A DNA stretch of 62,345 nucleotides from a virus. The translations under genes and the position numbers were made by a program. Below the pieces are notes generated by a model, which saw only the letters and a list, made by a program, of their open reading frames with translations, made no database searches and was not told the origin of the DNA. Positions 1 through 62,345 of the stretch are shown here, in pieces (the stretch's first letter is position 1; every line of letters starts with the position of its first letter). The DNA lies in the IMG/VR virus record IMGVR_UViG_3300042509_002518, positions 1-62,345 of that record; one strand, written 5' to 3'.

Positions 1-127
1 GCGTGGCGCGGGTCGATGTCCGGCAACGGCGGCAGCTGATCAGTCTTCCGCTCGTAGATCGTCGCCAGCACATCAGACAGGCTCGGCTTCCACTTGCTGT
101 TCGCCAGCGCTTTCGATACCCCCAGAT
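1..127. repeat. Terminal direct repeat, left copy
   Basis: These 127 bases are identical to 62219-62345. A gene reads in frame across the join, so the repeat is best explained as the overlap left when a circular or circularly permuted molecule was assembled. Its length equals a common assembler k-mer value (127), which argues against a biological terminal repeat. Confidence 0.95.
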
Positions 128-272
128 CCCAGAGTTCCTGTGTGATCGATGGTGCTGCCTGCAGCAGCGCCTGATAGGCGAAGGTGCAACCCATGGCGTT
201 GGCGGTGCGGCCGTAGTAAGCGCAGAGCGCTTCTTCCACCTGGGCGAAATGCTCGAAGGTCAGCGCGGTCAT
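1..272 (-). CDS. P-like helicase-loader candidate, N-terminal part (continues at 62218)
   Basis: The gene starts at ATG 272, overlapping the stop of the initiator gene as ATGA, and runs off the left edge. Joined at the 127-bp repeat it continues to 61927 and encodes 187 aa. The N-terminal half is helical and contains a WKPSLSDVL segment that resembles the tryptophan-proline motif often seen in lambda P-type or primosomal loader proteins. Its position directly after an O-like initiator gives the O-P order of lambdoid replication modules. The function is inferred from position and a weak motif only. A motif B palindrome lies 53 nt upstream, at 325-338. Confidence 0.6.
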   Translation of the reverse strand, partial: MTALTFEHFAQVEEALCAYYGRTANAMGCTFAYQALLQAAPSITQELWDLGVSKALANSKWKPSLSDVLATIYERKTDQLPPLPDIDPRH

Positions 273-1348
273 TGGATGAGTCCCATGGAGCGAAGTTCTT
301 GGGTCAGTGATGGCTTGGCCGCTGGTCCACGTCCAGACGCGGATGGCGCAGGCTCATGCAAACCCTGGTAGCCACCGATCACCGCCTTTTCCAGGATCTG
401 TTCCTGTTCGGCGCGGTTGTGGCGCCGCAGCAGGCTGCAGGCGCGATTGAAGGCTGCCTCTGAGCGCCCGCGGGCTTTGACCGACCACCATTCGCGCAGC
501 AGCTGCTGCACGGGCAGCAGGTCATCAGGGACGGCGTGCTCGGGCAGATGCCTTGCGCTGTAGGGGTCCTTGGGCTTCGGCGGCGCCTTCTGCTGGGCTG
601 CGGGCTGCTCCAGCGGGGCCGGTTGTGGTTGGTGGCCGTTCTGCGGGCCTGCAGGGCCGTTCTGAGGGGCTGGGGGGCATGGATGGCCGCTGGAGGCATC
701 GGAGGCGGCTTCCTGGGGCTGCTGGAGGCCACTCCGGGGCCGTGGCTGTTCAGACACCGATCCGTCCACATCCAGACGGCCATCACCGGCGACCGAAGGG
801 AGCGATCCCCCCAGCGGGGGGATGGAGGGGGGTTCTTTGGTTTTGGTTTTAGTTTCTAGTTTACTTAGATCTAGATTCCGTCTACCTGGTAGACGGGGGT
901 CATCTACCTGGTAGAGGGTGGGGTCTACCTGGTAGACGGGGGGTGCTGGAGGTGCATCCGCTGCACCATGGGCCTGGTCGGCTTGGTCTGTCTCACGGCG
1001 AGGCCGCTTGATGTTCTGCGGTGCCTCATAGTTCCAGATCTGCAATTCGTACCGGCTTGAAGTGCGTGATCCGTTCTCGAGCTTCCTTGGAATGCGCTTC
1101 AGGTAGCCATTGGCCTCAAGCTCGGCCAGGATCTTGAAGATCTTTGCCCTGCTCAAGCCGCTTTCCTTCTGCAACCTGGCGATCGAAGGGTGTGCATCGG
1201 GCTGGTAGCTCTGGATCAGCCAGAGAATGGCGATCGAAAAGCCATCAATCTCTCCCCTGATCCACAGCGGCAGGGAAGCAAAGGATTCTTTCTGGCCGTT
1301 GAGGTCAGGTTTGGGACCCATCGGCTCGTGGTGCTGCTGGTAGCTCAT
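269..1348 (-). CDS. O-like replication initiator with winged-helix N-terminus
   Basis: This 359-aa protein carries a winged helix-turn-helix at about residues 25-100 (SGLSRAKIFKILAELEANGYL is the recognition region), followed by a Pro/Gln-rich linker at about 120-265 and a helical C-terminus. The two neighbouring genes upstream encode paralogous winged helices. Three 13-15 bp palindromic repeats and an AT-rich tract sit inside the linker-coding part, as in lambda O, so the protein probably binds its own gene as origin. It starts as ATGA on the stop of the preceding gene and overlaps the next gene the same way. No helicase or polymerase gene is visible, so the host replisome is presumably used. 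Confidence 0.65.
   Translation of the reverse strand: MSYQQHHEPMGPKPDLNGQKESFASLPLWIRGEIDGFSIAILWLIQSYQPDAHPSIARLQKESGLSRAKIFKILAELEANGYLKRIPRKLENGSRTSSRYELQIWNYEAPQNIKRPRRETDQADQAHGAADAPPAPPVYQVDPTLYQVDDPRLPGRRNLDLSKLETKTKTKEPPSIPPLGGSLPSVAGDGRLDVDGSVSEQPRPRSGLQQPQEAASDASSGHPCPPAPQNGPAGPQNGHQPQPAPLEQPAAQQKAPPKPKDPYSARHLPEHAVPDDLLPVQQLLREWWSVKARGRSEAAFNRACSLLRRHNRAEQEQILEKAVIGGYQGLHEPAPSASGRGPAAKPSLTQELRSMGLIQ
325..338. promoter_or_regulatory. Motif B palindrome
   Basis: GTCCACGTCCAGAC matches GTCYRCATGYRGAC at all positions except two in the centre. It lies inside the end of the initiator gene, 53 nt before the start at 272. Confidence 0.4.
764..777. promoter_or_regulatory. Motif B palindrome
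   Basis: GTCCACATCCAGAC lies within the initiator gene, about 55 bp from the AT-rich tract of the candidate origin. No gene start follows it closely, so a role at the origin is possible. Confidence 0.35.
830..940. other. Candidate replication origin: three palindromic iterons plus AT-rich tract
   Basis: Palindromes GTCTACCTGGTAGAC (880-894 and 923-937) and the 13-bp core TCTACCTGGTAGA (903-915) have centres at 887, 909 and 930, a spacing of 22 and 21 bp or about two helical turns. Immediately beside them, 833-878 is the most AT-rich stretch in this GC-rich gene and could melt. Iterons plus an unwinding element inside the initiator gene is the lambda ori arrangement. The repeats also encode a recurring YQVD peptide, so coding constraint is an alternative reading. 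Confidence 0.55.
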
Positions 1349-1656
1349 GCCGACTGCTCCTTTTGCGTGGGCATGTCGTCCCCCCAGATGTGGAGGATGT
1401 ACTTGTTGCAGGAACTGCTGCCGTAGTGATCTGTCTGCTTGACCCGCTCCAGCAATCCTCGATCCTCAAGGCGCGACAAGACCTCAAAGACCTTGGTCCG
1501 AGACATCCCTGCTGCAGATTGGATCCACCGTATAGACGGCGACGCCAAGGGCGGGCAGGACTGCAAGGCGAAGAGCACAGCCAGCTCGTAAGCGTCCACC
1601 TGGCCCCGAAGCCAGGTCGGCAGAGCAGTGACGTGGTTACCGGACATCGAAATCAA
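1345..1656 (-). CDS. Winged-helix DNA-binding protein
   Basis: This 103-aa protein is essentially one winged helix-turn-helix domain. Its ALPTWLRGQVDAYELAVL and SRTKVFEVLSRLEDRGLL segments align with the N-terminus of the adjacent initiator, so the two are paralogues. It overlaps the next gene as ATGA and the previous gene by about 20 nt, inside one leftward operon. It could be a truncated initiator acting as a repressor or copy-number modulator; that is inference. An alternative start lies at ATG 1647. Confidence 0.6.
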   Translation of the reverse strand: MISMSGNHVTALPTWLRGQVDAYELAVLFALQSCPPLASPSIRWIQSAAGMSRTKVFEVLSRLEDRGLLERVKQTDHYGSSSCNKYILHIWGDDMPTQKEQSA

Positions 1657-2038
1657 GCCTCCTGATAGGGCGTTTGCGAATGGGTTGTTGCATTGGTTCC
1701 CGGCCTGCGCTGCTTGGCCGGTTGGGGCGGTTGAGCCTGCCGTCCACCTTCACATCGCCGAAGCGCTCCCGCGCCCCAGTGAGACGGAACGTTTCTTCCA
1801 CCAGCGCGCCACCCGGCTCGCGCCGTTGCCGCCAGTAGATCAGCTCCTTGTTCCGCAGTTCCCGCAGCAGGCGCCGCGTCAGCACCTGCCCGTTCCGGGA
1901 GGCTGCGATCAACACAGCCTCCGTGAGGTTTTCCTCCCCGTGGGCCAGCAGGAACAGCAGAAGGCCCTTGGCCCCCCACGACAGCGCCGGGTCCTCGATG
2001 ATGGCCAGAGGAACCGACGCCTGCGCGTTCTCCGGCAT
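1637..2038 (-). CDS. Winged-helix replication/regulatory protein
   Basis: This 133-aa protein starts at ATG 2038, four bases past the stop of the preceding gene; a longer reading from 2089 would overlap that gene. Residues 1-80 form a winged helix typical of phage replisome organisers (a LSWGAKGLLLFLLAHG segment, then NGQVLTRRLLRELRNKELI). The C-terminus is basic. It is the third winged-helix gene in the tandem upstream of the P-like gene. Its role is probably origin or operator binding, from fold and position only. Confidence 0.6.
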   Translation of the reverse strand: MPENAQASVPLAIIEDPALSWGAKGLLLFLLAHGEENLTEAVLIAASRNGQVLTRRLLRELRNKELIYWRQRREPGGALVEETFRLTGARERFGDVKVDGRLNRPNRPSSAGREPMQQPIRKRPIRRLDFDVR

Positions 2039-2042
2039 CGGC

Positions 2043-2297
2043 TCAGTCCTGGGCGCCGCTGGCCCCCAGCTCCTGCACCAGGAGAGCAATCAGCTCCTGG
2101 GCCTTGAGCAGGTGCAGCTCAGCCTCCAGGGCAAGGGTGCGATGGCGGCGCTGCAGCGGATGGCGGGTGATGTCCTCCAGATAGACCAGCAGGTCAGCAG
2201 CCGCAGCGCTGAGGGGATCGTCGTTGCCCAGGTCACGGGCAATCTGTGCAGCAGTCAGTTGAAGCTCATCGACAGCTTGGTCGTCCAAACGAGCCAT
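2043..2297 (-). CDS. Small helical protein of unknown function, first gene of leftward operon
   Basis: This 84-aa protein is acidic and helical, with Leu-rich segments across the second half that could form a coiled coil or dimer interface. I recognise no domain. It is the promoter-proximal gene of the leftward replication operon, facing the 450-bp divergent control region. A TATGAT hexamer on the minus strand (2340-2345) is a possible -10, without a convincing -35. Confidence 0.5.
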   Translation of the reverse strand: MARLDDQAVDELQLTAAQIARDLGNDDPLSAAAADLLVYLEDITRHPLQRRHRTLALEAELHLLKAQELIALLVQELGASGAQD

Positions 2298-2582
2298 GGT
2301 TCTTACGTGACGAAGGACACGGGTAACTCCCGTGCAGACATCATAACCCTCCCCGTCCGCTTTGGCGACCGGGTCGGTTATGGCACGTGTGCGGCTTCAC
2401 GTGGAACCGTCACTGCCGCTCTTCTTCCCCCCTGCTCACGCCGGGGGTCTTGTATCCGAGCCAACCCGGCCGCAGCAGCCTAACCGGCACTCGACTGGCT
2501 CACAACCCTTGCGGCGCCTACGGTTTCCCGCCTTTCTGGGGTGGTCTGCAGCGGTCTGGTGCTCTGCCGCCTTCAGGAGCGG

Positions 2583-2729
2583 GGGGTTAAAAGGGGTAAA
2601 CAGGGGTGAAACCCTTGCGCCGCAGTGGTTCTTGGCTGTCGTGAAAGCAGCCCTTTGGGTTCGTGATAACCCCTCATTGCCCGGTTTTAACCCCAGCGGC
2701 TTGCTGATTTACCCCCCGAGGGTTAAAAT
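2583..2729. repeat. GGGGTNAAAA decamer cluster
   Basis: Three head-to-tail 10-bp units, GGGGTTAAAA, GGGGTAAACA and GGGGTGAAAC, fill 2583-2612 exactly. An exact inverted copy, TTTTAACCCC, is at 2685-2694, with weaker inverted copies at 2666-2674 and 2707-2717 and a direct one at 2720-2728. Ten-base periodicity puts the copies on one helix face. The site could be an operator array or the packaging recognition site beside the terminase small subunit. Confidence 0.5.
2701..2728 (+). promoter_or_regulatory. Possible sigma-70 promoter for the rightward operon
   Basis: TTGCTG (2701-2706) and TTAAAA (2723-2728) are separated by 16 bp and sit about 20 bp before the terminase small-subunit start. The -10 overlaps a GGGTTAAAA repeat, so a protein bound to the decamers would control it. 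Confidence 0.3.
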
Positions 2730-2749
2730 CCAGGCCTAGACATGGACTT

Positions 2750-3538
2750 TTGGTGGCCGGTCCCGAGCTGTCAGCTGAAAAAAAGCCATGGCAGTTCAGG
2801 CATGGCTACAAGGGCGGGAGGGATGAGACCTTCGCTCAATACGAGCGATTCATCTACTACCTCTCGCTTGGGGCTGGCCGGCGGCAGATGCAGGTGGCGG
2901 CCCACTTCGATGTTTCCAACACCACCATTGCCAAGGCGGTAAAAGCCTTCAACTGGGTTGGCCGTGCCCAGGCATGGGACGACAGCCAGCCATCCGCCGA
3001 GCAGATCCCCGAGCTGCTGGCCGCCGCTGCTGAGCATGGGCGGGTCTTCGATCGCTTTTCCACCCCGGAAGAAGAGGCCGCTGCGGTGGCCGTGGTGCCG
3101 GTCGCTGCGCCACCGCCTGAGCGGCTGGTCTCGCGCGCTGTGCGCATCGAGCGGCTGCGCAACTACTCCGAACAGGTGGGCGAACGCCACATGGCCTGCT
3201 CCCTGGAGATGACTGGCAGCATCCAGCTGATGCAGATGCAGCTGCATCGGTTGCTGACCCGCTGGGCAGACGAAACCGAGGAGCGCGGCTTTGGCGACGT
3301 ACTGGTCTCCAGCCAGCTGGTAGCGGAAACCGTGAGCAAGCTGTCGCGATCGATCGCTTCGATGGCAGCCGGTTCTGCCCAGCTGGCCACTGTCGGCGCC
3401 GAGCGCTGGGGTGCCGCCCTGGGTATCGATGTGGTGATGGGCCAGCTGCAGGACTTCCTGAAGCGGCAGCAGCAGCAGGCTGCAGCCCACCCCGCACCGC
3501 AGGGCCCTGGGCCCGTGGGGCAGGAGGTGCCGCCATGA
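2750..3538 (+). CDS. Terminase small subunit-like DNA-binding protein
   Basis: This 262-aa protein has an N-terminal helix-turn-helix (about 28-75) with the pattern FAQYERFIYYLSLG, then VAAHFDVSNTTIAKAV, then W..RAQAWD, which is typical of phage small terminase or terminase-like recognition proteins. The rest is helical with a Gln-rich end. There is no ATG; start is TTG 2750 or GTG 2753, and an in-frame stop at 2705 limits extension. It heads the rightward gene set, about 6 kb before the large subunit. A general regulator with the same HTH is the alternative. Confidence 0.55.
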   Translation: MVAGPELSAEKKPWQFRHGYKGGRDETFAQYERFIYYLSLGAGRRQMQVAAHFDVSNTTIAKAVKAFNWVGRAQAWDDSQPSAEQIPELLAAAAEHGRVFDRFSTPEEEAAAVAVVPVAAPPPERLVSRAVRIERLRNYSEQVGERHMACSLEMTGSIQLMQMQLHRLLTRWADETEERGFGDVLVSSQLVAETVSKLSRSIASMAAGSAQLATVGAERWGAALGIDVVMGQLQDFLKRQQQQAAAHPAPQGPGPVGQEVPP

Positions 3539-3590
3539 CCTGAGCCGGTGCATCCTGATCTCGTTCCACCCATCAACCACAACCAGCGAC

Positions 3591-4016
3591 GTGATGATGA
3601 CCAGCCTTGACCTGCCTCCACTGCCGCCGCTTGAGGCGGGCCGGCAGCTGCTGCCCACGATCCATGGCCTGCGCCAGCGCTGCCCGGGCCATGACCGGAC
3701 GATCCTGGACCTGCTCCACCTGCTTGAGCTCGGCCTGGCGCCTGGTGCGGTGAGCACCGCCGGGCTGCTGGCGCTGTGGCGCTGCAGCCAGCCGATGCTG
3801 AGCCGCAGGATGAACGCCCTCGATGGGCTGGGCGTGTTCAAGGTGCGCTCCCGCCATGGCGCCTACGTGGTGACCGATCGTGCTGCAGCGGCCTGGCTCA
3901 CGCCGCAAGCCATCCACGCCCAGATGCAGACTGCCCGGCGTCCAGGGGCAGGCCGTCGCGCTGATCGCTGGGATGCCGCCCGCGCCCGCCTCGCGGCGCT
4001 GGGGGTGGTGGCATGA
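3591..4016 (+). CDS. Winged-helix protein, paralogue of 7822-8121
   Basis: This 141-aa protein carries a winged-helix core at about residues 30-105 (DRTILDLLHLLE, then LWRCSQPMLSRRMNALDGLG, then a strand pair ending AYVV). The same framework, DR.ILD..HLL and WRCS with RM.AL, occurs in the gene at 7822, so the two arose by duplication. The C-terminus is Arg/Ala-rich. It overlaps the next gene as ATGA. Probable role is transcription regulation; the target is unknown. Confidence 0.55.
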   Translation: MMMTSLDLPPLPPLEAGRQLLPTIHGLRQRCPGHDRTILDLLHLLELGLAPGAVSTAGLLALWRCSQPMLSRRMNALDGLGVFKVRSRHGAYVVTDRAAAAWLTPQAIHAQMQTARRPGAGRRADRWDAARARLAALGVVA

Positions 4017-4294
4017 AGGCCGGCGAGATCCTGTGGCAGAGCCCCGAGGGCCAGCGCCCGCAGTGGCGGGTGGTGGTGGCCAAGACCAGCGGCGGCAACA
4101 ACCCGATCCAGCTCCGCTTCCAGTGCCTCGGCCGGCTGATCGGCCTGCGGCGCATCGCCACCTGGCTGCCAACCGTGGCGGCATGGGATGCCCGGGGCTG
4201 GGTGCCGAACGGCGACGACCGCCGCGTGCCGAGCGCTGTGGTGCAGGCCGTGGAGGCTGCACTGAAGCGGCCGCGGGTGGAGGTGGAGCGATGA
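4013..4294 (+). CDS. Conserved-looking small protein, unknown function
   Basis: This 93-aa protein starts ATGA on the stop of the preceding gene and overlaps the next gene likewise, so translation is coupled. It reads as a small beta-rich domain (QWRVVVAKTSGG, then WLPTVAAWDARGWVP) with a charged C-terminus. No family is recognised. It lies in the cluster of small genes between the terminase subunits. Confidence 0.5.
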   Translation: MKAGEILWQSPEGQRPQWRVVVAKTSGGNNPIQLRFQCLGRLIGLRRIATWLPTVAAWDARGWVPNGDDRRVPSAVVQAVEAALKRPRVEVER

Positions 4295-4773
4295 CGCGCG
4301 AACGCACGCAGGACGAAAAGGAGCAGATCGTGCGGGCGGTGCTCAGCAGGGGCAGCCACTACACCCACCAGGCGATCGCGAAGGAGCTTGGGGTCTCGCG
4401 GGAGTACGTGCGGCAGATCAGGATCGGCCATGTGCTGGCCAAGGTGCTGCCCGAGCTGCCCCGCGAGGATCCGCAGGCCCGCACGCAGCGCTGCACCGGC
4501 TGCCGCATGTTCGAGCCCGGGCAGTGGCAGTGCTCACTGGGGATTCCAGAGAGCATCGGCCCGGATGGGATGTTGCAGAACCGCTATGCAATCGAATGCT
4601 CCAGTTACCTGGAGGATCCGAATGCAGCATTCTCCGAACAGGAGATCATGCAACGCTCACTTGCGCGGCGCGTGGCTGACATGCGGCGGGAAGGACTGAA
4701 CCGCAAGCAGATCTGCGCGGTGTTGCGGATCAGCCATGAGAAGTACACATTCGCCCTGAGGCAACATGCTTAA
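4291..4773 (+). CDS. HTH protein with C-terminal four-cysteine cluster
   Basis: This 160-aa protein (start ATG 4291, overlapping the previous stop) has a resolvase/sigma-type HTH at about residues 22-50 (HQAIAKELGVSREYVRQIR), a Cys cluster at about 68-107 (C-x2-C, one Cys after W, last Cys in ECSSY), and a second HTH-like end (RKQICAVLRISHEKY). The same HTH plus Cys cluster ending CSSY occurs at 8583-9089. The cysteines probably bind zinc. Likely a nucleic-acid-binding regulator. Confidence 0.55.
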   Translation: MTRERTQDEKEQIVRAVLSRGSHYTHQAIAKELGVSREYVRQIRIGHVLAKVLPELPREDPQARTQRCTGCRMFEPGQWQCSLGIPESIGPDGMLQNRYAIECSSYLEDPNAAFSEQEIMQRSLARRVADMRREGLNRKQICAVLRISHEKYTFALRQHA

Positions 4774-5380
4774 GAACGATCGCTGGATTAAAGAACAGGC
4801 CGCGAAGGGCATGATCAGCCCGTTTGTGCCGGGGCTGGTGCGGCGCATCGAGCACGGTGCGACTGCTGACGGTTCGTCCATCCTCTCGATTCCCGCCCTG
4901 TCCTTCGGCTGCAGCTCCTATGGCTATGACATCCGGCTGTCGCCTGCGGACTTCAGGATCTTCCGCCATGTGCCGGGGCTGATCAATGACCCCAAGGCCT
5001 TCGATGGCCGGTGCCTGGAGCCGGCAGAGCTGCACCAGAGCCTGGCTGGCGACTACTTCATCCTGCCGGCCCACTCCTACGGCCTGGGGGTGGCCCTGGA
5101 GCGGCTGCGGGTGCCGCCGAACATCACCGTGATCTGCCTGGGCAAGAGCACCTACGCCCGCCTAGGTATCGTGGTGAACATGACCCCCGCTGAGGCCAGC
5201 TGGGAGGGTCACCTCACGCTGGAGTTCAGCAACAGCAGCGGCGCAGACTGCCGCATCTACGCCAACGAAGGCATCTGCCAGCTGCTGTTCTTCGAGGGTG
5301 AGCCATGCGAGACCACCTACCAGGACCGCGCGGGCAAGTATCAGGGCCAGCCGGAAGCCGTGATCGCAGCGAGGGTGTGA
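4766..5380 (+). CDS. dcd: dCTP deaminase
   Basis: This 204-aa protein matches the trimeric dCTP deaminase/dUTPase fold. It shows SYGYDIRLS (51-59), GKSTYARLGI (126-135) and the active-site block TPAEASWEGHLTLEFSN (140-156), with Glu143 the expected catalytic residue. It converts dCTP to dUTP, feeding dTMP synthesis during phage replication. Length is usual for the family. The start overlaps the preceding gene by 8 nt and the stop overlaps the next ATG, so it is embedded in a coupled operon. No thymidylate synthase is seen nearby. Confidence 0.9.
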   Translation: MLKNDRWIKEQAAKGMISPFVPGLVRRIEHGATADGSSILSIPALSFGCSSYGYDIRLSPADFRIFRHVPGLINDPKAFDGRCLEPAELHQSLAGDYFILPAHSYGLGVALERLRVPPNITVICLGKSTYARLGIVVNMTPAEASWEGHLTLEFSNSSGADCRIYANEGICQLLFFEGEPCETTYQDRAGKYQGQPEAVIAARV

Positions 5381-5619
5381 TGGGACCGCAGATCATCTAC
5401 CAGGGCGAAGGCTGGACTGTCACGCAGGATCCGACCATGGCCGGCCGCCCGGACCTGGTGCGATTCCACCGCAACAACGGCCAGCGCAAGCTGCTCGATC
5501 AGGTCGCCCAATGGAACGGCATTGCCTGGGCAGTTCATCGATGGATGCCGAAGCTGCCGACCGTGCCGCAGTGGCTGATCGACAAGGTGGTGGCCCACCT
5601 GCGGGAGGTGCAGCCATGA
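5380..5619 (+). CDS. Small protein of unknown function
   Basis: This 79-aa protein begins at the last base of the dCTP deaminase stop (TGATG). It reads as a strand-rich N-terminus (IIYQGEGWTVTQDP) followed by a helical end. No family is recognised. The tight TGATG and ATGA overlaps on both sides indicate translational coupling with the deaminase and the following gene. Confidence 0.5.
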   Translation: MGPQIIYQGEGWTVTQDPTMAGRPDLVRFHRNNGQRKLLDQVAQWNGIAWAVHRWMPKLPTVPQWLIDKVVAHLREVQP

Positions 5620-5852
5620 CCTTTTCCATCGGGGCCCTGCAGCGGCTCATCGCAGCGCTGCAATTGCCCAGCAACACCACAGAGATCACGATCAACATCT
5701 CTGCCGATGGGATCCCAGAGATGACCGTTCGGCAGCTGCTCACTGATGAGCAGATCAACAGCCTGGCCGAGTGGTATGTCACCGAGGGAATTGATCGGAT
5801 TCAGTACGGCGACACGACTTACACGCTGTGGGAGCGGGGGGAGGTGGCCTGA
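5616..5852 (+). CDS. Small protein of unknown function
   Basis: This 78-aa acidic protein starts ATGA on the preceding stop and ends TGATG into the methyltransferase start. It has an amphipathic N-terminal helix (GALQRLIAALQL), an alternating hydrophobic strand (TTEITINIS) and a helical C-terminus with LLTDEQINSLAEWY. No domain is recognised. Its position suggests an accessory to the nucleotide or DNA-modification genes around it, which is inference only. Confidence 0.5.
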   Translation: MTFSIGALQRLIAALQLPSNTTEITINISADGIPEMTVRQLLTDEQINSLAEWYVTEGIDRIQYGDTTYTLWERGEVA

Positions 5853-7285
5853 TGCTGAACCCGGACTTTTTTCCAACGCCTGAGGTGGTGGCCGCTACCA
5901 TGCTCGATCCAATCGATCTCCGCGGCCGCACCGTCCTGGAGCCCAGCGCCGGCAGCGGCAACCTGGTGCAGGCCTGCCTCGAGCGCGGCGCTGCCGAGGT
6001 GCTGTGGTGTGAGACCGAGCCCCAGCTGCAGGCGATCCTCACCAGCATCACGGGCGCCATGCCGACCCATCGCTATGGCGACTTCCTGCAGGTTCACCCG
6101 GCCGATGTGTCGCACATCGATGCCATCGTGATGAACCCACCGTTCAGCGCTGATGAGGCCCACATCCTGCACGCCTGGGCCATCGCGCCACCCGGCTGCG
6201 AGATCGTGGCCCTGTGCAACTGGAACTCGATCAGCGGCCACTACCGGGGCCTCCAGCTCCAGCTGGCGAAGCTGATCGATGCCTACGGCAGCAAGGAGGC
6301 CCTCGGCGAGTGCTTCGCCGATGCTGAGCGCCCCACCCGGGTGAGCGTGGGCCTGGTGCGGCTGACGAAGCCCGGCACCAAGCCCGGCGGTGACGAGTTC
6401 GACGGGTTCTTCCTCGGCCCCGACGACATCGAAGCCCAGGGCGAGGGGATCATCCCCTACCGCCGCAGCCGCGACATCGTGCAGCGCTACATCGAGGCCT
6501 GCAAGATCTTCGATGAGCAGGTGGCGGCTGGCGTGCGGCTGCGCAACGTGCTGGACGGGTTCTTCGGCAAGGACCTCGGCCTGCAGGTGACGATCGAGGG
6601 CCAGGCGGTCACCCGCAACCGCTTCCGCAAGGACTTGCAGAAGCAGGCCTGGCAGCACGTCTGCAACGAGTTCCTGCCGGAGCGGATGGCCACCAGCCAG
6701 CTGGCGAAGGACATCAACAGGTTCGTGGAGGATCAGACGAAGATCCCCTTCACCGAGCGGAACATCTACCGGATGCTCCAGATCGTGGCCGGCACGCAGG
6801 AGCAGCGGGTGGATCGTGCTGTCGAGGAAGCGATCGACAGCCTGACCATGTTCACCAAGGAGAACCGCTACGGCGTGGAGGGCTGGGCGACGAACAGCGG
6901 CTACATGCTGAACCAGCGCTTCATCCGCCCGAGCATGGCCGAGCTGGCCTACAGCGACCCGCGAAAGGTGCGGCTGCAGACCTATGGCGGGCAGTGGGAT
7001 GAGATTCAGGACCTGATCAAAGCCCTGTGTTTCATCACCGGCCGCCCCATCGAGGAAGTGCGCACACCGGAGCGGATCAACGAGAACCAGTATTGGCCAG
7101 GCGACTGGTACGACTGGGGCTTCTTCCTGTTCCGCCCTTACAAGAAGGGCACGGTGCACTTCGAGTTCAAGGACCGCGAGGTGTGGGCAGCGCTGAACGC
7201 CCGCTACGCCCGCATCAAGGGCCAGGTACTGCCGGAGAACCTGCAGCGCAAGCCCCGCGCACGGCGGCAGCCGGCTGCTGCCTGA
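5852..7285 (+). CDS. Class I SAM-dependent DNA methyltransferase, DUF4942-like C-terminus
   Basis: This 477-aa protein has SAM-binding motif I LEPSAGSGNLVQA (about 29-41) and a catalytic NPPF motif (95-98), the signature of N6-adenine (or N4-cytosine) methyltransferases acting on DNA. The long C-terminal half (NVLDGFFGKDL, then W..IF.L around DWYDWGFFLFRPYKKGT) resembles the DUF4942 architecture seen in phage and plasmid methyltransferases. No restriction endonuclease is nearby, so it is an orphan enzyme, perhaps protecting phage DNA or marking it for regulation. Start ATG 5852 overlaps the previous stop. Confidence 0.85.
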   Translation: MLNPDFFPTPEVVAATMLDPIDLRGRTVLEPSAGSGNLVQACLERGAAEVLWCETEPQLQAILTSITGAMPTHRYGDFLQVHPADVSHIDAIVMNPPFSADEAHILHAWAIAPPGCEIVALCNWNSISGHYRGLQLQLAKLIDAYGSKEALGECFADAERPTRVSVGLVRLTKPGTKPGGDEFDGFFLGPDDIEAQGEGIIPYRRSRDIVQRYIEACKIFDEQVAAGVRLRNVLDGFFGKDLGLQVTIEGQAVTRNRFRKDLQKQAWQHVCNEFLPERMATSQLAKDINRFVEDQTKIPFTERNIYRMLQIVAGTQEQRVDRAVEEAIDSLTMFTKENRYGVEGWATNSGYMLNQRFIRPSMAELAYSDPRKVRLQTYGGQWDEIQDLIKALCFITGRPIEEVRTPERINENQYWPGDWYDWGFFLFRPYKKGTVHFEFKDREVWAALNARYARIKGQVLPENLQRKPRARRQPAAA

Positions 7286-7314
7286 TTATCTCGTTCAACT
7301 GCATTCACATTCTC

Positions 7315-7620
7315 ATGTCCAACAACATCAATGAAATCCTGTCTGAGCGTGGCAGCAGATACGGTGTATTCACCGGCCATGCGCGCATCACCCAGGCGCT
7401 GAAGCGAGTAATTGGTGAGCACACCCCATTGGGTCGGACACGCGATGACGGCAGCCATGGCAGCCACTTGGCGCCAGATCAGCAAGAGGCCCTCGACATG
7501 ATCTGCCACAAGATCGGAAGGATCATCAACGGCGACCCGGACTACGCCGACAGCTGGCAGGACATCGCTGGGTATGCGCAACTGGTGGCCAATCGCCTCA
7601 TTGGCGAGGGGGTCCAGTGA
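7315..7620 (+). CDS. DUF6378-like phage protein
   Basis: This 101-aa protein begins ILSERGSRYGVFTGHARITQALK, sharing the RG.RYG.F..HA.I.Q.LK pattern of the DUF6378 family common in phages, and continues with LAPDQQEALDMICHKIGRIINGD. It is helical and soluble. The biochemical role of the family is unknown to me. It follows the methyltransferase after 29 bp and overlaps the next gene at TGATG. Confidence 0.65.
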   Translation: MSNNINEILSERGSRYGVFTGHARITQALKRVIGEHTPLGRTRDDGSHGSHLAPDQQEALDMICHKIGRIINGDPDYADSWQDIAGYAQLVANRLIGEGVQ

Positions 7621-7829
7621 TGCACAAGCCACAGGTGACGCTGACCGAGGTGTCGATCCACCCGCCGGGTGATCTGCTGAACGAAGCTGCGCTGCGGCTG
7701 CAGCTGGCGCCCGAGGGCGACTTCCTGATCCTGCGCCAGGGCGAACAGCAGGTCGAGATCGACGGCGTTGATCTGCCGCTGCTGCTGGAGTGGGGCCAGA
7801 AGCTGCTGGAGGGCCACGCCGATGGCTGA
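7620..7829 (+). CDS. Small protein of unknown function
   Basis: This 69-aa protein starts at ATG 7620 on the stop of the DUF6378-like gene; a GTG at 7617 would add one residue. It is strand-rich with a repeated QV.. pattern and ends in a short helix (LLEWGQKLLEG). It overlaps the next gene by 8 nt. No family is recognised. Confidence 0.5.
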   Translation: MHKPQVTLTEVSIHPPGDLLNEAALRLQLAPEGDFLILRQGEQQVEIDGVDLPLLLEWGQKLLEGHADG

Positions 7830-8121
7830 TCCACGCATCCCCGGCGAGAACACCCCGGACATGTGGGTGCCGATGCTGCGCCACACCGTGCCTGATCGCG
7901 TGATCCTTGACTGGGTGCACCTGCTGGGCATGTGCTGGATACAGCGCGAGCCGGAATACAGCTCCACCCAGCTGCAGGTGGTCTGGCGCTGCAGCCTCGA
8001 TCAGGCGACCGATCGGATGGCCGCCCTGATTGATCACGACCTGGCCGTGCGAATACCGGGTCCTGACGTGATCAGGATCCGGCCGCACGCTGGCCCGGGC
8101 ACCTTCAACCTCAACCCTTGA
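7822..8121 (+). CDS. Winged-helix protein, paralogue of 3591-4016
   Basis: This 99-aa protein contains DRVILDWVHLLG, then WRCSLDQATDRMAALIDHDLAV and a closing strand pair (DVIRIRPH), matching the core of the protein at 3591-4016. The fold reads as a winged helix. It ends the run of translationally coupled genes that starts at 7620. Duplicated regulators on either side of the deaminase/methyltransferase genes suggest a segmental duplication or paired control. Confidence 0.55.
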   Translation: MADPRIPGENTPDMWVPMLRHTVPDRVILDWVHLLGMCWIQREPEYSSTQLQVVWRCSLDQATDRMAALIDHDLAVRIPGPDVIRIRPHAGPGTFNLNP

Positions 8122-8136
8122 ACCAATGAGCAGGCG

Positions 8137-8292
8137 CTACTTCCGCTTCTTGCGCTTCACCACCACCTTGCCCTGCTCTTCCTTCACGCTCATCCCGGCG
8201 CGCTCGGTCTGTGCCTTGAGCGATCGCCACTTCTGTTCGGTGGTGAGCTTCTTGGGCTTCGGCCTAGCGGAGTTCTTCACCGCAGATTGCAT
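8137..8292 (-). CDS. Small basic protein on the reverse strand
   Basis: This 51-aa gene is oriented against its neighbours. The product begins MQSAVKNSARPKPKKL and ends KVVVKRKKRK, strongly basic like a nucleic-acid-binding tail. A GAGGTG ribosome-binding sequence lies about 8 nt before ATG 8292 and a motif A copy (8299-8312) on the same strand just beyond. That a reverse-strand mini-gene carries the phage start motif argues that it is real. Confidence 0.55.
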   Translation of the reverse strand: MQSAVKNSARPKPKKLTTEQKWRSLKAQTERAGMSVKEEQGKVVVKRKKRK

Positions 8293-8298
8293 GGCATC

Positions 8299-8312
8299 AC
8301 CTCAGTTTTCCC
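8299..8312 (-). promoter_or_regulatory. Motif A site for the gene at 8292
   Basis: The minus strand reads GGGAAAACTGAGGT starting 20 nt before ATG 8292. It is one of about 23 copies in the window. Confidence 0.5.
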
Positions 8313-8322
8313 ATTGCATCCA

Positions 8323-8586
8323 ATGACCGGCACCTTCTATCCCCCCTCCGCCGGCACCGGCGGCTTCATGCTCGCCAACCCTCCCTTCGCGTCCGCTTCC
8401 GTCCACATGCAGACCCCCACGCCCCAGGATCCAGCCGCAGACCTTGAGGCCGCCTTCCGCGCCTGGTGGGCCGAGAGCTTCCCGGCGGCGCCCCCCGGCC
8501 CGCATGCGGTGCGCACCCATGTGGCCTTCGCTGCCTGGCTGCTGGCGCGGCAGCAGGGCGCCGCAGGGCCGGAGGCCGGTGCATGA
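8323..8586 (+). CDS. Small Ala/Pro-rich protein
   Basis: Read from ATG 8323 the product is 87 aa; an ATG at 8407, inside a motif B palindrome, would give 59 aa. The C-terminal part (LEAAFRAWWAESFPAAP, then HVAFAAWLLARQQG) forms amphipathic helices similar to the F..WW..SFG and W.AW segments of DUF551-associated phage proteins such as 46201-46689. It overlaps the next gene by 4 nt. Confidence 0.45.
   Translation: MTGTFYPPSAGTGGFMLANPPFASASVHMQTPTPQDPAADLEAAFRAWWAESFPAAPPGPHAVRTHVAFAAWLLARQQGAAGPEAGA
8401..8414. promoter_or_regulatory. Motif B palindrome
   Basis: GTCCACATGCAGAC fits GTCYRCATGYRGAC in full and contains the possible internal start at 8407. It is one of the few motif B copies in the rightward region. 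Confidence 0.35.
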
Positions 8587-9089
8587 CTGCCACCGACTGG
8601 CCCTGTTGCCCCGCCTGCGACGCCCCGGGCCGGGTGCTCGATTGCAGGATCCGGGAGGGCAGCCGCTGGCGGCGGTTCTTCTGCCTCTCCTGCGCAATGC
8701 GGTGGACGATCTCCTACCCCCTGGATCACAAGCTCTCGCACCGCCGTTTGCAGCCCCGCCTACTGACCGAGGCCCAGGTGGTCGAGGTGCTCACCTCAGA
8801 CACCCCGATCCGCCAGCACGCCCGCGCTTTTGGGGTCAGTCCACGGCTGATCCAGAGCATCAGGACCCGTGAGCGCTACGGCGATGTGCGCCCCGACCTG
8901 CCGGCCTGGCAGGACCGGCCACGGCAGCACCAGCCACCGCCGGGCCCGCCCCCACCGCCGCCGCGGTGCTTCGAGTGCCGCGAATGGCAGGGGGTGGGCA
9001 CAGGCTGCCGGCTCCGCCTGCCGGGCCCTGCCACCACCTGCAGCTCCTACGCCCTCGCCGCTGATGACGACCCCGATGACGACACCTGA
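8583..9089 (+). CDS. Zinc-ribbon/HTH protein with Cys cluster, paralogue of 4291-4773
   Basis: This 168-aa protein has an N-terminal CPAC and a later CLSC pair (a zinc ribbon, residues about 8-38), an HTH at about 75-95 (HARAFGVSPRLIQSIRTRE), a proline-rich linker, and a Cys cluster (CFEC, then GTGC, then TTCSSY) that matches the cluster of the protein at 4291. Start ATG 8583 overlaps the previous stop. Likely a DNA- or RNA-binding regulator immediately before the large terminase. Confidence 0.55.
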   Translation: MTATDWPCCPACDAPGRVLDCRIREGSRWRRFFCLSCAMRWTISYPLDHKLSHRRLQPRLLTEAQVVEVLTSDTPIRQHARAFGVSPRLIQSIRTRERYGDVRPDLPAWQDRPRQHQPPPGPPPPPPRCFECREWQGVGTGCRLRLPGPATTCSSYALAADDDPDDDT

Positions 9090-9450
9090 AGACCAGGCCC
9101 CGGAGCCCCCCTGGCGGCCGAGCTGGAAGCAGCTGGCCCAGATCCCTGATTCCCTGCTGAAGGCCCGCATCCTGCGCGCCCTCGATGTGAAGGTGCCACC
9201 CGAGGGCCGGGCGACGGTGTTCCACGGCGAGGGCTTCCGGCTTGAGGTGGCGCCAGAGAGCGGCTTCTACCTGATGTCCGATGGCATCAGCAGCACCTGG
9301 CTGCCGGATGGCTCCACCGTGCTGCGCACCCTGAAGTGGCCTGCCGGCACACAAACGGGTGATGCAGTCCGGGCCTGGCTGGAGAGCTGGGGCTGGGTGC
9401 CGAAGCAGAAGGCGGGTGCCCCCCAGCCGCCGCCGCCGATGGTGATCTGA
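9064..9450 (+). CDS. Small protein preceding terminase, unknown function
   Basis: This 128-aa product starts at ATG 9064 or 9076, inside the end of the previous gene, and its stop overlaps the terminase start. It contains WRPSWKQLAQIPDSLLKARI and a strand-rich central part ending in WLESWGWVPKQ. It is probably translationally coupled to the large terminase. No family is recognised. Confidence 0.5.
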   Translation: MTTPMTTPEDQAPEPPWRPSWKQLAQIPDSLLKARILRALDVKVPPEGRATVFHGEGFRLEVAPESGFYLMSDGISSTWLPDGSTVLRTLKWPAGTQTGDAVRAWLESWGWVPKQKAGAPQPPPPMVI

Positions 9451-11132
9451 TGCCGCCACGCCGCAGCAGCAACCCAGCCGACCTGTTGTTGGCCCATGCC
9501 GCAGAGGCGTACTTCGCGCACGATCCGCTGTCGCTTGCCCTCCACCAGGCCCAGGCCAGTGCTGCGCAATCCAACGCCCCGGCGCCCTATGCCGACACGC
9601 TGGAGGCCTACATCAGGCTGGTGTGCCCCAGCTTCCCGTGGTCGCCCCACACCCACCGGCTGGTGGCCCTGGGCCAGCGGGTGGCCGATGGCGAGATCCG
9701 CCGGCTGATGGTGGAGCTGCCCCCGCGGCACTTCAAGAGCACCATCTTCTCGATCTTCCTGCCCGGCTACTTCCTCCGCCGCTACCCCAACCGCAGCGTG
9801 GGCATCGGCTGTCACACCGCCACCCTGGCGGAGGGCTTCAGCAAGGATGCCCGCGACTACTACAGCGCCTCCGGTGGTGCGCTCTCCCCCGCCTCGAGCG
9901 GGGTGAAGAAGTGGGGCACCGGTGTGGGGATCGGGGAGCTGTGGACCGCAGGCGTCGGCGGCGGTACCGGCAACCCGGGCGACCTGATCATCGTGGACGA
10001 CCCGATCAAGTCCAGGGAGATGGCGGAATCCGCCGCCTGGCGCCGGCAGGTGCATTCCTGGTGGGATTCGGTGCTCTCCACCCGGGAAGAACCCGGCAAC
10101 GCCGTGGTGATCGTCCACACCAGATGGCACAGCCTGGACCTGATCGGCTACCTGCTGCAGAAGAACGAAGAGCTGGAGAAGGAAGGTCTGCAGGCGCAAT
10201 GTGAGCCCTGGCATGTGGTCAGCCTGCCGATCGAGGCGCTGCCGGCGAACGCCATCAAGCCCCTGCCCCGCACCGTCACCCGTGAACGCGACCAGCGGCA
10301 GCCGGGCCAGGCGCTCGATCCATCGCGCTTCGATGAGACCTTCATCGCGCGGAAGAAGGCGAACACCCCCGCCCGCGACTGGGAAGCGCTCTACCAGCAG
10401 AACCCCACCGAGCAGGCCGGCACGGTCTTCACCCGCAGCACCTTCCGGTTCTACGTGCTCCAGGGCGAAGCGCAGGAGCACGGTGATCTGCTGCTGCCGG
10501 CCCACGGCATCCGCCGCATCGCATCGGTGGACGCCACCTTCAAGGACACCGCCGGGGCTGACATGGTGGCGATCGGCCTGTGGCTGCAGACCCAGCAGGG
10601 CATGTTCAGGCTGGATCAGGTGAACAAGCGGATGGGCTTCACCGAAACGCTCGACACGATCCGAGCCCTGCAACCCGTCTGGCAGTTCGGAGAGCTGCTG
10701 ATCGAAGACAAGGCCAACGGCCCGGCCATCATCGACACCTTGAAACGCGAGGCCAGGGGTTACAGCGTCATCGCCGTCAACCCGATGGGTGGTAAGGAAT
10801 CACGTGCAAATGCCGCTGCAGTGCAGTTCCGCCAGGGTCGGGTGATGATTCATCGGCATGCACCGTGGGCAGCGGAGTACATGAACCAGCTGCTGGCATT
10901 CCCCGCTGGCACGTTCGATGACCTGGTGGATGAAACCTCCCAGGTGTTGAACTACTGCGCCGGCACTGGCCCGATGACGGTCACCACAGCAACCTATGGC
11001 TACGGCAGTGCAGCGCTGCCGGCCGTGACGGAACCCGACCGCCACCTGGGGCTGAGCGTGGAAGAGGTGATGCGACTGAAGGCCATGCCAGTCCCTGGTG
11101 CATTCAATCCTGATGAGGAGCAGTACCTGTGA
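9450..11132 (+). CDS. terL: Terminase large subunit
   Basis: This 560-aa packaging motor has an ATPase domain with a variant Walker A, PPRHFKST (91-98), Walker B LIIVDDP (179-185) and a C-terminal RNase H-like nuclease with Asp361 in ASVDATFKD and ED at 419-420 in LLIEDKANG. It cuts and pumps DNA into the prohead through the portal. Length and motif order are complete. It overlaps the sigma-like gene as GTGA and lies two genes from the portal. The family (Terminase_6/nuclease type) does not by itself decide cos or pac packaging. Confidence 0.93.
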   Translation: MPPRRSSNPADLLLAHAAEAYFAHDPLSLALHQAQASAAQSNAPAPYADTLEAYIRLVCPSFPWSPHTHRLVALGQRVADGEIRRLMVELPPRHFKSTIFSIFLPGYFLRRYPNRSVGIGCHTATLAEGFSKDARDYYSASGGALSPASSGVKKWGTGVGIGELWTAGVGGGTGNPGDLIIVDDPIKSREMAESAAWRRQVHSWWDSVLSTREEPGNAVVIVHTRWHSLDLIGYLLQKNEELEKEGLQAQCEPWHVVSLPIEALPANAIKPLPRTVTRERDQRQPGQALDPSRFDETFIARKKANTPARDWEALYQQNPTEQAGTVFTRSTFRFYVLQGEAQEHGDLLLPAHGIRRIASVDATFKDTAGADMVAIGLWLQTQQGMFRLDQVNKRMGFTETLDTIRALQPVWQFGELLIEDKANGPAIIDTLKREARGYSVIAVNPMGGKESRANAAAVQFRQGRVMIHRHAPWAAEYMNQLLAFPAGTFDDLVDETSQVLNYCAGTGPMTVTTATYGYGSAALPAVTEPDRHLGLSVEEVMRLKAMPVPGAFNPDEEQYL

Positions 11133-12076
11133 GCACGCCAACGCCAGGAGCGAGCAGCCGCCCGCGGCGCAGCAGAAAGGCACCGGCTGAGGGCCAGCCG
11201 CCTGCGACCGCTCCAGCGATCGATCGGTTCCCGCCGCCCACGGCATGGAGCGAGCAGCTGGCGGCCGACAACCTGCGGCTGGCCGCCAACCGTGCGCGCC
11301 GCCTCCACCGCCTCACGCTGATGCCCTACGACGACCTGCTGATGGTCGCCTGGGTGGGGCTGCTCAAGGCCTGCCGGTACTACGACCCGAAGCGGATCAA
11401 CCCAACCTCCGGGGCGCCCTACCGCCTCTCCACCTGTGCCGTGCCGTTCATTGATGGCGCGATGTGGCAGTGGCTGCGGAAGGTGGGCCACCCGCTCAAG
11501 ATCCCGAACAAGTGGCGGGAGCTGGGCCCGAAGGTGCGGCGGATGGCGGCGATGGGCCGCACGGCGGATCAGATCGAGCAGGAGGTGGGGCTGCCGGCGG
11601 ATGAGGTGCGCGAGCTGATCGCTGCCACCGGACCCACCGCGGCGCTGCGCCAGGACATCGTGAGCGAGTGCAGCGGCAGCGGCGGCATGGCGCTGGATGA
11701 CGATGAGGTGGGCCAGGATCCCGCCAACGGCACCGAGCTGCTCGAGCTGGTGGAGATCGCCCGGCGGGCATGGAGTGAGCTGAACAGCGCGGATCGGCTG
11801 CAGCTGGAGGCCAGCTGGCTGGCGAAGCGCCGGCGGCAGGTGGCCACGCTGCCCCTCGGCCAGTTCCGCGCCAGGGTGCGGCGTGTGGTGGGGCACAGCA
11901 GGGCCCCTGGCGGCACAGAACGCACCGAGCTGGGCTTCGAGGTGGAGACCACCGGCGGCGACACCCCAGGTCGGCCGAGGGGTGCAGTGGAGCAGGAGCA
12001 GGGTGAAGCGGTGGATGCTGCTGCACTCACCGCGAAGGCAGACCAGCTGGGCCTGTTCGATTCGCTCGCCACCTGA
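11129..12076 (+). CDS. Phage-encoded sigma-70-like factor
   Basis: This 315-aa protein (GTG start inside the terminase stop) matches sigma region 2: NLRLAANRARRLHRL (48-62), YDDLLMVAWVGLLKACRYYDP (67-87), a YRLSTCAVPFIDGAMWQWLR segment (98-117) equal to the FSTYA..WIR..I stretch, and LKIPNK (123-128). Region 3 follows (about 130-165, with an HTH at 146-164). Region 4 is not clear. It could direct host RNA polymerase to late promoters; motif A copies begin right after it (12097). A non-transcriptional homologue cannot be excluded. Confidence 0.75.
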   Translation: MSTPTPGASSRPRRSRKAPAEGQPPATAPAIDRFPPPTAWSEQLAADNLRLAANRARRLHRLTLMPYDDLLMVAWVGLLKACRYYDPKRINPTSGAPYRLSTCAVPFIDGAMWQWLRKVGHPLKIPNKWRELGPKVRRMAAMGRTADQIEQEVGLPADEVRELIAATGPTAALRQDIVSECSGSGGMALDDDEVGQDPANGTELLELVEIARRAWSELNSADRLQLEASWLAKRRRQVATLPLGQFRARVRRVVGHSRAPGGTERTELGFEVETTGGDTPGRPRGAVEQEQGEAVDAAALTAKADQLGLFDSLAT

Positions 12077-12096
12077 TCTGAACCCGTTGCGCGCCA

Positions 12097-12110
12097 GGGA
12101 AAACCAGGGG
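12097..12110 (+). promoter_or_regulatory. Motif A site for the portal gene
   Basis: GGGAAAACCAGGGG starts 36 nt before the GTG at 12133, in the short gap after the sigma-like gene. Confidence 0.5.
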
Positions 12111-12132
12111 CAACAGATAGGGCCAGCGGCGG

Positions 12133-13656
12133 GTGTCAACGAGGGCGCAGGAAACGAGCGGGATTGTCGATCACCCCCAGGGTGACCCGAAGCTGCCGAG
12201 CTACGTGCATCCTGCGCTGAAGGATGTGGCCAGTGATCTGGCGATGGTGGGTGACTGCTGGAACCTGCTGCGCGGTGTCCGGGGAAAGTACCTGCCGAAG
12301 GAGGTGGCTGAACCGGCGAAGGCCTATGAGGGCCGGCTGGCGCGGGCGAAGTTCCCGGCCTTCCTGCGCGATGGCATCCAGGCCTTCAGCGGTGCATTGA
12401 GCCGGTTCGAGGTGTCTGCAGCACCGCCGACCTTTGAGGCAGCACTGGGCAACATCGATGGCGAGGGGCAGGCGCTGAAGTCGCTGCTGATGCGCGCTGA
12501 TCAGGCGGCGATGCGTGATGGTGCCTGCCTGCTGATGGTGGACATGCCGCCGGGCCGTGCTGAAAGCCGTGCGGATGAGCTGGCCCTGGGCCGCCGGCCG
12601 CTGCTGCGCTTTGCGGAGCGGATGATGGTGCGCAACTGGAAGGTGAAGCGCGAAAACGGGATCGAGATCCCGGTGGCCGTCACCGTGCTCGAGTGGCACG
12701 AAGTGGAAGATGGCGACTTCGGGATCACGATGGAGCCCCGCTACCGCGTGATGCGCGGCGGCCAGTGGTGGCTGATGCGGATCAAGGGTGCAAGCGGCAA
12801 CGGCAAGGGCAGCCTGGCCTGGCAGTTCGAGGAATTGGATTTCGGCGTGTTCGAGGATGCCGCCGGCAACCCGCTGCGGTATCCGCCGGTCTGCTGGTAC
12901 AGCGTGAGCCGTGAGGGCTTCGGCCGTGGCGACCTGCCGTTCTATGCCCTGGCAGAAGGCAGCCTCGACTGGTTCCGGGAGTACAGCGACTACAAGGAGC
13001 TGCTGCGCAAGACCGCGATGCCGGTGGCGGTGCGCAAGGGTGCGCCGATGGGCCAGAACGGTGCGCCGGCGCCGCTGGCGATCGGCCCGAACAGCGTGGT
13101 GGACCTGCCGAAGGATGGCAGCTTCGAGTGGGCGGAGGTGAGCGGCAGCAGCCTGGAGCGGCATGAGGCCAACCTGGCGCAGATCGAAGCGCTGATCGAT
13201 CGCCAGACCCTCAGCTTCCTCTTCGGCGGCAGTGGCGACCGCACCGCAACCCATGCCGAACTGGAGAGCGCGCAGCTGCAGGCGACGCTGACCGCGATCG
13301 GGGAGCAGAAGGCCTCGATGATGCAGACCGTGATGGAGCTCTGGGTGGGCTTCACCGGCGAGCGACTGGAGCCTGGCGCCGGCCTGGTGATGGCCAAGGG
13401 TGTGGTGGATCGCCCGGTGGATCCTGAAACCCTGCGCCTTGCGAAGGACCTCTATGACGCCGGCCTGCTGCGGCGGGCCAGCGTGACCGCCCTGGAGGGC
13501 CGTGCGGGCCTGCTGCCGCAGGGTGTGACCCCAGAGGCTGAGGCGCTGGCGCTGGAGATCGAGGATGAGCTACTGAACGGCGAGACGCCCGGGCCGGCGG
13601 ATCCGGCGGTGACGGGCGAGAACGACGGGGAAAACCAGGATCAGCAGACGGGGTGA
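12133..13656 (+). CDS. Portal protein (DUF4055-like)
   Basis: This 507-aa protein has the profile of the DUF4055 portal-like family: an N-terminal HPALKDVASDL.M then YLPKE segment, a mixed central region, LDWFREYSDYKELLRKTAMP near 275-295 and a long helical stretch around 345-395. As portal it would form the dodecameric vertex through which terminase packages DNA. Start GTG 12133 follows motif A. Its order after terminase and before a MuF-type protein is classical. Annotation as portal depends on family and place. Confidence 0.75.
   Translation: MSTRAQETSGIVDHPQGDPKLPSYVHPALKDVASDLAMVGDCWNLLRGVRGKYLPKEVAEPAKAYEGRLARAKFPAFLRDGIQAFSGALSRFEVSAAPPTFEAALGNIDGEGQALKSLLMRADQAAMRDGACLLMVDMPPGRAESRADELALGRRPLLRFAERMMVRNWKVKRENGIEIPVAVTVLEWHEVEDGDFGITMEPRYRVMRGGQWWLMRIKGASGNGKGSLAWQFEELDFGVFEDAAGNPLRYPPVCWYSVSREGFGRGDLPFYALAEGSLDWFREYSDYKELLRKTAMPVAVRKGAPMGQNGAPAPLAIGPNSVVDLPKDGSFEWAEVSGSSLERHEANLAQIEALIDRQTLSFLFGGSGDRTATHAELESAQLQATLTAIGEQKASMMQTVMELWVGFTGERLEPGAGLVMAKGVVDRPVDPETLRLAKDLYDAGLLRRASVTALEGRAGLLPQGVTPEAEALALEIEDELLNGETPGPADPAVTGENDGENQDQQTG
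13627..13640 (+). promoter_or_regulatory. Motif A site for 13660
   Basis: GGGGAAAACCAGGA lies within the 3' end of the portal gene, 33 nt before the TTG start at 13660. Confidence 0.45.
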
Positions 13657-13659
13657 TCC

Positions 13660-14382
13660 TTGGCGGGCAAAGGAGGTGGGCGGCGCAGCTATGTGCGGGA
13701 TGCCAGCGGCCGGTTTTCATCCAGCCCTGGCGGTGGTGGCGGGAAGGTCACAGGCGGCAGCCTGAAGGCCAGGACATCAGCGCGACGCAGCAGGGCCAAG
13801 CTGGCCAAACAGGATGCAGGCGATACCAGCCTGAGCGGCACTGCAAGCCGGCGTGCGCAGAAGGCTGCGGTCACCAGAACCGCCAAGGCCTCCAGGGCGG
13901 CGCAGGCCGCCAACCGCGGCAAATTGGCTGGTGGTCGCCCGGCAGGCACGATGAGCGCCAAGCCACGGCCGGCGGTGGCCAGGACCACCGTGATGCCCAG
14001 GTCTGAGCAGCGCGCACCAGGCCAGGGCCCGATGGCGCAGGCCCTGCGCAGCACGTTGCGCAGCCTGGCGCAGCTTGATGCCCAGCGGATCCGGGAGATC
14101 GAGAGCATCACCGGCATGCCGATCCGCCGTACCGCCAGCCCGTCAAAGCCGGCGACCAACAAGCTGCCCGGTAGTGCCGGAGGTGCAGCAGCGGGAGGCA
14201 GCGGCAGGGTGTCGGATGCCCTGCGGGCCAACCTGCGGCAGTTGGCGCAATCGGATGCGCGGATGGTGCGCGAAATGGCTGACCTGGCCAAACCGCCGCC
14301 GCGGTCGCAGCTGCGGGGCACCGGCGGTGGCAGCCAGCGGCAGCTGGGTGGTGGCCGGAAGCGGCGTGGCAAGAAGGCCTGA
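13660..14382 (+). CDS. Basic low-complexity protein, RD-GRF-tag family member 1
   Basis: This 240-aa, Arg/Lys/Ala/Gly-rich protein starts at TTG 13660. Its N-terminus shows YVRDASGRFSSSPGGGGG then VTGGSL.AR and RRSRAKLA, a tag shared with the proteins at 15454-16206, 16612-17121 and 18148-18990. The rest is a basic, probably disordered region with amphipathic helices (LRSTLRSLAQLD). No function is known to me; DNA-condensing internal virion protein is a reasonable guess given charge and the position between portal and MuF. Confidence 0.6.
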   Translation: MAGKGGGRRSYVRDASGRFSSSPGGGGGKVTGGSLKARTSARRSRAKLAKQDAGDTSLSGTASRRAQKAAVTRTAKASRAAQAANRGKLAGGRPAGTMSAKPRPAVARTTVMPRSEQRAPGQGPMAQALRSTLRSLAQLDAQRIREIESITGMPIRRTASPSKPATNKLPGSAGGAAAGGSGRVSDALRANLRQLAQSDARMVREMADLAKPPPRSQLRGTGGGSQRQLGGGRKRRGKKA

Positions 14383-15452
14383 TGGCGATCACGATCGGTG
14401 ATCAGCAGCTCCAGCTGGCGGACGACTTCGCCCAGGCCCTCGATGGCCTGGCCGATCGCGCCAGCACCAACACCCGCCGGGCGCTGGTGATCGCCCTGCG
14501 CCGCACGCTGCGTGATCTCCGCCGCTGGTATGGCCAGGCCGTGGATCCAGAGCTGCCGGCAGAACGCAGCGCCGACGGCCAGCTGCGGCGGCCCGGGTCC
14601 TACTCGATCGCAGAATCGTCCCGGAAGCTGCAGGACCTGCAGCGCATCGCCCAGGCCTACTTCAGCGCCAACGAGCTCAAGGCCCTGGAGCAGCGCTACG
14701 CCACCGACCTGGAGCAGGCCACTGCGCTGGGTGATGACCTGGCGCGGCAGCTGCTGCAGACCACAGATCCCGAGGTGGTGGCGCGGTCGCAGTTCGTGGG
14801 CCCCAACCGTGCCGCGATCCGTGCGGCAGCAGCCACCACCTCGGCCTACATCAGGGCGGAGGTGGAATCGTTCCGCGACAACCTCACCCGCATCGTCACC
14901 CAGGGCGTGGCGCGAGGGCAGGGGTACCGCAAGATCGAGCGTGATGTGCGCATCGCCCTGCTGGGTGCCCGTGACCCGAACGGCATCACCCGCAGCCTGG
15001 GGCTGGCGAACCGTGCAGAGCTGATCGCACGCTCTGAGCTGTCCAACGCCTATGTGGGGGCGCAGAAGGCCACCGCTGAGCGGAACGGGATGAAGTACGC
15101 CAGGTGGATCGCGACGAAGGATGAGCGCACCTGCCCGGTGTGCGCCAGCCGCCACGGGAACATCTACCTGTTGGCGGAGATGGTGGGCACGCAACACCCG
15201 CGGTGCCGCTGCAGCCTGGCGCCAGTGGCGACGGAAGCGGTGGAGGAAGCGGACCCGAAGCGGCGGGCCACCCTGCTGCGTGAGGCGTACTGGGAGCGGA
15301 GCCGGGAGGCGATCACACGGGAGTTCGCCGCCGGCAAGGGCTGGCCGTTCGATCGTGCCTCGAAGGTGCTGGGCGATGCGTTGCGGAAACCGAGCCCGAG
15401 CGAGAAGCGGCAGTTCCCTGGGATCGAGACTGCCGCGCTGCCGGTGCTGTGA
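14382..15452 (+). CDS. MuF/SPP1 gp7-like head morphogenesis protein
   Basis: This 356-aa protein ends with the Mu F-type domain: ARSELSNAYVGAQKATAERN, then ATKDERTCPVCASRHG and HPRCRCSLAPV (about residues 210-285), with the expected Cys and HPRCRC signature. Such proteins bind the portal and help head assembly. It overlaps the preceding gene by one base and converges with the reverse-strand gene 15454. The C-terminal 65 aa (WERSREAITREFAAGKGWPF) extend past the core domain. Confidence 0.88.
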   Translation: MAITIGDQQLQLADDFAQALDGLADRASTNTRRALVIALRRTLRDLRRWYGQAVDPELPAERSADGQLRRPGSYSIAESSRKLQDLQRIAQAYFSANELKALEQRYATDLEQATALGDDLARQLLQTTDPEVVARSQFVGPNRAAIRAAAATTSAYIRAEVESFRDNLTRIVTQGVARGQGYRKIERDVRIALLGARDPNGITRSLGLANRAELIARSELSNAYVGAQKATAERNGMKYARWIATKDERTCPVCASRHGNIYLLAEMVGTQHPRCRCSLAPVATEAVEEADPKRRATLLREAYWERSREAITREFAAGKGWPFDRASKVLGDALRKPSPSEKRQFPGIETAALPVL

Positions 15453-15453
15453 C

Positions 15454-16206
15454 CTACCGCTTGCGGCGTGGCTTGGCGAGGGGCTTGTTCGTGGTGCGGA
15501 TGGCGTTGGCGGGCTTCTGCGGCTGAGCCTTGGCCTTGGGCTTCGGCGCTGGCTTGGGCTTCGATGCTGGCTTCGCTGGCGGCTTGGCCTTGGCGGTGGC
15601 CTGGGCCCTGGCCGGCGCCGGCTGTTGCGGGGCCTGCGGCCGCCGGCCGGTGATTGCCTTCAGGGCCGCCCCGAGCCGTGCGGCAAGCCCTCCACCGCCC
15701 TGCCCCTGGGCCGTGCGCACCACCTTCCGGCCCGGGGTGGCCGTCGGGGCCGGCTTGCTGCTGCGCTGCTGCGCTGCCTTCAGGGCCGCCTCCATCGCAG
15801 CGCTCCGCGGCGGCGGTGGCGGGGCCTTCCTCCCACTGGCGGCCATCTCAGCCTGCTGCCGCTTGCCCTGCAGGTAGCTGAACGCCCGGCCCTGCACCGC
15901 GCTGCGCTGCACCGTGCCCCCGATTGCGCCGGCCTTGCTGGTGGGCGCCAGCTGGCTGCGGACAGCCTGCTGCACGGCCTTGAGCCGATTGGTGGCGCGA
16001 GTGATGGCAGCACGCTGCGCACGCTGCTGCTGCTGCGGGGTGCCGGCCGGTGCGGCGGCGGCCCTGGCCTTGCTGCGCTTCAGCTTGCTGCGTGCCGCGA
16101 GGCTGCCCCCGGTCACCTTCGGTCGGGCACCGCCACCACCGCCGGGGGAGCTGGAGAAGCGACCACCGTTGTCCCTGGTGTAGCTGCTGCGGCGGCGGCC
16201 GGCCAT
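15454..16206 (-). CDS. Basic low-complexity protein, RD-GRF-tag family member 2 (reverse strand)
   Basis: This 250-aa protein is encoded against the structural genes. From ATG 16206 it begins MAGRRRSSYTRDNGGRFSSS, then PGGGGG and VTGGSLAARSKLKRSKAR, matching the other tag-family members. The C-terminus is a Lys/Pro/Ala array ending KPLAKPRRKR, like a histone H1 tail. The frame stays open far upstream, but the tag and motif A (16230-16243 on the minus strand) fix this start. An inverted family copy suggests that a module was duplicated and flipped. Confidence 0.6.
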   Translation of the reverse strand: MAGRRRSSYTRDNGGRFSSSPGGGGGARPKVTGGSLAARSKLKRSKARAAAAPAGTPQQQQRAQRAAITRATNRLKAVQQAVRSQLAPTSKAGAIGGTVQRSAVQGRAFSYLQGKRQQAEMAASGRKAPPPPPRSAAMEAALKAAQQRSSKPAPTATPGRKVVRTAQGQGGGGLAARLGAALKAITGRRPQAPQQPAPARAQATAKAKPPAKPASKPKPAPKPKAKAQPQKPANAIRTTNKPLAKPRRKR

Positions 16207-16229
16207 CTGTCTCGCGTGGTGGATCCCTG

Positions 16230-16243
16230 CCCTCTGTTTTCCC
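16230..16243 (-). promoter_or_regulatory. Motif A site for the gene at 16206
   Basis: The minus strand reads GGGAAAACAGAGGG beginning 37 nt before ATG 16206. Its orientation follows the reversed gene. Confidence 0.5.
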
Positions 16244-16317
16244 ATCCACTGCTGGATGGTTGCCGGCCTGCATCCATGCCTGGACAATGATCGGGACCGC
16301 TTCGGCCGATCCCCGCG

Positions 16318-16557
16318 ATGCCACCAGCCGTTGAGCAGGCCGAGGTGATCGATGAACCGACGCTGGAGCTGTTCCTGGCGTTGCAGGTGGGCTGCCTGCT
16401 GCGCGATCAGGTGGGGGTGCGGCAGTGCCTGCGGCTGGTGGCCACCACGATGGAGGATGCGGCCGGCATCGAGCTGACGCGGCTGCTGAGCAACAGCCTG
16501 GCGCCGGCTGATCGCTTCTGGCTGGGTGGGCTGCTGGGGCCCAGGGCCGCCAGCTGA
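16318..16557 (+). CDS. Small helical protein, unknown function
   Basis: This 79-aa product is acidic and helical (EPTLELFLALQVGCLLRDQVG), with an end LLSNSLAPADRFWLGGLLG. It lies alone between two divergent tag-family genes. No family is recognised and no clear ribosome-binding site is seen; coding potential rests on composition and length. Confidence 0.4.
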   Translation: MPPAVEQAEVIDEPTLELFLALQVGCLLRDQVGVRQCLRLVATTMEDAAGIELTRLLSNSLAPADRFWLGGLLGPRAAS

Positions 16558-16573
16558 CGCGGGCTGCTGCTCC

Positions 16574-16587
16574 GGGGAAAACCAGGG
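16574..16587 (+). promoter_or_regulatory. Motif A site for 16612
   Basis: GGGGAAAACCAGGG begins 38 nt before ATG 16612 and is nearly identical to the sites at 12097 and 13627. Confidence 0.5.
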
Positions 16588-16611
16588 GCACGACGTGGTG
16601 ATGCCCAACTG

Positions 16612-17121
16612 ATGGCCCGGACCTACAAGCGAGATTCGAGCGGCCGATTCTCCGGCGGTGGCGGTGGCGGCAAAGGCGGCGGCAGGGCCGGGAAGGCCAG
16701 CGGGAAGGCGAAGACCACCACGGCCCGGGGCCGGGCGCGGACAGCTGAGGCGACGGCCCGGCAGGCAGTGAAGGCCGGCGGCGGTGCCAAGGCCGCCCGC
16801 AGCCTGTTCACCGCTCAGCGGGCCCGCGACTTCTACAAGGCCACCGGTAGCGGCACCAAGCGCAGCGCCGCCAAGGGGGCCACCAAGGGGAGCGCCACAG
16901 TGGCCGCCAAGACACCGGCCAAGGGTGCCGCCAAGGCAAAGCCCGCAAGGATGAGCAAGGCAGCGCCAAACACCGCGAAGGCCAAGTACAAGGCCGCCGC
17001 CAGCAAGGTGCGCGAGCTCAAGATGTACCGCGGTGGCAAAACGGACGCGACCGTGAAGAAGGCCCAGGCAACCGTGAAGCGGATGGAGCGCAGCCGCCGG
17101 TCCTCCCGCGCTCGCGTCTGA
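16612..17121 (+). CDS. Basic low-complexity protein, RD-GRF-tag family member 3
   Basis: This 169-aa protein begins MARTYKRDSSGRFSGGGGGG, a shortened form of the family tag without the VTGGSL part, and continues as an Ala/Lys/Thr-rich basic region (AKGATKGSATVAAKTPAK) like histone H1 or bacterial HU-tail proteins. A repeated KKAQATVKRMERS end is helical. Motif A lies 38 nt upstream. Nucleic-acid binding is likely from charge; the actual role is unknown. Confidence 0.6.
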   Translation: MARTYKRDSSGRFSGGGGGGKGGGRAGKASGKAKTTTARGRARTAEATARQAVKAGGGAKAARSLFTAQRARDFYKATGSGTKRSAAKGATKGSATVAAKTPAKGAAKAKPARMSKAAPNTAKAKYKAAASKVRELKMYRGGKTDATVKKAQATVKRMERSRRSSRARV

Positions 17122-17150
17122 ACCACGCTCCCACCTGACCACCACCCACG

Positions 17151-17678
17151 ATGGCAGTCCCCACCCTTGACCCGCTCTGGCGGCCGAATGCCACCGGGCC
17201 ATCCCCTGTGGCCACGCAGGATCGCGAGCTGATCCGCACCTACCTCGGCTGGCCGGCCACTGATGCAGCGCTGCAGGGCCTGACGATCGCGATGAACCAG
17301 GTCGCTGGCGTCTCGCCCGCGGCGGTGGCGCAGGTGCAGGCATGGATCAATGAGATCGTGAACCTGGAGGCTGACTACGCCGACCAGGTGGCCGATGGCA
17401 CCGCCCACCTCGGCAACGCGGAGGAATACGAGGGCCCAGTGCCTGGCACCAGCCCGAGCAGGGATGAGCAGCTGCAGGCAGCCAGCAAGCTGACGTGGGA
17501 CACCAGCCTGCTGAAGGCGCGGTATCGGTTCGGGGGAGGTGCTGCAGCGTCCGCGCACGGGCAGCGGCTGGAGCGAATCGGGGTGCTGCGCAGCCGGATC
17601 ATCAGCAGCCTGGGGCTGGATCCAACGGCCTTCACCAGCACCGGCGGCGGTGGTGCGGCGATGCTGCTGCGCAGCTGA
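17151..17678 (+). CDS. Structural-module protein, unknown function
   Basis: This 175-aa protein is helical with RELIRTYLGWPATDAALQ and a C-terminal LERIGVLRSRIISSLGLDP. It has the size and position of a head-tail connector or head completion protein. No motif A precedes it. A strong hairpin follows the stop, suggesting the end of a transcription unit. Confidence 0.45.
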   Translation: MAVPTLDPLWRPNATGPSPVATQDRELIRTYLGWPATDAALQGLTIAMNQVAGVSPAAVAQVQAWINEIVNLEADYADQVADGTAHLGNAEEYEGPVPGTSPSRDEQLQAASKLTWDTSLLKARYRFGGGAAASAHGQRLERIGVLRSRIISSLGLDPTAFTSTGGGGAAMLLRS

Positions 17679-17705
17679 GGGACGGGGCCGGACGCCACAA
17701 AGCCG

Positions 17706-17739
17706 AAGGCCCCCAGGAGTTCCAGCTCCTGAGGGCCTT
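17706..17739 (+). terminator. Hairpin terminator candidate
   Basis: Two 14-bp arms (17706-17719 and 17726-17739) pair with one mismatch around a 6-nt loop, AAGGCCCCCAGGAG against CTCCTGAGGGCCTT. It stands 27 bp after the stop of the preceding gene. The T-tract is poor. Confidence 0.5.
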
Positions 17740-17761
17740 GTTGATGGCTGGTTCCAACCGA

Positions 17762-17791
17762 ACCGTGGCCGAAATGACCGTGGCCGAAATG
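17762..17791. repeat. Perfect 15-bp tandem duplication
   Basis: ACCGTGGCCGAAATG occurs at 17762-17776 and again at 17777-17791 with no gap. It preserves frame (five codons), but no gene is supported here. Confidence 0.7.
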
Positions 17792-17821
17792 TACACGCCC
17801 CAGGCAACGGCGTCAACAGAA

Positions 17822-17851
17822 AAGGGCCCCCGGTTGGCGCCGGGAGCCCTT
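17822..17851 (+). terminator. Second hairpin terminator candidate
   Basis: Arms AAGGGCCCCCGG (17822-17833) and CCGGGAGCCCTT (17840-17851) pair with one mismatch around a 6-nt loop, the same design as the hairpin at 17706. Confidence 0.45.
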
Positions 17852-18112
17852 CCTGCAAACCCAGACCCCCGACTGATTGGAACCGGGAAGGGATCTGGAC
17901 TCGAACCGGGCAATCGCCCGGTCTGCGCCGCGCAGGAGACGGCACCATGCAGCGAAGCCCGGACCCCCCGCAAGGGAAGCCCGGGCTCACTGAGAGACAA
18001 CATCAACCCGGAGCCTGCCAGGGCTGCCGGATCGAACCAACGGAGGACGGACCCACCGATGGGAAACCAAACGGCCGAGGCCGGTCGGTTCAATGGAATC
18101 CTATTCCCTGCA

Positions 18113-18126
18113 TCGGAAAACTGCCA
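18113..18126 (+). promoter_or_regulatory. Motif A site for 18148
   Basis: TCGGAAAACTGCCA includes the core GGAAAACTG, about 35 nt before ATG 18148. Confidence 0.45.
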
Positions 18127-18147
18127 GCAGCACGGGCAGCAGGCGGC

Positions 18148-18990
18148 ATGGCGAAGGGCGGCAAGGGCCGGCGGGGTTACACCAGGGACGCCAGCGGCAG
18201 GTTCGCCAGCGCCCCCGGCGGCAGCGGCCGGGCCCGGAAGCCGCGGGTGACCGGCGGCACCCTGGCGGCACGATCGAGCCTCCGGCGCAGCAGGGCCAAG
18301 CTCGCTGCAGCACCATCCGCAGCGCAGCGCGGGGCCGTCACCCGCGGCGCGCGGAAGCTGGCGGCCACCAGGCAGCAGGCGATCACCCGGATGGGTGCAG
18401 TGGCAGCAGCAGGGCGTCTCCGGCCTGGGGCGCGCAGGGCCACACCAGCACCGGGCAACAGCATCCGGCCCATCCCCTCCAGCCGCAGCCTCCAGGCCCC
18501 ACCGCGCAATGCCATCCGCGTCTACAAGGCCAAGACGATGATGGGCAAGATGGATCGGGATGTCAGGCGCATCGATCGCCGCATCGAGCGCGACCTGAAG
18601 CCGGCCCTGAATGAGATGCGCTCCATCACGGATCGCTCAGCCCGGCTGCGGCGGCAGATGGATCGCTTCAACGCCCGCCCCTTCCAGGATCGGCTGCGGC
18701 CTGGCATCGAGGGCGAGATCGGCCGCATGCAGATGCGCAGCATGAGCGGCCAGTCGATCCGCCGCGGCGAGGATGTGGTGCGGTCTCGCGCAGCCCGCGC
18801 GCGAAAGCTGGCGGAAGGCGGCAGCACGGTGGGCCAGCGTGCGCTGCAGCTCTACGGCACCCAGCTGGCCTTCACCGGCAAGACCAGGACGCTGGGGCGG
18901 AAGAAGCCGGCGAACACGATCAACCCAGGCCCGAGCAACAGCAACCCACCACGGAAGCCGAAGCCGAAGCGGCGGCGCAAGGGCAGCTGA
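18148..18990 (+). CDS. Basic low-complexity protein, RD-GRF-tag family member 4
   Basis: This 280-aa protein starts MAKGGKGRRGYTRDASGRFA, followed by VTGGTLAARSSLRRSRAKLA, the fullest match to member 1. A central basic region is followed by charged helices (MDRDVRRIDRRIERDLKPAL) and an end rich in Lys/Pro (KPKPKRRRKGS) with KKPANTINP, which resembles the KPANAIRTT of member 2. Thus both ends are shared among members while the middle varies. The frame is open upstream, but the tag plus motif A set the start. Confidence 0.6.
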   Translation: MAKGGKGRRGYTRDASGRFASAPGGSGRARKPRVTGGTLAARSSLRRSRAKLAAAPSAAQRGAVTRGARKLAATRQQAITRMGAVAAAGRLRPGARRATPAPGNSIRPIPSSRSLQAPPRNAIRVYKAKTMMGKMDRDVRRIDRRIERDLKPALNEMRSITDRSARLRRQMDRFNARPFQDRLRPGIEGEIGRMQMRSMSGQSIRRGEDVVRSRAARARKLAEGGSTVGQRALQLYGTQLAFTGKTRTLGRKKPANTINPGPSNSNPPRKPKPKRRRKGS

Positions 18991-18997
18991 GGGCTGC

Positions 18998-19011
18998 GGG
19001 AAAGCTCTGGG
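18998..19011 (+). promoter_or_regulatory. Motif A variant for 19038
   Basis: GGGAAAGCTCTGGG starts 40 nt before ATG 19038. It has AAAGCT in place of AAAACT, as at 22697. Confidence 0.4.
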
Positions 19012-19037
19012 CGGCCCAGGGCGACTGCAGCGCAGCG

Positions 19038-19310
19038 ATGATCGAGTACCGAGGCGAGCGATTCGAGGGCTACAACAAGCCCAAGCGCACACCAGGCCAT
19101 GCCACCAAGAGCCATGCGGTGCTGGCCAAGGAGGGCGCCACGGTGAAGCTGATCCGCTTCGGGCAGCAGGGCGTGAGCGGCAGCCCGCCGCGAGAGGGTG
19201 AGAGCAAGGCCGCCAAGGCACGGCGCGAAGCGTTCAAGGCGCGGCATGCCGACAACATCGCCAAGGGCAAGCTCAGCGCGGCGTACTGGGCAGACCGTGC
19301 GAAGTGGTGA
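19038..19310 (+). CDS. Conserved small cyanophage-type virion-module protein (DUF6321-like)
   Basis: This 90-aa protein reads MIEYRGERFEGYNKPKRTPG, then KEGATVKLIRFGQQGVSGSP and KARHADNIAKGKLSAAYWAD, a pattern I associate with a small protein conserved in many cyanophages and other tailed phages and possibly filed as DUF6321. It is very basic. The function is unknown, but family members usually sit among structural or packaging genes, as here. Confidence 0.7.
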   Translation: MIEYRGERFEGYNKPKRTPGHATKSHAVLAKEGATVKLIRFGQQGVSGSPPREGESKAAKARREAFKARHADNIAKGKLSAAYWADRAKW

Positions 19311-19314
19311 GGGA

Positions 19315-19328
19315 GGGAAAACCGAGGC
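19315..19328 (+). promoter_or_regulatory. Motif A site touching the start of 19329
   Basis: GGGAAAACCGAGGC ends at the base before ATG 19329. This closest spacing makes a standard -35 role impossible for this copy. Confidence 0.5.
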
Positions 19329-19802
19329 ATGCCCACCCCCTTCGCCCCCTACGCCAACCTGCGCCTCCTGTTCCGCAGGCCCTCCGCTCCGCCTGCTTCA
19401 CTCCGTGAGGGCCCACGGCCTGCAGCGGTGGAGCTGGTGGTGATCGAGGCCTTTGCCGAGCTCTCCGCCGGTGGTGATGGCACCGAAGCCGGCGGCCTGG
19501 AGATCGGCCAGCAGGCCCTCGGCGGCAACATCACCCGCTGGGCGATCCTCCCCGCCGGTGCTACCTGGCTGCAGGCCGGCACCAGCTGGCCGTGGAACGA
19601 CACCGGCCTCCGCCCGCCTGGCCTGCGCGCTGGCGAGAAGCTGGAGGCCTGGGAAGGACCCCTCACCGCATTGCCCACCATCACCGGCGGCACCCCAGGC
19701 TGGGTCACCATCCACAGCCTCTCCGGCACCGGCGGCATCGATGCCCTGGTCGCTGCAGAAGCCGGCGATGAGTTCAGCGGGGTCTTCGCGGTGAACCGAT
19801 GA
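19329..19802 (+). CDS. Head-tail joining protein candidate
   Basis: This 157-aa protein is beta-rich with a Gly/Trp-rich middle (GATWLQAGTSWPWNDTGLRP) and overlaps the next gene as ATGA. It precedes an HK97 gp10-like protein, the usual place of a head-tail stopper or connector. No sequence family is recognised. Confidence 0.5.
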   Translation: MPTPFAPYANLRLLFRRPSAPPASLREGPRPAAVELVVIEAFAELSAGGDGTEAGGLEIGQQALGGNITRWAILPAGATWLQAGTSWPWNDTGLRPPGLRAGEKLEAWEGPLTALPTITGGTPGWVTIHSLSGTGGIDALVAAEAGDEFSGVFAVNR

Positions 19803-20242
19803 GGGTTCGAGCCCGCACCAGCGTTCGCGTCAACCTCAGCGTCGAGTCACGCGCGCGCGCAGCAGCTGATGCAGCCGCCAAGATCGTCTTCAACGAGGCC
19901 TTCGCTGAGATCCTCGACACCATGGGCTCCAAGGTCTGGAGCTGGCCCCGTGGTGAATCGCCCCGCAACATCGTGGACTCCGGCCTGCTGCGTGCTTCAG
20001 GGTCCGTCACCATCAACAGCACCCTGGCGCACTACAGGTTCGTGTTGAACTACGCCACGGCGGTGCACAACGGCGCCTGGATCTATCCCTTCGGCGATCG
20101 CACCAAGGAGCGGGTGTTCCTGCCCCCCAGGCCGTTCGTCACTGCTGTGCTCGGCATCGAGCGCTACCCCGGCATCACGCCCTATGACCTGCAGGCGCAG
20201 TTCCGGGAAAACTTCCGCACAGCGTGGAGAACACAACGATGA
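19799..20242 (+). CDS. HK97 gp10-like tail completion protein candidate
   Basis: This 147-aa protein starts with a helix (RARAAADAAAKIVFNEAFAE), then carries PRNIVDSGLLRASG and HNGAWIYPFGDRTKE, then a C-terminal PPRPFVTAVLG. The order 'short helix, D.G.LR.S, V.NG, RPF' is typical of HK97 gp10-type minor tail/tail completion proteins. It lies between head-tail and tail genes and overlaps the next gene by 4 nt. Confidence 0.6.
   Translation: MRVRARTSVRVNLSVESRARAAADAAAKIVFNEAFAEILDTMGSKVWSWPRGESPRNIVDSGLLRASGSVTINSTLAHYRFVLNYATAVHNGAWIYPFGDRTKERVFLPPRPFVTAVLGIERYPGITPYDLQAQFRENFRTAWRTQR
20205..20218 (+). promoter_or_regulatory. Motif A site for 20239
   Basis: GGGAAAACTTCCGC lies in the coding end of the gp10-like gene, 34 nt before ATG 20239. 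Confidence 0.45.
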
Positions 20243-21006
20243 CCGGCGCCTACCAGTCGCTGCCGTTTGTGCAGCAGCCTGCCGTTCGTGATGACGCCTG
20301 GGCGGAGGTTGGCAATGAGCAGGTCGGCATCCTCCGCTTCCCGCGCCATGGCTTCCTGTTGGTCGGTGAGCAGGACCTGATCGCAGAAGCTGACCCGACA
20401 AACAGCATCTACGTCGAAACCTGCCGCATCGCCAATGTGATCGCAGCAGCTGAAGGCTGGACCCCCACTGAGGCCTACGCCACCGTCACCCGCATCCAGT
20501 CCAGTGCCATGGGTGTGCGGGTGCTGCTGACGCCAGAGGAGCACGATGCACGGATCCGGCATGCGGCACTGTTCGGCCCACTGGTGCGGCATGTGATCGG
20601 CCTGTCCAACCTGCTCACCCTGCGGCGCTGCACCGCCGTGATCCGCTACCGGCTGGAGGGCTGCAGCGACTGGAGCGACGATGACACCAGGGCCCTGCCC
20701 GGTGCGCTGCGGGATGCGATCCACAGCTTCGAGCAGGCGGAAGAGGCTGCAATGGCCGGCATCGAGCCGCAGGATGTGGAAGCGCAGCTCGCGCAGCTGG
20801 AGGTGGATCTGGGAAAGCTGCCGCCGGCACACTCGATGCCGCCGCAGCCAGCTGGGTCGAAGCGTTCTGGCGCTGCCAGGAGCTCTACCCCGGCGACAGC
20901 ACCTTCTCCCGTGAAGCGTTCCCGTTCCTCCCGGTCCCCTTCGTCCTTGAAGCCCTCGAACGGGGCGAACGCCGGCGGCGACAGCAGCTCCACTGGGCAG
21001 AGCTGA
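20239..21006 (+). CDS. Tail assembly chaperone, short (zero-frame) product
   Basis: This 255-aa product reads from ATG 20239. Residues 1-193 are a normal globular sequence; after the slippery site at 20811 the zero frame degenerates to a Ser/Pro-rich tail of 62 residues, while the -1 frame continues as well-formed protein for 229 residues. This is the arrangement of lambda G/GT. Unusually, the pair precedes the tail-tube gene rather than following it. Other neck functions are possible, but the recoding signal favours a chaperone. Confidence 0.65.
   Translation: MTGAYQSLPFVQQPAVRDDAWAEVGNEQVGILRFPRHGFLLVGEQDLIAEADPTNSIYVETCRIANVIAAAEGWTPTEAYATVTRIQSSAMGVRVLLTPEEHDARIRHAALFGPLVRHVIGLSNLLTLRRCTAVIRYRLEGCSDWSDDDTRALPGALRDAIHSFEQAEEAAMAGIEPQDVEAQLAQLEVDLGKLPPAHSMPPQPAGSKRSGAARSSTPATAPSPVKRSRSSRSPSSLKPSNGANAGGDSSSTGQS
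20811..20817 (+). other. Programmed -1 frameshift site G GGA AAG
   Basis: The heptamer GGGAAAG is in the correct phase (CTG GGA AAG in the zero frame) and is identical to the lambda G/GT slippery sequence. Downstream, the -1 frame encodes good protein with no start codon before GTG 21105, so recoding is the simplest way to express it. Confidence 0.75.
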
Positions 21007-21506
21007 GCACCGCACAGATCGCCTGGCTGGAGGCTGAGGCCAACCGCGACCGCAAGCGGCGCAGCAAGCCGTTCGAGCTGTTCGACTTCTGCTTCTTCGC
21101 TGATGTGGCCGAGAAGCCATCACCACCGGCGGCCGCTGGTGCTGCGCTGGAGGAACTGCTGCGGCGTGATCTGCTGCCGGCCTATGCGATCGGGCCATGG
21201 TGCGAAGACCTGCAGCGTGCAGGCCAGGGCCATGAGCTGCCGAAGCGCCTGGTGCTCGCCGCCGAAGATGCGCTGCTGCTGGCGCCATGGCGGCCTGATG
21301 CCGACCACTGGGCTGGGTTCCTGATCGCGGAGCACAGCGCCAGCGGGCAGCAGCGGGCCTTCTACTCCGAAGACGGTGATCGGGTCGATCTCACCGTGCC
21401 GGCGGCCCTGATCGGCCGGGTGGCAGTTGCAGCACGCGCCGGTGCAGTCCTGCCGTTGGTGAGCGGAAAACTCGGGCAACCCTCATCCGACGAGATCCAA
21501 CCATGA
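20817..21506 (+). CDS. Tail assembly chaperone, frameshift extension (GT-like)
   Basis: The -1 reading frame from 20817 adds 229 aa to residues 1-193 of the upstream gene, giving a fusion of about 422 aa. The extension contains SWVEAFWRCQELYPG, AFPFLPVPFVLEALERG and KPFELFDFCFFADV, clearly non-shadow sequence, before an acidic helical end. A free-standing GTG start at 21105 would lose this part. Such fusions coat the tape measure during tail assembly. The stop overlaps the tail-tube start. Confidence 0.65.
   Translation, partial: AAAGTLDAAAASWVEAFWRCQELYPGDSTFSREAFPFLPVPFVLEALERGERRRRQQLHWAELSTAQIAWLEAEANRDRKRRSKPFELFDFCFFADVAEKPSPPAAAGAALEELLRRDLLPAYAIGPWCEDLQRAGQGHELPKRLVLAAEDALLLAPWRPDADHWAGFLIAEHSASGQQRAFYSEDGDRVDLTVPAALIGRVAVAARAGAVLPLVSGKLGQPSSDEIQP
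21464..21477 (+). promoter_or_regulatory. Motif A site for the tail tube gene
   Basis: CGGAAAACTCGGGC lies inside the frameshift extension, about 38 nt before ATG 21503. Confidence 0.45.
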
Positions 21507-22351
21507 CCGCGGGCGCCCAGAACTACACGGCGGTCCTCGATGTTCAGACCTATCTGGTGCCGATGCGTTTCTCGGCCATGGACCTGGACGACCTCGAGAC
21601 CGCTCAGACCGACATCACGACCTTCCTGAACTCCGCCAATGCCCTCTCCGGGCCGAAGGTGGTGAACTGGAGCGGCACCGGCAGCACCTTCGAGCTGTTC
21701 GTGGACCAGCAGACGCTGACCATCAGCAATGTGGCCCGGGCCACCAACGTGGTCACGATCACCACCTCCGCCGCTCACGGCCTGGCGACTGGCGACAAGG
21801 TGAAAGTGACCGCGACCACCAACGCTGGCGTGAACGGGTCGTTCGTGGTTGCTTCGGCGCCCACCACCACCACCTTCACCTACGCCCAGACCGGCGCCAA
21901 CATCACCAGCGGCGCCGACACCGGCAGCGTGAAGACCGGCCTGCAGAAGCTGGACGGCACCGACAAGCCGATCCGCGTGCTCAGCCTCACCGGGATCCCG
22001 TTCTCGATGGACACCACCACCGATGGTGCGCTGACCCTCGATGCCGTGACCCTCGGCACGCAGATCAACATCGCCACCGGCAACAGCTTCTCCGCGTCGG
22101 TGAGTGGCCTCAGCGCTCACAAGAACGTGGACTGGAAGCTGCTGACCTGCCTGTCGGAGCGGAACACGGCTGAGGGCCTGATCGCCAAGATGCTGCGCAT
22201 CGGCCCCGGCGGCACGGTGGAGCAGAAGTACGGCTTCATCCGGGTCGAGAACTTCGGCGAGGATGGTGATGCCGGTGCGCTGAGCAAGTGGACCGCGACC
22301 TTCAACGTGGTGGGCCCGCTGCGCACCATCGTGGACAACGTGATCGCCTGA
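21503..22351 (+). CDS. Major tail (tube) protein with inserted beta domain
   Basis: This 282-aa protein is beta-rich. A domain at about residues 72-150 (VVTITTSAAHGLATGDKV, then NGSFVVASAPTTTTFTY, then ANITSGADTG) interrupts or extends the tube core and recurs in the protein at 32439. The C-terminus (KWTATFNVVGPLRTIVDNVIA) fits tube subunits, which often end in a strand pair. Position before the tape measure and high expression signals (motif A) support a tail-tube role; no direct family match is claimed. Confidence 0.65.
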   Translation: MTAGAQNYTAVLDVQTYLVPMRFSAMDLDDLETAQTDITTFLNSANALSGPKVVNWSGTGSTFELFVDQQTLTISNVARATNVVTITTSAAHGLATGDKVKVTATTNAGVNGSFVVASAPTTTTFTYAQTGANITSGADTGSVKTGLQKLDGTDKPIRVLSLTGIPFSMDTTTDGALTLDAVTLGTQINIATGNSFSASVSGLSAHKNVDWKLLTCLSERNTAEGLIAKMLRIGPGGTVEQKYGFIRVENFGEDGDAGALSKWTATFNVVGPLRTIVDNVIA

Positions 22352-22397
22352 TGCTCCAGGGCATGGCGGGAGGGCCTCTGCTCCCCCGCCCTGGGCC

Positions 22398-22658
22398 TCA
22401 TGCCGCGGGCCGCTTCGGGGGTGCCTCCAGTCCGGGGGTGCCCCCGTTCTGCTTCAGCAGGGCCTGGGCGGCATCACGTGCGATCTGCGACGGCCGCCCC
22501 AGCTGCTGCCGCATCGCCCACTGCGTGGCGGCCTTCTGCGACATCCAGGCCTCCAGCAGCTTGCGGCACAGCGCACGCAGCGCTGCGGGGTCGCTGGTGG
22601 CATCGATGGTGCGCCGCATCCGCTCCATCTCGAACGACTGCGCAGTGGACAGCTGCAT
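22398..22658 (-). CDS. NblA-like phycobilisome-degradation adaptor candidate (reverse strand)
   Basis: This 86-aa helical protein from ATG 22658 (an upstream start at 22715 would give 105 aa) reads LSTAQSFEMERMRRTID, then a Ser and LRALCRKLLEAWM, then AMRQ. This aligns with cyanobacterial NblA as I recall it (LS..Q.F.L...R..V...S...L..L...VV...M, ending MIRQ) with one gap. NblA links phycobilisomes to Clp protease; phage copies are known in freshwater and marine cyanophages. It stands reversed among tail genes like a moron, with its own motif A. Similarity over short helices can mislead. Confidence 0.5.
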   Translation of the reverse strand: MQLSTAQSFEMERMRRTIDATSDPAALRALCRKLLEAWMSQKAATQWAMRQQLGRPSQIARDAAQALLKQNGGTPGLEAPPKRPAA

Positions 22659-22682
22659 GGCGGCTCGCTCGCAGGTTGTTGC

Positions 22683-22696
22683 GCTGAGGTTTCCCC
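22683..22696 (-). promoter_or_regulatory. Motif A site for the gene at 22658
   Basis: The minus strand reads GGGGAAACCTCAGC, back to back with the plus-strand copy at 22697, so one divergent region serves both genes. Confidence 0.45.
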
Positions 22697-22710
22697 GGGG
22701 GAAAGCTGAG
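22697..22710 (+). promoter_or_regulatory. Motif A site for 22714
   Basis: GGGGGAAAGCTGAG is followed by GGC and ATG 22714, so the motif starts 17 nt before the start codon. Confidence 0.45.
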
Positions 22711-22713
22711 GGC

Positions 22714-23148
22714 ATGGGATCGAGTCTTCCAACCAGCTCGCTGGCGGTGTTTGATCTGCTGGCTGCGGACAGCCTGCTGGCGCCACTGGTCGGCAGCTAC
22801 CTGTGGAGCAACGGGCAGACGCGGCCGGCGATCGCTCACCTCTGGCGCAACGAAGACCTGGGGCCTGAGGTGGTCGCCCGCGGGGTGGAAATCGTGGTGT
22901 GGCGCGTGGGCAGTGATGACCCGGTGCCGTGCGTGAGCGGTGAGGTGATCGTGAACCCAACGATCAGCCTGGCGATCACCCAGTGGGAGCCGGCAACGGC
23001 CGGCGGGGCCATGCAGCTGGAGGCGGTGGTGCGGCGTGTGCAGAAGCTGCTGCCGGGGGCGAGCGCTGCGGATGTGAGCGTGCCGGGGCTCACCGTGGGG
23101 CTGCAACAGCAGGCGGTGCGGTGGCGTTGCCCGGTGCTGGTGGTCTGA
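22714..23148 (+). CDS. Tail terminator/completion protein candidate
   Basis: This 144-aa protein starts at ATG 22714 right after motif A. It contains LAVFDLLAADSLLAPLVG at the N-terminus, EIVVWRVGSDD in the middle and a C-terminal strand pair, the general plan of small tail terminator or minor tail proteins (U-like). It lies between tube and tape measure. No family is firmly recognised. Confidence 0.45.
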   Translation: MGSSLPTSSLAVFDLLAADSLLAPLVGSYLWSNGQTRPAIAHLWRNEDLGPEVVARGVEIVVWRVGSDDPVPCVSGEVIVNPTISLAITQWEPATAGGAMQLEAVVRRVQKLLPGASAADVSVPGLTVGLQQQAVRWRCPVLVV

Positions 23149-23559
23149 TCAGCTCTTCATCAGCTCGCGCACATCATCGAACAGCATGATTTTGATGCCG
23201 GTAGGTTTCATCGTGCAGATTGCCCAGGTCTGATACAGATCACCGGTGGCATTGTCCTGTGCGCGGTAGCTCACGACCACCTCACGGGTGTTGATCGGAT
23301 CCTTGAGCAGGCTGGCGGCCCTGGGCTTGTCTTCCACGTGCTTCCAGTAGGGGCGCCACTGGATCTTGAGCGCTTCACGCTTCACGGCATCCCTGCAGCG
23401 GCGGAGCGTGGCATCAGCGCTCGGCGGCCAGGTGTGAAGCCGGTCCTGCACCATCGGCACCAGCCAGCCGACCACCAGGGCAGCAGTCGCAACAGTGGCG
23501 CACCCAGCTACCACGTAGTCGAGCGGAGTGAGGCGCAATGGCGCTCGTCGTTTCGTCAT
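23149..23559 (-). CDS. Membrane-anchored small protein (reverse strand)
   Basis: This 136-aa protein from ATG 23559 has a basic N-terminus, one transmembrane helix (about 14-37, DYVVAGCATVATAALVVGWL) and a soluble C-terminal domain with AVKREALKIQWRPYW and NTREVVVSYRAQDNATGDLY. It sits reversed just before the tape measure and lacks motif A, unlike most neighbours. A moron expressed from lysogens or a superinfection-exclusion type membrane protein is conceivable; the sequence does not decide. Confidence 0.5.
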   Translation of the reverse strand: MTKRRAPLRLTPLDYVVAGCATVATAALVVGWLVPMVQDRLHTWPPSADATLRRCRDAVKREALKIQWRPYWKHVEDKPRAASLLKDPINTREVVVSYRAQDNATGDLYQTWAICTMKPTGIKIMLFDDVRELMKS

Positions 23560-23626
23560 GGCAGCAGTGGACCGTAAGAGCTGTTCAGCCGAGAAGGTAG
23601 GCCAGCTCAGCAGTAAAGAGCGAGGG

Positions 23627-23640
23627 GCGGAAAACTCACC
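23627..23640 (+). promoter_or_regulatory. Motif A site for the tape measure gene
   Basis: GCGGAAAACTCACC begins 32 nt before the GTG at 23659. Confidence 0.5.
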
Positions 23641-23658
23641 CTCAGAGGTAGGGCAACC

Positions 23659-26600
23659 GTGGCGGATCTCGACATCAGCGCAAGGTTGTTGCTGGAGAAC
23701 GCAAAGGATCTGCAGCGACAGCTGGAAGAGGCGGGCCAGGCCAGCGGGTCGGTGTTCGGCCAGGCGATCAACAACCAGGCGCAGAAGGGCCTCGATGATC
23801 TGGTCGCCCGGGCGGAGCGTGCGGCGAAACAGGTCGGCCTGGCCTTCAACCGCACCACGCTCCAGTTCGAGAGCCCGAAGGGCGAGATCATCCCTGAGGC
23901 CACCCTCAAGAAGCTGGGGCGGCTGAATGCGGAGCTGGGGGCCTCGCAGCGCGAGCTGAAGGCATTCGCGGCGGAGGCGGAGCGCACGGGCCAGCAGGCG
24001 GCCGATGGGTTCGACCTGATGGATGCCGCCGTGACCGGCGTGGCGTTCAGCATCGCCAACACGCTCACCACATCGGTGCTGCAGGCTGGCGGGCAGGTTG
24101 CTGGTGTGCTGAAGGGCCTGGTGGGTGGGTTTGCGGACCTGGATGCCGAGATCCGCAAGGCGGCGGCGGCCGGCGGTGAACAGGGCGGCTACGAGAAGTT
24201 GTCCAGGGCGGTGGACAGGGTCGGCGTCGAGGCGGCCGGCACGCAGATCGAGGTGGCCCAGCTGCTCACGGAGCTGGTGCGCGGCGGCATGACGGTGGAC
24301 CAGGCCACCCAGAGCCTGGGGGCGATCGTGCGCGGTGCGGAGGCCACCGGCACCGCCTACGCCCAGATGGGTGATGTGGTGGGTGCATCGCTGAAGGGCT
24401 TTGGCCTCGAAGCGAAGGATGCGCAACGGGTGGTGGATGCCCTCACCCAGGGCGCCAATTCCTCGGCCACCAGCGTGAGTGGGCTTGGGATGGCGTTCAA
24501 GTACGCCGCCCCGGTGGCGAAGATCTTGGGGGTGAGCGTGGAAGAGCTGGCGGTGGCCGCCGGCCTGCTCACCAACACCGGCATCGATGCCTCTGAAGCT
24601 GGTGTGACGCTGCGGAACGGCCTCTCGAAGCTGGCCAGTGCAGCACCGCAGACCGGTGGCGGCATGAAGCAGCTGACCGGCCAGGCGGCTGCCGCCGCGA
24701 AGGTGATGAAGACCCTTGGGCTCGACATCTACGAGGCTGACGGCACCCTCAAGCCGATGGAGCAGACGCTGCTCACGCTGAAGGGGGCGTTCGACAAGCT
24801 GGGCCCATCGGCCAGGGTCAGGCTGGCGGCAGACCTGTTCGGCGGAGAGGACGACGGCACTAAGTGGCTGTCGCTGCTGGGCCAGAGCGAGACCGAGATC
24901 AAGAAGATGTCGGCGGCCATGGCCAACACCAAGGGCGCAGCGGACACGGCGCGGGAGGCGATGTCTGGCCTGAAGCAGAAGATCGAGGAGCTGAAGGGCG
25001 GGCTTGACACCCTTGGCAAGACCTTTGGCGCCGCCATCGCGCCGGCAATGATCGTGGTGGTTGAGGCCGCCAAGGCGGTGGTGGGCGCGATTTCAGACCT
25101 GCCCACCCCGGTGAAGCAGGTTGGTGCAACGCTGATCCTGCTGGTGGGCGGCCTGGTGGCGGCACGGGTGAGCCTGGCGCTGTTTCAGGCGGCGCTGGCG
25201 ACGACGCAGGTGCAATCGGCAATCCAGGGCCTGCTGTCGCTCGGCGCGGTGCTGCGCGGCAAGCTGGCGGCCGACATGGCGTTTGCCAGTGCCGCCTGGA
25301 CCCGGATGATCGCGGCGATGGTGGCCGCCAACACCACGCAGATCTCTTTCGGTGCAGTGGCAGCCGCCATCAGGGACAACGTGGTGAAGGCTGCGCTGAG
25401 CGGGGCGCTGGCGATGGTGAAGCTGGGTGAGGCGATCGCCAGCGGTGCGCTGCTGACCAGTCTGAAGGCGTTTGCCGCGGGGGCATGGGCCGCGGTGGCG
25501 CCGTTGCTGCCGTTCGTTGCTGCTGCCGCTGCAGTCGCTGGCGCGATCGTGGTTTGGAACAACGTGCTGAGCGGCGCCAATGACATCAGCAAGGACTTCG
25601 CAGAGACGCAGAAGACGGTTGCCGATGAAGTCGGCAAGCTGAATGAAACACTGGGCGAGAATGCAGTCCAGGTAAAAGAAAGCCGTGGCGCAATCGATGA
25701 ACTCTTCCGTTCCGCCGGTGAAGGCTACTCCCTGATCCGCCTGGGCCAGGAGGTTGAACGACTGCAGGGGACGTTCGGGATTGCACAGGAAGGTGCGATG
25801 GCGTTCTACCGCGAGCTGCAGCGGTCTGGTGTCATCAGCGATGAGCAGAAGACCAAGGCGAAGCAACTGGCGGATCAGCTCACGCGCCTTGCAGAAGCCG
25901 GTCGAAATCAAGCGGCACAGCTGCGGGCTTCCGCTGGTGAAGAAGAGCTGAAGGGCAACACTGGTCTGGCCGAGAACATGCGTTCGCGCGCCAATGCGCT
26001 GGATGCCGAAGCGCGGGCGACCGCCAACCTCGCGGCCGGGATCCGGGCGAAGGCTGGCGTGACGGAAGCCGACACCAAGGCCACCCAGGCCAACAACGCC
26101 GCGCAGGAAACCGCCGAAGACATCGAGCGCCGCCGGCTGGCCCTGGTGAAGCTCCGCCGCACCCAGGGCGAAGCGGAGATCAGCCAGCGCCAGGCCCTCG
26201 GGTCGCTGACCCGTGAAGAGGCCGAGGAAGAACGGCGCCAGCTGGCGATCACCGAAGCACGGCTGGAGCGTGAAGCGCAGATCCAGCGCCTGAAGGGCCT
26301 GACCGGTGATCAGGCCGTGGCCGCCCAGCAGCAGATTGCAGAGCTGGATCGCGAGATTGCAGACCTGCAGGTGCAGGGCGCCGAGGCGGCGGTGCAGCGC
26401 TGGCAGCGGGTGTATGACCTCGCCGTGCAGCGCCTGGAGCTGGAGAGCACTGCGATCGGCCTGCAGAAGCAGGGCGCCGAGCAGGTGGCGGCCCGGCTGC
26501 GGGGGCAGCAGCAGATCCTCGAAGCACAGCTGGGCCTGCAGCAGGCGCAGGCGGCCCTGGTGCAGAGCCGGTTTGCAGTGCAGAAGGCACGCAACGATCG

Positions 26601-27810
26601 AGCGGTCACAAGCGCCGAGGAACAGTTGCAGCTGGCGATTGAACGTGGCGCATCGGAAAGTGAAATTGAATTGCGCACGCGGAGAGTTGTTGAGCTGCGA
26701 CGCCGGGCAGTTCAGATTGAGCAAAATGCAATAGAGGCTGGCATTATGGCCACCGCTCAGCGCTTCCAGATTGAGCAGAGGCTGCTGGCGGCAAAGCAGG
26801 CGCAGCAGGCGATTGAAGCTCGATCAGCACAGCTTGCAGCCGCGCAGAATACGATCCAGCAAGAACAGCGGCTGCTTGAGATTCGCAAGCAGCTGGCCGA
26901 TCCAAACATCACGGCCGGTCAGCGGGCAATCCTGCAAGAGCAGCTTGGCCTTCAGTACCAGGCTGTTGGCTTGGCGCAGCAGCAGCAGCGAAACGAAATC
27001 GGCCGGCTTGATGTGATGAAGCAGGTGTTTGGCTTGGAGCGAGAAACGCTTTCGGCTCAGCAACAAACCACCGCAAACACTGCCCGCGCAGAGGCCATCG
27101 CCAAAGGATACGAAGACAGGCTGGCCGGTTCGTTGAACCAGCTTGATCGGGCAGCAAGCAGCAGCAGCGGCATGAGCGATGCGCTCAAGCAGGTTTTTCG
27201 CGATGCGACATCTGTTGAGTCGTCAGTGAAGGGGCTCTCCAATGTGCTGGACCAGGCCAAGGTCACCACCGACAGCACCGCCAATGCAGCCCAGTCCCTC
27301 GCCAGTGGCTACGCCAACGCCAACACCAACGCCCAGGCGCTGCTGGGCACGCTGACCAAGATCGCAGCCACACCACAGGCCCGCTGGGCTGGTGGCCCGG
27401 TGGAGCCCGGCACCAGCTACCGCGTGAACGAGCTGGGCCAGGAATCGCTGCTCAGTGCCTCAGGGCGGCTGTCGCTGATCGATCGCGCCCGCAATGCCAT
27501 GTGGCGGCCCCCCAGCCGTGGTGTGGTGCTGCCGGCGGGGATGACGGAGCAGCTGGCGATGGCGGGGGCCTTCGGGGGCAGCGGCGGCCGGGCAGGCCGT
27601 AGCGGCTCCCGCGGTGGTGGCGCCGTGCTCCAGCAGGTGGCCCGCAGTGGTGATGGCATGCGCGGCCTCACCGCTGCCGTTGCGCGGCAGGGTGCACTGC
27701 TCGGAAAACTGGGGGCAGCAATCGACCGCCTCGCAGCACGGGACTGGAGGGTCACGATCCACACGCCAGGCAATGCCGGCCTGATCCGCAGCCTCCAGGG
27801 CTTCAGCTGA
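23659..27810 (+). CDS. Tail tape measure protein (TP901-type)
   Basis: This 1383-aa protein (GTG start) has an N-terminal coiled coil, then the TP901 tape-measure core (about 150-440, with LTELVRGGMTVDQATQSLG and AAPVAKILGVSVEELAVAAG and LFGGEDDGTKWL), hydrophobic segments around 475-500 and 610-640, and a long Gln/Ala/Arg-rich coiled coil (about 800-1180). It sets tail length; at about 0.15 nm per residue the tail would be near 200 nm. The central coiled-coil coding part is less GC-rich than the rest. Confidence 0.92.
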   Translation: MADLDISARLLLENAKDLQRQLEEAGQASGSVFGQAINNQAQKGLDDLVARAERAAKQVGLAFNRTTLQFESPKGEIIPEATLKKLGRLNAELGASQRELKAFAAEAERTGQQAADGFDLMDAAVTGVAFSIANTLTTSVLQAGGQVAGVLKGLVGGFADLDAEIRKAAAAGGEQGGYEKLSRAVDRVGVEAAGTQIEVAQLLTELVRGGMTVDQATQSLGAIVRGAEATGTAYAQMGDVVGASLKGFGLEAKDAQRVVDALTQGANSSATSVSGLGMAFKYAAPVAKILGVSVEELAVAAGLLTNTGIDASEAGVTLRNGLSKLASAAPQTGGGMKQLTGQAAAAAKVMKTLGLDIYEADGTLKPMEQTLLTLKGAFDKLGPSARVRLAADLFGGEDDGTKWLSLLGQSETEIKKMSAAMANTKGAADTAREAMSGLKQKIEELKGGLDTLGKTFGAAIAPAMIVVVEAAKAVVGAISDLPTPVKQVGATLILLVGGLVAARVSLALFQAALATTQVQSAIQGLLSLGAVLRGKLAADMAFASAAWTRMIAAMVAANTTQISFGAVAAAIRDNVVKAALSGALAMVKLGEAIASGALLTSLKAFAAGAWAAVAPLLPFVAAAAAVAGAIVVWNNVLSGANDISKDFAETQKTVADEVGKLNETLGENAVQVKESRGAIDELFRSAGEGYSLIRLGQEVERLQGTFGIAQEGAMAFYRELQRSGVISDEQKTKAKQLADQLTRLAEAGRNQAAQLRASAGEEELKGNTGLAENMRSRANALDAEARATANLAAGIRAKAGVTEADTKATQANNAAQETAEDIERRRLALVKLRRTQGEAEISQRQALGSLTREEAEEERRQLAITEARLEREAQIQRLKGLTGDQAVAAQQQIAELDREIADLQVQGAEAAVQRWQRVYDLAVQRLELESTAIGLQKQGAEQVAARLRGQQQILEAQLGLQQAQAALVQSRFAVQKARNDRAVTSAEEQLQLAIERGASESEIELRTRRVVELRRRAVQIEQNAIEAGIMATAQRFQIEQRLLAAKQAQQAIEARSAQLAAAQNTIQQEQRLLEIRKQLADPNITAGQRAILQEQLGLQYQAVGLAQQQQRNEIGRLDVMKQVFGLERETLSAQQQTTANTARAEAIAKGYEDRLAGSLNQLDRAASSSSGMSDALKQVFRDATSVESSVKGLSNVLDQAKVTTDSTANAAQSLASGYANANTNAQALLGTLTKIAATPQARWAGGPVEPGTSYRVNELGQESLLSASGRLSLIDRARNAMWRPPSRGVVLPAGMTEQLAMAGAFGGSGGRAGRSGSRGGGAVLQQVARSGDGMRGLTAAVARQGALLGKLGAAIDRLAARDWRVTIHTPGNAGLIRSLQGFS

Positions 27811-27831
27811 ACCTCGCTACCGCACCACCTG

Positions 27832-28608
27832 ATGCCAGCCACCCCACTGCCGATCACCATCAGCTACGGCGGCAGCAGCTTCACCTACCCCAACCTGGCT
27901 GAGCATCCCCTCACCTTCGATGCGACGGATGCGCAGCGCGGGCAGGTGGCCGAGGGGCTGAGCGCATCGGGGTTGCTGCTGGCGGACCAGGCGGATTCAC
28001 TGCTCGCGCTCTGGCGGGCATGGAACAGCGCGCGGCTGCCGGAGGATGCACCGGAGCTCACCGGCACCGTTGGTTCCACGGTGGCCGTGAGCGGCCGCGG
28101 GCCGGGCTTCGACTGGAGCACCCCCCGGGTGTGCTGGTTCAGCGATGCACCATCGATCACCCAGGTCGGCATCTTCTCCAGGGTGTCGGTGTCGGTGGTG
28201 GATGCCACCCAGGCCCTGGCGGTGCTCCTGCGGCAGCAGGAAGAACAGGCGGAGCAGACCAACCCGCTGAACCTCGGCACGCTGGCCCTCGGCGGCGCCA
28301 CGATCAACCTCACCGCACGGCCGGACACGTTCGATGGGCTGCCGCAGCTGCAGCTGAACCCTGCGGCCGCGCATGTGATCAGCGGCCCCCTGGCGCTGCA
28401 GGAACTGCGCGAGGTGGAGGGTTGGGTCACACCGGCCCATCTCACGCTGCTCGAGACCTGGGTGAAGACCACGATCGCCACCACACCAGCGGCGAACAGT
28501 TGGTTCCCGACCAGCTGGACGCGACCCACGGCCGTGATGCGCGCCAACGGCGGTGCGCTGGCCCTCACCTACGACGTGGGGCTGACGCTGGTGAAGGTGC
28601 GAGGTTGA
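27832..28608 (+). CDS. Distal/minor tail protein candidate
   Basis: This 258-aa beta-rich protein follows the tape measure after 21 bp and abuts the large tail-tip gene. It starts ITISYGGSSFTYPNLAEHPLT and includes VGIFSRVSVSVVDATQALAV. Position equals that of a distal tail or L/M-type protein. No family is recognised. Confidence 0.5.
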   Translation: MPATPLPITISYGGSSFTYPNLAEHPLTFDATDAQRGQVAEGLSASGLLLADQADSLLALWRAWNSARLPEDAPELTGTVGSTVAVSGRGPGFDWSTPRVCWFSDAPSITQVGIFSRVSVSVVDATQALAVLLRQQEEQAEQTNPLNLGTLALGGATINLTARPDTFDGLPQLQLNPAAAHVISGPLALQELREVEGWVTPAHLTLLETWVKTTIATTPAANSWFPTSWTRPTAVMRANGGALALTYDVGLTLVKVRG

Positions 28609-28609
28609 G

Positions 28610-31600
28610 ATGACGATCGACACCAGGGCCTATGCGTGGTGCAACCTGGGCCAGCTGAGCCCAGAGACCCCCGCCACACTGGCTGACAGCCACATCCAGG
28701 GCAGCGGTGTGGTGACCGTGCGCGGCACCGTGGTGCTGCTGGGTGTGGTGCAGGTGGCGGCCGGCACTGCAGTGGACCTGGCCTATTCCGATGGCCAGCG
28801 CTGGATCGCGCGGGTGCCGCGGCGGCTGCGGGTGCTGAGCAGCAGCATCAACCCCCTGGCGCTCGGCGGGAGGGGTGAAACCACGCTGTCGGTCGGCTGC
28901 AAGCTGGCCTACATGGAAGATCGGAAGCCACCGATCACCAACCCGACCAACACGGAAGAGAACAGCGAGGTGCCGGAGGTGGAGCGGCGTGTGGCCACCC
29001 CACCGCTCACGGCAGGCTTTGTGGTCGGCAAGATCCTCACCGCCCTGGGGCTGACGGCTGCGAACACGATCCCGATGACGATCCGCCGGATCGTGGACGA
29101 ATGGGACCTGAGCGCCGGCTACGTGGAAGAGCTGGGCCGCATCGTGTCGTCAGAGGGCTACTTCTGCCGCGTGAACGAAGCGGAGCAGGTGGAGTTCATC
29201 AGCAAGAACCAGGAGCAGGGCCCTGGGCTGCTGGTGACCCAGCAGAACGTGATCGAGCTGACGCCCGCGAATGTGGGAGAGCTGCCCGGGGAAGCGGTGC
29301 TGGCGCGTTACACCAGCCTGAAGCTGGTGCCGCCGGATGCGGACCTGAGCGAAGACGAGGTGAAGAAGCGGAACTGGGAGAGCGAGACGGTCATCGGTGA
29401 TCCTGTGCAGTCGATCCACACCTACACCAATGATGCGGGCGAACAGGTCAAGCAGTACATCACCTACATGCCTACCAAGTTATTCACCACAAGCTACGAC
29501 CAAAAAGACCGGGTGAGGACGCGACAGGAGTCGTCGAACGAGCTGAATGGCCTGCGCTTTTCAACAACCAGCTTCTCATACGGAACCGCTTCATTCCTTG
29601 CTGACAGTGCTGATGCGCTAAGCGATGGAATCGGCAGCACTGCCGGCGGCAACGAAGACTCAACCCCTCGCAGTGAAACCACCCAGGAGTTCACCCCCGT
29701 CGGTGACTACCTGTCAGCCTGCGGCCTGGAGGGGCCTCATGGCCTGTTTCTGAGTGGCAACCAATGCACAATGATGCGGACGACGAGCTACGACCGCGAC
29801 CCCGTTTCTGGTGTCACAAGGACCACCACCAGGCAATACACCGCCTACATCAATACACCCTTCGGTTCTGATGCCATCGCCAAGCTGCGGGAGGCTGGCG
29901 AACCGGTGAGCGAGCTGCTGAAGGAAGCCCTCAAGCTGGTGCCCTACGGCAGCGAGCAGCGGATCCGCACCGAGCGAGAGTATGGCCTGCAGAAGCGGCC
30001 CGGGCAGGCCGAACGCACCGCACTCGCCACACGCAAGGCGCCGAGCGTGGAGCAGACCGCAGAGATCACCTGGGCGGTGGGTTCTAGCACCAGCCAGACC
30101 GCTGTGGAGATGTCGCCCTCCTATGTGTCCGATGACGCGATCGTGAAGGTGAATGGCGTCTACAGCGTGCAGGCCAGCAACGCCGAGGCCCAGGCGCTGA
30201 ACTACGCCAGGATCGAGAACCGCCTGCTGCTGGCCAACCGCAACGGCTGCGGCATCCAGCTCACACCGCTCCACACCCCTCCCAGGCCGTTCGACCTGCT
30301 CTACGTGCGGCTGAACGGGGCCACCGCCTGCTTCCGCGTCAACGGCACCACCTGGACGATCGATCGCGATGGTGCGGTGTGCACGATCGATGCGCTGTTC
30401 TGGGGTGCGATCGATGGCGCCGTCGCTGATGCCTGGTTCCCCCTGCCGCCTGGCGCCAGCAGCCTGCCGGCCACTGCTGCGGTGACCACCAACGCCAACC
30501 CGTTGCCGGCCAACGCGATCGCGATCCCCAACAGCTTCAACTTCACCAACCCAAACCTGCAGAGCCTGTTTGCAGCACTGCCCAGCGGGCAGGCGCCGAC
30601 CTATGCCGCGGTGATCAACCCGGCGCAGATCGTGCGGCCGTACCACGAGACGGTGGAGCTCCAGGGCGGTGTGCTGGTGGGCGGCAGCGTGGAGGTGCAG
30701 ACGTGGTTGCCGACTGAACTGGAGCTGGATGGTGGCGTGGCCATCGGTGGCAGCGTGCAGCCGATCGACACCCTGCTCGAGGTGCTGCCAGCTCAGATCG
30801 TGCTCCAGCCGGCGCCGATCACGCTGGTCAGCAATGTGGGCATCGCGGCGGTGGAGGTGCAGACGGCGCAGATCGTGCTGCTGCCCAACCCGATCAACCT
30901 GATCAATCTGGCGAGCACCACCGAGCTGCTGCTGGAGATGGAGGGCAGCGGCAGCGCCTTCGTGGACAGCAGCATCAACAACCACACCGTGACGGTGGCT
31001 GGAACGGTGACGCAAAGCGCCGGCCTGTCGCAGTGGGGCACGAAGGCGGCCGAGTTCAACGGCGCCGGCGGCGCAGTGGTGGTCGGGGGATCGCAGTTCG
31101 GGATCGCGAGCACCGAGGCCTTCAGTCTGAGCTTCTACTTCAGTCCGGGAGCCTGGAGCGCCGATGGCCTGAACGGGACCCGGCAGGTGCTTGAACTGGT
31201 CAACCCAAGCGGCAACGGGATCCAGATCAAGGCGGAACCGTACAACAATCAGACCCGGATTTACATGCTCCAGGGCGAGCTTGGAGTGAGCCAAGACTAC
31301 AGGGTTGCAACCGTTCCACGGGATCAGCTGTGTTACATCAAGATTGTGCGAGAGATCAATGGCCTGCGGCGGGTTGCGGTGAATGGAATTGAGCTGTTCA
31401 ACCCTGACACCTACAGCGGTCCCTTCATTGACACCAACCTCTACGACTCCCTGATCGTTGGCAGCGCCAGTGCCGAGATCCAGGCCGGCATTGGCATTGT
31501 TGGCCGAGTGGACTACGTGAAGCTCGAACGCATCGGCACCACCGTCACAGATGTGCCGATCGCTTCCGATAGCGACATCATCAGCCAGGCGGCGATCAAG

Positions 31601-32401
31601 CTGTTCCCGGCTCAGCTGCGGCTCCAGCCTGGCCAGGTGACGCTGGTGGATGAGGTGCCGATCAACACCCTGGAGGTGGGCACCGCGCAGCTGGTGCTCC
31701 AGCCGGCACCCATCACCCTGGCCAACACGGGCGGCAGCAGCACTGCGGTGCTGCTCGAGATGGAGGGCACAGGCAGCACGTTCGTGGACACCAGCGGCAA
31801 CAACAACGCCGTGTCGGTGGTGGTGACCACCAACCAGACCGCTGTGACGCAGACCACCGCTCAGGCTCGCTGGGGCAGCAAGGCGGCCGACTTCCCGGGC
31901 ACAGGCACCGCCATCGTGGTGGCCGGCACCGGCTTCCCGATCGCCGCCGGCGATCCCTTCTCGGTCTCGCTCTACGTGAGGCCTCCGGTCAGCGCCAATG
32001 TGAGGCGGTGCCTGCTGCTGATGGAGACCAACAGCAGCACCTGGCTCGAATTGTCGCTGGTTCCAGCCAGCAACCAGACGGAGTGCTACGTCCTGCTGGA
32101 AGACTACCCGTTCTCGGATTACAGGATCGCCACGGTTCCTTTCAACGCCTGGTCCTACATCAAGCTGGTGCGTGAAGCCAGCGGCCTGCGCCGCTTTGCT
32201 GCCAATGGAACCGAGATTCCTTACGTCGATTCCTACGAAGGCGAGATTCCGGTCTACGACAGCAGGGCCTATCCCAACGGCTTCAGGGTCGGCTCAACCG
32301 AAAACCAGATCATCTTCAACCAGGGCATCGTGGCTCACGTAGACCATGTGCGCCTGGAGCTGGCTGCAACCTCGATCACGGCAGTGCCGACCGGGCCATA
32401 G
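28610..32401 (+). CDS. Tail tip/fibre protein with two LamG-like domains
   Basis: This 1263-aa protein has an N-terminal region with EEWD-type baseplate hub features (IVDEWDLSAGYVEELGRI), a variable middle, then short repeats (QIVLQPAPITLVSN, QIVLLPNPINLIN, QLVLQPAPITLANT) alternating with two LamG/concanavalin-like lectin domains at about 767-983 and 1042-1263 (each opens LLEMEG.GS.FVD.S and has KAA.F.G.G.A.VV.G). GC content dips near 29460-29860 and 31200-31500. It probably binds host surface glycans. Confidence 0.7.
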   Translation: MTIDTRAYAWCNLGQLSPETPATLADSHIQGSGVVTVRGTVVLLGVVQVAAGTAVDLAYSDGQRWIARVPRRLRVLSSSINPLALGGRGETTLSVGCKLAYMEDRKPPITNPTNTEENSEVPEVERRVATPPLTAGFVVGKILTALGLTAANTIPMTIRRIVDEWDLSAGYVEELGRIVSSEGYFCRVNEAEQVEFISKNQEQGPGLLVTQQNVIELTPANVGELPGEAVLARYTSLKLVPPDADLSEDEVKKRNWESETVIGDPVQSIHTYTNDAGEQVKQYITYMPTKLFTTSYDQKDRVRTRQESSNELNGLRFSTTSFSYGTASFLADSADALSDGIGSTAGGNEDSTPRSETTQEFTPVGDYLSACGLEGPHGLFLSGNQCTMMRTTSYDRDPVSGVTRTTTRQYTAYINTPFGSDAIAKLREAGEPVSELLKEALKLVPYGSEQRIRTEREYGLQKRPGQAERTALATRKAPSVEQTAEITWAVGSSTSQTAVEMSPSYVSDDAIVKVNGVYSVQASNAEAQALNYARIENRLLLANRNGCGIQLTPLHTPPRPFDLLYVRLNGATACFRVNGTTWTIDRDGAVCTIDALFWGAIDGAVADAWFPLPPGASSLPATAAVTTNANPLPANAIAIPNSFNFTNPNLQSLFAALPSGQAPTYAAVINPAQIVRPYHETVELQGGVLVGGSVEVQTWLPTELELDGGVAIGGSVQPIDTLLEVLPAQIVLQPAPITLVSNVGIAAVEVQTAQIVLLPNPINLINLASTTELLLEMEGSGSAFVDSSINNHTVTVAGTVTQSAGLSQWGTKAAEFNGAGGAVVVGGSQFGIASTEAFSLSFYFSPGAWSADGLNGTRQVLELVNPSGNGIQIKAEPYNNQTRIYMLQGELGVSQDYRVATVPRDQLCYIKIVREINGLRRVAVNGIELFNPDTYSGPFIDTNLYDSLIVGSASAEIQAGIGIVGRVDYVKLERIGTTVTDVPIASDSDIISQAAIKLFPAQLRLQPGQVTLVDEVPINTLEVGTAQLVLQPAPITLANTGGSSTAVLLEMEGTGSTFVDTSGNNNAVSVVVTTNQTAVTQTTAQARWGSKAADFPGTGTAIVVAGTGFPIAAGDPFSVSLYVRPPVSANVRRCLLLMETNSSTWLELSLVPASNQTECYVLLEDYPFSDYRIATVPFNAWSYIKLVREASGLRRFAANGTEIPYVDSYEGEIPVYDSRAYPNGFRVGSTENQIIFNQGIVAHVDHVRLELAATSITAVPTGP

Positions 32402-32409
32402 GGCCAGGC

Positions 32410-32423
32410 GGGAAAACTGACGC
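32410..32423 (+). promoter_or_regulatory. Motif A site for 32439
   Basis: GGGAAAACTGACGC begins 29 nt before ATG 32439, just after the tail-tip stop. Confidence 0.5.
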
Positions 32424-32438
32424 GAGCTTCACAGGGCC

Positions 32439-33110
32439 ATGGCTGTCTGCACCTTCATCCCCGTACCGTCATTCGCAGAGGCTGCATTCGAGAAGGGGCA
32501 CAACTGCAGCACCGACACCATCAAGGCCATGCTGGCCACCACGGTGCCGGAGCTGCAGGCGCTGACGCAGCGCAGCCAGCTGGCAGAGGTGGCCAACGGC
32601 AATGGCTACACCACCGGCGGGGTGACCTGCACCGCCAGCACGAGCGACACGGTGAACGGCCTCTACAGCCTGAACCTGGCTGATCCCGTGGCCTGGAGTG
32701 CCAGCGGCAGTGGCTTCAGCTTCAACACGGTGGCCTTCTACAACGACACCAGCGCTAGCGACCTGCTGCTCGGCCTGGTGTTCGTGAGCACCGCCGGGCA
32801 GAAGTCGATCACAAACGTCTCGCTGTCAAACAACGTCGCGACACTGACCTGCAATGCCCACGGCTTCCAGGTGGGCGATGTGGTGGTCGTGACCGAGCTG
32901 GACAACGGCGTGCTGAACGGCACCTACACCATCACGTCGGTCACCACCAACGCATTCAGCTACAACCGCACCGCAGCCAACATCACCAGCACAGCAGTGA
33001 CGGCCGGCAAGGTGATCAAGCCGGAAACGATCACCAAGCCGGCGGGCTCGAGCTTCGCGATCCAGTTCGGTGGTGCAGCCCTGTTCACCGCGAAAGTGAA
33101 GGGCAACTGA
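32439..33110 (+). CDS. Virion protein with repeated beta domain
   Basis: This 223-aa protein ends with the same beta domain found in the tail tube protein (NVATLTCNAHGFQVGDVVVV, then NGTYTITSVTTNAFSY, then ANITSTA). The N-terminal 120 residues are different and beta-rich. A structural, exposed role on tail or fibre is likely. Motif A precedes it, and one base separates it from the next gene. Confidence 0.55.
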   Translation: MAVCTFIPVPSFAEAAFEKGHNCSTDTIKAMLATTVPELQALTQRSQLAEVANGNGYTTGGVTCTASTSDTVNGLYSLNLADPVAWSASGSGFSFNTVAFYNDTSASDLLLGLVFVSTAGQKSITNVSLSNNVATLTCNAHGFQVGDVVVVTELDNGVLNGTYTITSVTTNAFSYNRTAANITSTAVTAGKVIKPETITKPAGSSFAIQFGGAALFTAKVKGN

Positions 33111-33111
33111 C

Positions 33112-33570
33112 ATGGCGCTTCCATTCCAGACCAGTGATGCCGAACTGGCCCGGGTGTTTGCAGCGGCCTACCAGGGCCGTGTGGTCCGGGCCTGCCTGGC
33201 GACCAACAGCGGCACCCTGACGAAGAACAGCACCACCGCGCAGTGGGATGCGGCGGAGATCAGCGCGCAGGCCTCTGAGGGCTACGCCAGGGTGCAGTGG
33301 ACGATCCCGGCCGGCGCCTACGACGCCGCGACGGGGCGGTTTCGATCGCCGCAGCAGCTGGCCACCTTCACCGCGGCAGCGAACGGCCTGGGGCTCACCT
33401 ACGACACGCTCTACATCGTGCTGGGGACCGCCGGCGGCGGTGGCGCCGTGACCTGGGACACGACGGTGGCGATGCTGCATGTGGAGGCACCGAGCATCGC
33501 GCTGAGCCCTGGTGAACCGCGCAGCTACCGCGTGCGGCTGCTGACCGATGACATCACGACGGTGGCCTGA
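33112..33570 (+). CDS. Tail-region protein, unknown function
   Basis: This 152-aa beta-rich protein (ATG 33112) includes YARVQWTIPAGAYDAATGRF and YDTLYIVLGTAGGGGAVTWD. It lies between two fibre-type genes, abutting the previous one. Structural role assumed from place; no family recognised. Confidence 0.45.
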   Translation: MALPFQTSDAELARVFAAAYQGRVVRACLATNSGTLTKNSTTAQWDAAEISAQASEGYARVQWTIPAGAYDAATGRFRSPQQLATFTAAANGLGLTYDTLYIVLGTAGGGGAVTWDTTVAMLHVEAPSIALSPGEPRSYRVRLLTDDITTVA

Positions 33571-33575
33571 GGCTG

Positions 33576-34949
33576 GTGGCCACACGCATTGACCTGAACC
33601 TGCCGCCGCGGCTGCTGGAGGCGGCACGGGCGACGCAGGCGGCCAACCGGCGGCAGCTGCTGAACCGCGAGCAGCAGCAGCGTGATGCGCGGGAGGTGAA
33701 GCGGCAGCTGCGGAAGGTCGAGGAAGAGCAGCGCAAGGCGACCAGGCAGCGAGACCTGTGGAAGGGTGCAGTGCCGGAGTTCCCCCTGCCGGCTGGGGTG
33801 GTGGGCGGCCGGCGGGATGGCGTCACTGTGGCCCATGGGTTCCTGACCGAGGGCGTGGTGACCCCGCGGGAGTACCGGCTGTGGAGCGGGGATGGCAGCC
33901 AGTCGGTGAAGGTGCCGCTACCTGAAGAGTCGGCCACCGGCAAAGCTCCAGAAAGCTTCGTCGCAGAAAGGTATGTCTACGGAAAGATGATTGGCTATAC
34001 AGATGCCAATGGCAACATAGGATCAACCTCAAGCATTAGCGTGCCTCCCGATCAGGCATTGCCTCCACTTGTGGAGCAGACAAGAACGTTTGCCGTGACG
34101 GCCAACGGAACGTCAAACCTGCAATGGCTTTTGCTTCCAGCAGGGAGAGCCAGTCTTGTTCTGGTTTTGACCTACCAGCAATACTCAACCACACAGACAA
34201 CACTGCAAAGGCTCACGAGAACAGCCACTTACGACAAAAGCAAGTACACCATTACAAAAGGGATTTACCAAACAAACGTTGGCTACCTCGTTGGGGACGT
34301 AGTTGTTACCGAGGGCGGCCTGTATGAGGTTGGCAGTACGCTGGCGGGCGTTGCCGTGTCATCGTATGACTATGTTGTTCTTGTTGGATTCGAGCTTGCA
34401 ATAAGAATGACCTATGTGGATCAGTGGCTAATGGTTAGCACATCTTCTAAGACCGCCATCAGTGCCGCTCCGCCACTGGCCTTCTACATCACCGAAAAAT
34501 CCGTACGCGCAATCAATGCGCCGGCCGCAATCTATCAGCTGCTTGCAGACCGCAATCGTGATGGTGCTGTCACCAGCGCCACCCAGGGCCTCGGCGCAGA
34601 TGTTGACGGGGTGCGACTGGCCACACCGCAGACGATCGAGGCGGTCACTACCGGCGACCCTCAGTCCTGGTCGCCCACCTGGCTGCAGTTCAGCCGATCA
34701 GGCAGCAACCCATCCCAGCTGGTGGCGCGCAAGATCCGTGCGCTGGATCCGATCAGCCATGAACCGCTCGATCCCGCCTCCGGCACCCTGATCCCTGGCC
34801 TCACCGTGCCGCTGCAGCTGCCGAACCTGGCGAACCTGCCGCCTGGCACCAACCAGACGCTGCTGCTGGCCTGGGACTGGGGCAAGCCTGCGCTCTGCCG
34901 CCAGCGGCTGCTCAACCTCGGCTTCTCCCCGGAGGATCTGGCCCCATGA
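33576..34949 (+). CDS. Tail fibre/receptor-binding candidate with AT-rich core
   Basis: This 457-aa protein (GTG start) has a basic coiled-coil N-terminus (ANRRQLLNREQQQRDAREVK) that is echoed in the next small gene, a variable centre and a conserved-looking end. DNA for residues about 120-330 (33930-34560) is much more AT-rich than both flanks, as if the centre had been exchanged. That pattern is typical of receptor-binding proteins under mosaic exchange. It overlaps the next gene as ATGA. Confidence 0.5.
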   Translation: MATRIDLNLPPRLLEAARATQAANRRQLLNREQQQRDAREVKRQLRKVEEEQRKATRQRDLWKGAVPEFPLPAGVVGGRRDGVTVAHGFLTEGVVTPREYRLWSGDGSQSVKVPLPEESATGKAPESFVAERYVYGKMIGYTDANGNIGSTSSISVPPDQALPPLVEQTRTFAVTANGTSNLQWLLLPAGRASLVLVLTYQQYSTTQTTLQRLTRTATYDKSKYTITKGIYQTNVGYLVGDVVVTEGGLYEVGSTLAGVAVSSYDYVVLVGFELAIRMTYVDQWLMVSTSSKTAISAAPPLAFYITEKSVRAINAPAAIYQLLADRNRDGAVTSATQGLGADVDGVRLATPQTIEAVTTGDPQSWSPTWLQFSRSGSNPSQLVARKIRALDPISHEPLDPASGTLIPGLTVPLQLPNLANLPPGTNQTLLLAWDWGKPALCRQRLLNLGFSPEDLAP

Positions 34950-35131
34950 CCATCACCACAGCCACACCATCACCACAGCCCGAGGACGACCTGCAGCCTG
35001 GCTACAGCAGCCAGCCCACGGTGTTCCAGCGTGCGGAGCTGGCGGCCCTGGCCAACCGCCAGCGGCTGCTCAACCGTGAAGCACGCGCACGCACCATCGC
35101 CAAGGGCGTGAAGCTCAACACCCTCTCCTGA
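34946..35131 (+). CDS. Small protein sharing an LLNRE motif with 33576
   Basis: This 61-aa protein contains LAALANRQRLLNREARARTI, close to the N-terminal helix of the previous protein. The shared motif suggests binding to the same partner, for example in a tail complex, or a partial duplication. Start overlaps the previous stop. Confidence 0.5.
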   Translation: MTITTATPSPQPEDDLQPGYSSQPTVFQRAELAALANRQRLLNREARARTIAKGVKLNTLS

Positions 35132-35142
35132 TAGCTGCCAAC

Positions 35143-35156
35143 GGGAAAACTGCGCC
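35143..35156 (+). promoter_or_regulatory. Motif A site for the scaffold gene
   Basis: GGGAAAACTGCGCC begins 52 nt before ATG 35195, the longest spacing among the copies. Confidence 0.45.
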
Positions 35157-35194
35157 CGCAACCTTGCACCGGGCGAGCGACTCCCCGGCATCGG

Positions 35195-36052
35195 ATGAAG
35201 ACACGATTCTCGGCACGCTTCAACACGCTGTGGAGCGATCTGCTGCCCCTCCACACCACGGTCGATCCTGATCCTTCCGGCGATGGCGCCGGTGATGCCG
35301 GTGGCGCGGGTGGTGATGGCACCGCCGGCGGCGCGGCAGGGGCCAGTAGCGGTGCAGCAGGAGGCCTCAGTGGCGGGGATGACCCTGAGGCGCACCTGGG
35401 TGATCCCGGCAAGCGGGCCCTCGCGGCACTCCGCGCTGAAAAGGATGCGCTGATACGCCAGCTGGCCGAAATCCAGCGCACCCACCCGGCAGCCGTGTCT
35501 GAGGCCAAGGAGCGGGCCGAGCAGCTGGAGCGGCAACTGCGCGAACGCGAGCAGCTCACCGAAGCGGAGCGGCTGCGGCTGGAGCGGAAGCACCAGGACC
35601 AGCTGGCCAAGGCCACCGAGACCGCCACGCAGGAACGCCAGCGGCGCATCAACCTCGAGATCCGCACCGCCGCCCGCGCGGCGTTCGATGCCGCCCACGG
35701 CCGTGATGGTGCCGACGAAGCGGGGCTGACCTTCTTCGATGGCTTCATGGCCCTGGTGGGCTCGAAGCACCTCCGGCTCGATGAAGCCACCGGCCAGGTC
35801 TATGTGGTCGATGGCCAGGGCGATCCGATGCTTTCGGCCGATGGCAAGGGCCGCGTCAGCCCAATCGAGTGGATGAACCAGCAGGCCGATGGCTCGCCGG
35901 TGGTCGGCTCGTTCTTCCGCAGCCGCATGGGCGAGGGCTCTGGCGGGTTCGTTGGTGCCCGCGGCCAGCGCGGTGGTGTGGTGGCCCGCGACCCGCAGCA
36001 GGCGATCAAGGCCGGCACCCGCGACTTCCTGTCGGCCGCCTACCCCGGCTGA
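35195..36052 (+). CDS. Scaffolding protein candidate
   Basis: This 285-aa protein has an acidic Gly/Ala/Asp-rich N-terminus, a long charged coiled coil (about 75-155) and a Gly-rich C-terminus. A coiled-coil acidic protein directly upstream of the capsid gene is the usual profile of a scaffold. No protease signature is seen. Motif A lies upstream. Confidence 0.6.
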   Translation: MKTRFSARFNTLWSDLLPLHTTVDPDPSGDGAGDAGGAGGDGTAGGAAGASSGAAGGLSGGDDPEAHLGDPGKRALAALRAEKDALIRQLAEIQRTHPAAVSEAKERAEQLERQLREREQLTEAERLRLERKHQDQLAKATETATQERQRRINLEIRTAARAAFDAAHGRDGADEAGLTFFDGFMALVGSKHLRLDEATGQVYVVDGQGDPMLSADGKGRVSPIEWMNQQADGSPVVGSFFRSRMGEGSGGFVGARGQRGGVVARDPQQAIKAGTRDFLSAAYPG

Positions 36053-36072
36053 GGGCGCAGAAGAGGGGGGAA

Positions 36073-36086
36073 CGGAAAACTCCGGG
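36073..36086 (+). promoter_or_regulatory. Motif A site for 36100
   Basis: CGGAAAACTCCGGG begins 27 nt before ATG 36100 and about 200 nt before the capsid start. Confidence 0.45.
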
Positions 36087-36099
36087 CGACTGGGTGGTG

Positions 36100-36228
36100 A
36101 TGCACGCGATGTGCAGCCACAACCCAGCACCGCCCGGTTGGCGCGATGCCGTCGGTGCCATCCACATCCAGATGACCACGGCATCAGCCGCGCCATCCGC
36201 CTGGAGCGACTCCACGGGGGCGGCCTGA
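36100..36228 (+). CDS. Very small protein before capsid, doubtful
   Basis: A 42-aa frame (MHAMCSHNPAPPGWRDAVGA then IHIQMTTASAAPS) starts at ATG 36100 behind motif A. The segment may instead be the capsid leader; a motif B-like palindrome lies within it. Confidence 0.3.
   Translation: MHAMCSHNPAPPGWRDAVGAIHIQMTTASAAPSAWSDSTGAA
36160..36173. promoter_or_regulatory. Weak motif B palindrome upstream of capsid
   Basis: ATCCACATCCAGAT matches the inner twelve positions of the motif B pattern except the centre. It is about 105 bp before the capsid start. Confidence 0.25.
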
Positions 36229-36276
36229 AGCCAGGCCATCGCGATTCCCGTCAATCCTCCAACCCCCCTCTTTCCG

Positions 36277-37236
36277 ATGGCTTCCCTTACCCTCTGGGAG
36301 CAGTTCCAGCTCCGCATTCAGCAGGGCGCCAGTGATCAGGAACTGGCTGTCCGCGCTGGTCTGAACGTTTCCGAGCTCGCCCGCATCGTGCCCTTCGTGG
36401 ACGTGCAAGGCGGCGCCTACCCCTACGCCCTCGAAGACGAGCTGCCCGATGCGCAGCCCCGTCTGTTCGATGAGGCGAACGACGACAGCCTCGGCACCGT
36501 GAAGACGGAAGCTGAAGTGCTGAAGATCTACGGCAAGGACGTGAAGACCGACCAGAGCAAGCTGGCTCTGTTCGGTGCCAGCGCCCACCGTCGCCAGCTC
36601 GACATGACCATCCGCGCCATGCGGATGCGCTTCGAGCGTGACTTCCTCAATGGCGACGCCAACGCCTCGAACGGCCGCGAGATGGATGGTCTGCGCAAGC
36701 GGATCAACACCGGCAGCAACCAGGCCCTGGCCAACCATGGCTCCGCCGGTCCGCTGAGCCTCTCGAAGCTCGATGAGCTGATCGATGCCGTGGATGCTCC
36801 CCCCAGCGACAAGGTGCTGGTGGTCGGCCGCCCCCTGGGCCTGAAGTTCAACAAGGCCATGCGCACCAGCGGTGTGGCAGGCAACATCGACTTCCGCCCC
36901 GATGAGTTCGGCCGTCAAACCCTGTTCTACGGGGATGTGCGGATCATCCGCACCGACGTGGACCGCCAGAACAACGCGATCCAGGCGTTCGATGAGGCGA
37001 ACAGCACCTGCTCGATCTATTGCCTCGCCCTGGGCGAGGGGATGGTGAGCGGCCTGCAGGGCCCCAGCAACACCCCCACCGGCCAGGTGCCTGGTCTCGC
37101 CGTCTACGACGTGGGCGAGATGTTCACCACCCCCACCTTCCTCACCCGGATCAGCTGGCACATCGGTGCGGTGATCGAAACCAAGCGTGCTGCGGCCCGC
37201 CTGTACAACATCACCAACGCTGACATCATCGCCTGA
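36277..37236 (+). CDS. Major capsid protein
   Basis: This 319-aa protein fits HK97-fold capsids: an N-terminal helix, an extended-loop region rich in DVKTDQSKLALFGAS and AHRRQLDMTIRAMRMRFE, an alpha/beta core with DKVLVVGRPLGLKFN and a C-terminal SWHIGAVIETKRAAARLYNI. Codon use is strongly biased, as expected for an abundant protein. It lies downstream of the tail and fibre genes, not between portal and tail as usual. Confidence 0.75.
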   Translation: MASLTLWEQFQLRIQQGASDQELAVRAGLNVSELARIVPFVDVQGGAYPYALEDELPDAQPRLFDEANDDSLGTVKTEAEVLKIYGKDVKTDQSKLALFGASAHRRQLDMTIRAMRMRFERDFLNGDANASNGREMDGLRKRINTGSNQALANHGSAGPLSLSKLDELIDAVDAPPSDKVLVVGRPLGLKFNKAMRTSGVAGNIDFRPDEFGRQTLFYGDVRIIRTDVDRQNNAIQAFDEANSTCSIYCLALGEGMVSGLQGPSNTPTGQVPGLAVYDVGEMFTTPTFLTRISWHIGAVIETKRAAARLYNITNADIIA

Positions 37237-37286
37237 GTTGATCAGGCTTTTACCTGCTCCACTGTCCTTCATTCCCTTTGTGAACC

Positions 37287-37778
37287 ATGCCTAAGGCTAC
37301 TGGCCTTCTGAGCCGCAAGGCTTACTACATCGACCGCGAATCGGTGCTGCTTGGCACTGTGCGTGCGGGCGAGGGTGCGGCTGCTGAAACCCGCACCGGT
37401 GCTGCTCGGCTGATGAGCTTCAAGCTCAACAGCGCCGACATGCTCAAGTTCGTGGCTGCTGGCGGTGCTGACAACAGCGCCGGCGGTTACCTGATCCAGG
37501 TGGCGCACGTGGCCGAGGGTGGCGCCCTGGCCAACGCCAACCCCACCGGCTACGTCACCATCGGCACCATCGCCTTCTCGGGCAAGAAGACCCTTGAGGT
37601 CGGCTTCACCGGGTCGCAGATCGAGGAGCTGGTGAAGGCTGCTGCCTCGCCTGCCATCACCGGTGATGTGCGTGTGGTGGCGCTGCGCCTGGTGGCCGGC
37701 ACCGGTACTGGCGAAGGCCAGAACGGTGTGGTGGTCCCCGCCGGCACGGGCAACACCATCCACGTGCAGAACGGCTGA
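37287..37778 (+). CDS. Head decoration/cement protein candidate
   Basis: This 163-aa beta-rich protein directly follows the capsid gene and shares its biased codon use. It contains TARLMSFKLNSADMLKFVAAGG-like and GYVTIGTIAFSGKKTLEVGF segments. Position and composition suggest a capsid decoration protein; no family is recognised. Confidence 0.5.
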   Translation: MPKATGLLSRKAYYIDRESVLLGTVRAGEGAAAETRTGAARLMSFKLNSADMLKFVAAGGADNSAGGYLIQVAHVAEGGALANANPTGYVTIGTIAFSGKKTLEVGFTGSQIEELVKAAASPAITGDVRVVALRLVAGTGTGEGQNGVVVPAGTGNTIHVQNG

Positions 37779-37855
37779 TCCACAGATCAGCGACTGGCGG
37801 GGCCTCGATTGCGGGGCTCCGCTTTCTTCAGTTCCACCTTCGACGATCGAACCCC

Positions 37856-38101
37856 ATGGCCCCGGAACGTCTGCAGCTGAACAGCTTCGCCCCTGGCATG
37901 CCACCGGATCCGCGGGCAGCATGGACTGGAGCGGTGCCAGAGGCGCCCCTGCCGGTGGTGATCACGGAAGCAGCAGAGGCAGGGCCTGCAGAGCCCGCAG
38001 AGGTGGCTGAGCCTGACATCGAGGTGCACGACGGCATCGCACGGCGGCCGGCTGCTGAAGGCCGCAAGCGGCGACCAGTCAGCAACAACAAGGAAGGCTG
38101 A
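37856..38101 (+). CDS. Small Pro/Ala/Glu-rich protein, unknown
   Basis: This 81-aa product is acidic in the middle and basic at the end (RRPAAEGRKRRPVSNNKEG). It is probably disordered. No family recognised; may be a head-associated accessory. Confidence 0.4.
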   Translation: MAPERLQLNSFAPGMPPDPRAAWTGAVPEAPLPVVITEAAEAGPAEPAEVAEPDIEVHDGIARRPAAEGRKRRPVSNNKEG

Positions 38102-38106
38102 TGAGG

Positions 38107-38120
38107 CCGGAAAACTGAGG
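38107..38120 (+). promoter_or_regulatory. Motif A site for 38138
   Basis: CCGGAAAACTGAGG lies 31 nt before the GTG at 38138. It is one of the copies closest to the consensus. Confidence 0.5.
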
Positions 38121-38137
38121 CCAGCGCAGGGCAGTCG

Positions 38138-38494
38138 GTGATTCCCCAGGACGTTCCATTTGAGATCCAGCAGGGTGCACCGGCCGAGCTGCACCTGCGG
38201 TTGCGGTATGAGGCATCACCGTTCAGCCCGATCCCGCTGACGGGTTACACCGCGAACTGGGAGATCTGGAATCCACGCCGCACCGTGAAGTATGCGGAGG
38301 TGGCGGTGGACTTTCCCGATCGCGCTGATGGCCAGGTGCGTGGCCGGCTGACAGGCGCGCAGACGCTGGCGATCCCGGTGAGGGCTGGCAAATCGGTGCA
38401 TGACCTCCACCTGTTCCCGCCGGTTGGGGATTCGTTCTATGCGGTGAAGGGTGCTGCGGTGGCAGAGCGTCGCGTGAGCCTGGAGGCCCCCTGA
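38138..38494 (+). CDS. Fibre-attachment/baseplate protein candidate
   Basis: This 118-aa protein (GTG start) follows the pattern [19 protein letters not shown], then [14 protein letters not shown], then a late [15 protein letters not shown], typical of small beta-sandwich proteins coded just before collagen-like fibres in many phages and likened to BppU N-termini. It would connect the fibre to the virion. One base separates it from the collagen-like gene. Confidence 0.55.
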
Positions 38495-38495
38495 G

Positions 38496-39626
38496 ATGGC
38501 GATCGTTGAGGTGCTGATTCCAGGGCTGCCGGGACCGGCGGGGCCGGCGGGCCCTGCTGGTGTGGGGTCGTACTGGCACCGCGGCACTGGGGCACCGGCC
38601 AGTGGGCTTGGCGCGAACGGCGACTACTACCTGAACACGACCACAGGCGACATCTACGGCCCGAAGACAGCCGGCGCCTGGGGTGGGGTGGTGTTCAACA
38701 TCGCGGAGGGCCAGCAGGGGCCTGCAGGGCCTGCGGGTGCGACGGGTCCGGCTGGCGCCACGGGGCCTGCTGGAGCCCAGGGCCCGGCCGGTCCGCAGGG
38801 GCCTCAGGGTGCAACGGGGCCTGCAGGCGCCACTGGCCCGGCGGGCCCTGCTGGTGCTGAGGGTGATGACGCCTATGAGGTGGCGGTCGCCCAGGGCTTC
38901 GTGGGCACGCGCGCGCAGTGGCTGGCTTCGCTGGTGGGCGCCCAGGGTCCGCAGGGCCCTGCCGGCCCGGCCGGTCCCGCCGGAGCCGATGGCGCCCAGG
39001 GGCCTGCTGGTCCTGCGGGTGCCACAGGTGCGACCGGTCTTCAGGGACCGAAGGGCGACACTGGCGACACCGGCCCGGCAGGCCCCACCGGCGCGACTGG
39101 ACCTCAGGGCCCCCAAGGCATCCAGGGCGACACTGGCCCGGCCGGCCCCACGGGCGCCACAGGCCCGGCCGGCGCCGATGGCGTGGCGGCCGCCTCGAGT
39201 CCGCTCAGCTACAACGCCGGCACCAGGACGATCAGCCTGCCAAGCATCGGCGACGGCCTGGTGCTGAAGATCAGCAACAAAGGCGAGACCGCGACCGCTG
39301 GCACCAACTACGAGGAGATCCCGGTGCCGGTGCCGTCGGGCAACTTCACGCTGACGGCTGTGCGCTTCGGCAGCCACATCGACAACACCGGCAGCAGCAG
39401 CACCACCTTCAACGCCTACAAGCGCACAGCGGCCGGCGTGAAGACGTCGGTGCTGACCGGCAACGCCACGCTGGCCGCCAGCGCCAGCCTGGTTGACGCC
39501 AGCGCCTCGCTGATCGCCAGCCCGACATTCACGGCCGGCGACCGGATCGGCGTCGATCTGGTGGGCGTCGGCACTGGCGCCCAGGGCCTCTTCGCACAGT
39601 TCATCTTCACCCGCTCCCCCGTCTGA
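38496..39626 (+). CDS. Collagen-like fibre protein
   Basis: This 376-aa protein has two blocks of Gly-X-Y collagen repeats (about residues 70-125 and 150-230; [17 protein letters not shown] type), preceded by a short globular domain with [20 protein letters not shown] and followed by a 140-aa C-terminal beta domain ([20 protein letters not shown]). The triple helix makes a trimeric stalk; the C-terminus may bind receptor. The repeats can also drive recombination between fibre genes. Confidence 0.85.
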
Positions 39627-39628
39627 CC

Positions 39629-40237
39629 ATGACCGACACCATCAAGACCAACCCCGACACCGGCGTGCGCTACTACGACGAGGCCGGCCCCCGCGAGGGC
39701 CAGAGCGTCGATCTGTTCGTGCCGGTGCGTGGCGATGTGCCGACCAACCCGAGCGGTGCGCGGTGGCCCAACCTGTTCGGCCTGCCCTACGACGGCACCC
39801 AGATCCGGTTCTACCTGAAGGGCGAACCGCAGGTGCGCGAGTACGACCCGCAGATCTTCTACGAGGTGGCCAGCTGGGGCCCAGTGGACTACCCCAACCC
39901 GAAGGCTGGCGGCCCGGTGGGCACCTGGGAGGAAACGCTGGAGGTGAAGCGCCGCCCCGTGGAAGAGCTGCTGAACCAGGTGGAGGCCGCCCGGCTGCAG
40001 GCCAACGCGCGGCTCTATCCCTCGAACGAGGATCCGATGCTGGCAGTGCTGCTGGCGGAGGCCATCAGGCGCGATCAGGAGGGCACGGCAACGGCCACCA
40101 TGATCGACCTGCTGCAGCGGCATCAGTCGCTGGTCGCAGCTGGCTACACCAACATCGAGCGCGCTGCGGAACTGAAGGCCCAGATCCAGGCGGGCGAACC
40201 GTTCGATCTGTCTGCCGGCTGGGTAAATGAGCTGTGA
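39629..40237 (+). CDS. Virion-region protein, unknown function
   Basis: This 202-aa protein follows the collagen-like gene after two bases. It has a beta N-terminal half (GVRYYDEAGPREGQSVDLFV) and a helical C-terminal half (RRPVEELLNQVEAARLQANA). The two-domain form suggests a fibre accessory or a chaperone; no family recognised. Confidence 0.45.
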   Translation: MTDTIKTNPDTGVRYYDEAGPREGQSVDLFVPVRGDVPTNPSGARWPNLFGLPYDGTQIRFYLKGEPQVREYDPQIFYEVASWGPVDYPNPKAGGPVGTWEETLEVKRRPVEELLNQVEAARLQANARLYPSNEDPMLAVLLAEAIRRDQEGTATATMIDLLQRHQSLVAAGYTNIERAAELKAQIQAGEPFDLSAGWVNEL

Positions 40238-40274
40238 TGAATGGCGACGCGGGCCTTATCAGGGGGGCAATCGG

Positions 40275-41087
40275 ATGTTGATTATTCCGAGGCGGAAGGT
40301 GGGGCAGACGCCATGGACCCCGGCGCAGATCACGACCTCGCTGTGGCTTGATGCCGCCGATGCCGCGACCGTCACGACCGTTAGCGGTGCGGTGTCGCAG
40401 TGGAACGACAAGAGCGGCAACGGACGCAACGCCACGCAAGCCACAGCAACTTCGCGGCCGGCCTATACCACGGCAGGATTAAATGGTCTCAACGTCATCA
40501 CTTTTGACGGTTCTGATGACTTCATGGATGTTGTTACCACGTTGTTTCGTGGCATTGGCAACTTTCAACTTCACTGGGTATTTGCTCGACTTGGTAGCGG
40601 TTCCGAAGATAGTGGTGGCGCTGGATACAGGCCTGACATTTCATCGCTGAGCGTAAGCGGCGTTGATAGCGGCGCATTTCATTACATTAAAAATACCAGC
40701 AATGTAGGCGCGTCTTATCCGTTCTTCAACTCGTCCCCCTCTTGGGCGAATTATGATATTACATCTGGAACAGCCTATGTTAACAACCAAGCGTCATTAC
40801 TTTCCTTCACCGCTGGATCGTCTGCCTGGTCAGTGTTTAGGGACGGAACGCAAGAAGGCGCTGCTAGCAGAGGTGGTGCTGTCAGTAATGACAACAACGG
40901 CATACGCATTGCACAGCAGGCAAGCCCTCCGCGCACATCAAACATTTACATGGCTGAACTGGTGATGACCCTTTCGGACAGCACGGTCACCCGCCAGCAA
41001 ATCGAGGGCTACCTTGCCCACAAGTGGGGCCTGACCGGCAGCCTACCGGCGGGGCACCCGTACAAGACCACGCCGCCTTACGCCTGA
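40275..41087 (+). CDS. LamG-like lectin fibre protein
   Basis: This 270-aa protein starts at ATG 40275, preceded by AGGGGGG; an earlier start at 40227 would overlap the previous gene. It contains SLWLDAADAATVTTVSGAVS, NVITFDGSDDFMDV and the ending IEGYLAHKWGLTGSLPAGHP, a lectin-type domain frequent in cyanophage and bacterial surface proteins. GC content is clearly lower at 40480-40980, a sign of recent transfer. A receptor- or glycan-binding role is likely. Confidence 0.7.
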   Translation: MLIIPRRKVGQTPWTPAQITTSLWLDAADAATVTTVSGAVSQWNDKSGNGRNATQATATSRPAYTTAGLNGLNVITFDGSDDFMDVVTTLFRGIGNFQLHWVFARLGSGSEDSGGAGYRPDISSLSVSGVDSGAFHYIKNTSNVGASYPFFNSSPSWANYDITSGTAYVNNQASLLSFTAGSSAWSVFRDGTQEGAASRGGAVSNDNNGIRIAQQASPPRTSNIYMAELVMTLSDSTVTRQQIEGYLAHKWGLTGSLPAGHPYKTTPPYA

Positions 41088-41158
41088 TGACCAGCCGCCG
41101 CACCCCGCTCCGTAACGCGATCGTCGCCCGCCTCCAGGCCGCGGTGCCGGCCGGCTGA
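41087..41158 (+). CDS. Mini-ORF, probable gene remnant
   Basis: A 23-aa frame starts ATGA on the lectin stop: MTSRRTPLRNAIVARLQAAV. It looks like the N-terminus of a larger protein (tail completion-type openings often read RT.LR.AIVARL), cut short by a stop. It may be a remnant of an exchange event. Confidence 0.3.
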   Translation: MTSRRTPLRNAIVARLQAAVPAG

Positions 41159-41164
41159 GCAGCA

Positions 41165-41178
41165 GGGAAACCTAACCC
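41165..41178 (+). promoter_or_regulatory. Motif A variant for 41194
   Basis: GGGAAACCTAACCC begins 29 nt before ATG 41194; like the site at 22683 it has three A residues. Confidence 0.35.
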
Positions 41179-41193
41179 TGTAGGCCACAGCCC

Positions 41194-41640
41194 ATGGACG
41201 ATTCCGCCTCGGTTTCCAGCACCACACTGGGCATCATCGACCGGCTGGGCAAGCTCGAGGGCCTGCTGGTGGGGCTGCAGGCGAGCATGAGCCACGGCCA
41301 GAGCCAGGTGTCTGGGTTCGTGGCCCGGGTGGAACGGCTGGAGCAGCGGCAGGTGGAGCTGGAGGCCCGGGTGGTGACCCGTGATGACCTGAAGGAGCTG
41401 ACCGCCAAGGTGGATGGGCTCACCACAGCGATCAACAAGGGCCAGGGTGGTGCCGGGATGCTCAGCTACCTGATCACGGCCGGCATCGCTGCGGTAGCGG
41501 CTGCTGCGACCGCCTGGGGCGTGATGACGGCGACAGCACCGGCAGGCGACGCCAGCGGCCTTGTGATGCCCCATTCCCATCCGCATGCACAGCCGGACGG
41601 CAGCCGGCGGGATGGTGCAATGGCCGGCCCTGAAATCTGA
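41194..41640 (+). CDS. Coiled-coil membrane protein, holin-like (XhlA plan), copy 1
   Basis: This 148-aa protein has a coiled coil (about 15-85, RVERLEQRQVELEARVV) and one transmembrane helix (about 90-112, YLITAGIAAVAAAATAWGVM) with a His-rich tail. That plan resembles XhlA/hemolysin-type holin partners. The next gene encodes the same architecture, so the pair is a duplication. The position just before the endolysin supports a role in lysis. Motif A variant upstream. Confidence 0.5.
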   Translation: MDDSASVSSTTLGIIDRLGKLEGLLVGLQASMSHGQSQVSGFVARVERLEQRQVELEARVVTRDDLKELTAKVDGLTTAINKGQGGAGMLSYLITAGIAAVAAAATAWGVMTATAPAGDASGLVMPHSHPHAQPDGSRRDGAMAGPEI

Positions 41641-41654
41641 AGGAAAACTGGAGC
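41641..41654 (+). promoter_or_regulatory. Motif A site for 41664
   Basis: AGGAAAACTGGAGC begins at the base after the previous stop and 23 nt before ATG 41664. Confidence 0.5.
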
Positions 41655-41663
41655 AAGCAGCAG

Positions 41664-42305
41664 ATGGCCCTGTTCGAGCGCCAGGCACCAGGAGCGATCC
41701 ACGCCCGGCGCCTTGCTGCACCATCACCAGATTGCCCGCACCATCGGCAGCACCCGTTCCACCATCGCCAGCGGCCCATGAGCCCAGCAGGCAGCCCAGA
41801 TCCATCCCAAGAGGCCGCCATCCGTGAGCTGATCGGCCACGGCAAGCTGCTTGAAGGCCTGTTGCTCGGTGTTCAGTCGCAGGTGCAGACCAGCCTGACC
41901 CAGCTGGCGGAAACCAACGGCCGGATGGAACGGCTGGAGGATCGCATCGGCCGCCTGGAGCGCGATACCGTCACCGGCGACCAGCTGAAGGCCCTGGCCG
42001 ATACCGTCGGCGCGCTGGCGACTGCCGTGGCGGACAAGCCATCCACGGATCAGCTGCAGACGATCACCACCACCCTCCAGGGGCTGAGCACCACGGTGAG
42101 CAGCCTCAAGACCAGCAACGATCGCCGCCGGGGCGGGATGGGCGCAGCGAATGCGATCAGCAACATGATGATTGCGTTGCTCGCAATGCTCGGCACGGTG
42201 CTGGGTGCAGTGGCTGCAATGAAGACCTGGTTCGAGGATGATCCGCCGCCGGCCATTCAGCAGCAGCAACCGCAGGCACCATTGCCGCCGCCTGCTGAGC
42301 AGTGA
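41664..42305 (+). CDS. Coiled-coil membrane protein, holin-like (XhlA plan), copy 2
   Basis: Read from ATG 41664 the product is 213 aa; ATG 41778 would give 175 aa and removes an unconserved basic leader, but motif A favours the upstream start. It has KLLEGLLLGVQSQVQ, a coiled coil (MERLEDRIGRLERDTV), a transmembrane helix (NMMIALLAMLGTVLGAVAAM) and a Pro/Gln-rich tail. It parallels the preceding gene, including KLEGLLVGLQ at the same place. Confidence 0.5.
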   Translation: MALFERQAPGAIHARRLAAPSPDCPHHRQHPFHHRQRPMSPAGSPDPSQEAAIRELIGHGKLLEGLLLGVQSQVQTSLTQLAETNGRMERLEDRIGRLERDTVTGDQLKALADTVGALATAVADKPSTDQLQTITTTLQGLSTTVSSLKTSNDRRRGGMGAANAISNMMIALLAMLGTVLGAVAAMKTWFEDDPPPAIQQQQPQAPLPPPAEQ

Positions 42306-42308
42306 TCC

Positions 42309-42614
42309 TCAGCTGTCGATGCTTTGCCGGGCCTGTGGCACTGCCTGGTAGCTGTTGATCAGCTCCTGTTGATGCGGCAGCAGCTGATCGGTGGAGGTGC
42401 CGCGGATGCCGAGCATCACCATCGCCCCATCCAGCAGCTCGATCTTCGATGGGGTGAGCTTCCGCGCCCGCTGGCCCACCACACCATGCAGGATCTGCCG
42501 TGCATCGCGCATGGTGCCGCTGGGCAGCAGCTCGAACTCACAGCCCCAGACGCAGTGATCACCGGGCCCCGTGGGAAATGTGTCGCTGCTACCCCAGGCG
42601 ATGCAGGCAAGCAT
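42309..42614 (-). CDS. Small protein on reverse strand, unknown function
   Basis: This 101-aa protein lies reversed inside the lysis cassette. It contains RDARQILHGVVGQRARKLTP and DQLLPHQQELINSYQAVPQ. A motif A copy on its own strand (42637-42650) supports expression. No family recognised; position suggests a moron or lysis regulator. Confidence 0.45.
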   Translation of the reverse strand: MLACIAWGSSDTFPTGPGDHCVWGCEFELLPSGTMRDARQILHGVVGQRARKLTPSKIELLDGAMVMLGIRGTSTDQLLPHQQELINSYQAVPQARQSIDS

Positions 42615-42636
42615 GGGACACCACAGGATCCTGCTC

Positions 42637-42650
42637 GCAGTTTTCCACGC
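42637..42650 (-). promoter_or_regulatory. Motif A site for the gene at 42614
   Basis: The minus strand reads GCGTGGAAAACTGC, 36 nt before ATG 42614. Confidence 0.45.
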
Positions 42651-42654
42651 AGGG

Positions 42655-42668
42655 GAGGGAAAGCTACG
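42655..42668 (+). promoter_or_regulatory. Motif A variant for 42695
   Basis: GAGGGAAAGCTACG begins 40 nt before ATG 42695. It forms a divergent pair with the minus-strand copy. Confidence 0.35.
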
Positions 42669-42694
42669 GCTGAACCCACGCTTTCTACAGGGTC

Positions 42695-42865
42695 ATGCAA
42701 GCAATCACTGAGCACCCGCAGTTCTGGGCTCTGGTGGCCCTGAGCTGGGGCATCGCATCGGACATCCTCGGCTCCAGCCCCAAGGTGCGCGCCAATGGTG
42801 TCACCCAGCTCATCTTCCAGCTGATCAGCCAGGCCATTGCCGGCCAGGCGCACAAGCGCCGCTGA
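42695..42865 (+). CDS. Small hydrophobic protein before endolysin
   Basis: This 56-aa protein reads MQAITEHPQFWALVALSWGI then ASDILGSSPKVRANGVTQLI and a basic end. One hydrophobic helix (about 10-28) is followed by an amphipathic one. Similar small proteins stand next to lysins in cyanophages as I recall. Holin or antiholin function is possible but unproven. Confidence 0.55.
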   Translation: MQAITEHPQFWALVALSWGIASDILGSSPKVRANGVTQLIFQLISQAIAGQAHKRR

Positions 42866-42903
42866 ACCGCAACTGCCAGCAGAGAACAGGGGACGCGCAA
42901 GGG

Positions 42904-44166
42904 ATGGCCAACACGGCAACGATCACGCTTGAGCAGGTGTTCCGGTTCTACCGGGGCCTGCCGCATCAGATGGCCGCCATCGTGATGCTGGAAGACGACA
43001 TCCGCACCAACGGCTATGCCGTGGCGATGCGGCGTGATCGGCCCTGGTTTGCCGTCTGGTCGCAGGATGGCAAGCAGGGTGATGCTGATGGCTGGGTGCC
43101 AGCCGCACAGGCGATCGTGCAGCAGTTCGAGGGCTGCCGCCTCACCGCCTACCCCGATCCCGGCACCGGCGGAGAGCCCTGGACGATCGGCTGGGGCGCC
43201 ACCCGCGTGATGGGCCGGCCGGTGCAGCAGGGGCAGACCATCACCCAGGCGCAGGCCGATGCGGTGCTGGAGCAGGACCTGCGCCGCTTCCGCGATGGCA
43301 TGGTGACCGTTCTGCCGATGGCGCGGGGGTGGAGCAGCAACCGCCAGGCGGCGCTGATCAGCTTCGCGTTCAACATCGGCATCCAGGCGCTGGATGAAAG
43401 CACGCTGCGGAAGCGGCTGCTGGCGGGGGAGGATCCCGATCGGGTGGTGGCGGAAGAGCTGCCGCGGTGGAACAAGGATGAGGAAGGCGGAGAGGTGATG
43501 CCCGGACTGGTGCGCCGGCGTGCGGCGGAGGTGGCGCTGTTCTGCGCAGGGAGCAGCCTGCGGCCCGCTGCTGCGCTGCCCGTCCTGCCGGCCCAGCCGG
43601 CGCAACCTGCCCAGCCGGCCAAGGCACCGGAGCGGCCCAAGGCCGTGCTGCTCGATGTGCCCTACTTCGAGCAGAACGACAACAAGTCAGGCACCGGCTA
43701 CCGCGAGTGCTTCAGCAGCACCTGCGCCATGGTTGCTGCCTTCTGGGGTGAGATCGGCAGCGACGACGAATACAACCTGATCCGCAAGCAGTTCGGTGAC
43801 ACCACCAGCGATCGCGCGCAGATCGAGGCGTTGCGGTCGCTCGGGCTGTTCCCGCGGAAGGTGGCCAATGCAGCGCCTGGGTTCCTGGAGGCCGAGATCC
43901 GTGCGGGCCGGCCGGTGGCCGTGGGCTGGCTGCACCAGGGCCCGATCACTGCACCATCAGGCGGTGGCCACTGGTCGCTGGTGATCGGGTTCGATGCCGA
44001 GCACTGGATCCACCATGACCCCAACGGCGAGGCGGACATGGTGAACGGCGGCTACGTGAACCACAAGGGCGGCCGTGCGGTGCGCTACAGCCGGCGGAAC
44101 TGGGAGCGGCGGTGGATGGTGGATGGCCCCAGCACCGGCTGGGCGCTGCAGGTGCAGAAGGGCTGA
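42904..44166 (+). CDS. Bifunctional endolysin: GH24 lysozyme plus C39-like peptidase
   Basis: This 420-aa protein has a short N-terminal domain (1-62), a GH24 phage lysozyme (about 68-213: QQFEGCRLTAYPDP with catalytic Glu76, then EPWTIGWGAT, NRQAALISFAFNIG and LRKRLLAGE), a Pro/Ala/Gln linker and a papain-like C39_2-type domain (about 247-420: VPYFEQND, ECFSSTCAM with probable nucleophile Cys269, GGHWSLVIGF with His356, HDPNGE with Asp372). It would cleave glycan strands and peptide bonds of peptidoglycan. Such two-enzyme lysins are not usual in cyanophages. Confidence 0.85.
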   Translation: MANTATITLEQVFRFYRGLPHQMAAIVMLEDDIRTNGYAVAMRRDRPWFAVWSQDGKQGDADGWVPAAQAIVQQFEGCRLTAYPDPGTGGEPWTIGWGATRVMGRPVQQGQTITQAQADAVLEQDLRRFRDGMVTVLPMARGWSSNRQAALISFAFNIGIQALDESTLRKRLLAGEDPDRVVAEELPRWNKDEEGGEVMPGLVRRRAAEVALFCAGSSLRPAAALPVLPAQPAQPAQPAKAPERPKAVLLDVPYFEQNDNKSGTGYRECFSSTCAMVAAFWGEIGSDDEYNLIRKQFGDTTSDRAQIEALRSLGLFPRKVANAAPGFLEAEIRAGRPVAVGWLHQGPITAPSGGGHWSLVIGFDAEHWIHHDPNGEADMVNGGYVNHKGGRAVRYSRRNWERRWMVDGPSTGWALQVQKG

Positions 44167-44169
44167 TCG

Positions 44170-44409
44170 TCAGGTGCCGGGTTCGCCGTAGCGGCCGTCT
44201 GGGTCGGGCCCTGGTGCCGGCGGCCGGCGCGGGCTGCTGCTGGGGAGCTCCACACCATGCGCGAGGGCCTTGGCATGCAGCGCCTGGTGCGCAAGGGTGC
44301 CGGAGCGGTCTTCCACGCAGAGATCACCGCAGCACACGCGCCAGGTGGGCTGGCTGTCGATGATCACCATCTCCTGGGTGATGCAGGGCTGCGGGATGGG
44401 ATCGCTCAT
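44170..44409 (-). CDS. Small Cys-containing protein, end of leftward operon
   Basis: This 79-aa protein contains TWRVCCGDLCVEDRSGT and HQALHAKALAHGVEL, then a proline-rich end. It converges with the endolysin gene with only 3 bp between stops. Motif A (44434-44445, minus) lies upstream inside the next gene. No family recognised. Confidence 0.5.
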   Translation of the reverse strand: MSDPIPQPCITQEMVIIDSQPTWRVCCGDLCVEDRSGTLAHQALHAKALAHGVELPSSSPRRPPAPGPDPDGRYGEPGT

Positions 44410-44744
44410 GCGGCAGCCTGCGCGGGTGGTGCTGTGAGGTTTCCCGCAGTCGATGCGGTGGGGACGACCTGCCAGATCGAGAGGATGTGCGCGATCGAGG
44501 CGACGGTGCGGATCGGTGCCGCCTCGGCTGCGGGTGCGCCGGGCTTGGGCAGGGTGGCGATCAGCAGATCCAGGGCTGCCAGGTGCCCATCGATCGCCAC
44601 GACCCTGGCGTGGAGCGTGTGGCCGTTGGGGGTGAAGGGGAAGCGCAGGATGGCGCCGGGGGAGAGCAGCGGCGGCCTGAGGCGGGCCGGCAGGGGCGGC
44701 GGGGGTGAAGGTGGCGGCAGCAGAAGGCTGGGATCGGCTGTCAT
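44406..44744 (-). CDS. Pro-rich small protein, unknown function
   Basis: This 112-aa protein has a proline-rich N-terminus and a compact middle (GAILRFPFTPNGHTLHARVV then DLLIATLPKPG) that may be a small beta barrel. It overlaps both neighbours by 1-4 nt in the operon. No family recognised. Confidence 0.45.
   Translation of the reverse strand: MTADPSLLLPPPSPPPPLPARLRPPLLSPGAILRFPFTPNGHTLHARVVAIDGHLAALDLLIATLPKPGAPAAEAAPIRTVASIAHILSIWQVVPTASTAGNLTAPPAQAAA
44434..44445 (-). promoter_or_regulatory. Motif A variant for the gene at 44409
   Basis: The minus strand reads GGGAAACCTCAC, about 36 nt before ATG 44409, in the same form as the site at 22683. Confidence 0.35.
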
Positions 44745-44965
44745 CAGGGCTGGCGCAGCGCGACGGCAGCACTGAGCCAGTCAGCGGAGGAACTGCTGCC
44801 GCCGTAGCGGCGGTGGAGAGCGCCTGCGATGGCCTCAACAGCCAGGCAGGCGGTGTGGGCAGGGTCTGGAGCGCCCTCGGCGCGGAGGATGGCGGTGACG
44901 GCATCCACAGGGTTCTGCGTGCCCTGCTGGTGCTGCGCAACTGGCGGCACATCGAAGAGGTCCAT
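44744..44965 (-). CDS. Small early protein, paralogue of 45224-45421
   Basis: This 73-aa protein (ATG 44965; GTG 45001 would add 12 aa) shares AILRAEGAPDP, A.LAVEAIAGALH.RY and SADWLSAAV with the gene two places upstream. Both are helical. Duplicate early genes of unknown function; the operon context is DNA recombination and replication. Confidence 0.5.
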   Translation of the reverse strand: MDLFDVPPVAQHQQGTQNPVDAVTAILRAEGAPDPAHTACLAVEAIAGALHRRYGGSSSSADWLSAAVALRQP

Positions 44966-45003
44966 GAGTTCGAGGGTGGCGGTTCGCAATGCGGTGGTCA
45001 CTG

Positions 45004-45017
45004 GTCTACATGCAGAT
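45004..45017. promoter_or_regulatory. Motif B palindrome
   Basis: GTCTACATGCAGAT overlaps a second element, GCAGATGTGGATGG, that also occurs near 59060. It lies just upstream of the starts at 44965/45001. Confidence 0.4.
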
Positions 45018-45032
45018 GTGGATGGTTGACAG

Positions 45033-45227
45033 TCAGTCTTCGGGCACCTGGAGCAGCTGCTCGCAGGGTGCAGGTTGCGGCTCGATCCAGCTGGTGCGCC
45101 TGGGGTCGGGGTGCTCGGGCGCGAGGCGGCGGAGGCAGGTGCTGCAATCCTCCCGCCAGATCCGTGCGGGGTCGTCGCTCAGCTCACCGGTGCAGCGGCT
45201 CACGTCCCATGGGAGGTGGTGGGTCAT
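45033..45227 (-). CDS. Small Cys-rich early protein
   Basis: This 64-aa protein carries RCTGELSDDPARIWREDCST then C, a C-x13-C-x2-C pattern plus a later Cys, suggesting metal binding. It starts ATGA on the next gene's end. No family recognised. Confidence 0.45.
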   Translation of the reverse strand: MTHHLPWDVSRCTGELSDDPARIWREDCSTCLRRLAPEHPDPRRTSWIEPQPAPCEQLLQVPED

Positions 45228-45421
45228 GGATCGAGCAACCGCTGGGCGTAGATTTCACCCTCACCCAAAAGCCAGTCAGCGGAATCTGAATGGCTGTACC
45301 GCTGGTGCAGTTCGTGGGCGATGTGTTCCGTGGCCAGCAGTGCCACCTGCTCAGGGTCTGGGATGCGGCGTGCGCGGAGCACCGCCGCGAGGCGGGCAAT
45401 GGGGTTGCGGTCGGCGGTCAC
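45224..45421 (-). CDS. Small early protein, paralogue of 44744-44965
   Basis: This 65-aa protein starts at GTG 45421 (GTGA overlapping the upstream stop). It contains AAVLRARRIPDPEQVALLAT, EHIAHELHQRYSHSDSADWL, clearly related to 44744-44965. Unknown function. Confidence 0.5.
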   Translation of the reverse strand: MTADRNPIARLAAVLRARRIPDPEQVALLATEHIAHELHQRYSHSDSADWLLGEGEIYAQRLLDP

Positions 45422-45657
45422 GGCTGCCCCTCCAGCCCGGCGGCGATGGCGAGGAGTTCGCGGCGCGTATTGCACCGTTGGCGGTAATAGGCGTAGCAGG
45501 GTTCTTCCGTCCCTAGCCACGTCTCAGCCGGAACCACCGCATCCGCAGCAGCGCGGATGGCGGCGGCTGCGATGGCGCGGCGGGTTGGCTCGTGGTCGTA
45601 GTTGCAGTACAGAGCAGTTAGCACCTTCTGCCTGGCGGTCTTAGCGGGGTCAGTCAT
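45418..45657 (-). CDS. Small early protein, unknown function
   Basis: This 79-aa helical protein (KTARQKVLTALYCNYDHEPT then AAAAIRAAADAVVPAETW) overlaps both neighbours by 1-4 nt. It resembles generic phage early proteins with an N-terminal helical bundle. No family recognised. Confidence 0.45.
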   Translation of the reverse strand: MTDPAKTARQKVLTALYCNYDHEPTRRAIAAAAIRAAADAVVPAETWLGTEEPCYAYYRQRCNTRRELLAIAAGLEGQP

Positions 45658-45824
45658 CAGTCAACTTCCAGCATGAAACGAACGCTGCGGCCGAAGCCGA
45701 AGGTGCCCCAGCGGCGGGCAATAAAAAGGGGGTCATCAGACAACGGGCGCGGGATGCGATTGGAGTTGAACCACCACAGCGGCCCGATGCGGCCGTGGTC
45801 GGAGGTGATGGTGAAGGCGATCAT
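45657..45824 (-). CDS. Small aromatic-rich protein, unknown function
   Basis: This 55-aa protein reads MIAFTITSDHGRIGPLWWFN then SNRIPRPLSDDPLFIARRWG and FGFGRSVRFMLEVD. Its stop overlaps the next start (TGATG) and its ATGA start overlaps the previous stop, so it belongs to the coupled operon. Confidence 0.5.
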   Translation of the reverse strand: MIAFTITSDHGRIGPLWWFNSNRIPRPLSDDPLFIARRWGTFGFGRSVRFMLEVD

Positions 45825-46000
45825 GGGTACCTCGACAGTTCAGTGGCAACGGCCCGCAGCGTGGCGGGTGTGATGGGCTGGCGTTCCATCTGGCTGGCCA
45901 GTTCCAGCAGGGCAGCGACCACGGGCTCATGGTGCCAAGTGGAGGCCATCGCCGTGCGGATGTCGGCGGCCAGCTGGGCGGGGTGCGTGGGGTCAGCCAT
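45821..46000 (-). CDS. Small helical early protein
   Basis: This 59-aa protein from ATG 46000 is helical (HPAQLAADIRTAMASTWHHE then PVVAALLELASQMERQPITP). A longer frame exists but would overlap the upstream gene. No family recognised. Confidence 0.45.
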   Translation of the reverse strand: MADPTHPAQLAADIRTAMASTWHHEPVVAALLELASQMERQPITPATLRAVATELSRYP

Positions 46001-46208
46001 CGGCGTCTCCCCAGTCAAGAAACACGGCCCAACAGCACTCCTCGGCATCAGCGCTGATCTGGCCGGTGGCGCCACATTCAGGGTCAATGCAACGAACCTT
46101 GTCGCCATCGCAGGCGTAGCCATCTTCTGGATCATCGCTGAACACTTCAAGCGCCATTCCGCACTCAGGGCAATCCTCTGGCCATTCCTTCCATCTGTAT
46201 TCAGCCAT
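45993..46208 (-). CDS. Small zinc-ribbon protein
   Basis: This 71-aa protein from ATG 46208 has CPECGMALEVF and a later CIDPECGATG, two C-x2/4-C pairs of a zinc ribbon, then CC near the end. Small zinc-ribbon proteins of this type are common among phage early genes; targets unknown. Confidence 0.5.
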   Translation of the reverse strand: MAEYRWKEWPEDCPECGMALEVFSDDPEDGYACDGDKVRCIDPECGATGQISADAEECCWAVFLDWGDADG

Positions 46209-46689
46209 CGGCCTGCTCCTGCGGCACCGGCAGCGCCCAGTGGGGGAGCCAGTGAGTTGCTTGCTCGCCCCGCTCAAAGGGCTCAAGACTCCACCATGGA
46301 AAGCAGGCTTCATAAATGCCTGGATACCAGAACCAGCACAACCCATCTGCACCGCAATCCTGAGCCGTGGGCATCCGCTCGGCCACGCTGACCGGCTCCG
46401 GCGCAGGGCGGCCCCAGCGGGCCATGGCGGCCTTGGTCCATTCAACGCACGCCACAAGGGGCACTGCGCCGAAGTATGGAAACCCAAAGCTGTCTTTCCA
46501 CCATTCCCGAAAAGCGGACTCGATCTGCTCATCCGTGGGCTGCCCCGGCTGGGGCTGGGCCTCGGCCAGCAGGGCGCGGGCGCGGGTCATGGCAGCCGCC
46601 TCATAGGGAAGGTCGTAGATGCGTGCGCTGCAGTGGTGCTCAATGATTGCCACCAGCTCAGCCAGCGAACTGCGCAGTCGGTCGCTCAT
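46201..46689 (-). CDS. DUF551-type early protein
   Basis: This 162-aa protein combines IESAFREWWKDSFGFPYFGA with a C-terminal PVSVAERMPTAQD, then THWLPHWALPVPQ, the DUF551 pattern common in phage early genes. Function of the domain is unknown. It overlaps its neighbours by 4-8 nt. Confidence 0.6.
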   Translation of the reverse strand: MSDRLRSSLAELVAIIEHHCSARIYDLPYEAAAMTRARALLAEAQPQPGQPTDEQIESAFREWWKDSFGFPYFGAVPLVACVEWTKAAMARWGRPAPEPVSVAERMPTAQDCGADGLCWFWYPGIYEACFPWWSLEPFERGEQATHWLPHWALPVPQEQADG

Positions 46690-46973
46690 CGCCCCAGCTC
46701 CCGGCGGAGCGCATCGGCAGCGGTGTAAAAGTAGTGCTGACTGGACAGCCAGGCGGCCACGGCGAGGATTAGCCGGCGGGCCGCTGGGGTGCAGTCATCG
46801 CCTGCCCGCGAAGTGCTGGCGAAATCGGCAATCAACGCAGCCACGCCGCTGACAAGCCCCGCCGGGGTGCTCGGGGCGGGCTGCTGCTGCTGCGCATGCT
46901 CCAGCCGCTCCACGCGGGCGCGGAGTTTCGCGAGGTCGTAAAACGCAGACTGGGCAGTGTATTCGTTGCTCAT
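46686..46973 (-). CDS. Early protein, unknown function
   Basis: This 95-aa protein from ATG 46973 has an N-terminal coiled coil (FYDLAKLRARVERLEHAQQQ) and a helical second half (RRLILAVAAWLSSQHYFYTA). It could be an oligomeric accessory protein. No family recognised. Confidence 0.45.
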   Translation of the reverse strand: MSNEYTAQSAFYDLAKLRARVERLEHAQQQQPAPSTPAGLVSGVAALIADFASTSRAGDDCTPAARRLILAVAAWLSSQHYFYTAADALRRELGR

Positions 46974-47164
46974 CGTGTCTCCTGTGGGGTGGGTTGGGGG
47001 ATGGCGGGGAGTTGCTCCCATGCCTCTGGCCTTGCTGGCTCGTAATCCCAGATCGTGCCGTCATTGCACAGGGCAACGACTGACCATGAGGATTCGCCGG
47101 AAAGTGCCGTTGAAATCGCTATCGGATACCTACCGATTAGCGGTGATGGGTGCAGTGCGCTCAT
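46970..47164 (-). CDS. Small early protein, unknown function
   Basis: This 64-aa protein contains WSVVALCNDGTIWDYEPARP and WEQLPAIPQPT, similar in style to short phage proteins with a VALC.DGT.W motif that reads like a mini beta-propeller blade. It overlaps both neighbours by 4 nt. Confidence 0.45.
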   Translation of the reverse strand: MSALHPSPLIGRYPIAISTALSGESSWSVVALCNDGTIWDYEPARPEAWEQLPAIPQPTPQETR

Positions 47165-48141
47165 GCCACCTTCCTCCAGTCGATGACAACGGCGTTGTGG
47201 AAGGTTCCGTCGAGCAGCTGCTGCACGACAACGGGCCGGGTCTTGCCCATCAGTGCATCGGCAAGCTGCCTTCCCAGCTCCTCGCGGCGCGACGCTTCAA
47301 CGAGGGCGGCTGTCTCGCTGGCCTCGCGCTCACGCTCGGCGCGGCGCCGCTCCTCTTCCTGGCGCGCCTGCTGCTCAGTCTTGCGCCGCTCCTCGGCCGC
47401 AGTAGCGCGGGCCTCGGCCTCGCGCGTCCTGGCCTCGGCTTCCGCCACGGCTTGGGCAGCGGCCTGCTCGGCCTCGCGTCGCGCCTGCTCAACGGCCTCG
47501 GCCTGGCGCGCTTCTTCCTCAGCCTTCCGGCGGGCCTCTTCCTCCACTGCCTTCCGCTTGGCCTCGGCCGCCTCCAGCGCCTCGCGCTTCTCGCGTTCGA
47601 CGGCAGCGGCGTGGAGGGCCGTCAGCAGCCGGATGCCGTTTGCCTTCTCGGCCTCAGCTGCCACCTCGAACTCATCCATCCCATCAGTGGGAAAGCCTTC
47701 CAGGTAGGCCAGCATCCCAAAGATCGCCTCCGCACCAGCCCCCTCCTCCGATCCCTTCTGGACCGTGCTGGTGATGCACTGCAACGTGGCCTCATGGGCG
47801 GCGATCCGGTCCTTCTCCCGCTGGGCGATGGCGTCCAGTGCCTGCTGATGCGGCTCGATTAAGCCAAGAATCTGCGCCTCCAACTCCTTGGCTTGGCCAT
47901 CGACAGCCCGACCGTATTCCAGCGCATAGGCCTTGGCCTCTTTGCGTGACGCCTCAATCCGAGCACGAATCTTGCGCAGGCCGGCGATGTAGCTGCGGGC
48001 GGCTTTGTCTCCCTTGGAGTCCTCGTAGTTGAATGATTCAACGGCTTGCTGCTTGGCAATCTCGATGTCACTGATCAGGGCTTCGTATTGACTGATCGTG
48101 ATGGCCTTCGGTTCGACGGCCAATGATGAGGTGATGTTCAC
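47161..48141 (-). CDS. Coiled-coil phage recombination-module protein
   Basis: From GTG 48141 this is 326 aa (a TTG at 48204 would add 21). The N-terminal third reads ISQYEALISDIEIAKQQ, then KGDKAARSYIAGLRKIRARI and ALEYGRAVDGQAKELEAQI; residues about 180-290 are an Ala/Glu/Arg coiled coil. The C-terminus (GKTRPVVVQQLLDG) is globular. Proteins of this form are frequent beside RecE/RecT genes in phages. Role unknown, perhaps DNA-end processing accessory. Confidence 0.55.
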   Translation of the reverse strand: MNITSSLAVEPKAITISQYEALISDIEIAKQQAVESFNYEDSKGDKAARSYIAGLRKIRARIEASRKEAKAYALEYGRAVDGQAKELEAQILGLIEPHQQALDAIAQREKDRIAAHEATLQCITSTVQKGSEEGAGAEAIFGMLAYLEGFPTDGMDEFEVAAEAEKANGIRLLTALHAAAVEREKREALEAAEAKRKAVEEEARRKAEEEARQAEAVEQARREAEQAAAQAVAEAEARTREAEARATAAEERRKTEQQARQEEERRRAEREREASETAALVEASRREELGRQLADALMGKTRPVVVQQLLDGTFHNAVVIDWRKVA

Positions 48142-48204
48142 GGTCGTGTTGTGAATAAACGAAATGGGATAGACCGGGATCGGCTCCCGGCGGGCCGTGA
48201 TCAA

Positions 48205-48423
48205 TCAGGCCAGCAGCCCGCGGCGCCTGGCTTCCTTCTTCAGCTGCGCGGTGCCCCAGCAGCTGCAGTACCGCAGCAGCTCCTTGTCGCTCAGGGCCGC
48301 CACACGTGCTGCAGCCAGTGCCGCACGCTCTTCCGCAACACGCGATTCAGCACGCACCGCAGACCGTGCTGCGCGGATCGCCATGTAGGCCAGGCACAGG
48401 TCGTGCACCATGTTCCGCATCAC
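48205..48423 (-). CDS. Small helical basic protein
   Basis: This 72-aa Ala/Arg-rich helical protein (CLAYMAIRAARSAVRAESRV then ALSDKELLRYCSCWGTAQLK) lies between the nuclease and the coiled-coil gene. Its start overlaps the nuclease stop. No family recognised. Confidence 0.45.
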   Translation of the reverse strand: MMRNMVHDLCLAYMAIRAARSAVRAESRVAEERAALAAARVAALSDKELLRYCSCWGTAQLKKEARRRGLLA

Positions 48424-49604
48424 GCTGCCTCCAGGCGAGATTCCATCCAGGTCCAGGCGTAGGCCGGCAGCTCCAGCGGCACCGACTCTTCGACATAGGC
48501 AGGCCAGTAGCCCGCCTCGTCGGCTGCGATCGACTGATCCAGCGCATGCCGGATCAGCCGCCGGCCGATCTCCACCTGGTCGTTGGTGAGATGAACGCGC
48601 TGCACGAAATGCGGTGCGGTCTTCTCAATCGCGATGAACTCCAGCTTGATCGGGCGATTGATCAGTTCACCGGACGGCAGCCCCAGGATCTGCTCCAGCG
48701 CACGCTTGCAGTAGAACAGCGCATCGGCGTAGTACGTGCCGCTGAGCACATACAGGAACTTGCCGGCATCACGGTGGAACGCGTCACCGGCCTCGCGGCA
48801 GGTCTTCAGGTCACCGATCCAGATGTGATCATCGAACACGCGCACCGCATCCAGCCGGGCCTTGCAGGGCACCTTGGTGATCGGATCGAGCCACACCAGG
48901 GTGAGTTCATTCAGCGTCCGGTACTCCGGCGCGAAGTAGGCCCCCAGTCGGGAGTGCCGCAGCACGGCATTGGCCCAGGCCATCACCTGGTCATGGTCCG
49001 CAGCGGAAACGATCTGCGCACCCGGGGCGATCCCCGCCTCGAAGCTGCGCCAGGCATCTTCACGAACCACGGCATCGAGCCAGGTGTCGTGGGTCTTGGT
49101 GCCGGGCTTGGCGCTCGGTTCCTCCAGCTGCTTCTCGGTCGGCCGCTTCGGCATGCCGGATGGGATCACGACATACCGCTGGTCGTAAAGCTCCGGCTCC
49201 AGGAGCATGGTGTGCAGCATGTTGCCGTGCAGGAAGTGATCCTTGTCCGGCTGCTGCTCACGATCAGGCCGCAGGAACTCATGCCAGGCATGGCCGAGCG
49301 TCTTGTGGATCGGGGTCTTGAGGAAGCTGGCGTTGTAGGCCTTCAGCTGGTCGTAGTCATCGCGGGGCAGATCCAGGTAGATCGCCTGGCGCGATTCCCA
49401 CGGCACCAGGCCCTTGGGGTCACCCTCCACGGTGCCCATCAACCGGCCGCGGGGTGGATCGATCGGTGCCTCGACCGGGCGATCAGCAGGCGCCTCAGCA
49501 GCCACGGCAGGGGCCATGGCGGTGGGCTCCAGGGTGGCGGCAGCTGCCACCGGCGAGAAGCTCTGCAGCAGGCTTTGCTGCAGCTCCACAACAGAGGCAT
49601 CCAT
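48420..49604 (-). CDS. RecE-like PD-(D/E)XK exonuclease
   Basis: This 394-aa protein has a variable N-terminus and a nuclease domain (about 80-385) of the PF12684/RecE C-terminal type: ASFLKTPIHKTLGHAWHEFL, HFLHGNMLHTMLLEPE, then KARLDAVRVF with Asp252 and IGDLKT with Asp265 and Lys267 as the D...DxK active site. It degrades duplex ends to prepare single strands for annealing. It shares an operon with a candidate annealing protein and RusA, forming a recombination module. Confidence 0.8.
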   Translation of the reverse strand: MDASVVELQQSLLQSFSPVAAAATLEPTAMAPAVAAEAPADRPVEAPIDPPRGRLMGTVEGDPKGLVPWESRQAIYLDLPRDDYDQLKAYNASFLKTPIHKTLGHAWHEFLRPDREQQPDKDHFLHGNMLHTMLLEPELYDQRYVVIPSGMPKRPTEKQLEEPSAKPGTKTHDTWLDAVVREDAWRSFEAGIAPGAQIVSAADHDQVMAWANAVLRHSRLGAYFAPEYRTLNELTLVWLDPITKVPCKARLDAVRVFDDHIWIGDLKTCREAGDAFHRDAGKFLYVLSGTYYADALFYCKRALEQILGLPSGELINRPIKLEFIAIEKTAPHFVQRVHLTNDQVEIGRRLIRHALDQSIAADEAGYWPAYVEESVPLELPAYAWTWMESRLEAA

Positions 49605-49804
49605 CAGCGGCGCCCTCCGCGTTGCACGGGCTGAGCGGTGGCATCCAGGGACTGCAGCAGATCCGGCAGCCGATCCGCAGGCGGGGCATCGATCCAGACC
49701 CGCCGGCCGCGGATGATCACGAACGGCTGGCCGCTGCAGAAGACACGCTGCAGCGGGGCTACAGAGTCACCAGCCGGCGGCAGCAGGGCAATGGGGGGTT
49801 TCAT
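49604..49804 (-). CDS. Small protein upstream of exonuclease, unknown function
   Basis: This 66-aa protein (PLQRVFCSGQPFVIIRGRRV in the middle) starts at ATG 49804 after a 110-bp control gap with a motif B palindrome. It overlaps the exonuclease by one base. No family recognised. Confidence 0.45.
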   Translation of the reverse strand: MKPPIALLPPAGDSVAPLQRVFCSGQPFVIIRGRRVWIDAPPADRLPDLLQSLDATAQPVQRGGRR

Positions 49805-49861
49805 GGCAGAAGGTCAAACGCTGGTTGTTGAGAGAGGGGGCCTGGATGCCGAGCGTGAAGC

Positions 49862-49875
49862 GTCCGCATCCAGAC
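49862..49875. promoter_or_regulatory. Motif B palindrome
   Basis: GTCCGCATCCAGAC lies about 60 nt before ATG 49804. Flanks (GTGAAGC before, GGACTAAACG after) resemble those of the site at 52848. Confidence 0.45.
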
Positions 49876-49914
49876 ATGGACTAAACGTAGTCGATAGAGG
49901 TCGAAATCGCCAGG

Positions 49915-50505
49915 TCAGGGCTTGAGCAGTTCAGAAAAAGTGATCCACACCAGCTGCAGCCGACCCGACAGGCTCAGGCCGTGCGGTGGCGCCACCATCG
50001 TGCGCATTGCCAGCCATGGCGCCAGCACCAGCCGGAGCGGCAGGGGCATGACCGCAGCGGCCTGCTGTGCCGGTTGCAGCGCCAGGCTGGCGGCGAGGCC
50101 GTGCTGCGCACGCTTCAGGCCGTCCAGCGCCTCCTGGGCGCGATCCACCAGCTCTTCGCAGTAGGCATTGTCGAACAGTTCCACCGGCGTGAACCGCAGG
50201 TAGCTGCAGACCGCCAAGGCCAGATCCACTGCAGTGGCCTTGGCGCTGTCATCGCCTGGATCCCGCTCCCGCAGCGCCGGCAGCAGCCGCACGTGCACAT
50301 CCGTGCCGCCCGGCAGCATCACCCCATCGCAGAGGGTGAGGGGGGAGAGGGTGTTGTGATCGATCGCGAGCAACACCCGGGTCGGTGCGCCGCTGGCGGT
50401 GCGCTCCGGCAGGTGGCTCAGCACCATCTTGAGCTCTGCCACGGTGAGGGCCTGGCGTGGATCCATGCCATCGAGCAGCAGATCGGAGGTCATCGGGTAG
50501 TTCAT
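49915..50505 (-). CDS. Early protein, unknown function
   Basis: This 196-aa protein begins with DLLLDGMDPRQALTVAELKM and TRVLLAIDHNTLSPLTLCDG, beta-rich, then a helical second half (YCEELVDRAQEALDGLKRAQ). It overlaps RusA as ATGA and is the last gene before the 110-bp gap. No family recognised. Confidence 0.5.
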   Translation of the reverse strand: MNYPMTSDLLLDGMDPRQALTVAELKMVLSHLPERTASGAPTRVLLAIDHNTLSPLTLCDGVMLPGGTDVHVRLLPALRERDPGDDSAKATAVDLALAVCSYLRFTPVELFDNAYCEELVDRAQEALDGLKRAQHGLAASLALQPAQQAAAVMPLPLRLVLAPWLAMRTMVAPPHGLSLSGRLQLVWITFSELLKP

Positions 50506-50987
50506 GTGGGGAGGGTGAAGAGGGTGAACAGTGCGCCCGGCCGTTCATCACCCCTGCACCAGCGCTTGTGGCCGATGGTGGTGACGATCCGGGCATCGTC
50601 GTGAATCAGCACCTGGCTGAGGGCGTCTTCGGAAGAGCGCAGGAGCTTCGAGCCGTCGGGCCTGACGGCATGCCACCGCGGTGCGCTGGGCTTGAGGGTG
50701 CCGTCGCGGCGGAAGTGGCCCAGGGGCCGGAGGAACAGGAACTCGCAGCGGAGCACCACGGGGCCGGTGAGCATGGGAGCGCCGGTGGCCAAGGCGGCCT
50801 CGGTCACCATCTGCCGCCAGGGCTTCACCCGCTTGCAGGACTCGACCAGCACGGTGCGACCGAGCCGGTCTTTCCCCAGGGGCTTCTTGCTGCCTTGCGG
50901 TGCAGGGGCCATGCCCTCCACCCGGAAGGTGATCCGCTGCGGGTGCTGCGGGTGCTGCGGGGCCCCGGGGGAAGACACGGCCGGCAT
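50502..50987 (-). CDS. rusA: RusA-like Holliday junction resolvase
   Basis: This 161-aa protein fits RusA: APQGSKKPLG near the N-terminus, VESCKRVKPWRQMV, VLRCEFLFLRP, then RPDGSKLLRSSEDAL with Asp121 and IHDDARIVT with Asp130/131, and a Lys in GHKRW. RusA cuts four-way DNA junctions, here to resolve recombination or replication intermediates before packaging. Overlaps both neighbours by 1-4 nt. Confidence 0.85.
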   Translation of the reverse strand: MPAVSSPGAPQHPQHPQRITFRVEGMAPAPQGSKKPLGKDRLGRTVLVESCKRVKPWRQMVTEAALATGAPMLTGPVVLRCEFLFLRPLGHFRRDGTLKPSAPRWHAVRPDGSKLLRSSEDALSQVLIHDDARIVTTIGHKRWCRGDERPGALFTLFTLPT

Positions 50988-51220
50988 CAGCGCTCCAGCT
51001 CGCGCAGGGCGAGATCGATGGAGGCCGTGGCTTTATCGAGGTGGCCGTCGTGGAAATACAGCAGCGCCTCGTTGATGCGCGGTTTCGCCGCTTCGATCCG
51101 CTTAGCCTCAGCGATCACGGAATCGAAGGCTGAGTTGCTGGCGTGGCGTGATTCGCGGGGCAGGGACTGCTCAACCGCGATGCAATCCTTCAGGGCCAGA
51201 AGGGCGGTGTTGATGCTCAT
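50987..51220 (-). CDS. Small helical early protein
   Basis: This 77-aa protein from ATG 51220 is helical (ALLALKDCIAVEQSLPRESR then EALLYFHDGHLDKATASIDL). It is translationally coupled to RusA. No family recognised. Confidence 0.5.
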   Translation of the reverse strand: MSINTALLALKDCIAVEQSLPRESRHASNSAFDSVIAEAKRIEAAKPRINEALLYFHDGHLDKATASIDLALRELER

Positions 51221-51402
51221 TGGGCACTCCGTTGGTGGTGTTCGCGGCAGGCGTGCCAGTCGGTGATGGGGTCGCAGCGGTCGCTCAGGAGGATCGGCCG
51301 GGCGTTGGCGTTGACCTGCTGCTGGCCGCGATGGATCAGGCCGCCGGGCAGCCAGGCCACTGCCAGGGCAAGGGTGAAGCCACAGAGGAAGGAACGGGTC
51401 AT
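51217..51402 (-). CDS. Small membrane or exported protein
   Basis: This 61-aa protein has an N-terminal hydrophobic helix (MTRSFLCGFTLALAVAWLPG) and a polar end with two cysteines (LSDRCDPITDWHACREHH). It could be an inner-membrane peptide or lipoprotein-like factor. A motif B palindrome lies 19 nt upstream. Confidence 0.5.
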   Translation of the reverse strand: MTRSFLCGFTLALAVAWLPGGLIHRGQQQVNANARPILLSDRCDPITDWHACREHHQRSAQ

Positions 51403-51626
51403 CGCTCCCCCTCCGTCTGCGTCTGCATGTGGACGGTCGTGAGCGACGCATCAGCCACCGCCTGGCAGTAGCCCCAGGCCGCCGCGCGCTTGGCGGCGAA
51501 CCTGGCCCGGCGGGCGGGATCCGCGATCATCCCTGACGCATCGAGGATGTCGCGCATCACCGTTTCCGGGATGTCGAGATCGGTCACGGTGTGGCCCTTG
51601 AGGGCCATGGTGTCTGGGCTGGTCAT
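51399..51626 (-). CDS. Small early protein, unknown function
   Basis: This 75-aa protein contains IPETVMRDILDASGMIADPA and RARFAAKRAAAWGYCQAVAD. It overlaps the upstream gene by one base. The 3' end carries motif B of the next gene. No family recognised. Confidence 0.45.
   Translation of the reverse strand: MTSPDTMALKGHTVTDLDIPETVMRDILDASGMIADPARRARFAAKRAAAWGYCQAVADASLTTVHMQTQTEGER
51421..51434. promoter_or_regulatory. Motif B palindrome
   Basis: GTCTGCATGTGGAC is identical to the site at 52848 and lies 19 nt before ATG 51402, inside the preceding coding end. Confidence 0.45.
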
Positions 51627-52762
51627 CAGACGAACTCTCCCTGGCTGGAGTCTTCCGCGCTGGCCTCGCTGGTGGGCTCAGGTGCGGCGGTGGGGGCCTC
51701 TTCAGCGGCAGCGGGCTGCTGCCGCGGGCGGCCGACACGGCGAGGGGCAGTACTGGCCCGGGGCTGCTCCTGCGACTCTTCCTGCTCGGCCTGCTCGGCC
51801 GGCTGCTCCACAGCCTGCGCAGCGGCCTGCACCACCTGGCGCACTGCGGCCGGCGGCAGCACACCACCAGCGCCAACAGAAGGCGCCGCAGCGGCCTGGA
51901 CAGCAGCAGGAGCGGCCTGGGCTGGGGCAGGGGCAGCCTGCACTTCACCACCAGCAGGCGGGGCGATCCCGGCGCCCTGCTCAGCCTCGAACCAGTCCCC
52001 GGCCTTGCTCATGCCGTCCTTCAGGCTCGAGTAGATCTTGCGCAGCAACACCACCTGGGCCGGCACGATGGAATCCAGGCGCCGCTGGATGCGGGCCTCG
52101 ATCTGGGCCTTGCTCACGCCGAACTCCGCGAACTTGGTCACCAGGGCCTGCTGCACCTCGGGCCCAGTGCCGGCAGAGGCCTTCAGGGTCATCTCGCACT
52201 GCTGCACCGCCGCCTCGATCACATCGCCGGGGATGACACCGAGGATGCAGGCCCGCAGACGCCGTGCGCCCTGGTTCGCCACCATCTCGTAGATGTCGCG
52301 CGGATCGGTGAGCCGCTTGCTGCCGGAGCGGGTGTGGCGCTCATGCAGCACCTGGAAGGTCTTGACCTGCCGCACGTTGGTCTGGATGTCCCACGCGAAG
52401 GCCTCCACCGTGCTCACGCCATCGGCCTGGGACAGCTCACGGATGCCGAACTGCAGGTTGCCCCACTCCTGCGCGATGGCCTCGGCCAGGCGGATGCTGG
52501 GGCCGCTCACCTCCTGGCCGCCACGGGCGTAGCTGTAGAGGGCACCTTCCGCCAGGGAAGGCCTGGTGCAGGCATTCAGCACACGCTCATAGGCCTGCAT
52601 GGTGTTGCGGGGGAAGCTGCGGGCAATGAACATCGCCGCCTGCACTTCGCTCACCTCCCGGCTCATGGCCACCGATGTGGCAGCACCCGCGCCAGGAGGT
52701 GCAAGGTGCGCGGGGGACGCCGGCTGGCCAAGGCCGCCGCCGTTGAAGGTTGAAAGGGTCAC
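51626..52762 (-). CDS. Conserved phage recombination protein, single-strand annealing candidate
   Basis: From GTG 52762 this is 378 aa (GTG 52783 adds 7). Residues about 33-215 read REVSEVQAAMFIARSFPRN, LYSYARGGQEVSGPSIRLAE, VEAFAWDIQTNVRQVKTFQV and ANQGARRLRACILGVIPGDV, a sequence type I have seen repeatedly next to RecE-like nucleases in phages. The C-terminal 120 residues are Ala/Pro/Gln-rich and probably disordered. The RecT-equivalent annealing role is inferred from the company it keeps. Confidence 0.6.
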   Translation of the reverse strand: MTLSTFNGGGLGQPASPAHLAPPGAGAATSVAMSREVSEVQAAMFIARSFPRNTMQAYERVLNACTRPSLAEGALYSYARGGQEVSGPSIRLAEAIAQEWGNLQFGIRELSQADGVSTVEAFAWDIQTNVRQVKTFQVLHERHTRSGSKRLTDPRDIYEMVANQGARRLRACILGVIPGDVIEAAVQQCEMTLKASAGTGPEVQQALVTKFAEFGVSKAQIEARIQRRLDSIVPAQVVLLRKIYSSLKDGMSKAGDWFEAEQGAGIAPPAGGEVQAAPAPAQAAPAAVQAAAAPSVGAGGVLPPAAVRQVVQAAAQAVEQPAEQAEQEESQEQPRASTAPRRVGRPRQQPAAAEEAPTAAPEPTSEASAEDSSQGEFV

Positions 52763-52847
52763 GCTGGTTGTGCAAAGAAACACGGAACCGCATCCGGTTC
52801 CGCACGTAGTTTAGCCTTCGGCCGGACTCAGGCGCGAGCCGTAAAGC

Positions 52848-52861
52848 GTCTGCATGTGGAC
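52848..52861. promoter_or_regulatory. Motif B palindrome in divergent control region
   Basis: GTCTGCATGTGGAC lies between the leftward recombination operon (start 52762) and the rightward gene at 52918. Near it, AAAAGGTTGCG (minus strand, 52874-52884) may form a -35 area shared with 53966-53975 and 57541-57552. Confidence 0.5.
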
Positions 52862-52917
52862 TACGTTACGACTCGCAACCTTTTAGGGTCCGCCCCTCAC
52901 TCTTCGCGATTCACGCA

Positions 52918-53178
52918 ATGCGCATCGTTGCTGCCAACACCGCCGAGGTTCAGCTGCTGAGGGTCCGCTGGCGCGCCATCACCCGTGTTCTGGGTCCGAC
53001 CATCACACTGGAAGCCGTGGCTCCAGACGGCCGGGTGATCGATCACCAGCCCCCTGAAGCCACGGCTTCCATGGTTCCTCAGCTCATCGCTGAGATCCAG
53101 GCCCACCTGTTGTGCGCACCACCTTCGCCGGTGGACAGCGCCTCAGATCTTGCGCAGCAGCAGCCCCAGCCCCATTGA
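52918..53178 (+). CDS. Small protein divergent from recombination operon
   Basis: This 86-aa protein has a beta N-terminal half (MRIVAANTAEVQLLRVRWRA then TITLEAVAPDGRVID) and a helical end (ASMVPQLIAEIQAHLL). It is transcribed away from the recombination operon and overlaps the 3' end of the opposing gene by 36 nt. The divergent arrangement around motif B is what a regulator gene would have, but no DNA-binding motif is seen. Confidence 0.5.
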   Translation: MRIVAANTAEVQLLRVRWRAITRVLGPTITLEAVAPDGRVIDHQPPEATASMVPQLIAEIQAHLLCAPPSPVDSASDLAQQQPQPH

Positions 53179-53907
53179 AGTAGCCGGTGCAGGCTTGCCG
53201 GTCAGCCACCCGACCAGTTCGGAAATGGCCGGCAGCTCGTGCATCAGCTGGTCGCCGTCGTAGATCTCCAGCCCGGCGATCACCATCTGGAGCTGCCGCT
53301 GCCGCTCCATGTTCTTCGCCGGGTACATCTCCAGGATCTTCGGCATGCCCTCGCTGAGCAGCAGCTTGCGATGACGGCACCAGCCCTGGGCCAGCATGCT
53401 CAGCAGGGTGGAGAGCTCCTTGGCTTCCTCATCGTTGATCCGTCCCGGCTCGGCCCCGTCAACGGTCATCCGACCGAGGCGGATCCGGTAGAGGTCGCCG
53501 GCATCGCACGGCAGGCCGGTCTGCTTCGACCGGATGAACCAGACCTCATCAGGCCCCGGCAGGTTCAGGCTGCTCGGCGGGTTGCCAAGGGCCGGCAGCT
53601 CATCCACCTCTGCACTGCTCGCGCCGGCGTAGCGGGCCAGCTGGAGGTTCACCTGGCCGAGGGCATCCATGGCGCCAGGGCCGAGCATGGAAGTTTTCTC
53701 GTGGATGATGTAGCTCACCATCGTGGTGGAGACCCAGCCCTTGGGCGCCCAGGGGTTGGCCCACTGCGCCAGCTCGCTGAAACCCTTGTTGGTGAGCTTG
53801 TTTCCACGGATCAGGCGGCGCAGGGCCTGGTACATGGCAGCGCGGCCGCGCTCAAGTCGGGCTTCGCCCAGCACGGGGTCCTTGAAGTTCATCTGGATGC
53901 AGGTCAT
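53143..53907 (-). CDS. HTH-containing regulator candidate
   Basis: This 254-aa protein from ATG 53907 (ATG 53892 also possible) has a helical DNA-binding-like region at about 35-95 (KLTNKGFSELAQWANP, then WVSTTMVSYIIHEKTSMLGP) and a distinct C-terminal half with DLYRIRLGRMTVDGAEPG and LEIYDGDQLMHELPAISELV. It stands alone between a 13-bp-stem terminator and converging genes, the setting of a repressor. Cyanobacterial genomes carry related-looking regulators, so a lysogeny role is plausible but not shown. Confidence 0.5.
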   Translation of the reverse strand: MTCIQMNFKDPVLGEARLERGRAAMYQALRRLIRGNKLTNKGFSELAQWANPWAPKGWVSTTMVSYIIHEKTSMLGPGAMDALGQVNLQLARYAGASSAEVDELPALGNPPSSLNLPGPDEVWFIRSKQTGLPCDAGDLYRIRLGRMTVDGAEPGRINDEEAKELSTLLSMLAQGWCRHRKLLLSEGMPKILEMYPAKNMERQRQLQMVIAGLEIYDGDQLMHELPAISELVGWLTGKPAPATSMGLGLLLRKI

Positions 53908-53990
53908 CTGGTCAGAGCTTAGGGCTCCGGGTGTGAAATGAACTCTGATCGACTGCAAGTCCAGACGCAACCTTTGCAGCGCTTCTGCAG

Positions 53991-54038
53991 CAGAAAGCCC
54001 CGGACCACAACCAGCGTGGAAAGGCCCGGGGCTTTCTG
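53991..54038. terminator. Long-stem hairpin, probable bidirectional terminator
   Basis: CAGAAAGCCCCGG (53991-54003) pairs perfectly with CCGGGGCTTTCTG (54026-54038), 13 bp around a 22-nt loop. It lies between the end of the gene 54064-55002 and the start of the regulator candidate at 53907. T-tracts are short. Confidence 0.55.
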
Positions 54039-54063
54039 TGGCAGTCCTGCTGCCGCGCGGATC

Positions 54064-55002
54064 CTAGGCCACGTCTGGCGAGTGCACCACCAGGGTGACC
54101 GGCACCATGCGGTAGCCATCACCAACGCGCATCAAGGCCTGGACGATCGGGGCATCGCTGGGAAGCGATGCAGGGATCGTCGCCGGCTGGCTGGTGGCGC
54201 GTGGGGTGGGGCTGCCACCGCGCAGGGCCCGCAGCTTGCGCTCGGCCTGGGCGTGGCTGCAGCCGAGGGCTGCGCAGATCCGATCCCACGTCCAGCCAGC
54301 GGCCTTGGCGGCCTGGATCCTGGCGGCGGTGTCGGGCTGGAACATCGCGCGGCCGCGCTCATCACGCGGCAGGCGCTCGAGCTGGAGCAGCTGCATCGGT
54401 GCGGACGGTTCGGACACGGCGGACGGTTCGGCGGATGGGGGCGGCGCCACGGGGGCAGGGGCTGTGGCCACTGGGGTGGCCGCAACTGCAACAGGCTCGG
54501 GCTCAGGCTGGGTCTCGGGCAGCGTTACTGGGATCTCAGCAACGGGGGTCTGCTCGAGCTGTGGCTGTGGCTGTGGCTGTGGCTCAGGCTTGGGGGCCAC
54601 GGCCACCGGTGGCGCCACCGCAGCAGGCGGGCGGGACCCTGGTGGCGCCACCCATCTGGGCTTTGGCTCGATCGCAGCTGATCGCCGGGTCACTGCTGGC
54701 CGTGCGCGGACCATCACCGGCGCCAAGGTCGGCTGTCGCTGCTCCGGCACCGGTGGGTCGATCCGCCCCAGCCGGCCCAGCACCTCCACCCGCTGTGGAT
54801 CAGCGAACGGATACCGGGCCAGCACGAACCCACGCGCCTGCTCCGGGTTGCTGGCGCGGATCGTCTCCGTGCTGGGCTTCAACCCGGAGACGAAGTGCAC
54901 CCGCACCCACCACAGCGGATCGTGTGGGTTGTCGCTGAACGCCACACCGGGCTCCAGGTGGCGCTCACGGTGCTCGATCAGGTAGTTCGGAACCGGTTTC
55001 AT
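54064..55002 (-). CDS. Pro-rich protein with C-terminal HTH
   Basis: This 312-aa protein from ATG 55002 has an N-terminal globular region (NYLIEHRERHLEPGVAFSDN then WVRVHFVSGLKPSTETIRAS), a long Pro/Val/Ala/Gln linker (about 105-215) and a C-terminal HTH (AARIQAAKAAGWTWDRICAA then LGCSHAQAERKLRALRGG). A linker joining a ligand or oligomer domain to a DNA-binding domain suggests a regulator. It ends at a strong hairpin. Confidence 0.5.
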   Translation of the reverse strand: MKPVPNYLIEHRERHLEPGVAFSDNPHDPLWWVRVHFVSGLKPSTETIRASNPEQARGFVLARYPFADPQRVEVLGRLGRIDPPVPEQRQPTLAPVMVRARPAVTRRSAAIEPKPRWVAPPGSRPPAAVAPPVAVAPKPEPQPQPQPQLEQTPVAEIPVTLPETQPEPEPVAVAATPVATAPAPVAPPPSAEPSAVSEPSAPMQLLQLERLPRDERGRAMFQPDTAARIQAAKAAGWTWDRICAALGCSHAQAERKLRALRGGSPTPRATSQPATIPASLPSDAPIVQALMRVGDGYRMVPVTLVVHSPDVA

Positions 55003-55105
55003 CGGCTGCAGCGCACCAGGATTTGGCAAGCGAACGCAAGGATCCGGCAATCACCGGGGCCCTTCAGGGCCTCCGCCCCATCCAGGCCCAGACGTTGATG
55101 CCGCC

Positions 55106-55450
55106 TCATGCTGCGGACAGGGTGATGCGGCCGCGGGCGACCTTGATCTGCAGCGCATCGCCAGCCTCGAGCCCTGCTTCCGCCAGGTAGGCAGCACCCA
55201 GCACGGCATGGCCGGGCTTCAGCACCCGCGTGGCATAGGACAGCGGCTTGCCTTTGCGACCGCCCTCCGCGCTGTCCCCAGCAGGGCTGATGCCAGCTGC
55301 CACCAGCAGCGCATCGCGGTACTTCGCCAGCTGCACGCGGCGGCGGCCATCAGGCAGCACCTTCACGTAGCCAGCGGCTTCAGCGGCCTGCTTGTTGCTG
55401 CTGAAGTTCTTGTGATGCGCCACGAGTTCGGCGCCGGTCAGTCGTTCCAT
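55106..55450 (-). CDS. cyAbrB-type transcription regulator
   Basis: This 114-aa protein from ATG 55450 reads RLTGAELVAHHKNFSSNKQA, AEAAGYVKVLPDGRRRVQLA, ALLVAAGISPAGD, then GRKGKPLSYATRVLKPGHAV, LGAAYLAEAGLEAGDALQIK and ITL. This is the cyanobacterial AbrB layout (LTG.ELL..., CGY, LSY..KV..NG...GKAY....L.PGD.F.IKLG) with the swapped-hairpin DNA-binding domain at the C-terminus. Host cyAbrBs control carbon and nitrogen genes. A phage copy may interfere with or borrow host regulation. A motif B palindrome lies 44 nt upstream. Confidence 0.8.
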   Translation of the reverse strand: MERLTGAELVAHHKNFSSNKQAAEAAGYVKVLPDGRRRVQLAKYRDALLVAAGISPAGDSAEGGRKGKPLSYATRVLKPGHAVLGAAYLAEAGLEAGDALQIKVARGRITLSAA

Positions 55451-55493
55451 GGAAAGCAGGACTGCATCCAGAATGTTTGCGCTGCTGATCGTA

Positions 55494-55507
55494 GTCTGCA
55501 CCTAGAC
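55494..55507. promoter_or_regulatory. Motif B palindrome
   Basis: GTCTGCACCTAGAC keeps all outer positions of the consensus. It lies between the cyAbrB gene (leftward) and the gene at 55561 (rightward). Confidence 0.4.
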
Positions 55508-55526
55508 ATTGCGCCACTGCAGATGA

Positions 55527-55540
55527 CCGGAAAACTGCGG
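55527..55540 (+). promoter_or_regulatory. Motif A site for 55561
   Basis: CCGGAAAACTGCGG begins 34 nt before ATG 55561, far outside the structural region; motif B is 20 bp away. Confidence 0.5.
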
Positions 55541-55560
55541 GTGGATCCACACCTGTGCCG

Positions 55561-55761
55561 ATGACCCTGGAGCAGCAGATCGCCGCCCTGCGCATTGAAC
55601 CCAACCTGCCCGGTGCGCAGGACATTGAGGCCATGGCCAACCGCGTGAAGGTTCTCGACCTGCTCTACGAAGCCACCCGCCGCGATCAGAAGGAGAACAG
55701 CCGCCACGGGGTCTACACCGGCCTGCATCAGGCGATGACGCCACCGCCCGCTGCTGCGTGA
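55561..55761 (+). CDS. Small helical protein preceding sulfotransferase
   Basis: This 66-aa protein reads MTLEQQIAALRIEPNLPGAQ then AMANRVKVLDLLYEATRRDQ. It overlaps the sulfotransferase start (GTGA). No family recognised; co-expression with the next gene is likely because of motif A upstream and the overlap. Confidence 0.5.
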   Translation: MTLEQQIAALRIEPNLPGAQDIEAMANRVKVLDLLYEATRRDQKENSRHGVYTGLHQAMTPPPAAA

Positions 55762-56678
55762 GCCGGCTCATCCTTCATGCCGGCGGCCACAAGACCGGCA
55801 CCACCACCCTCCAGGCCACCCTGCTCCACAACCGCGCCCTGCTCGAGCAGCACGGCATCAGCCTGGCCGCTGGCTTCCATCCGATCGAGGGGCATCACCA
55901 CAGCCTGGTGGCCCTGCTGGAGCGGGGGCAGCACGATCAGTTCCTCGCGGCGATCAACACCGGTCATCCCACGGTGATCGTGTCCAGCGAGGTGCTCTAC
56001 CGCCTGCTGGCCCATCGCCACCCCGCCCTGGAGGCCCTGCCCTCCCTGATCCGCAGCGCCTTTGATCAGGTGACCACCGTGCTGATGATGCGCCGGCAGG
56101 ACCACCTGAAGGAATCGCTCTACGCCGAGGTGGTGATGCGCTGGTTCACCGGCGACATCCGCGAAGAGAACCACTACCTCTACGACTACCGGCATGCGGT
56201 GGGCCGGCTGGTGGAGCTGTTCGGCGCCGAGGCCTTCCGCCTTGGCGTCTACCGCGACGACATCGCCTACTGGGATGCGGTGGCGGAGTTCATGCAGCTG
56301 GCGGACCTGGGCCCGGTGGCGCCGCTGCTCACCCAGATCCCGCGGCAACGGGTGAGTGCCGACCGGCGGGTGCTGCAGGTGCTGGGCCATCTGGAGGGGC
56401 CGGACCGTGGCCTGCGCGCAGACGTGTGCCGCCTGCTGCAGGACTCCGGCGCCGTGCAGCCCGATCCGGTGAAGCACCTGCTGTCACCCGCGGAACGGCG
56501 CCAGCACCTGGAGCGCTACAGCAGCAGCAACCGCGAACTGGCCCGGGCGTACCGGCCTGATGCCGAGGCCTACCTCACCGGCGAGCTCGAGCAGCCCCCG
56601 GAGCACTGGGAGCCACCGGCGCCGTTCTCACCAGGGGAGATCGCCCAGCTGCTGGCTGCTGCTCTGGGGAGGCGGTAG
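55758..56678 (+). CDS. Sulfotransferase-like protein
   Basis: This 306-aa protein (GTG start) opens with LILHAGGHKTGTTTLQATLL, the P-loop-like 5'-phosphosulfate-binding motif of PAPS-dependent sulfotransferases; TVIVSSEVLYRLL and VLMMRRQDHLKESLYAEVVM follow where the 3'-phosphate-binding strand and helix lie. It would sulfate a carbohydrate or lipid. In a phage this may alter the host surface or fibre glycans. It has motif A through the small gene before it, unlike typical lysogenic morons. Confidence 0.75.
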   Translation: MSRLILHAGGHKTGTTTLQATLLHNRALLEQHGISLAAGFHPIEGHHHSLVALLERGQHDQFLAAINTGHPTVIVSSEVLYRLLAHRHPALEALPSLIRSAFDQVTTVLMMRRQDHLKESLYAEVVMRWFTGDIREENHYLYDYRHAVGRLVELFGAEAFRLGVYRDDIAYWDAVAEFMQLADLGPVAPLLTQIPRQRVSADRRVLQVLGHLEGPDRGLRADVCRLLQDSGAVQPDPVKHLLSPAERRQHLERYSSSNRELARAYRPDAEAYLTGELEQPPEHWEPPAPFSPGEIAQLLAAALGRR

Positions 56679-56876
56679 CTCATCATCCGGCGGGCAGACA
56701 TCAAGGTCCGGGTCGGTATCGGCCGCCTGCTCCAGTTCCTCCGCAGCGCGCACCAGGGGCAGCAACCTGAGGAACTCATCCTCAAGATCAAGGCTGAACT
56801 CAACCATGGCGCGAATGCAGTTCAACCATTGAAGGTAGTCGCGCCACATCACTGTTGCCTGAGCAATGCAGCGCAT
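56628..56876 (-). CDS. Small acidic protein, unknown function
   Basis: This 82-aa frame (MRCIAQATVMWRDYLQWLNC from ATG 56876) is helical at first and ends with a very acidic tail (DTDPDLDVCPPDDELPPPQ). It overlaps the opposing sulfotransferase end by 51 nt. Coding evidence is moderate. Confidence 0.4.
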   Translation of the reverse strand: MRCIAQATVMWRDYLQWLNCIRAMVEFSLDLEDEFLRLLPLVRAAEELEQAADTDPDLDVCPPDDELPPPQSSSQQLGDLPW

Positions 56877-56948
56877 CAGCAGCACTGTGGCGCCATCACC
56901 GCCAGCCTGAAGGGACACCAGCTGGCAGTGATGGCGGGCGCCTGGAGC

Positions 56949-57464
56949 TCAGGCCGCCACGGCGGTGGCCCGACGGCGCCGGCGGGTGCCGGCCGTGCTG
57001 CGGCGCTTGCTGGTGGCCACCACCTCACGGGCCGGCGGCAGCAGCCCGGCCACTGGGGCGCAGGGCAGCAGCAGCGGCACCGCGATCACCACCGCTTCAG
57101 CCGCGGCGGCAGGGGCAGGGCCGACCAGCACCGCCACCCACAGGGCAGCCAGCTGATCAGCGCGGGCATCGATCGCCTGGCGCAGCAGGCCGCCGAGCTC
57201 GTAGCTCGCCGCAGCCACTGCTGCACCGCAACGCCAGAGCCACCGCCCGCTGGCGGCAGCCACCTGGCCGGCGACGATCAGCACCGCCAGCACCGCCGCC
57301 GCCCGCCGTGCGGCACCCTCCAGGGCCTCGCCCCAGGTGACTGCATCAGCTGCCGCAGCAGCCTGCAGCGCGCGCCAGCAGCGGCCCGGGGCCCGCTCAA
57401 CTGCAGCGGTGATGCCATCGATCGCGTTCACGGCCGCGATCACGCCATTGTTCATGGTGTCCAT
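56949..57464 (-). CDS. Ala-rich membrane protein
   Basis: This 171-aa protein has hydrophobic stretches at about 57-70 (AAVLAVLIVAGQVAAA), 104-135 (ALWVAVLVGPAPAAAAEAVV) and a basic C-terminus (TSKRRSTAGTRRRRRATAVA). It probably spans the membrane. It is divergent from the integrase gene across the inverted repeat. An immunity or exclusion role is possible for a lysogenic-side membrane protein, as inference. Confidence 0.45.
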   Translation of the reverse strand: MDTMNNGVIAAVNAIDGITAAVERAPGRCWRALQAAAAADAVTWGEALEGAARRAAAVLAVLIVAGQVAAASGRWLWRCGAAVAAASYELGGLLRQAIDARADQLAALWVAVLVGPAPAAAAEAVVIAVPLLLPCAPVAGLLPPAREVVATSKRRSTAGTRRRRRATAVAA

Positions 57465-57586
57465 GGGGAAGCCTCCTTCCGGTGTGGTGGATGTGCCTGA
57501 TGGGCCCGGAGCGCAACTCAGGCGCTCAACGGCAGGCGTGAAAAGGGTTGCGAGAACAGGCGTGGCCCGCCCTCACTTCGTCACTA

Positions 57587-57630
57587 TAACCCCTATGGAA
57601 CTAAAGCGAGCATCAGCTCCATAGGGGTTA
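57587..57630. repeat. Inverted repeat at the integrase gene, attP/operator candidate
   Basis: TAACCCCTATGGAACT (57587-57602) and AGCTCCATAGGGGTTA (57615-57630) are inverted copies with one mismatch and a 12-bp spacer. The site ends 11 bp before the integrase start. Serine integrase attP sites are about 50-bp imperfect palindromes beside the gene; an operator for the divergent promoter pair would look the same. Confidence 0.6.
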
Positions 57631-57641
57631 CATTCCCTCAC

Positions 57642-58925
57642 ATGGAACGGCTCCGCCTGGGTTACTGCCGCGTCTCGACCGCCAGCGACGAGCAGCAGCA
57701 GGCCCTCCCCTACCAGCAGTCCAGGGTCGAACGCGAGGGGTGCGACCTCATCCTCTCCGATGTCGAGTCCGGCCTCAACCCACTGCGGCCCGGATACCTC
57801 GAGCTGCGGCGCCTGGTCGAGGCAGGCCGTGTCGCGGAGGTGATCGCCACCGAGTTCTCGCGCCTTGGCCGCGATGCAATGGAGGCCGACGCCCTGGTGC
57901 GGCTCTGCGACCAGCACGCCACCATCTGCCGCACCCTCGCCGAGGGCCCGCAGACCATGGCGACACCAGAAGGTCTGCTGCTCACCCGCCTTCGCTCGTC
58001 CCTCAGCCAGGGTGAATCCATGCGACTCTCTGCCCGGGTCAGGCGTGGCATCGATGAAGGCCGGCGCCACGGGCGGCCGATGCGGAAACCCTGCTGGGGG
58101 TACCGGCTCACGGCAGACCGCCAGGCCCTCGAGCCCGATCCCGACGCTTGGCCCGTGGCCACACGGTTCATCGATGCGCTGCGCCGCAACGGCTGGCGGC
58201 TGCAGCCGACCCTGCAGGCATTCCCGGAACCGGTGCCGCTGCGCCACTGCCGATCGGTGCGCGCCTGGCTGCTCAACCCCACCCTTCGCGGCGGCATCGG
58301 CTACCAGCAGGGCGCCAACCACACCTACACCACGGTGCTGTGGGGCCTCCACCCGGCCCTGCTGAGCGATGCAGACTTCCAGGCCTATGAGGCAGCCGCC
58401 CACGGCAACCGCCGGCGCTGGGGGGCGAATGCCAGTCGGCGGCCCCGGGCCCTCACCGGCCTCTGCCGCTGCGAGGAATGCGGCTGGCGGCTGAAGTACA
58501 TCTCAGGCCGCACCATCCCCTCCCTGCGCTGCAGTGGGCTCGACTGCAGCCAGCACTACCGCGGCGTGCGGGAGACCCTGGTGATCGGCTGGGCGCTGGA
58601 GCAGATCACCGCAGAAGCCGGCGTTGCACTTGCCCGGCTGGCCACCACCACCGAACCGCCGGAGGTGATCAGCCTGCGGCAGCAAATCGCATCGCTGGAG
58701 CGGCTTGCAGATCCAGACCTGGAGCCGGCCCTGGCCGCCAAGCGCCAGCGGCTCGACATGCTCACTCGGCTGCCTGGGTTGAACCCTGATCTGCTGCGGA
58801 ACATCCAGGATCCCCGCTGGGCTGCTGCCGCGTCCTACGGCGAGGTGCAGGCCCTGCTGCAGCAGACCGTGATCGAGATTCTGATTGCCAGACAGGCTCC
58901 GACGGCCATTCGCCTGAAGCTCTAA
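57642..58925 (+). CDS. int: Large serine recombinase (integrase)
   Basis: This 427-aa protein has the resolvase catalytic domain (LGYCRVSTASDEQQ with nucleophile Ser12; EFSRLGRD at 71-78), a Recombinase domain (about 150-260; YRLTADRQALEPD then VRAWLLNPTLRGGIGYQQG), a zinc ribbon (CRCEECGWRLKY then CSGLDC) and a C-terminal coiled coil (ISLRQQIASLERLADPD). It would integrate the phage by attP x attB exchange. Complete catalytic residues suggest activity. Excision would need a directionality factor, not identified. Confidence 0.9.
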   Translation: MERLRLGYCRVSTASDEQQQALPYQQSRVEREGCDLILSDVESGLNPLRPGYLELRRLVEAGRVAEVIATEFSRLGRDAMEADALVRLCDQHATICRTLAEGPQTMATPEGLLLTRLRSSLSQGESMRLSARVRRGIDEGRRHGRPMRKPCWGYRLTADRQALEPDPDAWPVATRFIDALRRNGWRLQPTLQAFPEPVPLRHCRSVRAWLLNPTLRGGIGYQQGANHTYTTVLWGLHPALLSDADFQAYEAAAHGNRRRWGANASRRPRALTGLCRCEECGWRLKYISGRTIPSLRCSGLDCSQHYRGVRETLVIGWALEQITAEAGVALARLATTTEPPEVISLRQQIASLERLADPDLEPALAAKRQRLDMLTRLPGLNPDLLRNIQDPRWAAAASYGEVQALLQQTVIEILIARQAPTAIRLKL

Positions 58926-59108
58926 AGGCCTCATACCGCTTGCTGATGGCGCGAACCACGCTGCCGAGATCCTGCACGTCGCGCCTCCTGTCATTGCACG
59001 CCTGGATGGCGTAGCTGCTCCGTCCATGTTTGCACGCCCTGGGCCCACTGTTGCGGTTGCAGATGTGGATGCGACAATGGCAGCTGTCCTGCTGCGAAAT
59101 GCTCACCC

Positions 59109-59465
59109 ATGAACGACGTGCCTTTTGACGCTGAACACCTCGACACCGCTGAGCTCGAAGACGCTCAGCTGCCGGAGCACCTGGTGCCGGTGCTCGATGC
59201 GATCGAGAACGCCGAGCTGTCGATGGAGGATCAGCTCACCCTTGCCCGCGTGCTCCTGGGCAACCTGAAGCTCGAGCACGAAGAAGCGCTGGCCCTGCTG
59301 GAAGAGGGCGCCACCGACGGCGAGGCCTGCATCAACCCCAGTGAGGTGATCGCCTGGGCGGTGGATTCCACGATCCTCTCCAACGCCCTGGACATCCTGG
59401 CGGCGCTGAATCTGGAAGAGCCGGCTGGTGATGACGAGCCGGCCCCTGCAGAGCGCTACGACTGA
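59109..59465 (+). CDS. Acidic small protein, recombination directionality candidate
   Basis: This 118-aa very acidic helical protein (HLDTAELEDAQLPEHLVPVL then SMEDQLTLARVLLGNLKLEH) follows the integrase after 183 bp on the same strand. No family recognised. Acidic DNA-mimic proteins are a possible comparison. Its place next to int is the only reason to consider it in excision control. Confidence 0.45.
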   Translation: MNDVPFDAEHLDTAELEDAQLPEHLVPVLDAIENAELSMEDQLTLARVLLGNLKLEHEEALALLEEGATDGEACINPSEVIAWAVDSTILSNALDILAALNLEEPAGDDEPAPAERYD

Positions 59466-59474
59466 TCACGCTGC

Positions 59475-59717
59475 TCAGCGTTGCAAACCCTCTGCCCGCC
59501 GTGTCGGCCTGAAGGTCGCCACCGCGGGCTTTTCTGTGCCCGTGGGTTCCACCATCCGCTCGAGCAGGTAGGCGCAGAGATTGGAAGTGCTGCGGCCCTG
59601 CTGATCGGCCATCTCCTGCAGGCGGCGGAACAGGTCGTGGCTCACGTTGATGCTGATCCGCCGCGGGGCGCGCTGCAGGATGGTGATGCGGTTCTGGGCC
59701 GGTGTGGGTGCAGACAT
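59475..59717 (-). CDS. Ribbon-helix-helix protein
   Basis: This 80-aa protein from ATG 59717 carries RRISINVSHDLFRRLQEMAD then QQGRSTSNLCAYLLERMV, a clear RHH (Arc/MetJ-type) fold: strand, helix, turn, helix. It ends the long leftward operon. It is a probable transcription repressor that binds as a dimer of dimers, perhaps to one of the repeat elements here. Confidence 0.65.
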   Translation of the reverse strand: MSAPTPAQNRITILQRAPRRISINVSHDLFRRLQEMADQQGRSTSNLCAYLLERMVEPTGTEKPAVATFRPTRRAEGLQR

Positions 59718-59801
59718 GGAAGGGTCGCTGGTTGCCCTTTCGTTCTGGCCCACCCCGGCCGCGCACTTCAACCGGTCATCACCACCACTGCAGGGCGGGA
59801 T

Positions 59802-60020
59802 TCACTCTGTGGCGCCCTGCACCAGGGTCCAGCCACGGGTGAGGGTGGCCTTGCAGCGATGCCACCGGCCACGGCCCTGCTCGATCGGGCCCAGGTCCAC
59901 CACATCATCGAGTGCATCAAGCACGCGGTAGAAGTTGCCCATGGGCGACCGCCAGACCTCCCCGGCGCAGAAGCGCAGGCGTGCAGTGCGGATGGTGGCC
60001 TTCAGGTCGTCAGCGTGCAT
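59802..60020 (-). CDS. Small early protein, unknown function
   Basis: This 72-aa protein contains ATIRTARLRFCAGEVWRSPM then NFYRVLDALDDVVDLGPIEQ. It overlaps the upstream gene's end by 11 nt. No family recognised. Confidence 0.45.
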   Translation of the reverse strand: MHADDLKATIRTARLRFCAGEVWRSPMGNFYRVLDALDDVVDLGPIEQGRGRWHRCKATLTRGWTLVQGATE

Positions 60021-60252
60021 TGCGGAGCTCCTTGGCGATGGCGGGCAGCTGGGCTTCTTGCTGGGCCTGCAGCTGGGGAAACTTCAGGCCCGGGCGGCCG
60101 AGGGTGTGGGCGTGCTCTATGCGCAGGAAGTGCCGGCAGGCTGGGCGTTTGGGCAAGGTGTCATGCGCCACAGGCTCGACAAAGCACTGGTAGCCCAGGT
60201 TGGTTTCCCTGAAAAACGTGCAGCCGCTGCACGTTGGACTGTTCGTAGTCAT
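60010..60252 (-). CDS. Four-cysteine cluster protein
   Basis: This 80-aa protein from ATG 60252 reads CSGCTFFRETNLGYQCFVEP and then ACRHF, the same C-x2-C, C, C layout as the clusters at 4291-4773 and 8583-9089. It is probably a zinc-binding single-domain relative lacking the HTH. A motif B palindrome is 30 nt upstream. Confidence 0.55.
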   Translation of the reverse strand: MTTNSPTCSGCTFFRETNLGYQCFVEPVAHDTLPKRPACRHFLRIEHAHTLGRPGLKFPQLQAQQEAQLPAIAKELRNAR

Positions 60253-60281
60253 CGCTGGTTGTTGGGTGAATGCCTGTCGCC

Positions 60282-60295
60282 GTCTGGATGTGGAT
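60282..60295. promoter_or_regulatory. Motif B palindrome
   Basis: GTCTGGATGTGGAT departs from the consensus at two positions. It lies 30 nt before ATG 60252, in the gap after the SSB gene. Confidence 0.4.
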
Positions 60296-60325
60296 GACGA
60301 CAGGCGGAACTGTAGTGGTAACCGC

Positions 60326-60766
60326 TCAAAACGGCACATCAGCCGGCCTGGTCATCGGGGCTGCAGGTGCTGCCACCGGTGCGCTGCGCTCGATCCGTTG
60401 CGGCAGCTGCCGCCGCACCGGTGCTTCCACGCCACTGCCGCCCGCTTCGCCGGCATCCTCCCGCCGGCCCTGCAGCACCTCGAAGAAGCTGCTGCGGATC
60501 AGCGGCCGTGACCGCTTCTCACCACTGTCCTTCTCGGTCCACTTCATCAGCCGCAGCGTGCCGATGACCCCGACCAGCGCACCTCTGCCGAACAGCCGCT
60601 GCGCCAGGTCGCTCTGCTTTCCCCACACCTCAATCGTGAACCAGTCCGGCTCTTCCTCTTTGCTGTTGCGGTTCACCGCCAGGCGAAACGTTGTGACGGC
60701 CGTGCCGTTCACATCGCGGGTTTCAAGTTCGGAGGCCACACGGCCTACCAGGGTGATGCTGTTCAT
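60326..60766 (-). CDS. ssb: Single-stranded DNA-binding protein
   Basis: This 146-aa protein from ATG 60766 has an OB-fold with NSITLVGRVASELETRDVNG, TTFRLAVNRNSK, DWFTIEVWGKQSDLAQRLF and GTLRLMKWTEKDSG, and ends PADVPF, like the acidic tip by which SSBs recruit partner proteins. It coats single strands at replication forks and in recombination. It is part of the leftward replication operon. Confidence 0.9.
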   Translation of the reverse strand: MNSITLVGRVASELETRDVNGTAVTTFRLAVNRNSKEEEPDWFTIEVWGKQSDLAQRLFGRGALVGVIGTLRLMKWTEKDSGEKRSRPLIRSSFFEVLQGRREDAGEAGGSGVEAPVRRQLPQRIERSAPVAAPAAPMTRPADVPF

Positions 60767-60839
60767 GGGGCAAGGTGCAACGTGGTTATCAATCAACGGG
60801 GCATGAGGCTGCATGGTGGTCGCTTTCCCGGCCCCCTGC

Positions 60840-61532
60840 TCATGGCCCGCGGCTGCTGCGATGGATCGGCGGCAGCCCAGGGCCCGCCAGCTGCGGGTGC
60901 CGTTCCGCCCAGCGGCTCAACCCGATCGCTTCCACCCAGGCGATGCTGGCCTGGTCCGGGTCGATCATCTCCAGTTCCACCCGGCCATCACCGAGCCAGA
61001 TCACGAAGCTGCGGCTGATGAGGCATCGCTCGCGATCGCCGATCATCACCAGCGCGGCACCGAGCTCCGCCAGCACCGCCTCCGGCCGCACCAGCTGACG
61101 CGGTGCCGTCTGGACTGATGCCACGCCGGTGTCGCCGCCATCGGTGAAGCGCACCACCAGGTCGATCGTGGTCGCCAGCGGCAGCATCAGGTCTGCCGCA
61201 TGGGCCGGTGCCGCCAGCACCTGCAGCCGGCTCCAGAAGGCATGACCGATCAACCGCTCGATCACCGCACGCTCCGGCGCCCACCGCTCTGCAGCCAACT
61301 CCAGCGCCGGGCCGTGGCCCGCCAGGTGGCGGCCATGGACGGAGCAGGCGGCACGGATCAGGTTGTTGCGCGCCGGCCGTGATGGCACCGGGGGATAGGC
61401 CCAGTCAATCAGCCGATGCGCCGGGAAGCACTCGCCACCATCGGGCCGCACATAGCAACCGGCCTGCGGGTTGGGCTTCACCGGGAACTCGCTGATCCAG
61501 CCCTCGAGGCTGTTGAGGCTCAGGCTGCCCAT
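60840..61532 (-). CDS. Nuclease-like protein, possibly inactive PD-(D/E)XK
   Basis: This 230-aa protein resembles a Cas4/RecB-type nuclease layout: a helical HAFWSRLQVLAAPAHAADLM, then TTIDLVVRFTDGGDTGVASVQT where an active enzyme would show D...ExK, a helix EAVLAELGAALVMIGDRERC, and DGRVELEMIDPDQASIAWVE. The E-x-K is replaced by S-V-Q, so catalysis may be lost. It sits between the 61520 gene and SSB, where a DNA-binding role would suit. The fold call is tentative. Confidence 0.4.
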   Translation of the reverse strand: MGSLSLNSLEGWISEFPVKPNPQAGCYVRPDGGECFPAHRLIDWAYPPVPSRPARNNLIRAACSVHGRHLAGHGPALELAAERWAPERAVIERLIGHAFWSRLQVLAAPAHAADLMLPLATTIDLVVRFTDGGDTGVASVQTAPRQLVRPEAVLAELGAALVMIGDRERCLISRSFVIWLGDGRVELEMIDPDQASIAWVEAIGLSRWAERHPQLAGPGLPPIHRSSRGP

Positions 61533-61933
61533 TCCGCCTCCGGCTCCAGGAAGCTGACCAGCTCGGCATCATCCGCCGCGAAGCCCGCAGCAGCTGGGGC
61601 AGGGTCTGCCGCTGGCTCTGGGGCCCCACGGCGCACCACCGGATACCGCGGCGCCGGCCGTGAGGTGGCCCCCTGCAGCCATGCGTCGCGCTGTTCGGCG
61701 TGGAGCGCCTGCAGCGCCTTCCAGTCGCCAGGGTGCTGTTCGATCCACCGCCGGCACTCGTTCACGTACTCCGGCGGCTGCTCCGATCGCGCCAGCACAT
61801 TGGCCTGCATCACCGGCCAGGTCAGTGGTGGGGTGTCGAACTGCTCGATCGTGCAGTAGCCCTTGGCCACCATGCCGGCCAGCAGCAGGCCGACGTTCTG
61901 GAACAGATGGGTGTTCATCGCCATGGTCACCAC
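61520..61933 (-). CDS. Replication-operon protein, unknown function
   Basis: This 137-aa protein (ATG 61933; 61924 or 61918 also possible) overlaps the P-like gene by 7 nt and the next gene by 13 nt. It contains NVGLLLAGMVAKGYCTIEQF, then VNECRRWIEQHPGDWKALQA, then a Pro/Ala linker. No family recognised. Confidence 0.5.
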   Translation of the reverse strand: MVTMAMNTHLFQNVGLLLAGMVAKGYCTIEQFDTPPLTWPVMQANVLARSEQPPEYVNECRRWIEQHPGDWKALQALHAEQRDAWLQGATSRPAPRYPVVRRGAPEPAADPAPAAAGFAADDAELVSFLEPEAEWAA

Positions 61934-62345
61934 CCCGTGAGCTGGGCGCAGCCCTCCAGCTGCGGCACCTGGTGCTGCTGGTCGCCAGCACGGAACACCC
62001 GGGCTTCCGGCCGGCTGCTTTCGCGTTGCCCCGGTGATGGTTCCAGCAGCCGCTGCTTGCCATCCACCGCAGCAACACCAGGCGGCAACGCATGGCCACG
62101 GCCCTGCAGTTCTGCTGCAACATCCGTGCGCACCGCAGTGGGATCCACAGGTGCAGATTCCAGCAGCTTCTGCCGTGTCGCCACGGCCCGCCAGTAGAGG
62201 CCCTGCTGGTAGGCATCCGCGTGGCGCGGGTCGATGTCCGGCAACGGCGGCAGCTGATCAGTCTTCCGCTCGTAGATCGTCGCCAGCACATCAGACAGGC
62301 TCGGCTTCCACTTGCTGTTCGCCAGCGCTTTCGATACCCCCAGAT
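61927..62345 (-). CDS. P-like helicase-loader candidate, C-terminal part (begins at 272)
   Basis: This is the continuation across the circular junction of the gene starting at 272; bases 62219-62345 repeat 1-127. The visible part contains SDVLATIYERKTDQLPPLPD then AYQQGLYWRAVATRQKLLES and a polar C-terminus without known motif. A start at 62289 inside it is an artefact of linearisation. Confidence 0.6.
   Translation of the reverse strand, partial: LGVSKALANSKWKPSLSDVLATIYERKTDQLPPLPDIDPRHADAYQQGLYWRAVATRQKLLESAPVDPTAVRTDVAAELQGRGHALPPGVAAVDGKQRLLEPSPGQRESSRPEARVFRAGDQQHQVPQLEGCAQLTGW
62219..62345. repeat. Terminal direct repeat, right copy
   Basis: These bases are identical to 1-127. The non-redundant circle is therefore 62,218 bp. 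Confidence 0.95.

Follow-up and report, generated by a model that had tools for sequence, protein, structure and literature searches.

Four strongly basic proteins encoded between the portal and tail genes of an uncultured phage share an N-terminal peptide, Y.RD..GRF, and on balance we favour the reading that this peptide is a tag, by which separately encoded basic cargo would be loaded into the virion and later ejected together with the DNA. Many uncultured phages encode members of the same large, unnamed family, in which the front of the protein stays constant while the back ends are swapped. The window, i.e. the whole stretch of 62,345 nucleotides analysed here, probably derives from a cyanophage of the siphophage type with a cyanobacterial host.

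Four tagged genes around the portal and MuF genes

An earlier note on this DNA had described four genes for basic proteins with a common tag between portal and tail genes. All four lie there, interleaved with the gene for a MuF-type minor head protein (14382-15452), and Y-x-R-D-x-x-G-R-F is the invariant core of their tags.

11129..12076, + strand: phage sigma factor, encoded between the terminase and portal genes (phrog_351, 2.6e-17; conserved, 70 loci)
12133..13656, + strand: portal protein (phrog_145, 1.4e-65; best isolate matches are the cyanophages S-CBS2, S-CRES and PSS2)
13660..14382, + strand: tagged protein 1, 240 aa, TTG start, slot A between portal and MuF (pN/pS 0.07 against contig L007)
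13690..13716, + strand: tag YVRDASGRF of protein 1
14032..14115, + strand: 28-residue helical repeat, copy 1, in the C-terminal module of protein 1 (two-repeat HMM)
14209..14292, + strand: 28-residue helical repeat, copy 2, of protein 1 (two-repeat HMM)
14382..15452, + strand: MuF-type minor head protein, 356 aa, without attached effector domain (Pfam PF04233, 2.5e-16; PHROG minor head protein)
15454..16206, - strand: tagged protein 2, 250 aa, slot B, opposite strand, Pro/Ala/Lys-rich tail
16156..16182, - strand: tag YTRDNGGRF of protein 2
16612..17121, + strand: tagged protein 3, 169 aa, slot B (pN/pS 0.02-0.08)
16624..16650, + strand: tag YKRDSSGRF of protein 3
16963..17100, + strand: C-terminal module of protein 3, common to tagged proteins of the distant contigs L008, L082 and L083
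17151..17678, + strand: conserved 175-aa protein (landmark p175; 64 loci), a probable head-tail connector by its position only
18148..18990, + strand: tagged protein 4, 280 aa, slot C, with a mostly helical C-terminal module as judged from sequence
18178..18204, + strand: tag YTRDASGRF of protein 4
18508..18933, + strand: C-terminal module of protein 4, also found in contig L112

The major capsid protein is encoded away from the tagged genes, at 36277-37236, and the scaffold at 35195-36052. A prophage search of 299 genomes of the cyanobacterial order found the MuF protein of the window in just one MAG contig.

The four proteins are indeed basic (K+R 21-27%, net charge +39 to +56), and their C-terminal modules are short and either helical or of low complexity. 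An HMM built from both repeats of protein 1 also matched 12 tagged proteins at other loci, and in contigs L004 and L006 the relatives of protein 2 have a C-terminal part that is 129 aa longer. For all four genes, pN/pS against near relatives was 0.02-0.23, indicating protein-coding evolution. None of the four matched a Pfam or PHROG family at E<=0.1, which includes histone or nucleoid-protein families in Pfam, and no enzyme domain was recognisable in these scans. Searching the A2 profile against the PDB and scanning with PADLOC likewise assigned no known family to the four proteins. Of the further similarities proposed earlier, VTGG[ST]L.AR follows the tag in three proteins but is absent from the product of 16612, and the shared end KPAN.I occurs in two (15454 and 18148) but in neither of the others.

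Motif A (GGGAAAAC), previously reported before all four genes, is exact upstream of three, while gene 18148 is preceded by CGGAAAACTG:

13628..13635, + strand: motif A (GGGAAAAC) upstream of protein 1
16236..16243, - strand: motif A upstream of the inverted protein 2
16575..16582, + strand: motif A upstream of protein 3
18115..18121, + strand: motif A variant (GGAAAAC) upstream of protein 4

The inversion of gene 15454-16206 thus includes its own motif A. The same motif lies upstream of the portal, tail tube, tape measure and scaffold genes, which implies that tagged and structural genes are co-expressed. No conserved -35 element, as a complete promoter would have, was found upstream of motif A, and no RNA structure was found in its leader.

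We considered whether the tag could be an artefact of composition in GC-rich frames, and rejected this. The regular expression Y.RD..GRF has four matches in the six frames of the window, where order-2 Markov copies give an expectation of 0.0, and when the residues of the four proteins are shuffled, it arises about 5e-5 times per shuffle. Among relatives, the tag is encoded by freely varying synonymous codons (e.g. CGC, CGG, AGG, CGT, CGA and AGA for R). Therefore, it is the peptide that is conserved, rather than the DNA.

Constant fronts and exchanged back ends in uncultured phages

What had been taken for a four-member expansion proved to be the local end of a family found in most contigs related to the window. 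Searching other phages, also with DNA patterns encoding the tag, we collected at least 206 distinct tagged proteins from IMG/VR contigs; since the scanned samples are partly redundant and the listings lower bounds, such counts are not to be read as frequencies. Among isolates (INPHARED), tblastn with protein 4, consensus tags and several distant tagged proteins returned nothing credible. Across the collected proteins (61-1258 aa), the tag begins at residue 5-15, and the net charge is at least +10 in 98.5%.

The slots of the tagged genes are fixed: between portal and MuF, between MuF and connector, following the connector, and preceding the tape measure. Some adjoin tail genes and not head genes. 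In a DNA scan with the tag only, 99 of the loci among the matches listed had a tagged ORF and 80 of these also carried morphogenesis genes, compared with 0 of 14 loci where the pattern lay outside such an ORF (chance matches). The number of tagged genes per locus ranges from 0 to 4, and strand, slot and C-terminus differ between relatives. MuF itself is bare at tag loci, with a median length of 362 aa from stop to stop.

The exchange of back ends was seen in slot A. We compared the pairs whose flanking MuF proteins are at least 93% identical (n = 36), and in 17 of these, among the matches listed, the first 60 aa were 90-98% identical and the last 150 aa 5-25%. Behind the tag we distinguished about 39 C-terminal clusters. 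At least 16 of the 206 proteins carry an HExxH metallopeptidase motif with a conserved EFIAE downstream. Relatives also have ADP-ribosyltransferase (ART)-like back ends (PARP, 8.3e-5; ART-PolyVal, 0.017 in L020), a J-domain with HPD (2.6e-5) or a ParB-like module (phrog_1033, 1.2e-7), most of these enzyme-module matches falling under curated cut-offs. HExxH, ART, J-domain and ParB-like modules are known from injected phage effectors. A few relatives combine two domains, e.g. an ART-like domain and HExxH in L020. AlphaFold gave a poor model for a relative with two domains (pLDDT 44) and a moderate one for its metallopeptidase domain modelled by itself (pLDDT 64). Foldseek matches of the metallopeptidase model were mostly zincins (IrrE, minigluzincins, SprT and PolyVal metallopeptidases), none of them significant, and are therefore used only as consistency.

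Candidate roles of the tag

We propose that the N-terminal Y.RD..GRF directs strongly basic proteins into the phage particle, the most likely site being the procapsid interior near the portal/MuF complex. At infection, the cargo would leave with the DNA and reach the host. Behind the tag, a flexible basic Gly/Ser linker would lead to an exchangeable module, which may be a zinc metallopeptidase, an ART-like, J-domain or ParB-like module, or a small helical one as in the window. That the proteins lie in the virion and are delivered into the host, what the tag binds and whether it is cut are points that we infer. Of the three roles offered earlier, this reading merges two, the ejected virion protein and the tag as docking signal. 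Less in its favour are the tagged genes that neighbour tail genes and the lack of a recognisable enzyme domain in the window's four. The computed data are compatible alike with a docking tag, a protease site or a localisation signal acting outside the virion.

The third role, DNA compaction, is unlikely in its plain form, in which histone-like internal proteins would condense DNA or neutralise its charge, the tag being a mere conserved start and the tails otherwise inactive. The charge of the window's four proteins, their lack of an enzyme domain and the H1-like Pro/Ala/Lys tail of protein 2 would suit it. We disfavour it because the tag stays fixed while C-termini are replaced wholesale and relatives have enzyme-like C-termini: composition alone would not keep a nine-residue motif while the whole back half is replaced, nor does it account for HExxH, ART, J-domain and ParB-like modules at the same loci, with module-specific motifs conserved.

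Ranked next, and unlikely as well, is a processing or domain-boundary signal, with a head or host protease cutting at or near RD..GRF and freeing the cargo. Some long phage proteins contain a similar motif, HPRD..GRF, in their interior: in L207 it stands 21 residues behind the MuF domain, in L224 it precedes a GNAT domain and in L249 a zeta-toxin domain. In T4 the prohead protease removes the targeting peptide of internal proteins (PMC9026906). However, the scanned ORFs of the window yielded no separate prohead protease. Targeting and cleavage are compatible readings of the tag.

A role as adaptors or chaperones in head or head-tail assembly, serving morphogenesis without delivery into the host, seems improbable to us. 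Essential assembly parts would hardly vary in number per locus, strand, slot and C-terminus as these do, and the enzyme-like modules have no obvious assembly role, even though the steady position amid the genes for portal, MuF, connector and tape measure and a motif A in common with structural genes would agree with it. Least likely of all are autonomous, moron-like genes that act in the infected cell or lysogen and are never packaged, with the tag as intracellular localisation signal: each gene, the inverted one included, has its own motif A and swapping is cassette-like, but motif A is typical of structural genes, making late expression likelier, and a concentration between portal and tape measure is unusual for morons.

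If the tag does load cargo, a short peptide would predict which uncharacterised phage proteins are carried by the virion and are the first to act on the host, and at least 206 distinct proteins of uncultured phages would become readable and testable. Loading by a tag would also account for effector swapping at head-proximal genes without touching MuF or portal, and the peptide would be a candidate address for directing proteins to these phage heads. More tentatively, and with some doubt, tailed phages in general might use RD..GRF as a so far undescribed module for virion loading, or for loading and release. The phages of this clade would have it in trans on separate basic cargo proteins, and other phages would have HPRD..GRF in cis, where it joins MuF to effector domains or one effector to the next; it would then be a phage counterpart of a secretion signal, letting injected effectors exchange freely.

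Comparison with known phage systems

Among polyvalent proteins (Iyer 2017, PMC5512222), ART-PolyVal, metallopeptidase and ParB-like domains and a virion gene context recall the tagged family. In the part of that source drawn on here, they differ in joining 2-15 domains in one long chain, whereas tagged proteins mostly consist of tag, basic linker and one module, and no N-terminal tag is described there. Several conflict-type domains in one long chain were not the pattern of the tagged family, and the window's four have none. The Dar proteins of phage P1 (PMC12810830) are likewise several internal head proteins, co-ejected with DNA and with a positive DNA-facing surface, although they are not reported to have a constant tag in common or swapped ends behind it, and the window proteins have no family match.

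The MuF toxins of temperate phages (Jamet 2017, PMC5576092) are also encoded in the head module next to the portal, with polymorphic C-terminal domains that include ADP-ribosyltransferases, and delivery with the DNA has been proposed for them (PMC5576092). Relatives of the window proteins carry such polymorphic domains behind a constant N-terminus. In MuF toxins, however, toxin and MuF form one polypeptide (PMC5576092), whereas here a bare MuF accompanies up to four separate tagged cargo proteins per locus, and neither the window's four nor their tagged relatives gave a Pfam or PHROG match to a MuF domain. Cyanophage PSS2, in whose genome no tag was found, has a MuF protein of 1500 aa carrying a Zeta_toxin in cis (9.8e-22). 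This protein, gp030, shares the related portal/MuF context and an effector-like zeta toxin with MuF, and was detected in virions, with 96.5 peptides assigned in the published proteome (PMC2784084). There the cargo is fused in cis, and the cis/trans contrast with tag loci rests on this one phage.

The T4 internal proteins IPI-III and Alt bind DNA, and a 10-residue N-terminal sequence suffices for their targeting (PMC9026906). They have in common with the tagged proteins a short constant N-terminal segment, a strongly basic character and a fast-changing mature part, with an ADP-ribosyltransferase among the cargo and more than one protein per genome (PMC9026906). The T4 targeting peptide is a different one, cleaved by gp21 (PMC9026906), and no homology to the IP/Alt families was found in Pfam or PHROG for any of the four window proteins. 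In contrast to T4, the tagged genes sit at portal and MuF, and a Gly/Ser/basic linker comes after the tag. The tagged cargo would be the in-trans counterpart of MuF-effector fusions, working like the T4 capsid-targeting sequence, and the principle of the T4 internal proteins would then also hold for siphophages with probable cyanobacterial hosts.

A tag shared by proteins at the head genes

The tagged proteins of the window are interspersed with the portal, the minor head protein MuF and p175, a probable head-tail connector.

Gene order in the window
9450-11132, terminase large subunit
11129-12076, sigma factor
12133-13656, portal
13660-14382, tagged protein 1
14382-15452, MuF
15454-16206, reverse strand, tagged protein 2
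16612-17121, tagged protein 3
17151-17678, conserved 175-aa protein (p175)
18148-18990, tagged protein 4, followed by the tail genes
23659-27810, tape measure, among the tail genes
35195-36052, scaffold, downstream and apart from the portal/MuF stretch
36277-37236, major capsid protein, downstream and apart from the portal/MuF stretch

The window is a viral contig from IMG/VR, 62,345 bases long. By the window portal, the closest isolates are the cyanosiphoviruses S-CBS2, S-CRES1-3 and PSS2 (34-38% identity). A serine-recombinase-type integrase (57642-58925, phrog_95) and a probable DNA methyltransferase (5828-7285, phrog_32703) suggest temperate potential. Positions 19038-19310 encode a 90-aa protein (phrog_7595) with 82% identity to a protein of cyanophage KBS-S-2A; it is common in marine Roseobacter phages and also matches part of a minor head/DNA pilot protein PHROG.

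The earlier note had described a four-member family with a shared N-terminal tag, which it allowed might be an artefact of composition. The tag is real, with Y.RD..GRF as its invariant core: the six frames of the window hold four matches and order-2 Markov copies none, and residue shuffling of the four proteins yields about 5e-5 matches per round. Tag codons differ synonymously between relatives and pN/pS of the four genes is 0.02-0.23, so the genes are translated and evolve under purifying selection. Further shared features proved less general than described. VTGGSL-AR follows the tag in three of the four proteins and is absent from one, and the PAN.I ends are present in two. Elsewhere, four proteins from other loci have PAN.I, and three of those are near-identical relatives.

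The family itself far exceeds four members. With the MuF protein as query we retrieved 59 viral loci, nearly all with one to four tagged ORFs adjoining MuF, and took 120 tagged ORFs from 57 loci, the window counted among them. They lie between portal and MuF (slot A), between MuF and p175 (slot B), after p175 (slot C) or, in L086, L104, L121 and L176, between tail tube and tape measure. A second scan of the viral collection used a DNA pattern of start codon plus tag, without reference to MuF. Among the matches listed, a tagged ORF was found in 99 of 113 newly fetched loci, a sample drawn partly from contigs already found by the MuF search and not fully independent of it. Of these 99 loci, 80 (matches listed) encode a homologue of portal, MuF, terminase, connector, tail tube, tape measure or another module gene, versus 0 of 14 loci with a pattern match outside a tagged ORF (Fisher 3e-9).

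Altogether, at least 206 distinct tagged proteins were gathered, with 4-14 residues before the tag tyrosine, a median length of 334 aa and a net charge of at least +10 in 98.5%. Exceptions with other gene surroundings occur in L151, where the copies read RVYKRD..GRFGSGSGG and are near-neutral or acidic, and in L073, where the protein is 1258 aa long. In relatives such as L020 and L041, the tagged proteins also have a second tag-like repeat about 25-45 residues past the tag, RDN[SA]G[RK]I with GATARGG behind it; the repeat occurs in 61 of the 206 proteins and GATARGG in 89.

A similar string, HPRD..GRF, which we compare as a string likeness only, is common in other phage contigs (at least 125 in-frame instances, at least 103 in ORFs of 300 aa or more). 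In L207 it stands 21 residues after a MuF domain; elsewhere it precedes effector-like domains (GNAT in L224, zeta toxin in L249). The long phage proteins with this string are from L195-L313; W or F lies within six residues before it in 92 of 125 (matches listed), and some contigs hold several copies (five in L231). The spelled motif forms had no match in the open-access papers searched.

Motif A and expression

Many structural genes in the window and its relatives are preceded, at a distance of about 30 nt, by motif A, CGGGAAAACTnCnGCAGnA, which is common to tagged, portal, tail tube, tape measure and scaffold genes.

Motif A sites in the window
12097, 13628, 16575, 19315, 20205, 32410, 35143, plus strand
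16236, 8305, minus strand

Of 88 distinct sequences ahead of tagged genes, 71 contain the motif, in most cases 29-30 nt from the gene start, implying expression together with the structural proteins. The motif had been assigned to all four window genes; it is exact before three, and the fourth has a one-base variant. GGAAAAC variants also occur. We take motif A to fit the Bacillus sigma-F -10 box consensus; no conserved -35 was found upstream of it in the window and relatives. A phage sigma factor gene is found in 70 loci and usually lies between those for terminase and portal.

Constant fronts and exchanged back ends

Slot-A pairs were compared where the flanking MuF proteins share 93% identity or more. 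In 17 of 36 such pairs, identity is 0.90-0.98 over the first 60 residues and 0.05-0.25 over the last 150; the pairs have loci in common and do not count as independent events. Within one lineage, entire modules are gained and lost: in A4, an alignment of one tagged-protein group, L020 and L027 have an ART-like stretch that the others lack. Window protein 2 lacks stretches totalling 129 aa that near-identical relatives have.

The C-termini form about 39 clusters, and one and the same module can follow the tag in distant contigs and in more than one slot. Window protein 1 has two copies of a 28-residue helical repeat; in addition to the near-identical L007 orthologue, an HMM detected this repeat in 12 tagged proteins from other loci, tape-measure-side ones among them. 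The module of window protein 3 recurs in L008, L082 and L083; L112 has the module of protein 4.

Several modules in relatives resemble enzymes. HExxH with a conserved downstream EFIAE occurs in 16 of the 206 proteins; a structure search with a moderate-confidence model of this domain returned mainly zinc peptidases (selecase, IrrE, SprT, PolyVal metallopeptidase), none significant. ART-like stretches with YHGT have PARP as best match among family members (8.3e-5), with ART-PolyVal matches below curated cut-offs (L020, 0.017; L024, 0.066). J-domains with HPD match DnaJ (2.6e-5). In L154, two tagged ORFs adjoin a portal, one ParB-like (phrog_1033, 1.2e-7), the other a WHGT protein, ART-like by eye and with no Pfam match. 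No such module was matched in the four window proteins (Pfam, PHROGs); these could be minimal or structural representatives of the family.

A possible route into the virion and comparison with known systems

As judged by portal and MuF, PSS2 is a relative of the window phage; its entire 107.5-kb genome lacks the tag. Its gp030 (L064:11516-16015) is a 1500-aa MuF protein with a zeta-toxin domain (9.8e-22) in one chain, and the virion proteome gave 96.5 peptides for this ORF, then labelled 'major capsid protein' (2009; PMC2784084). The PSS2 capsid protein is likely ORF092 instead. Further stretches of gp030 appear ART-like by eye. MuF is bare in tag-bearing loci (median 362 aa). PSS2 carries cargo in cis without tags, whereas these loci would carry it in trans with tags. 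The contrast, with one cis example, would link the tagged proteins to the virion and is suggestive only. Separately, the MuF genes L062:4239-6140 and L127:585-2666 are split by intein-like inserts at the conserved zinc-motif Cys, and the L227 MuF protein has an intein splicing domain by Pfam.

The mechanism we propose builds on observed facts, namely the conserved tag, the slots, the basic composition, module swapping and the enzyme-like modules in relatives. During procapsid assembly, the tag would bind to portal, MuF or scaffold. The basic linker would tolerate or use packaged DNA, the protein would exit with the DNA, and the modules would act early on the host. SPP1 MuF (gp7) enters the procapsid by binding portal (PMC6316719), which makes the portal/MuF complex a plausible dock for the tag.

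In T4, ten N-terminal residues of IPIII are enough for head targeting, and a peptide of this kind is also found on other basic proteins of T4 relatives (PMC9026906). T4 is thereby a precedent for tag-directed head loading. We conclude that the tagged proteins form a family, as yet unnamed, in which a tag is joined to exchangeable cargo and whose genes lie at the head genes of phages. MuF toxins and polyvalent proteins are each defined by a single chain, a feature that the family does not have, and we therefore file it under neither. It is best filed among the phage-delivered polymorphic effectors, as a new variant whose delivery we infer.
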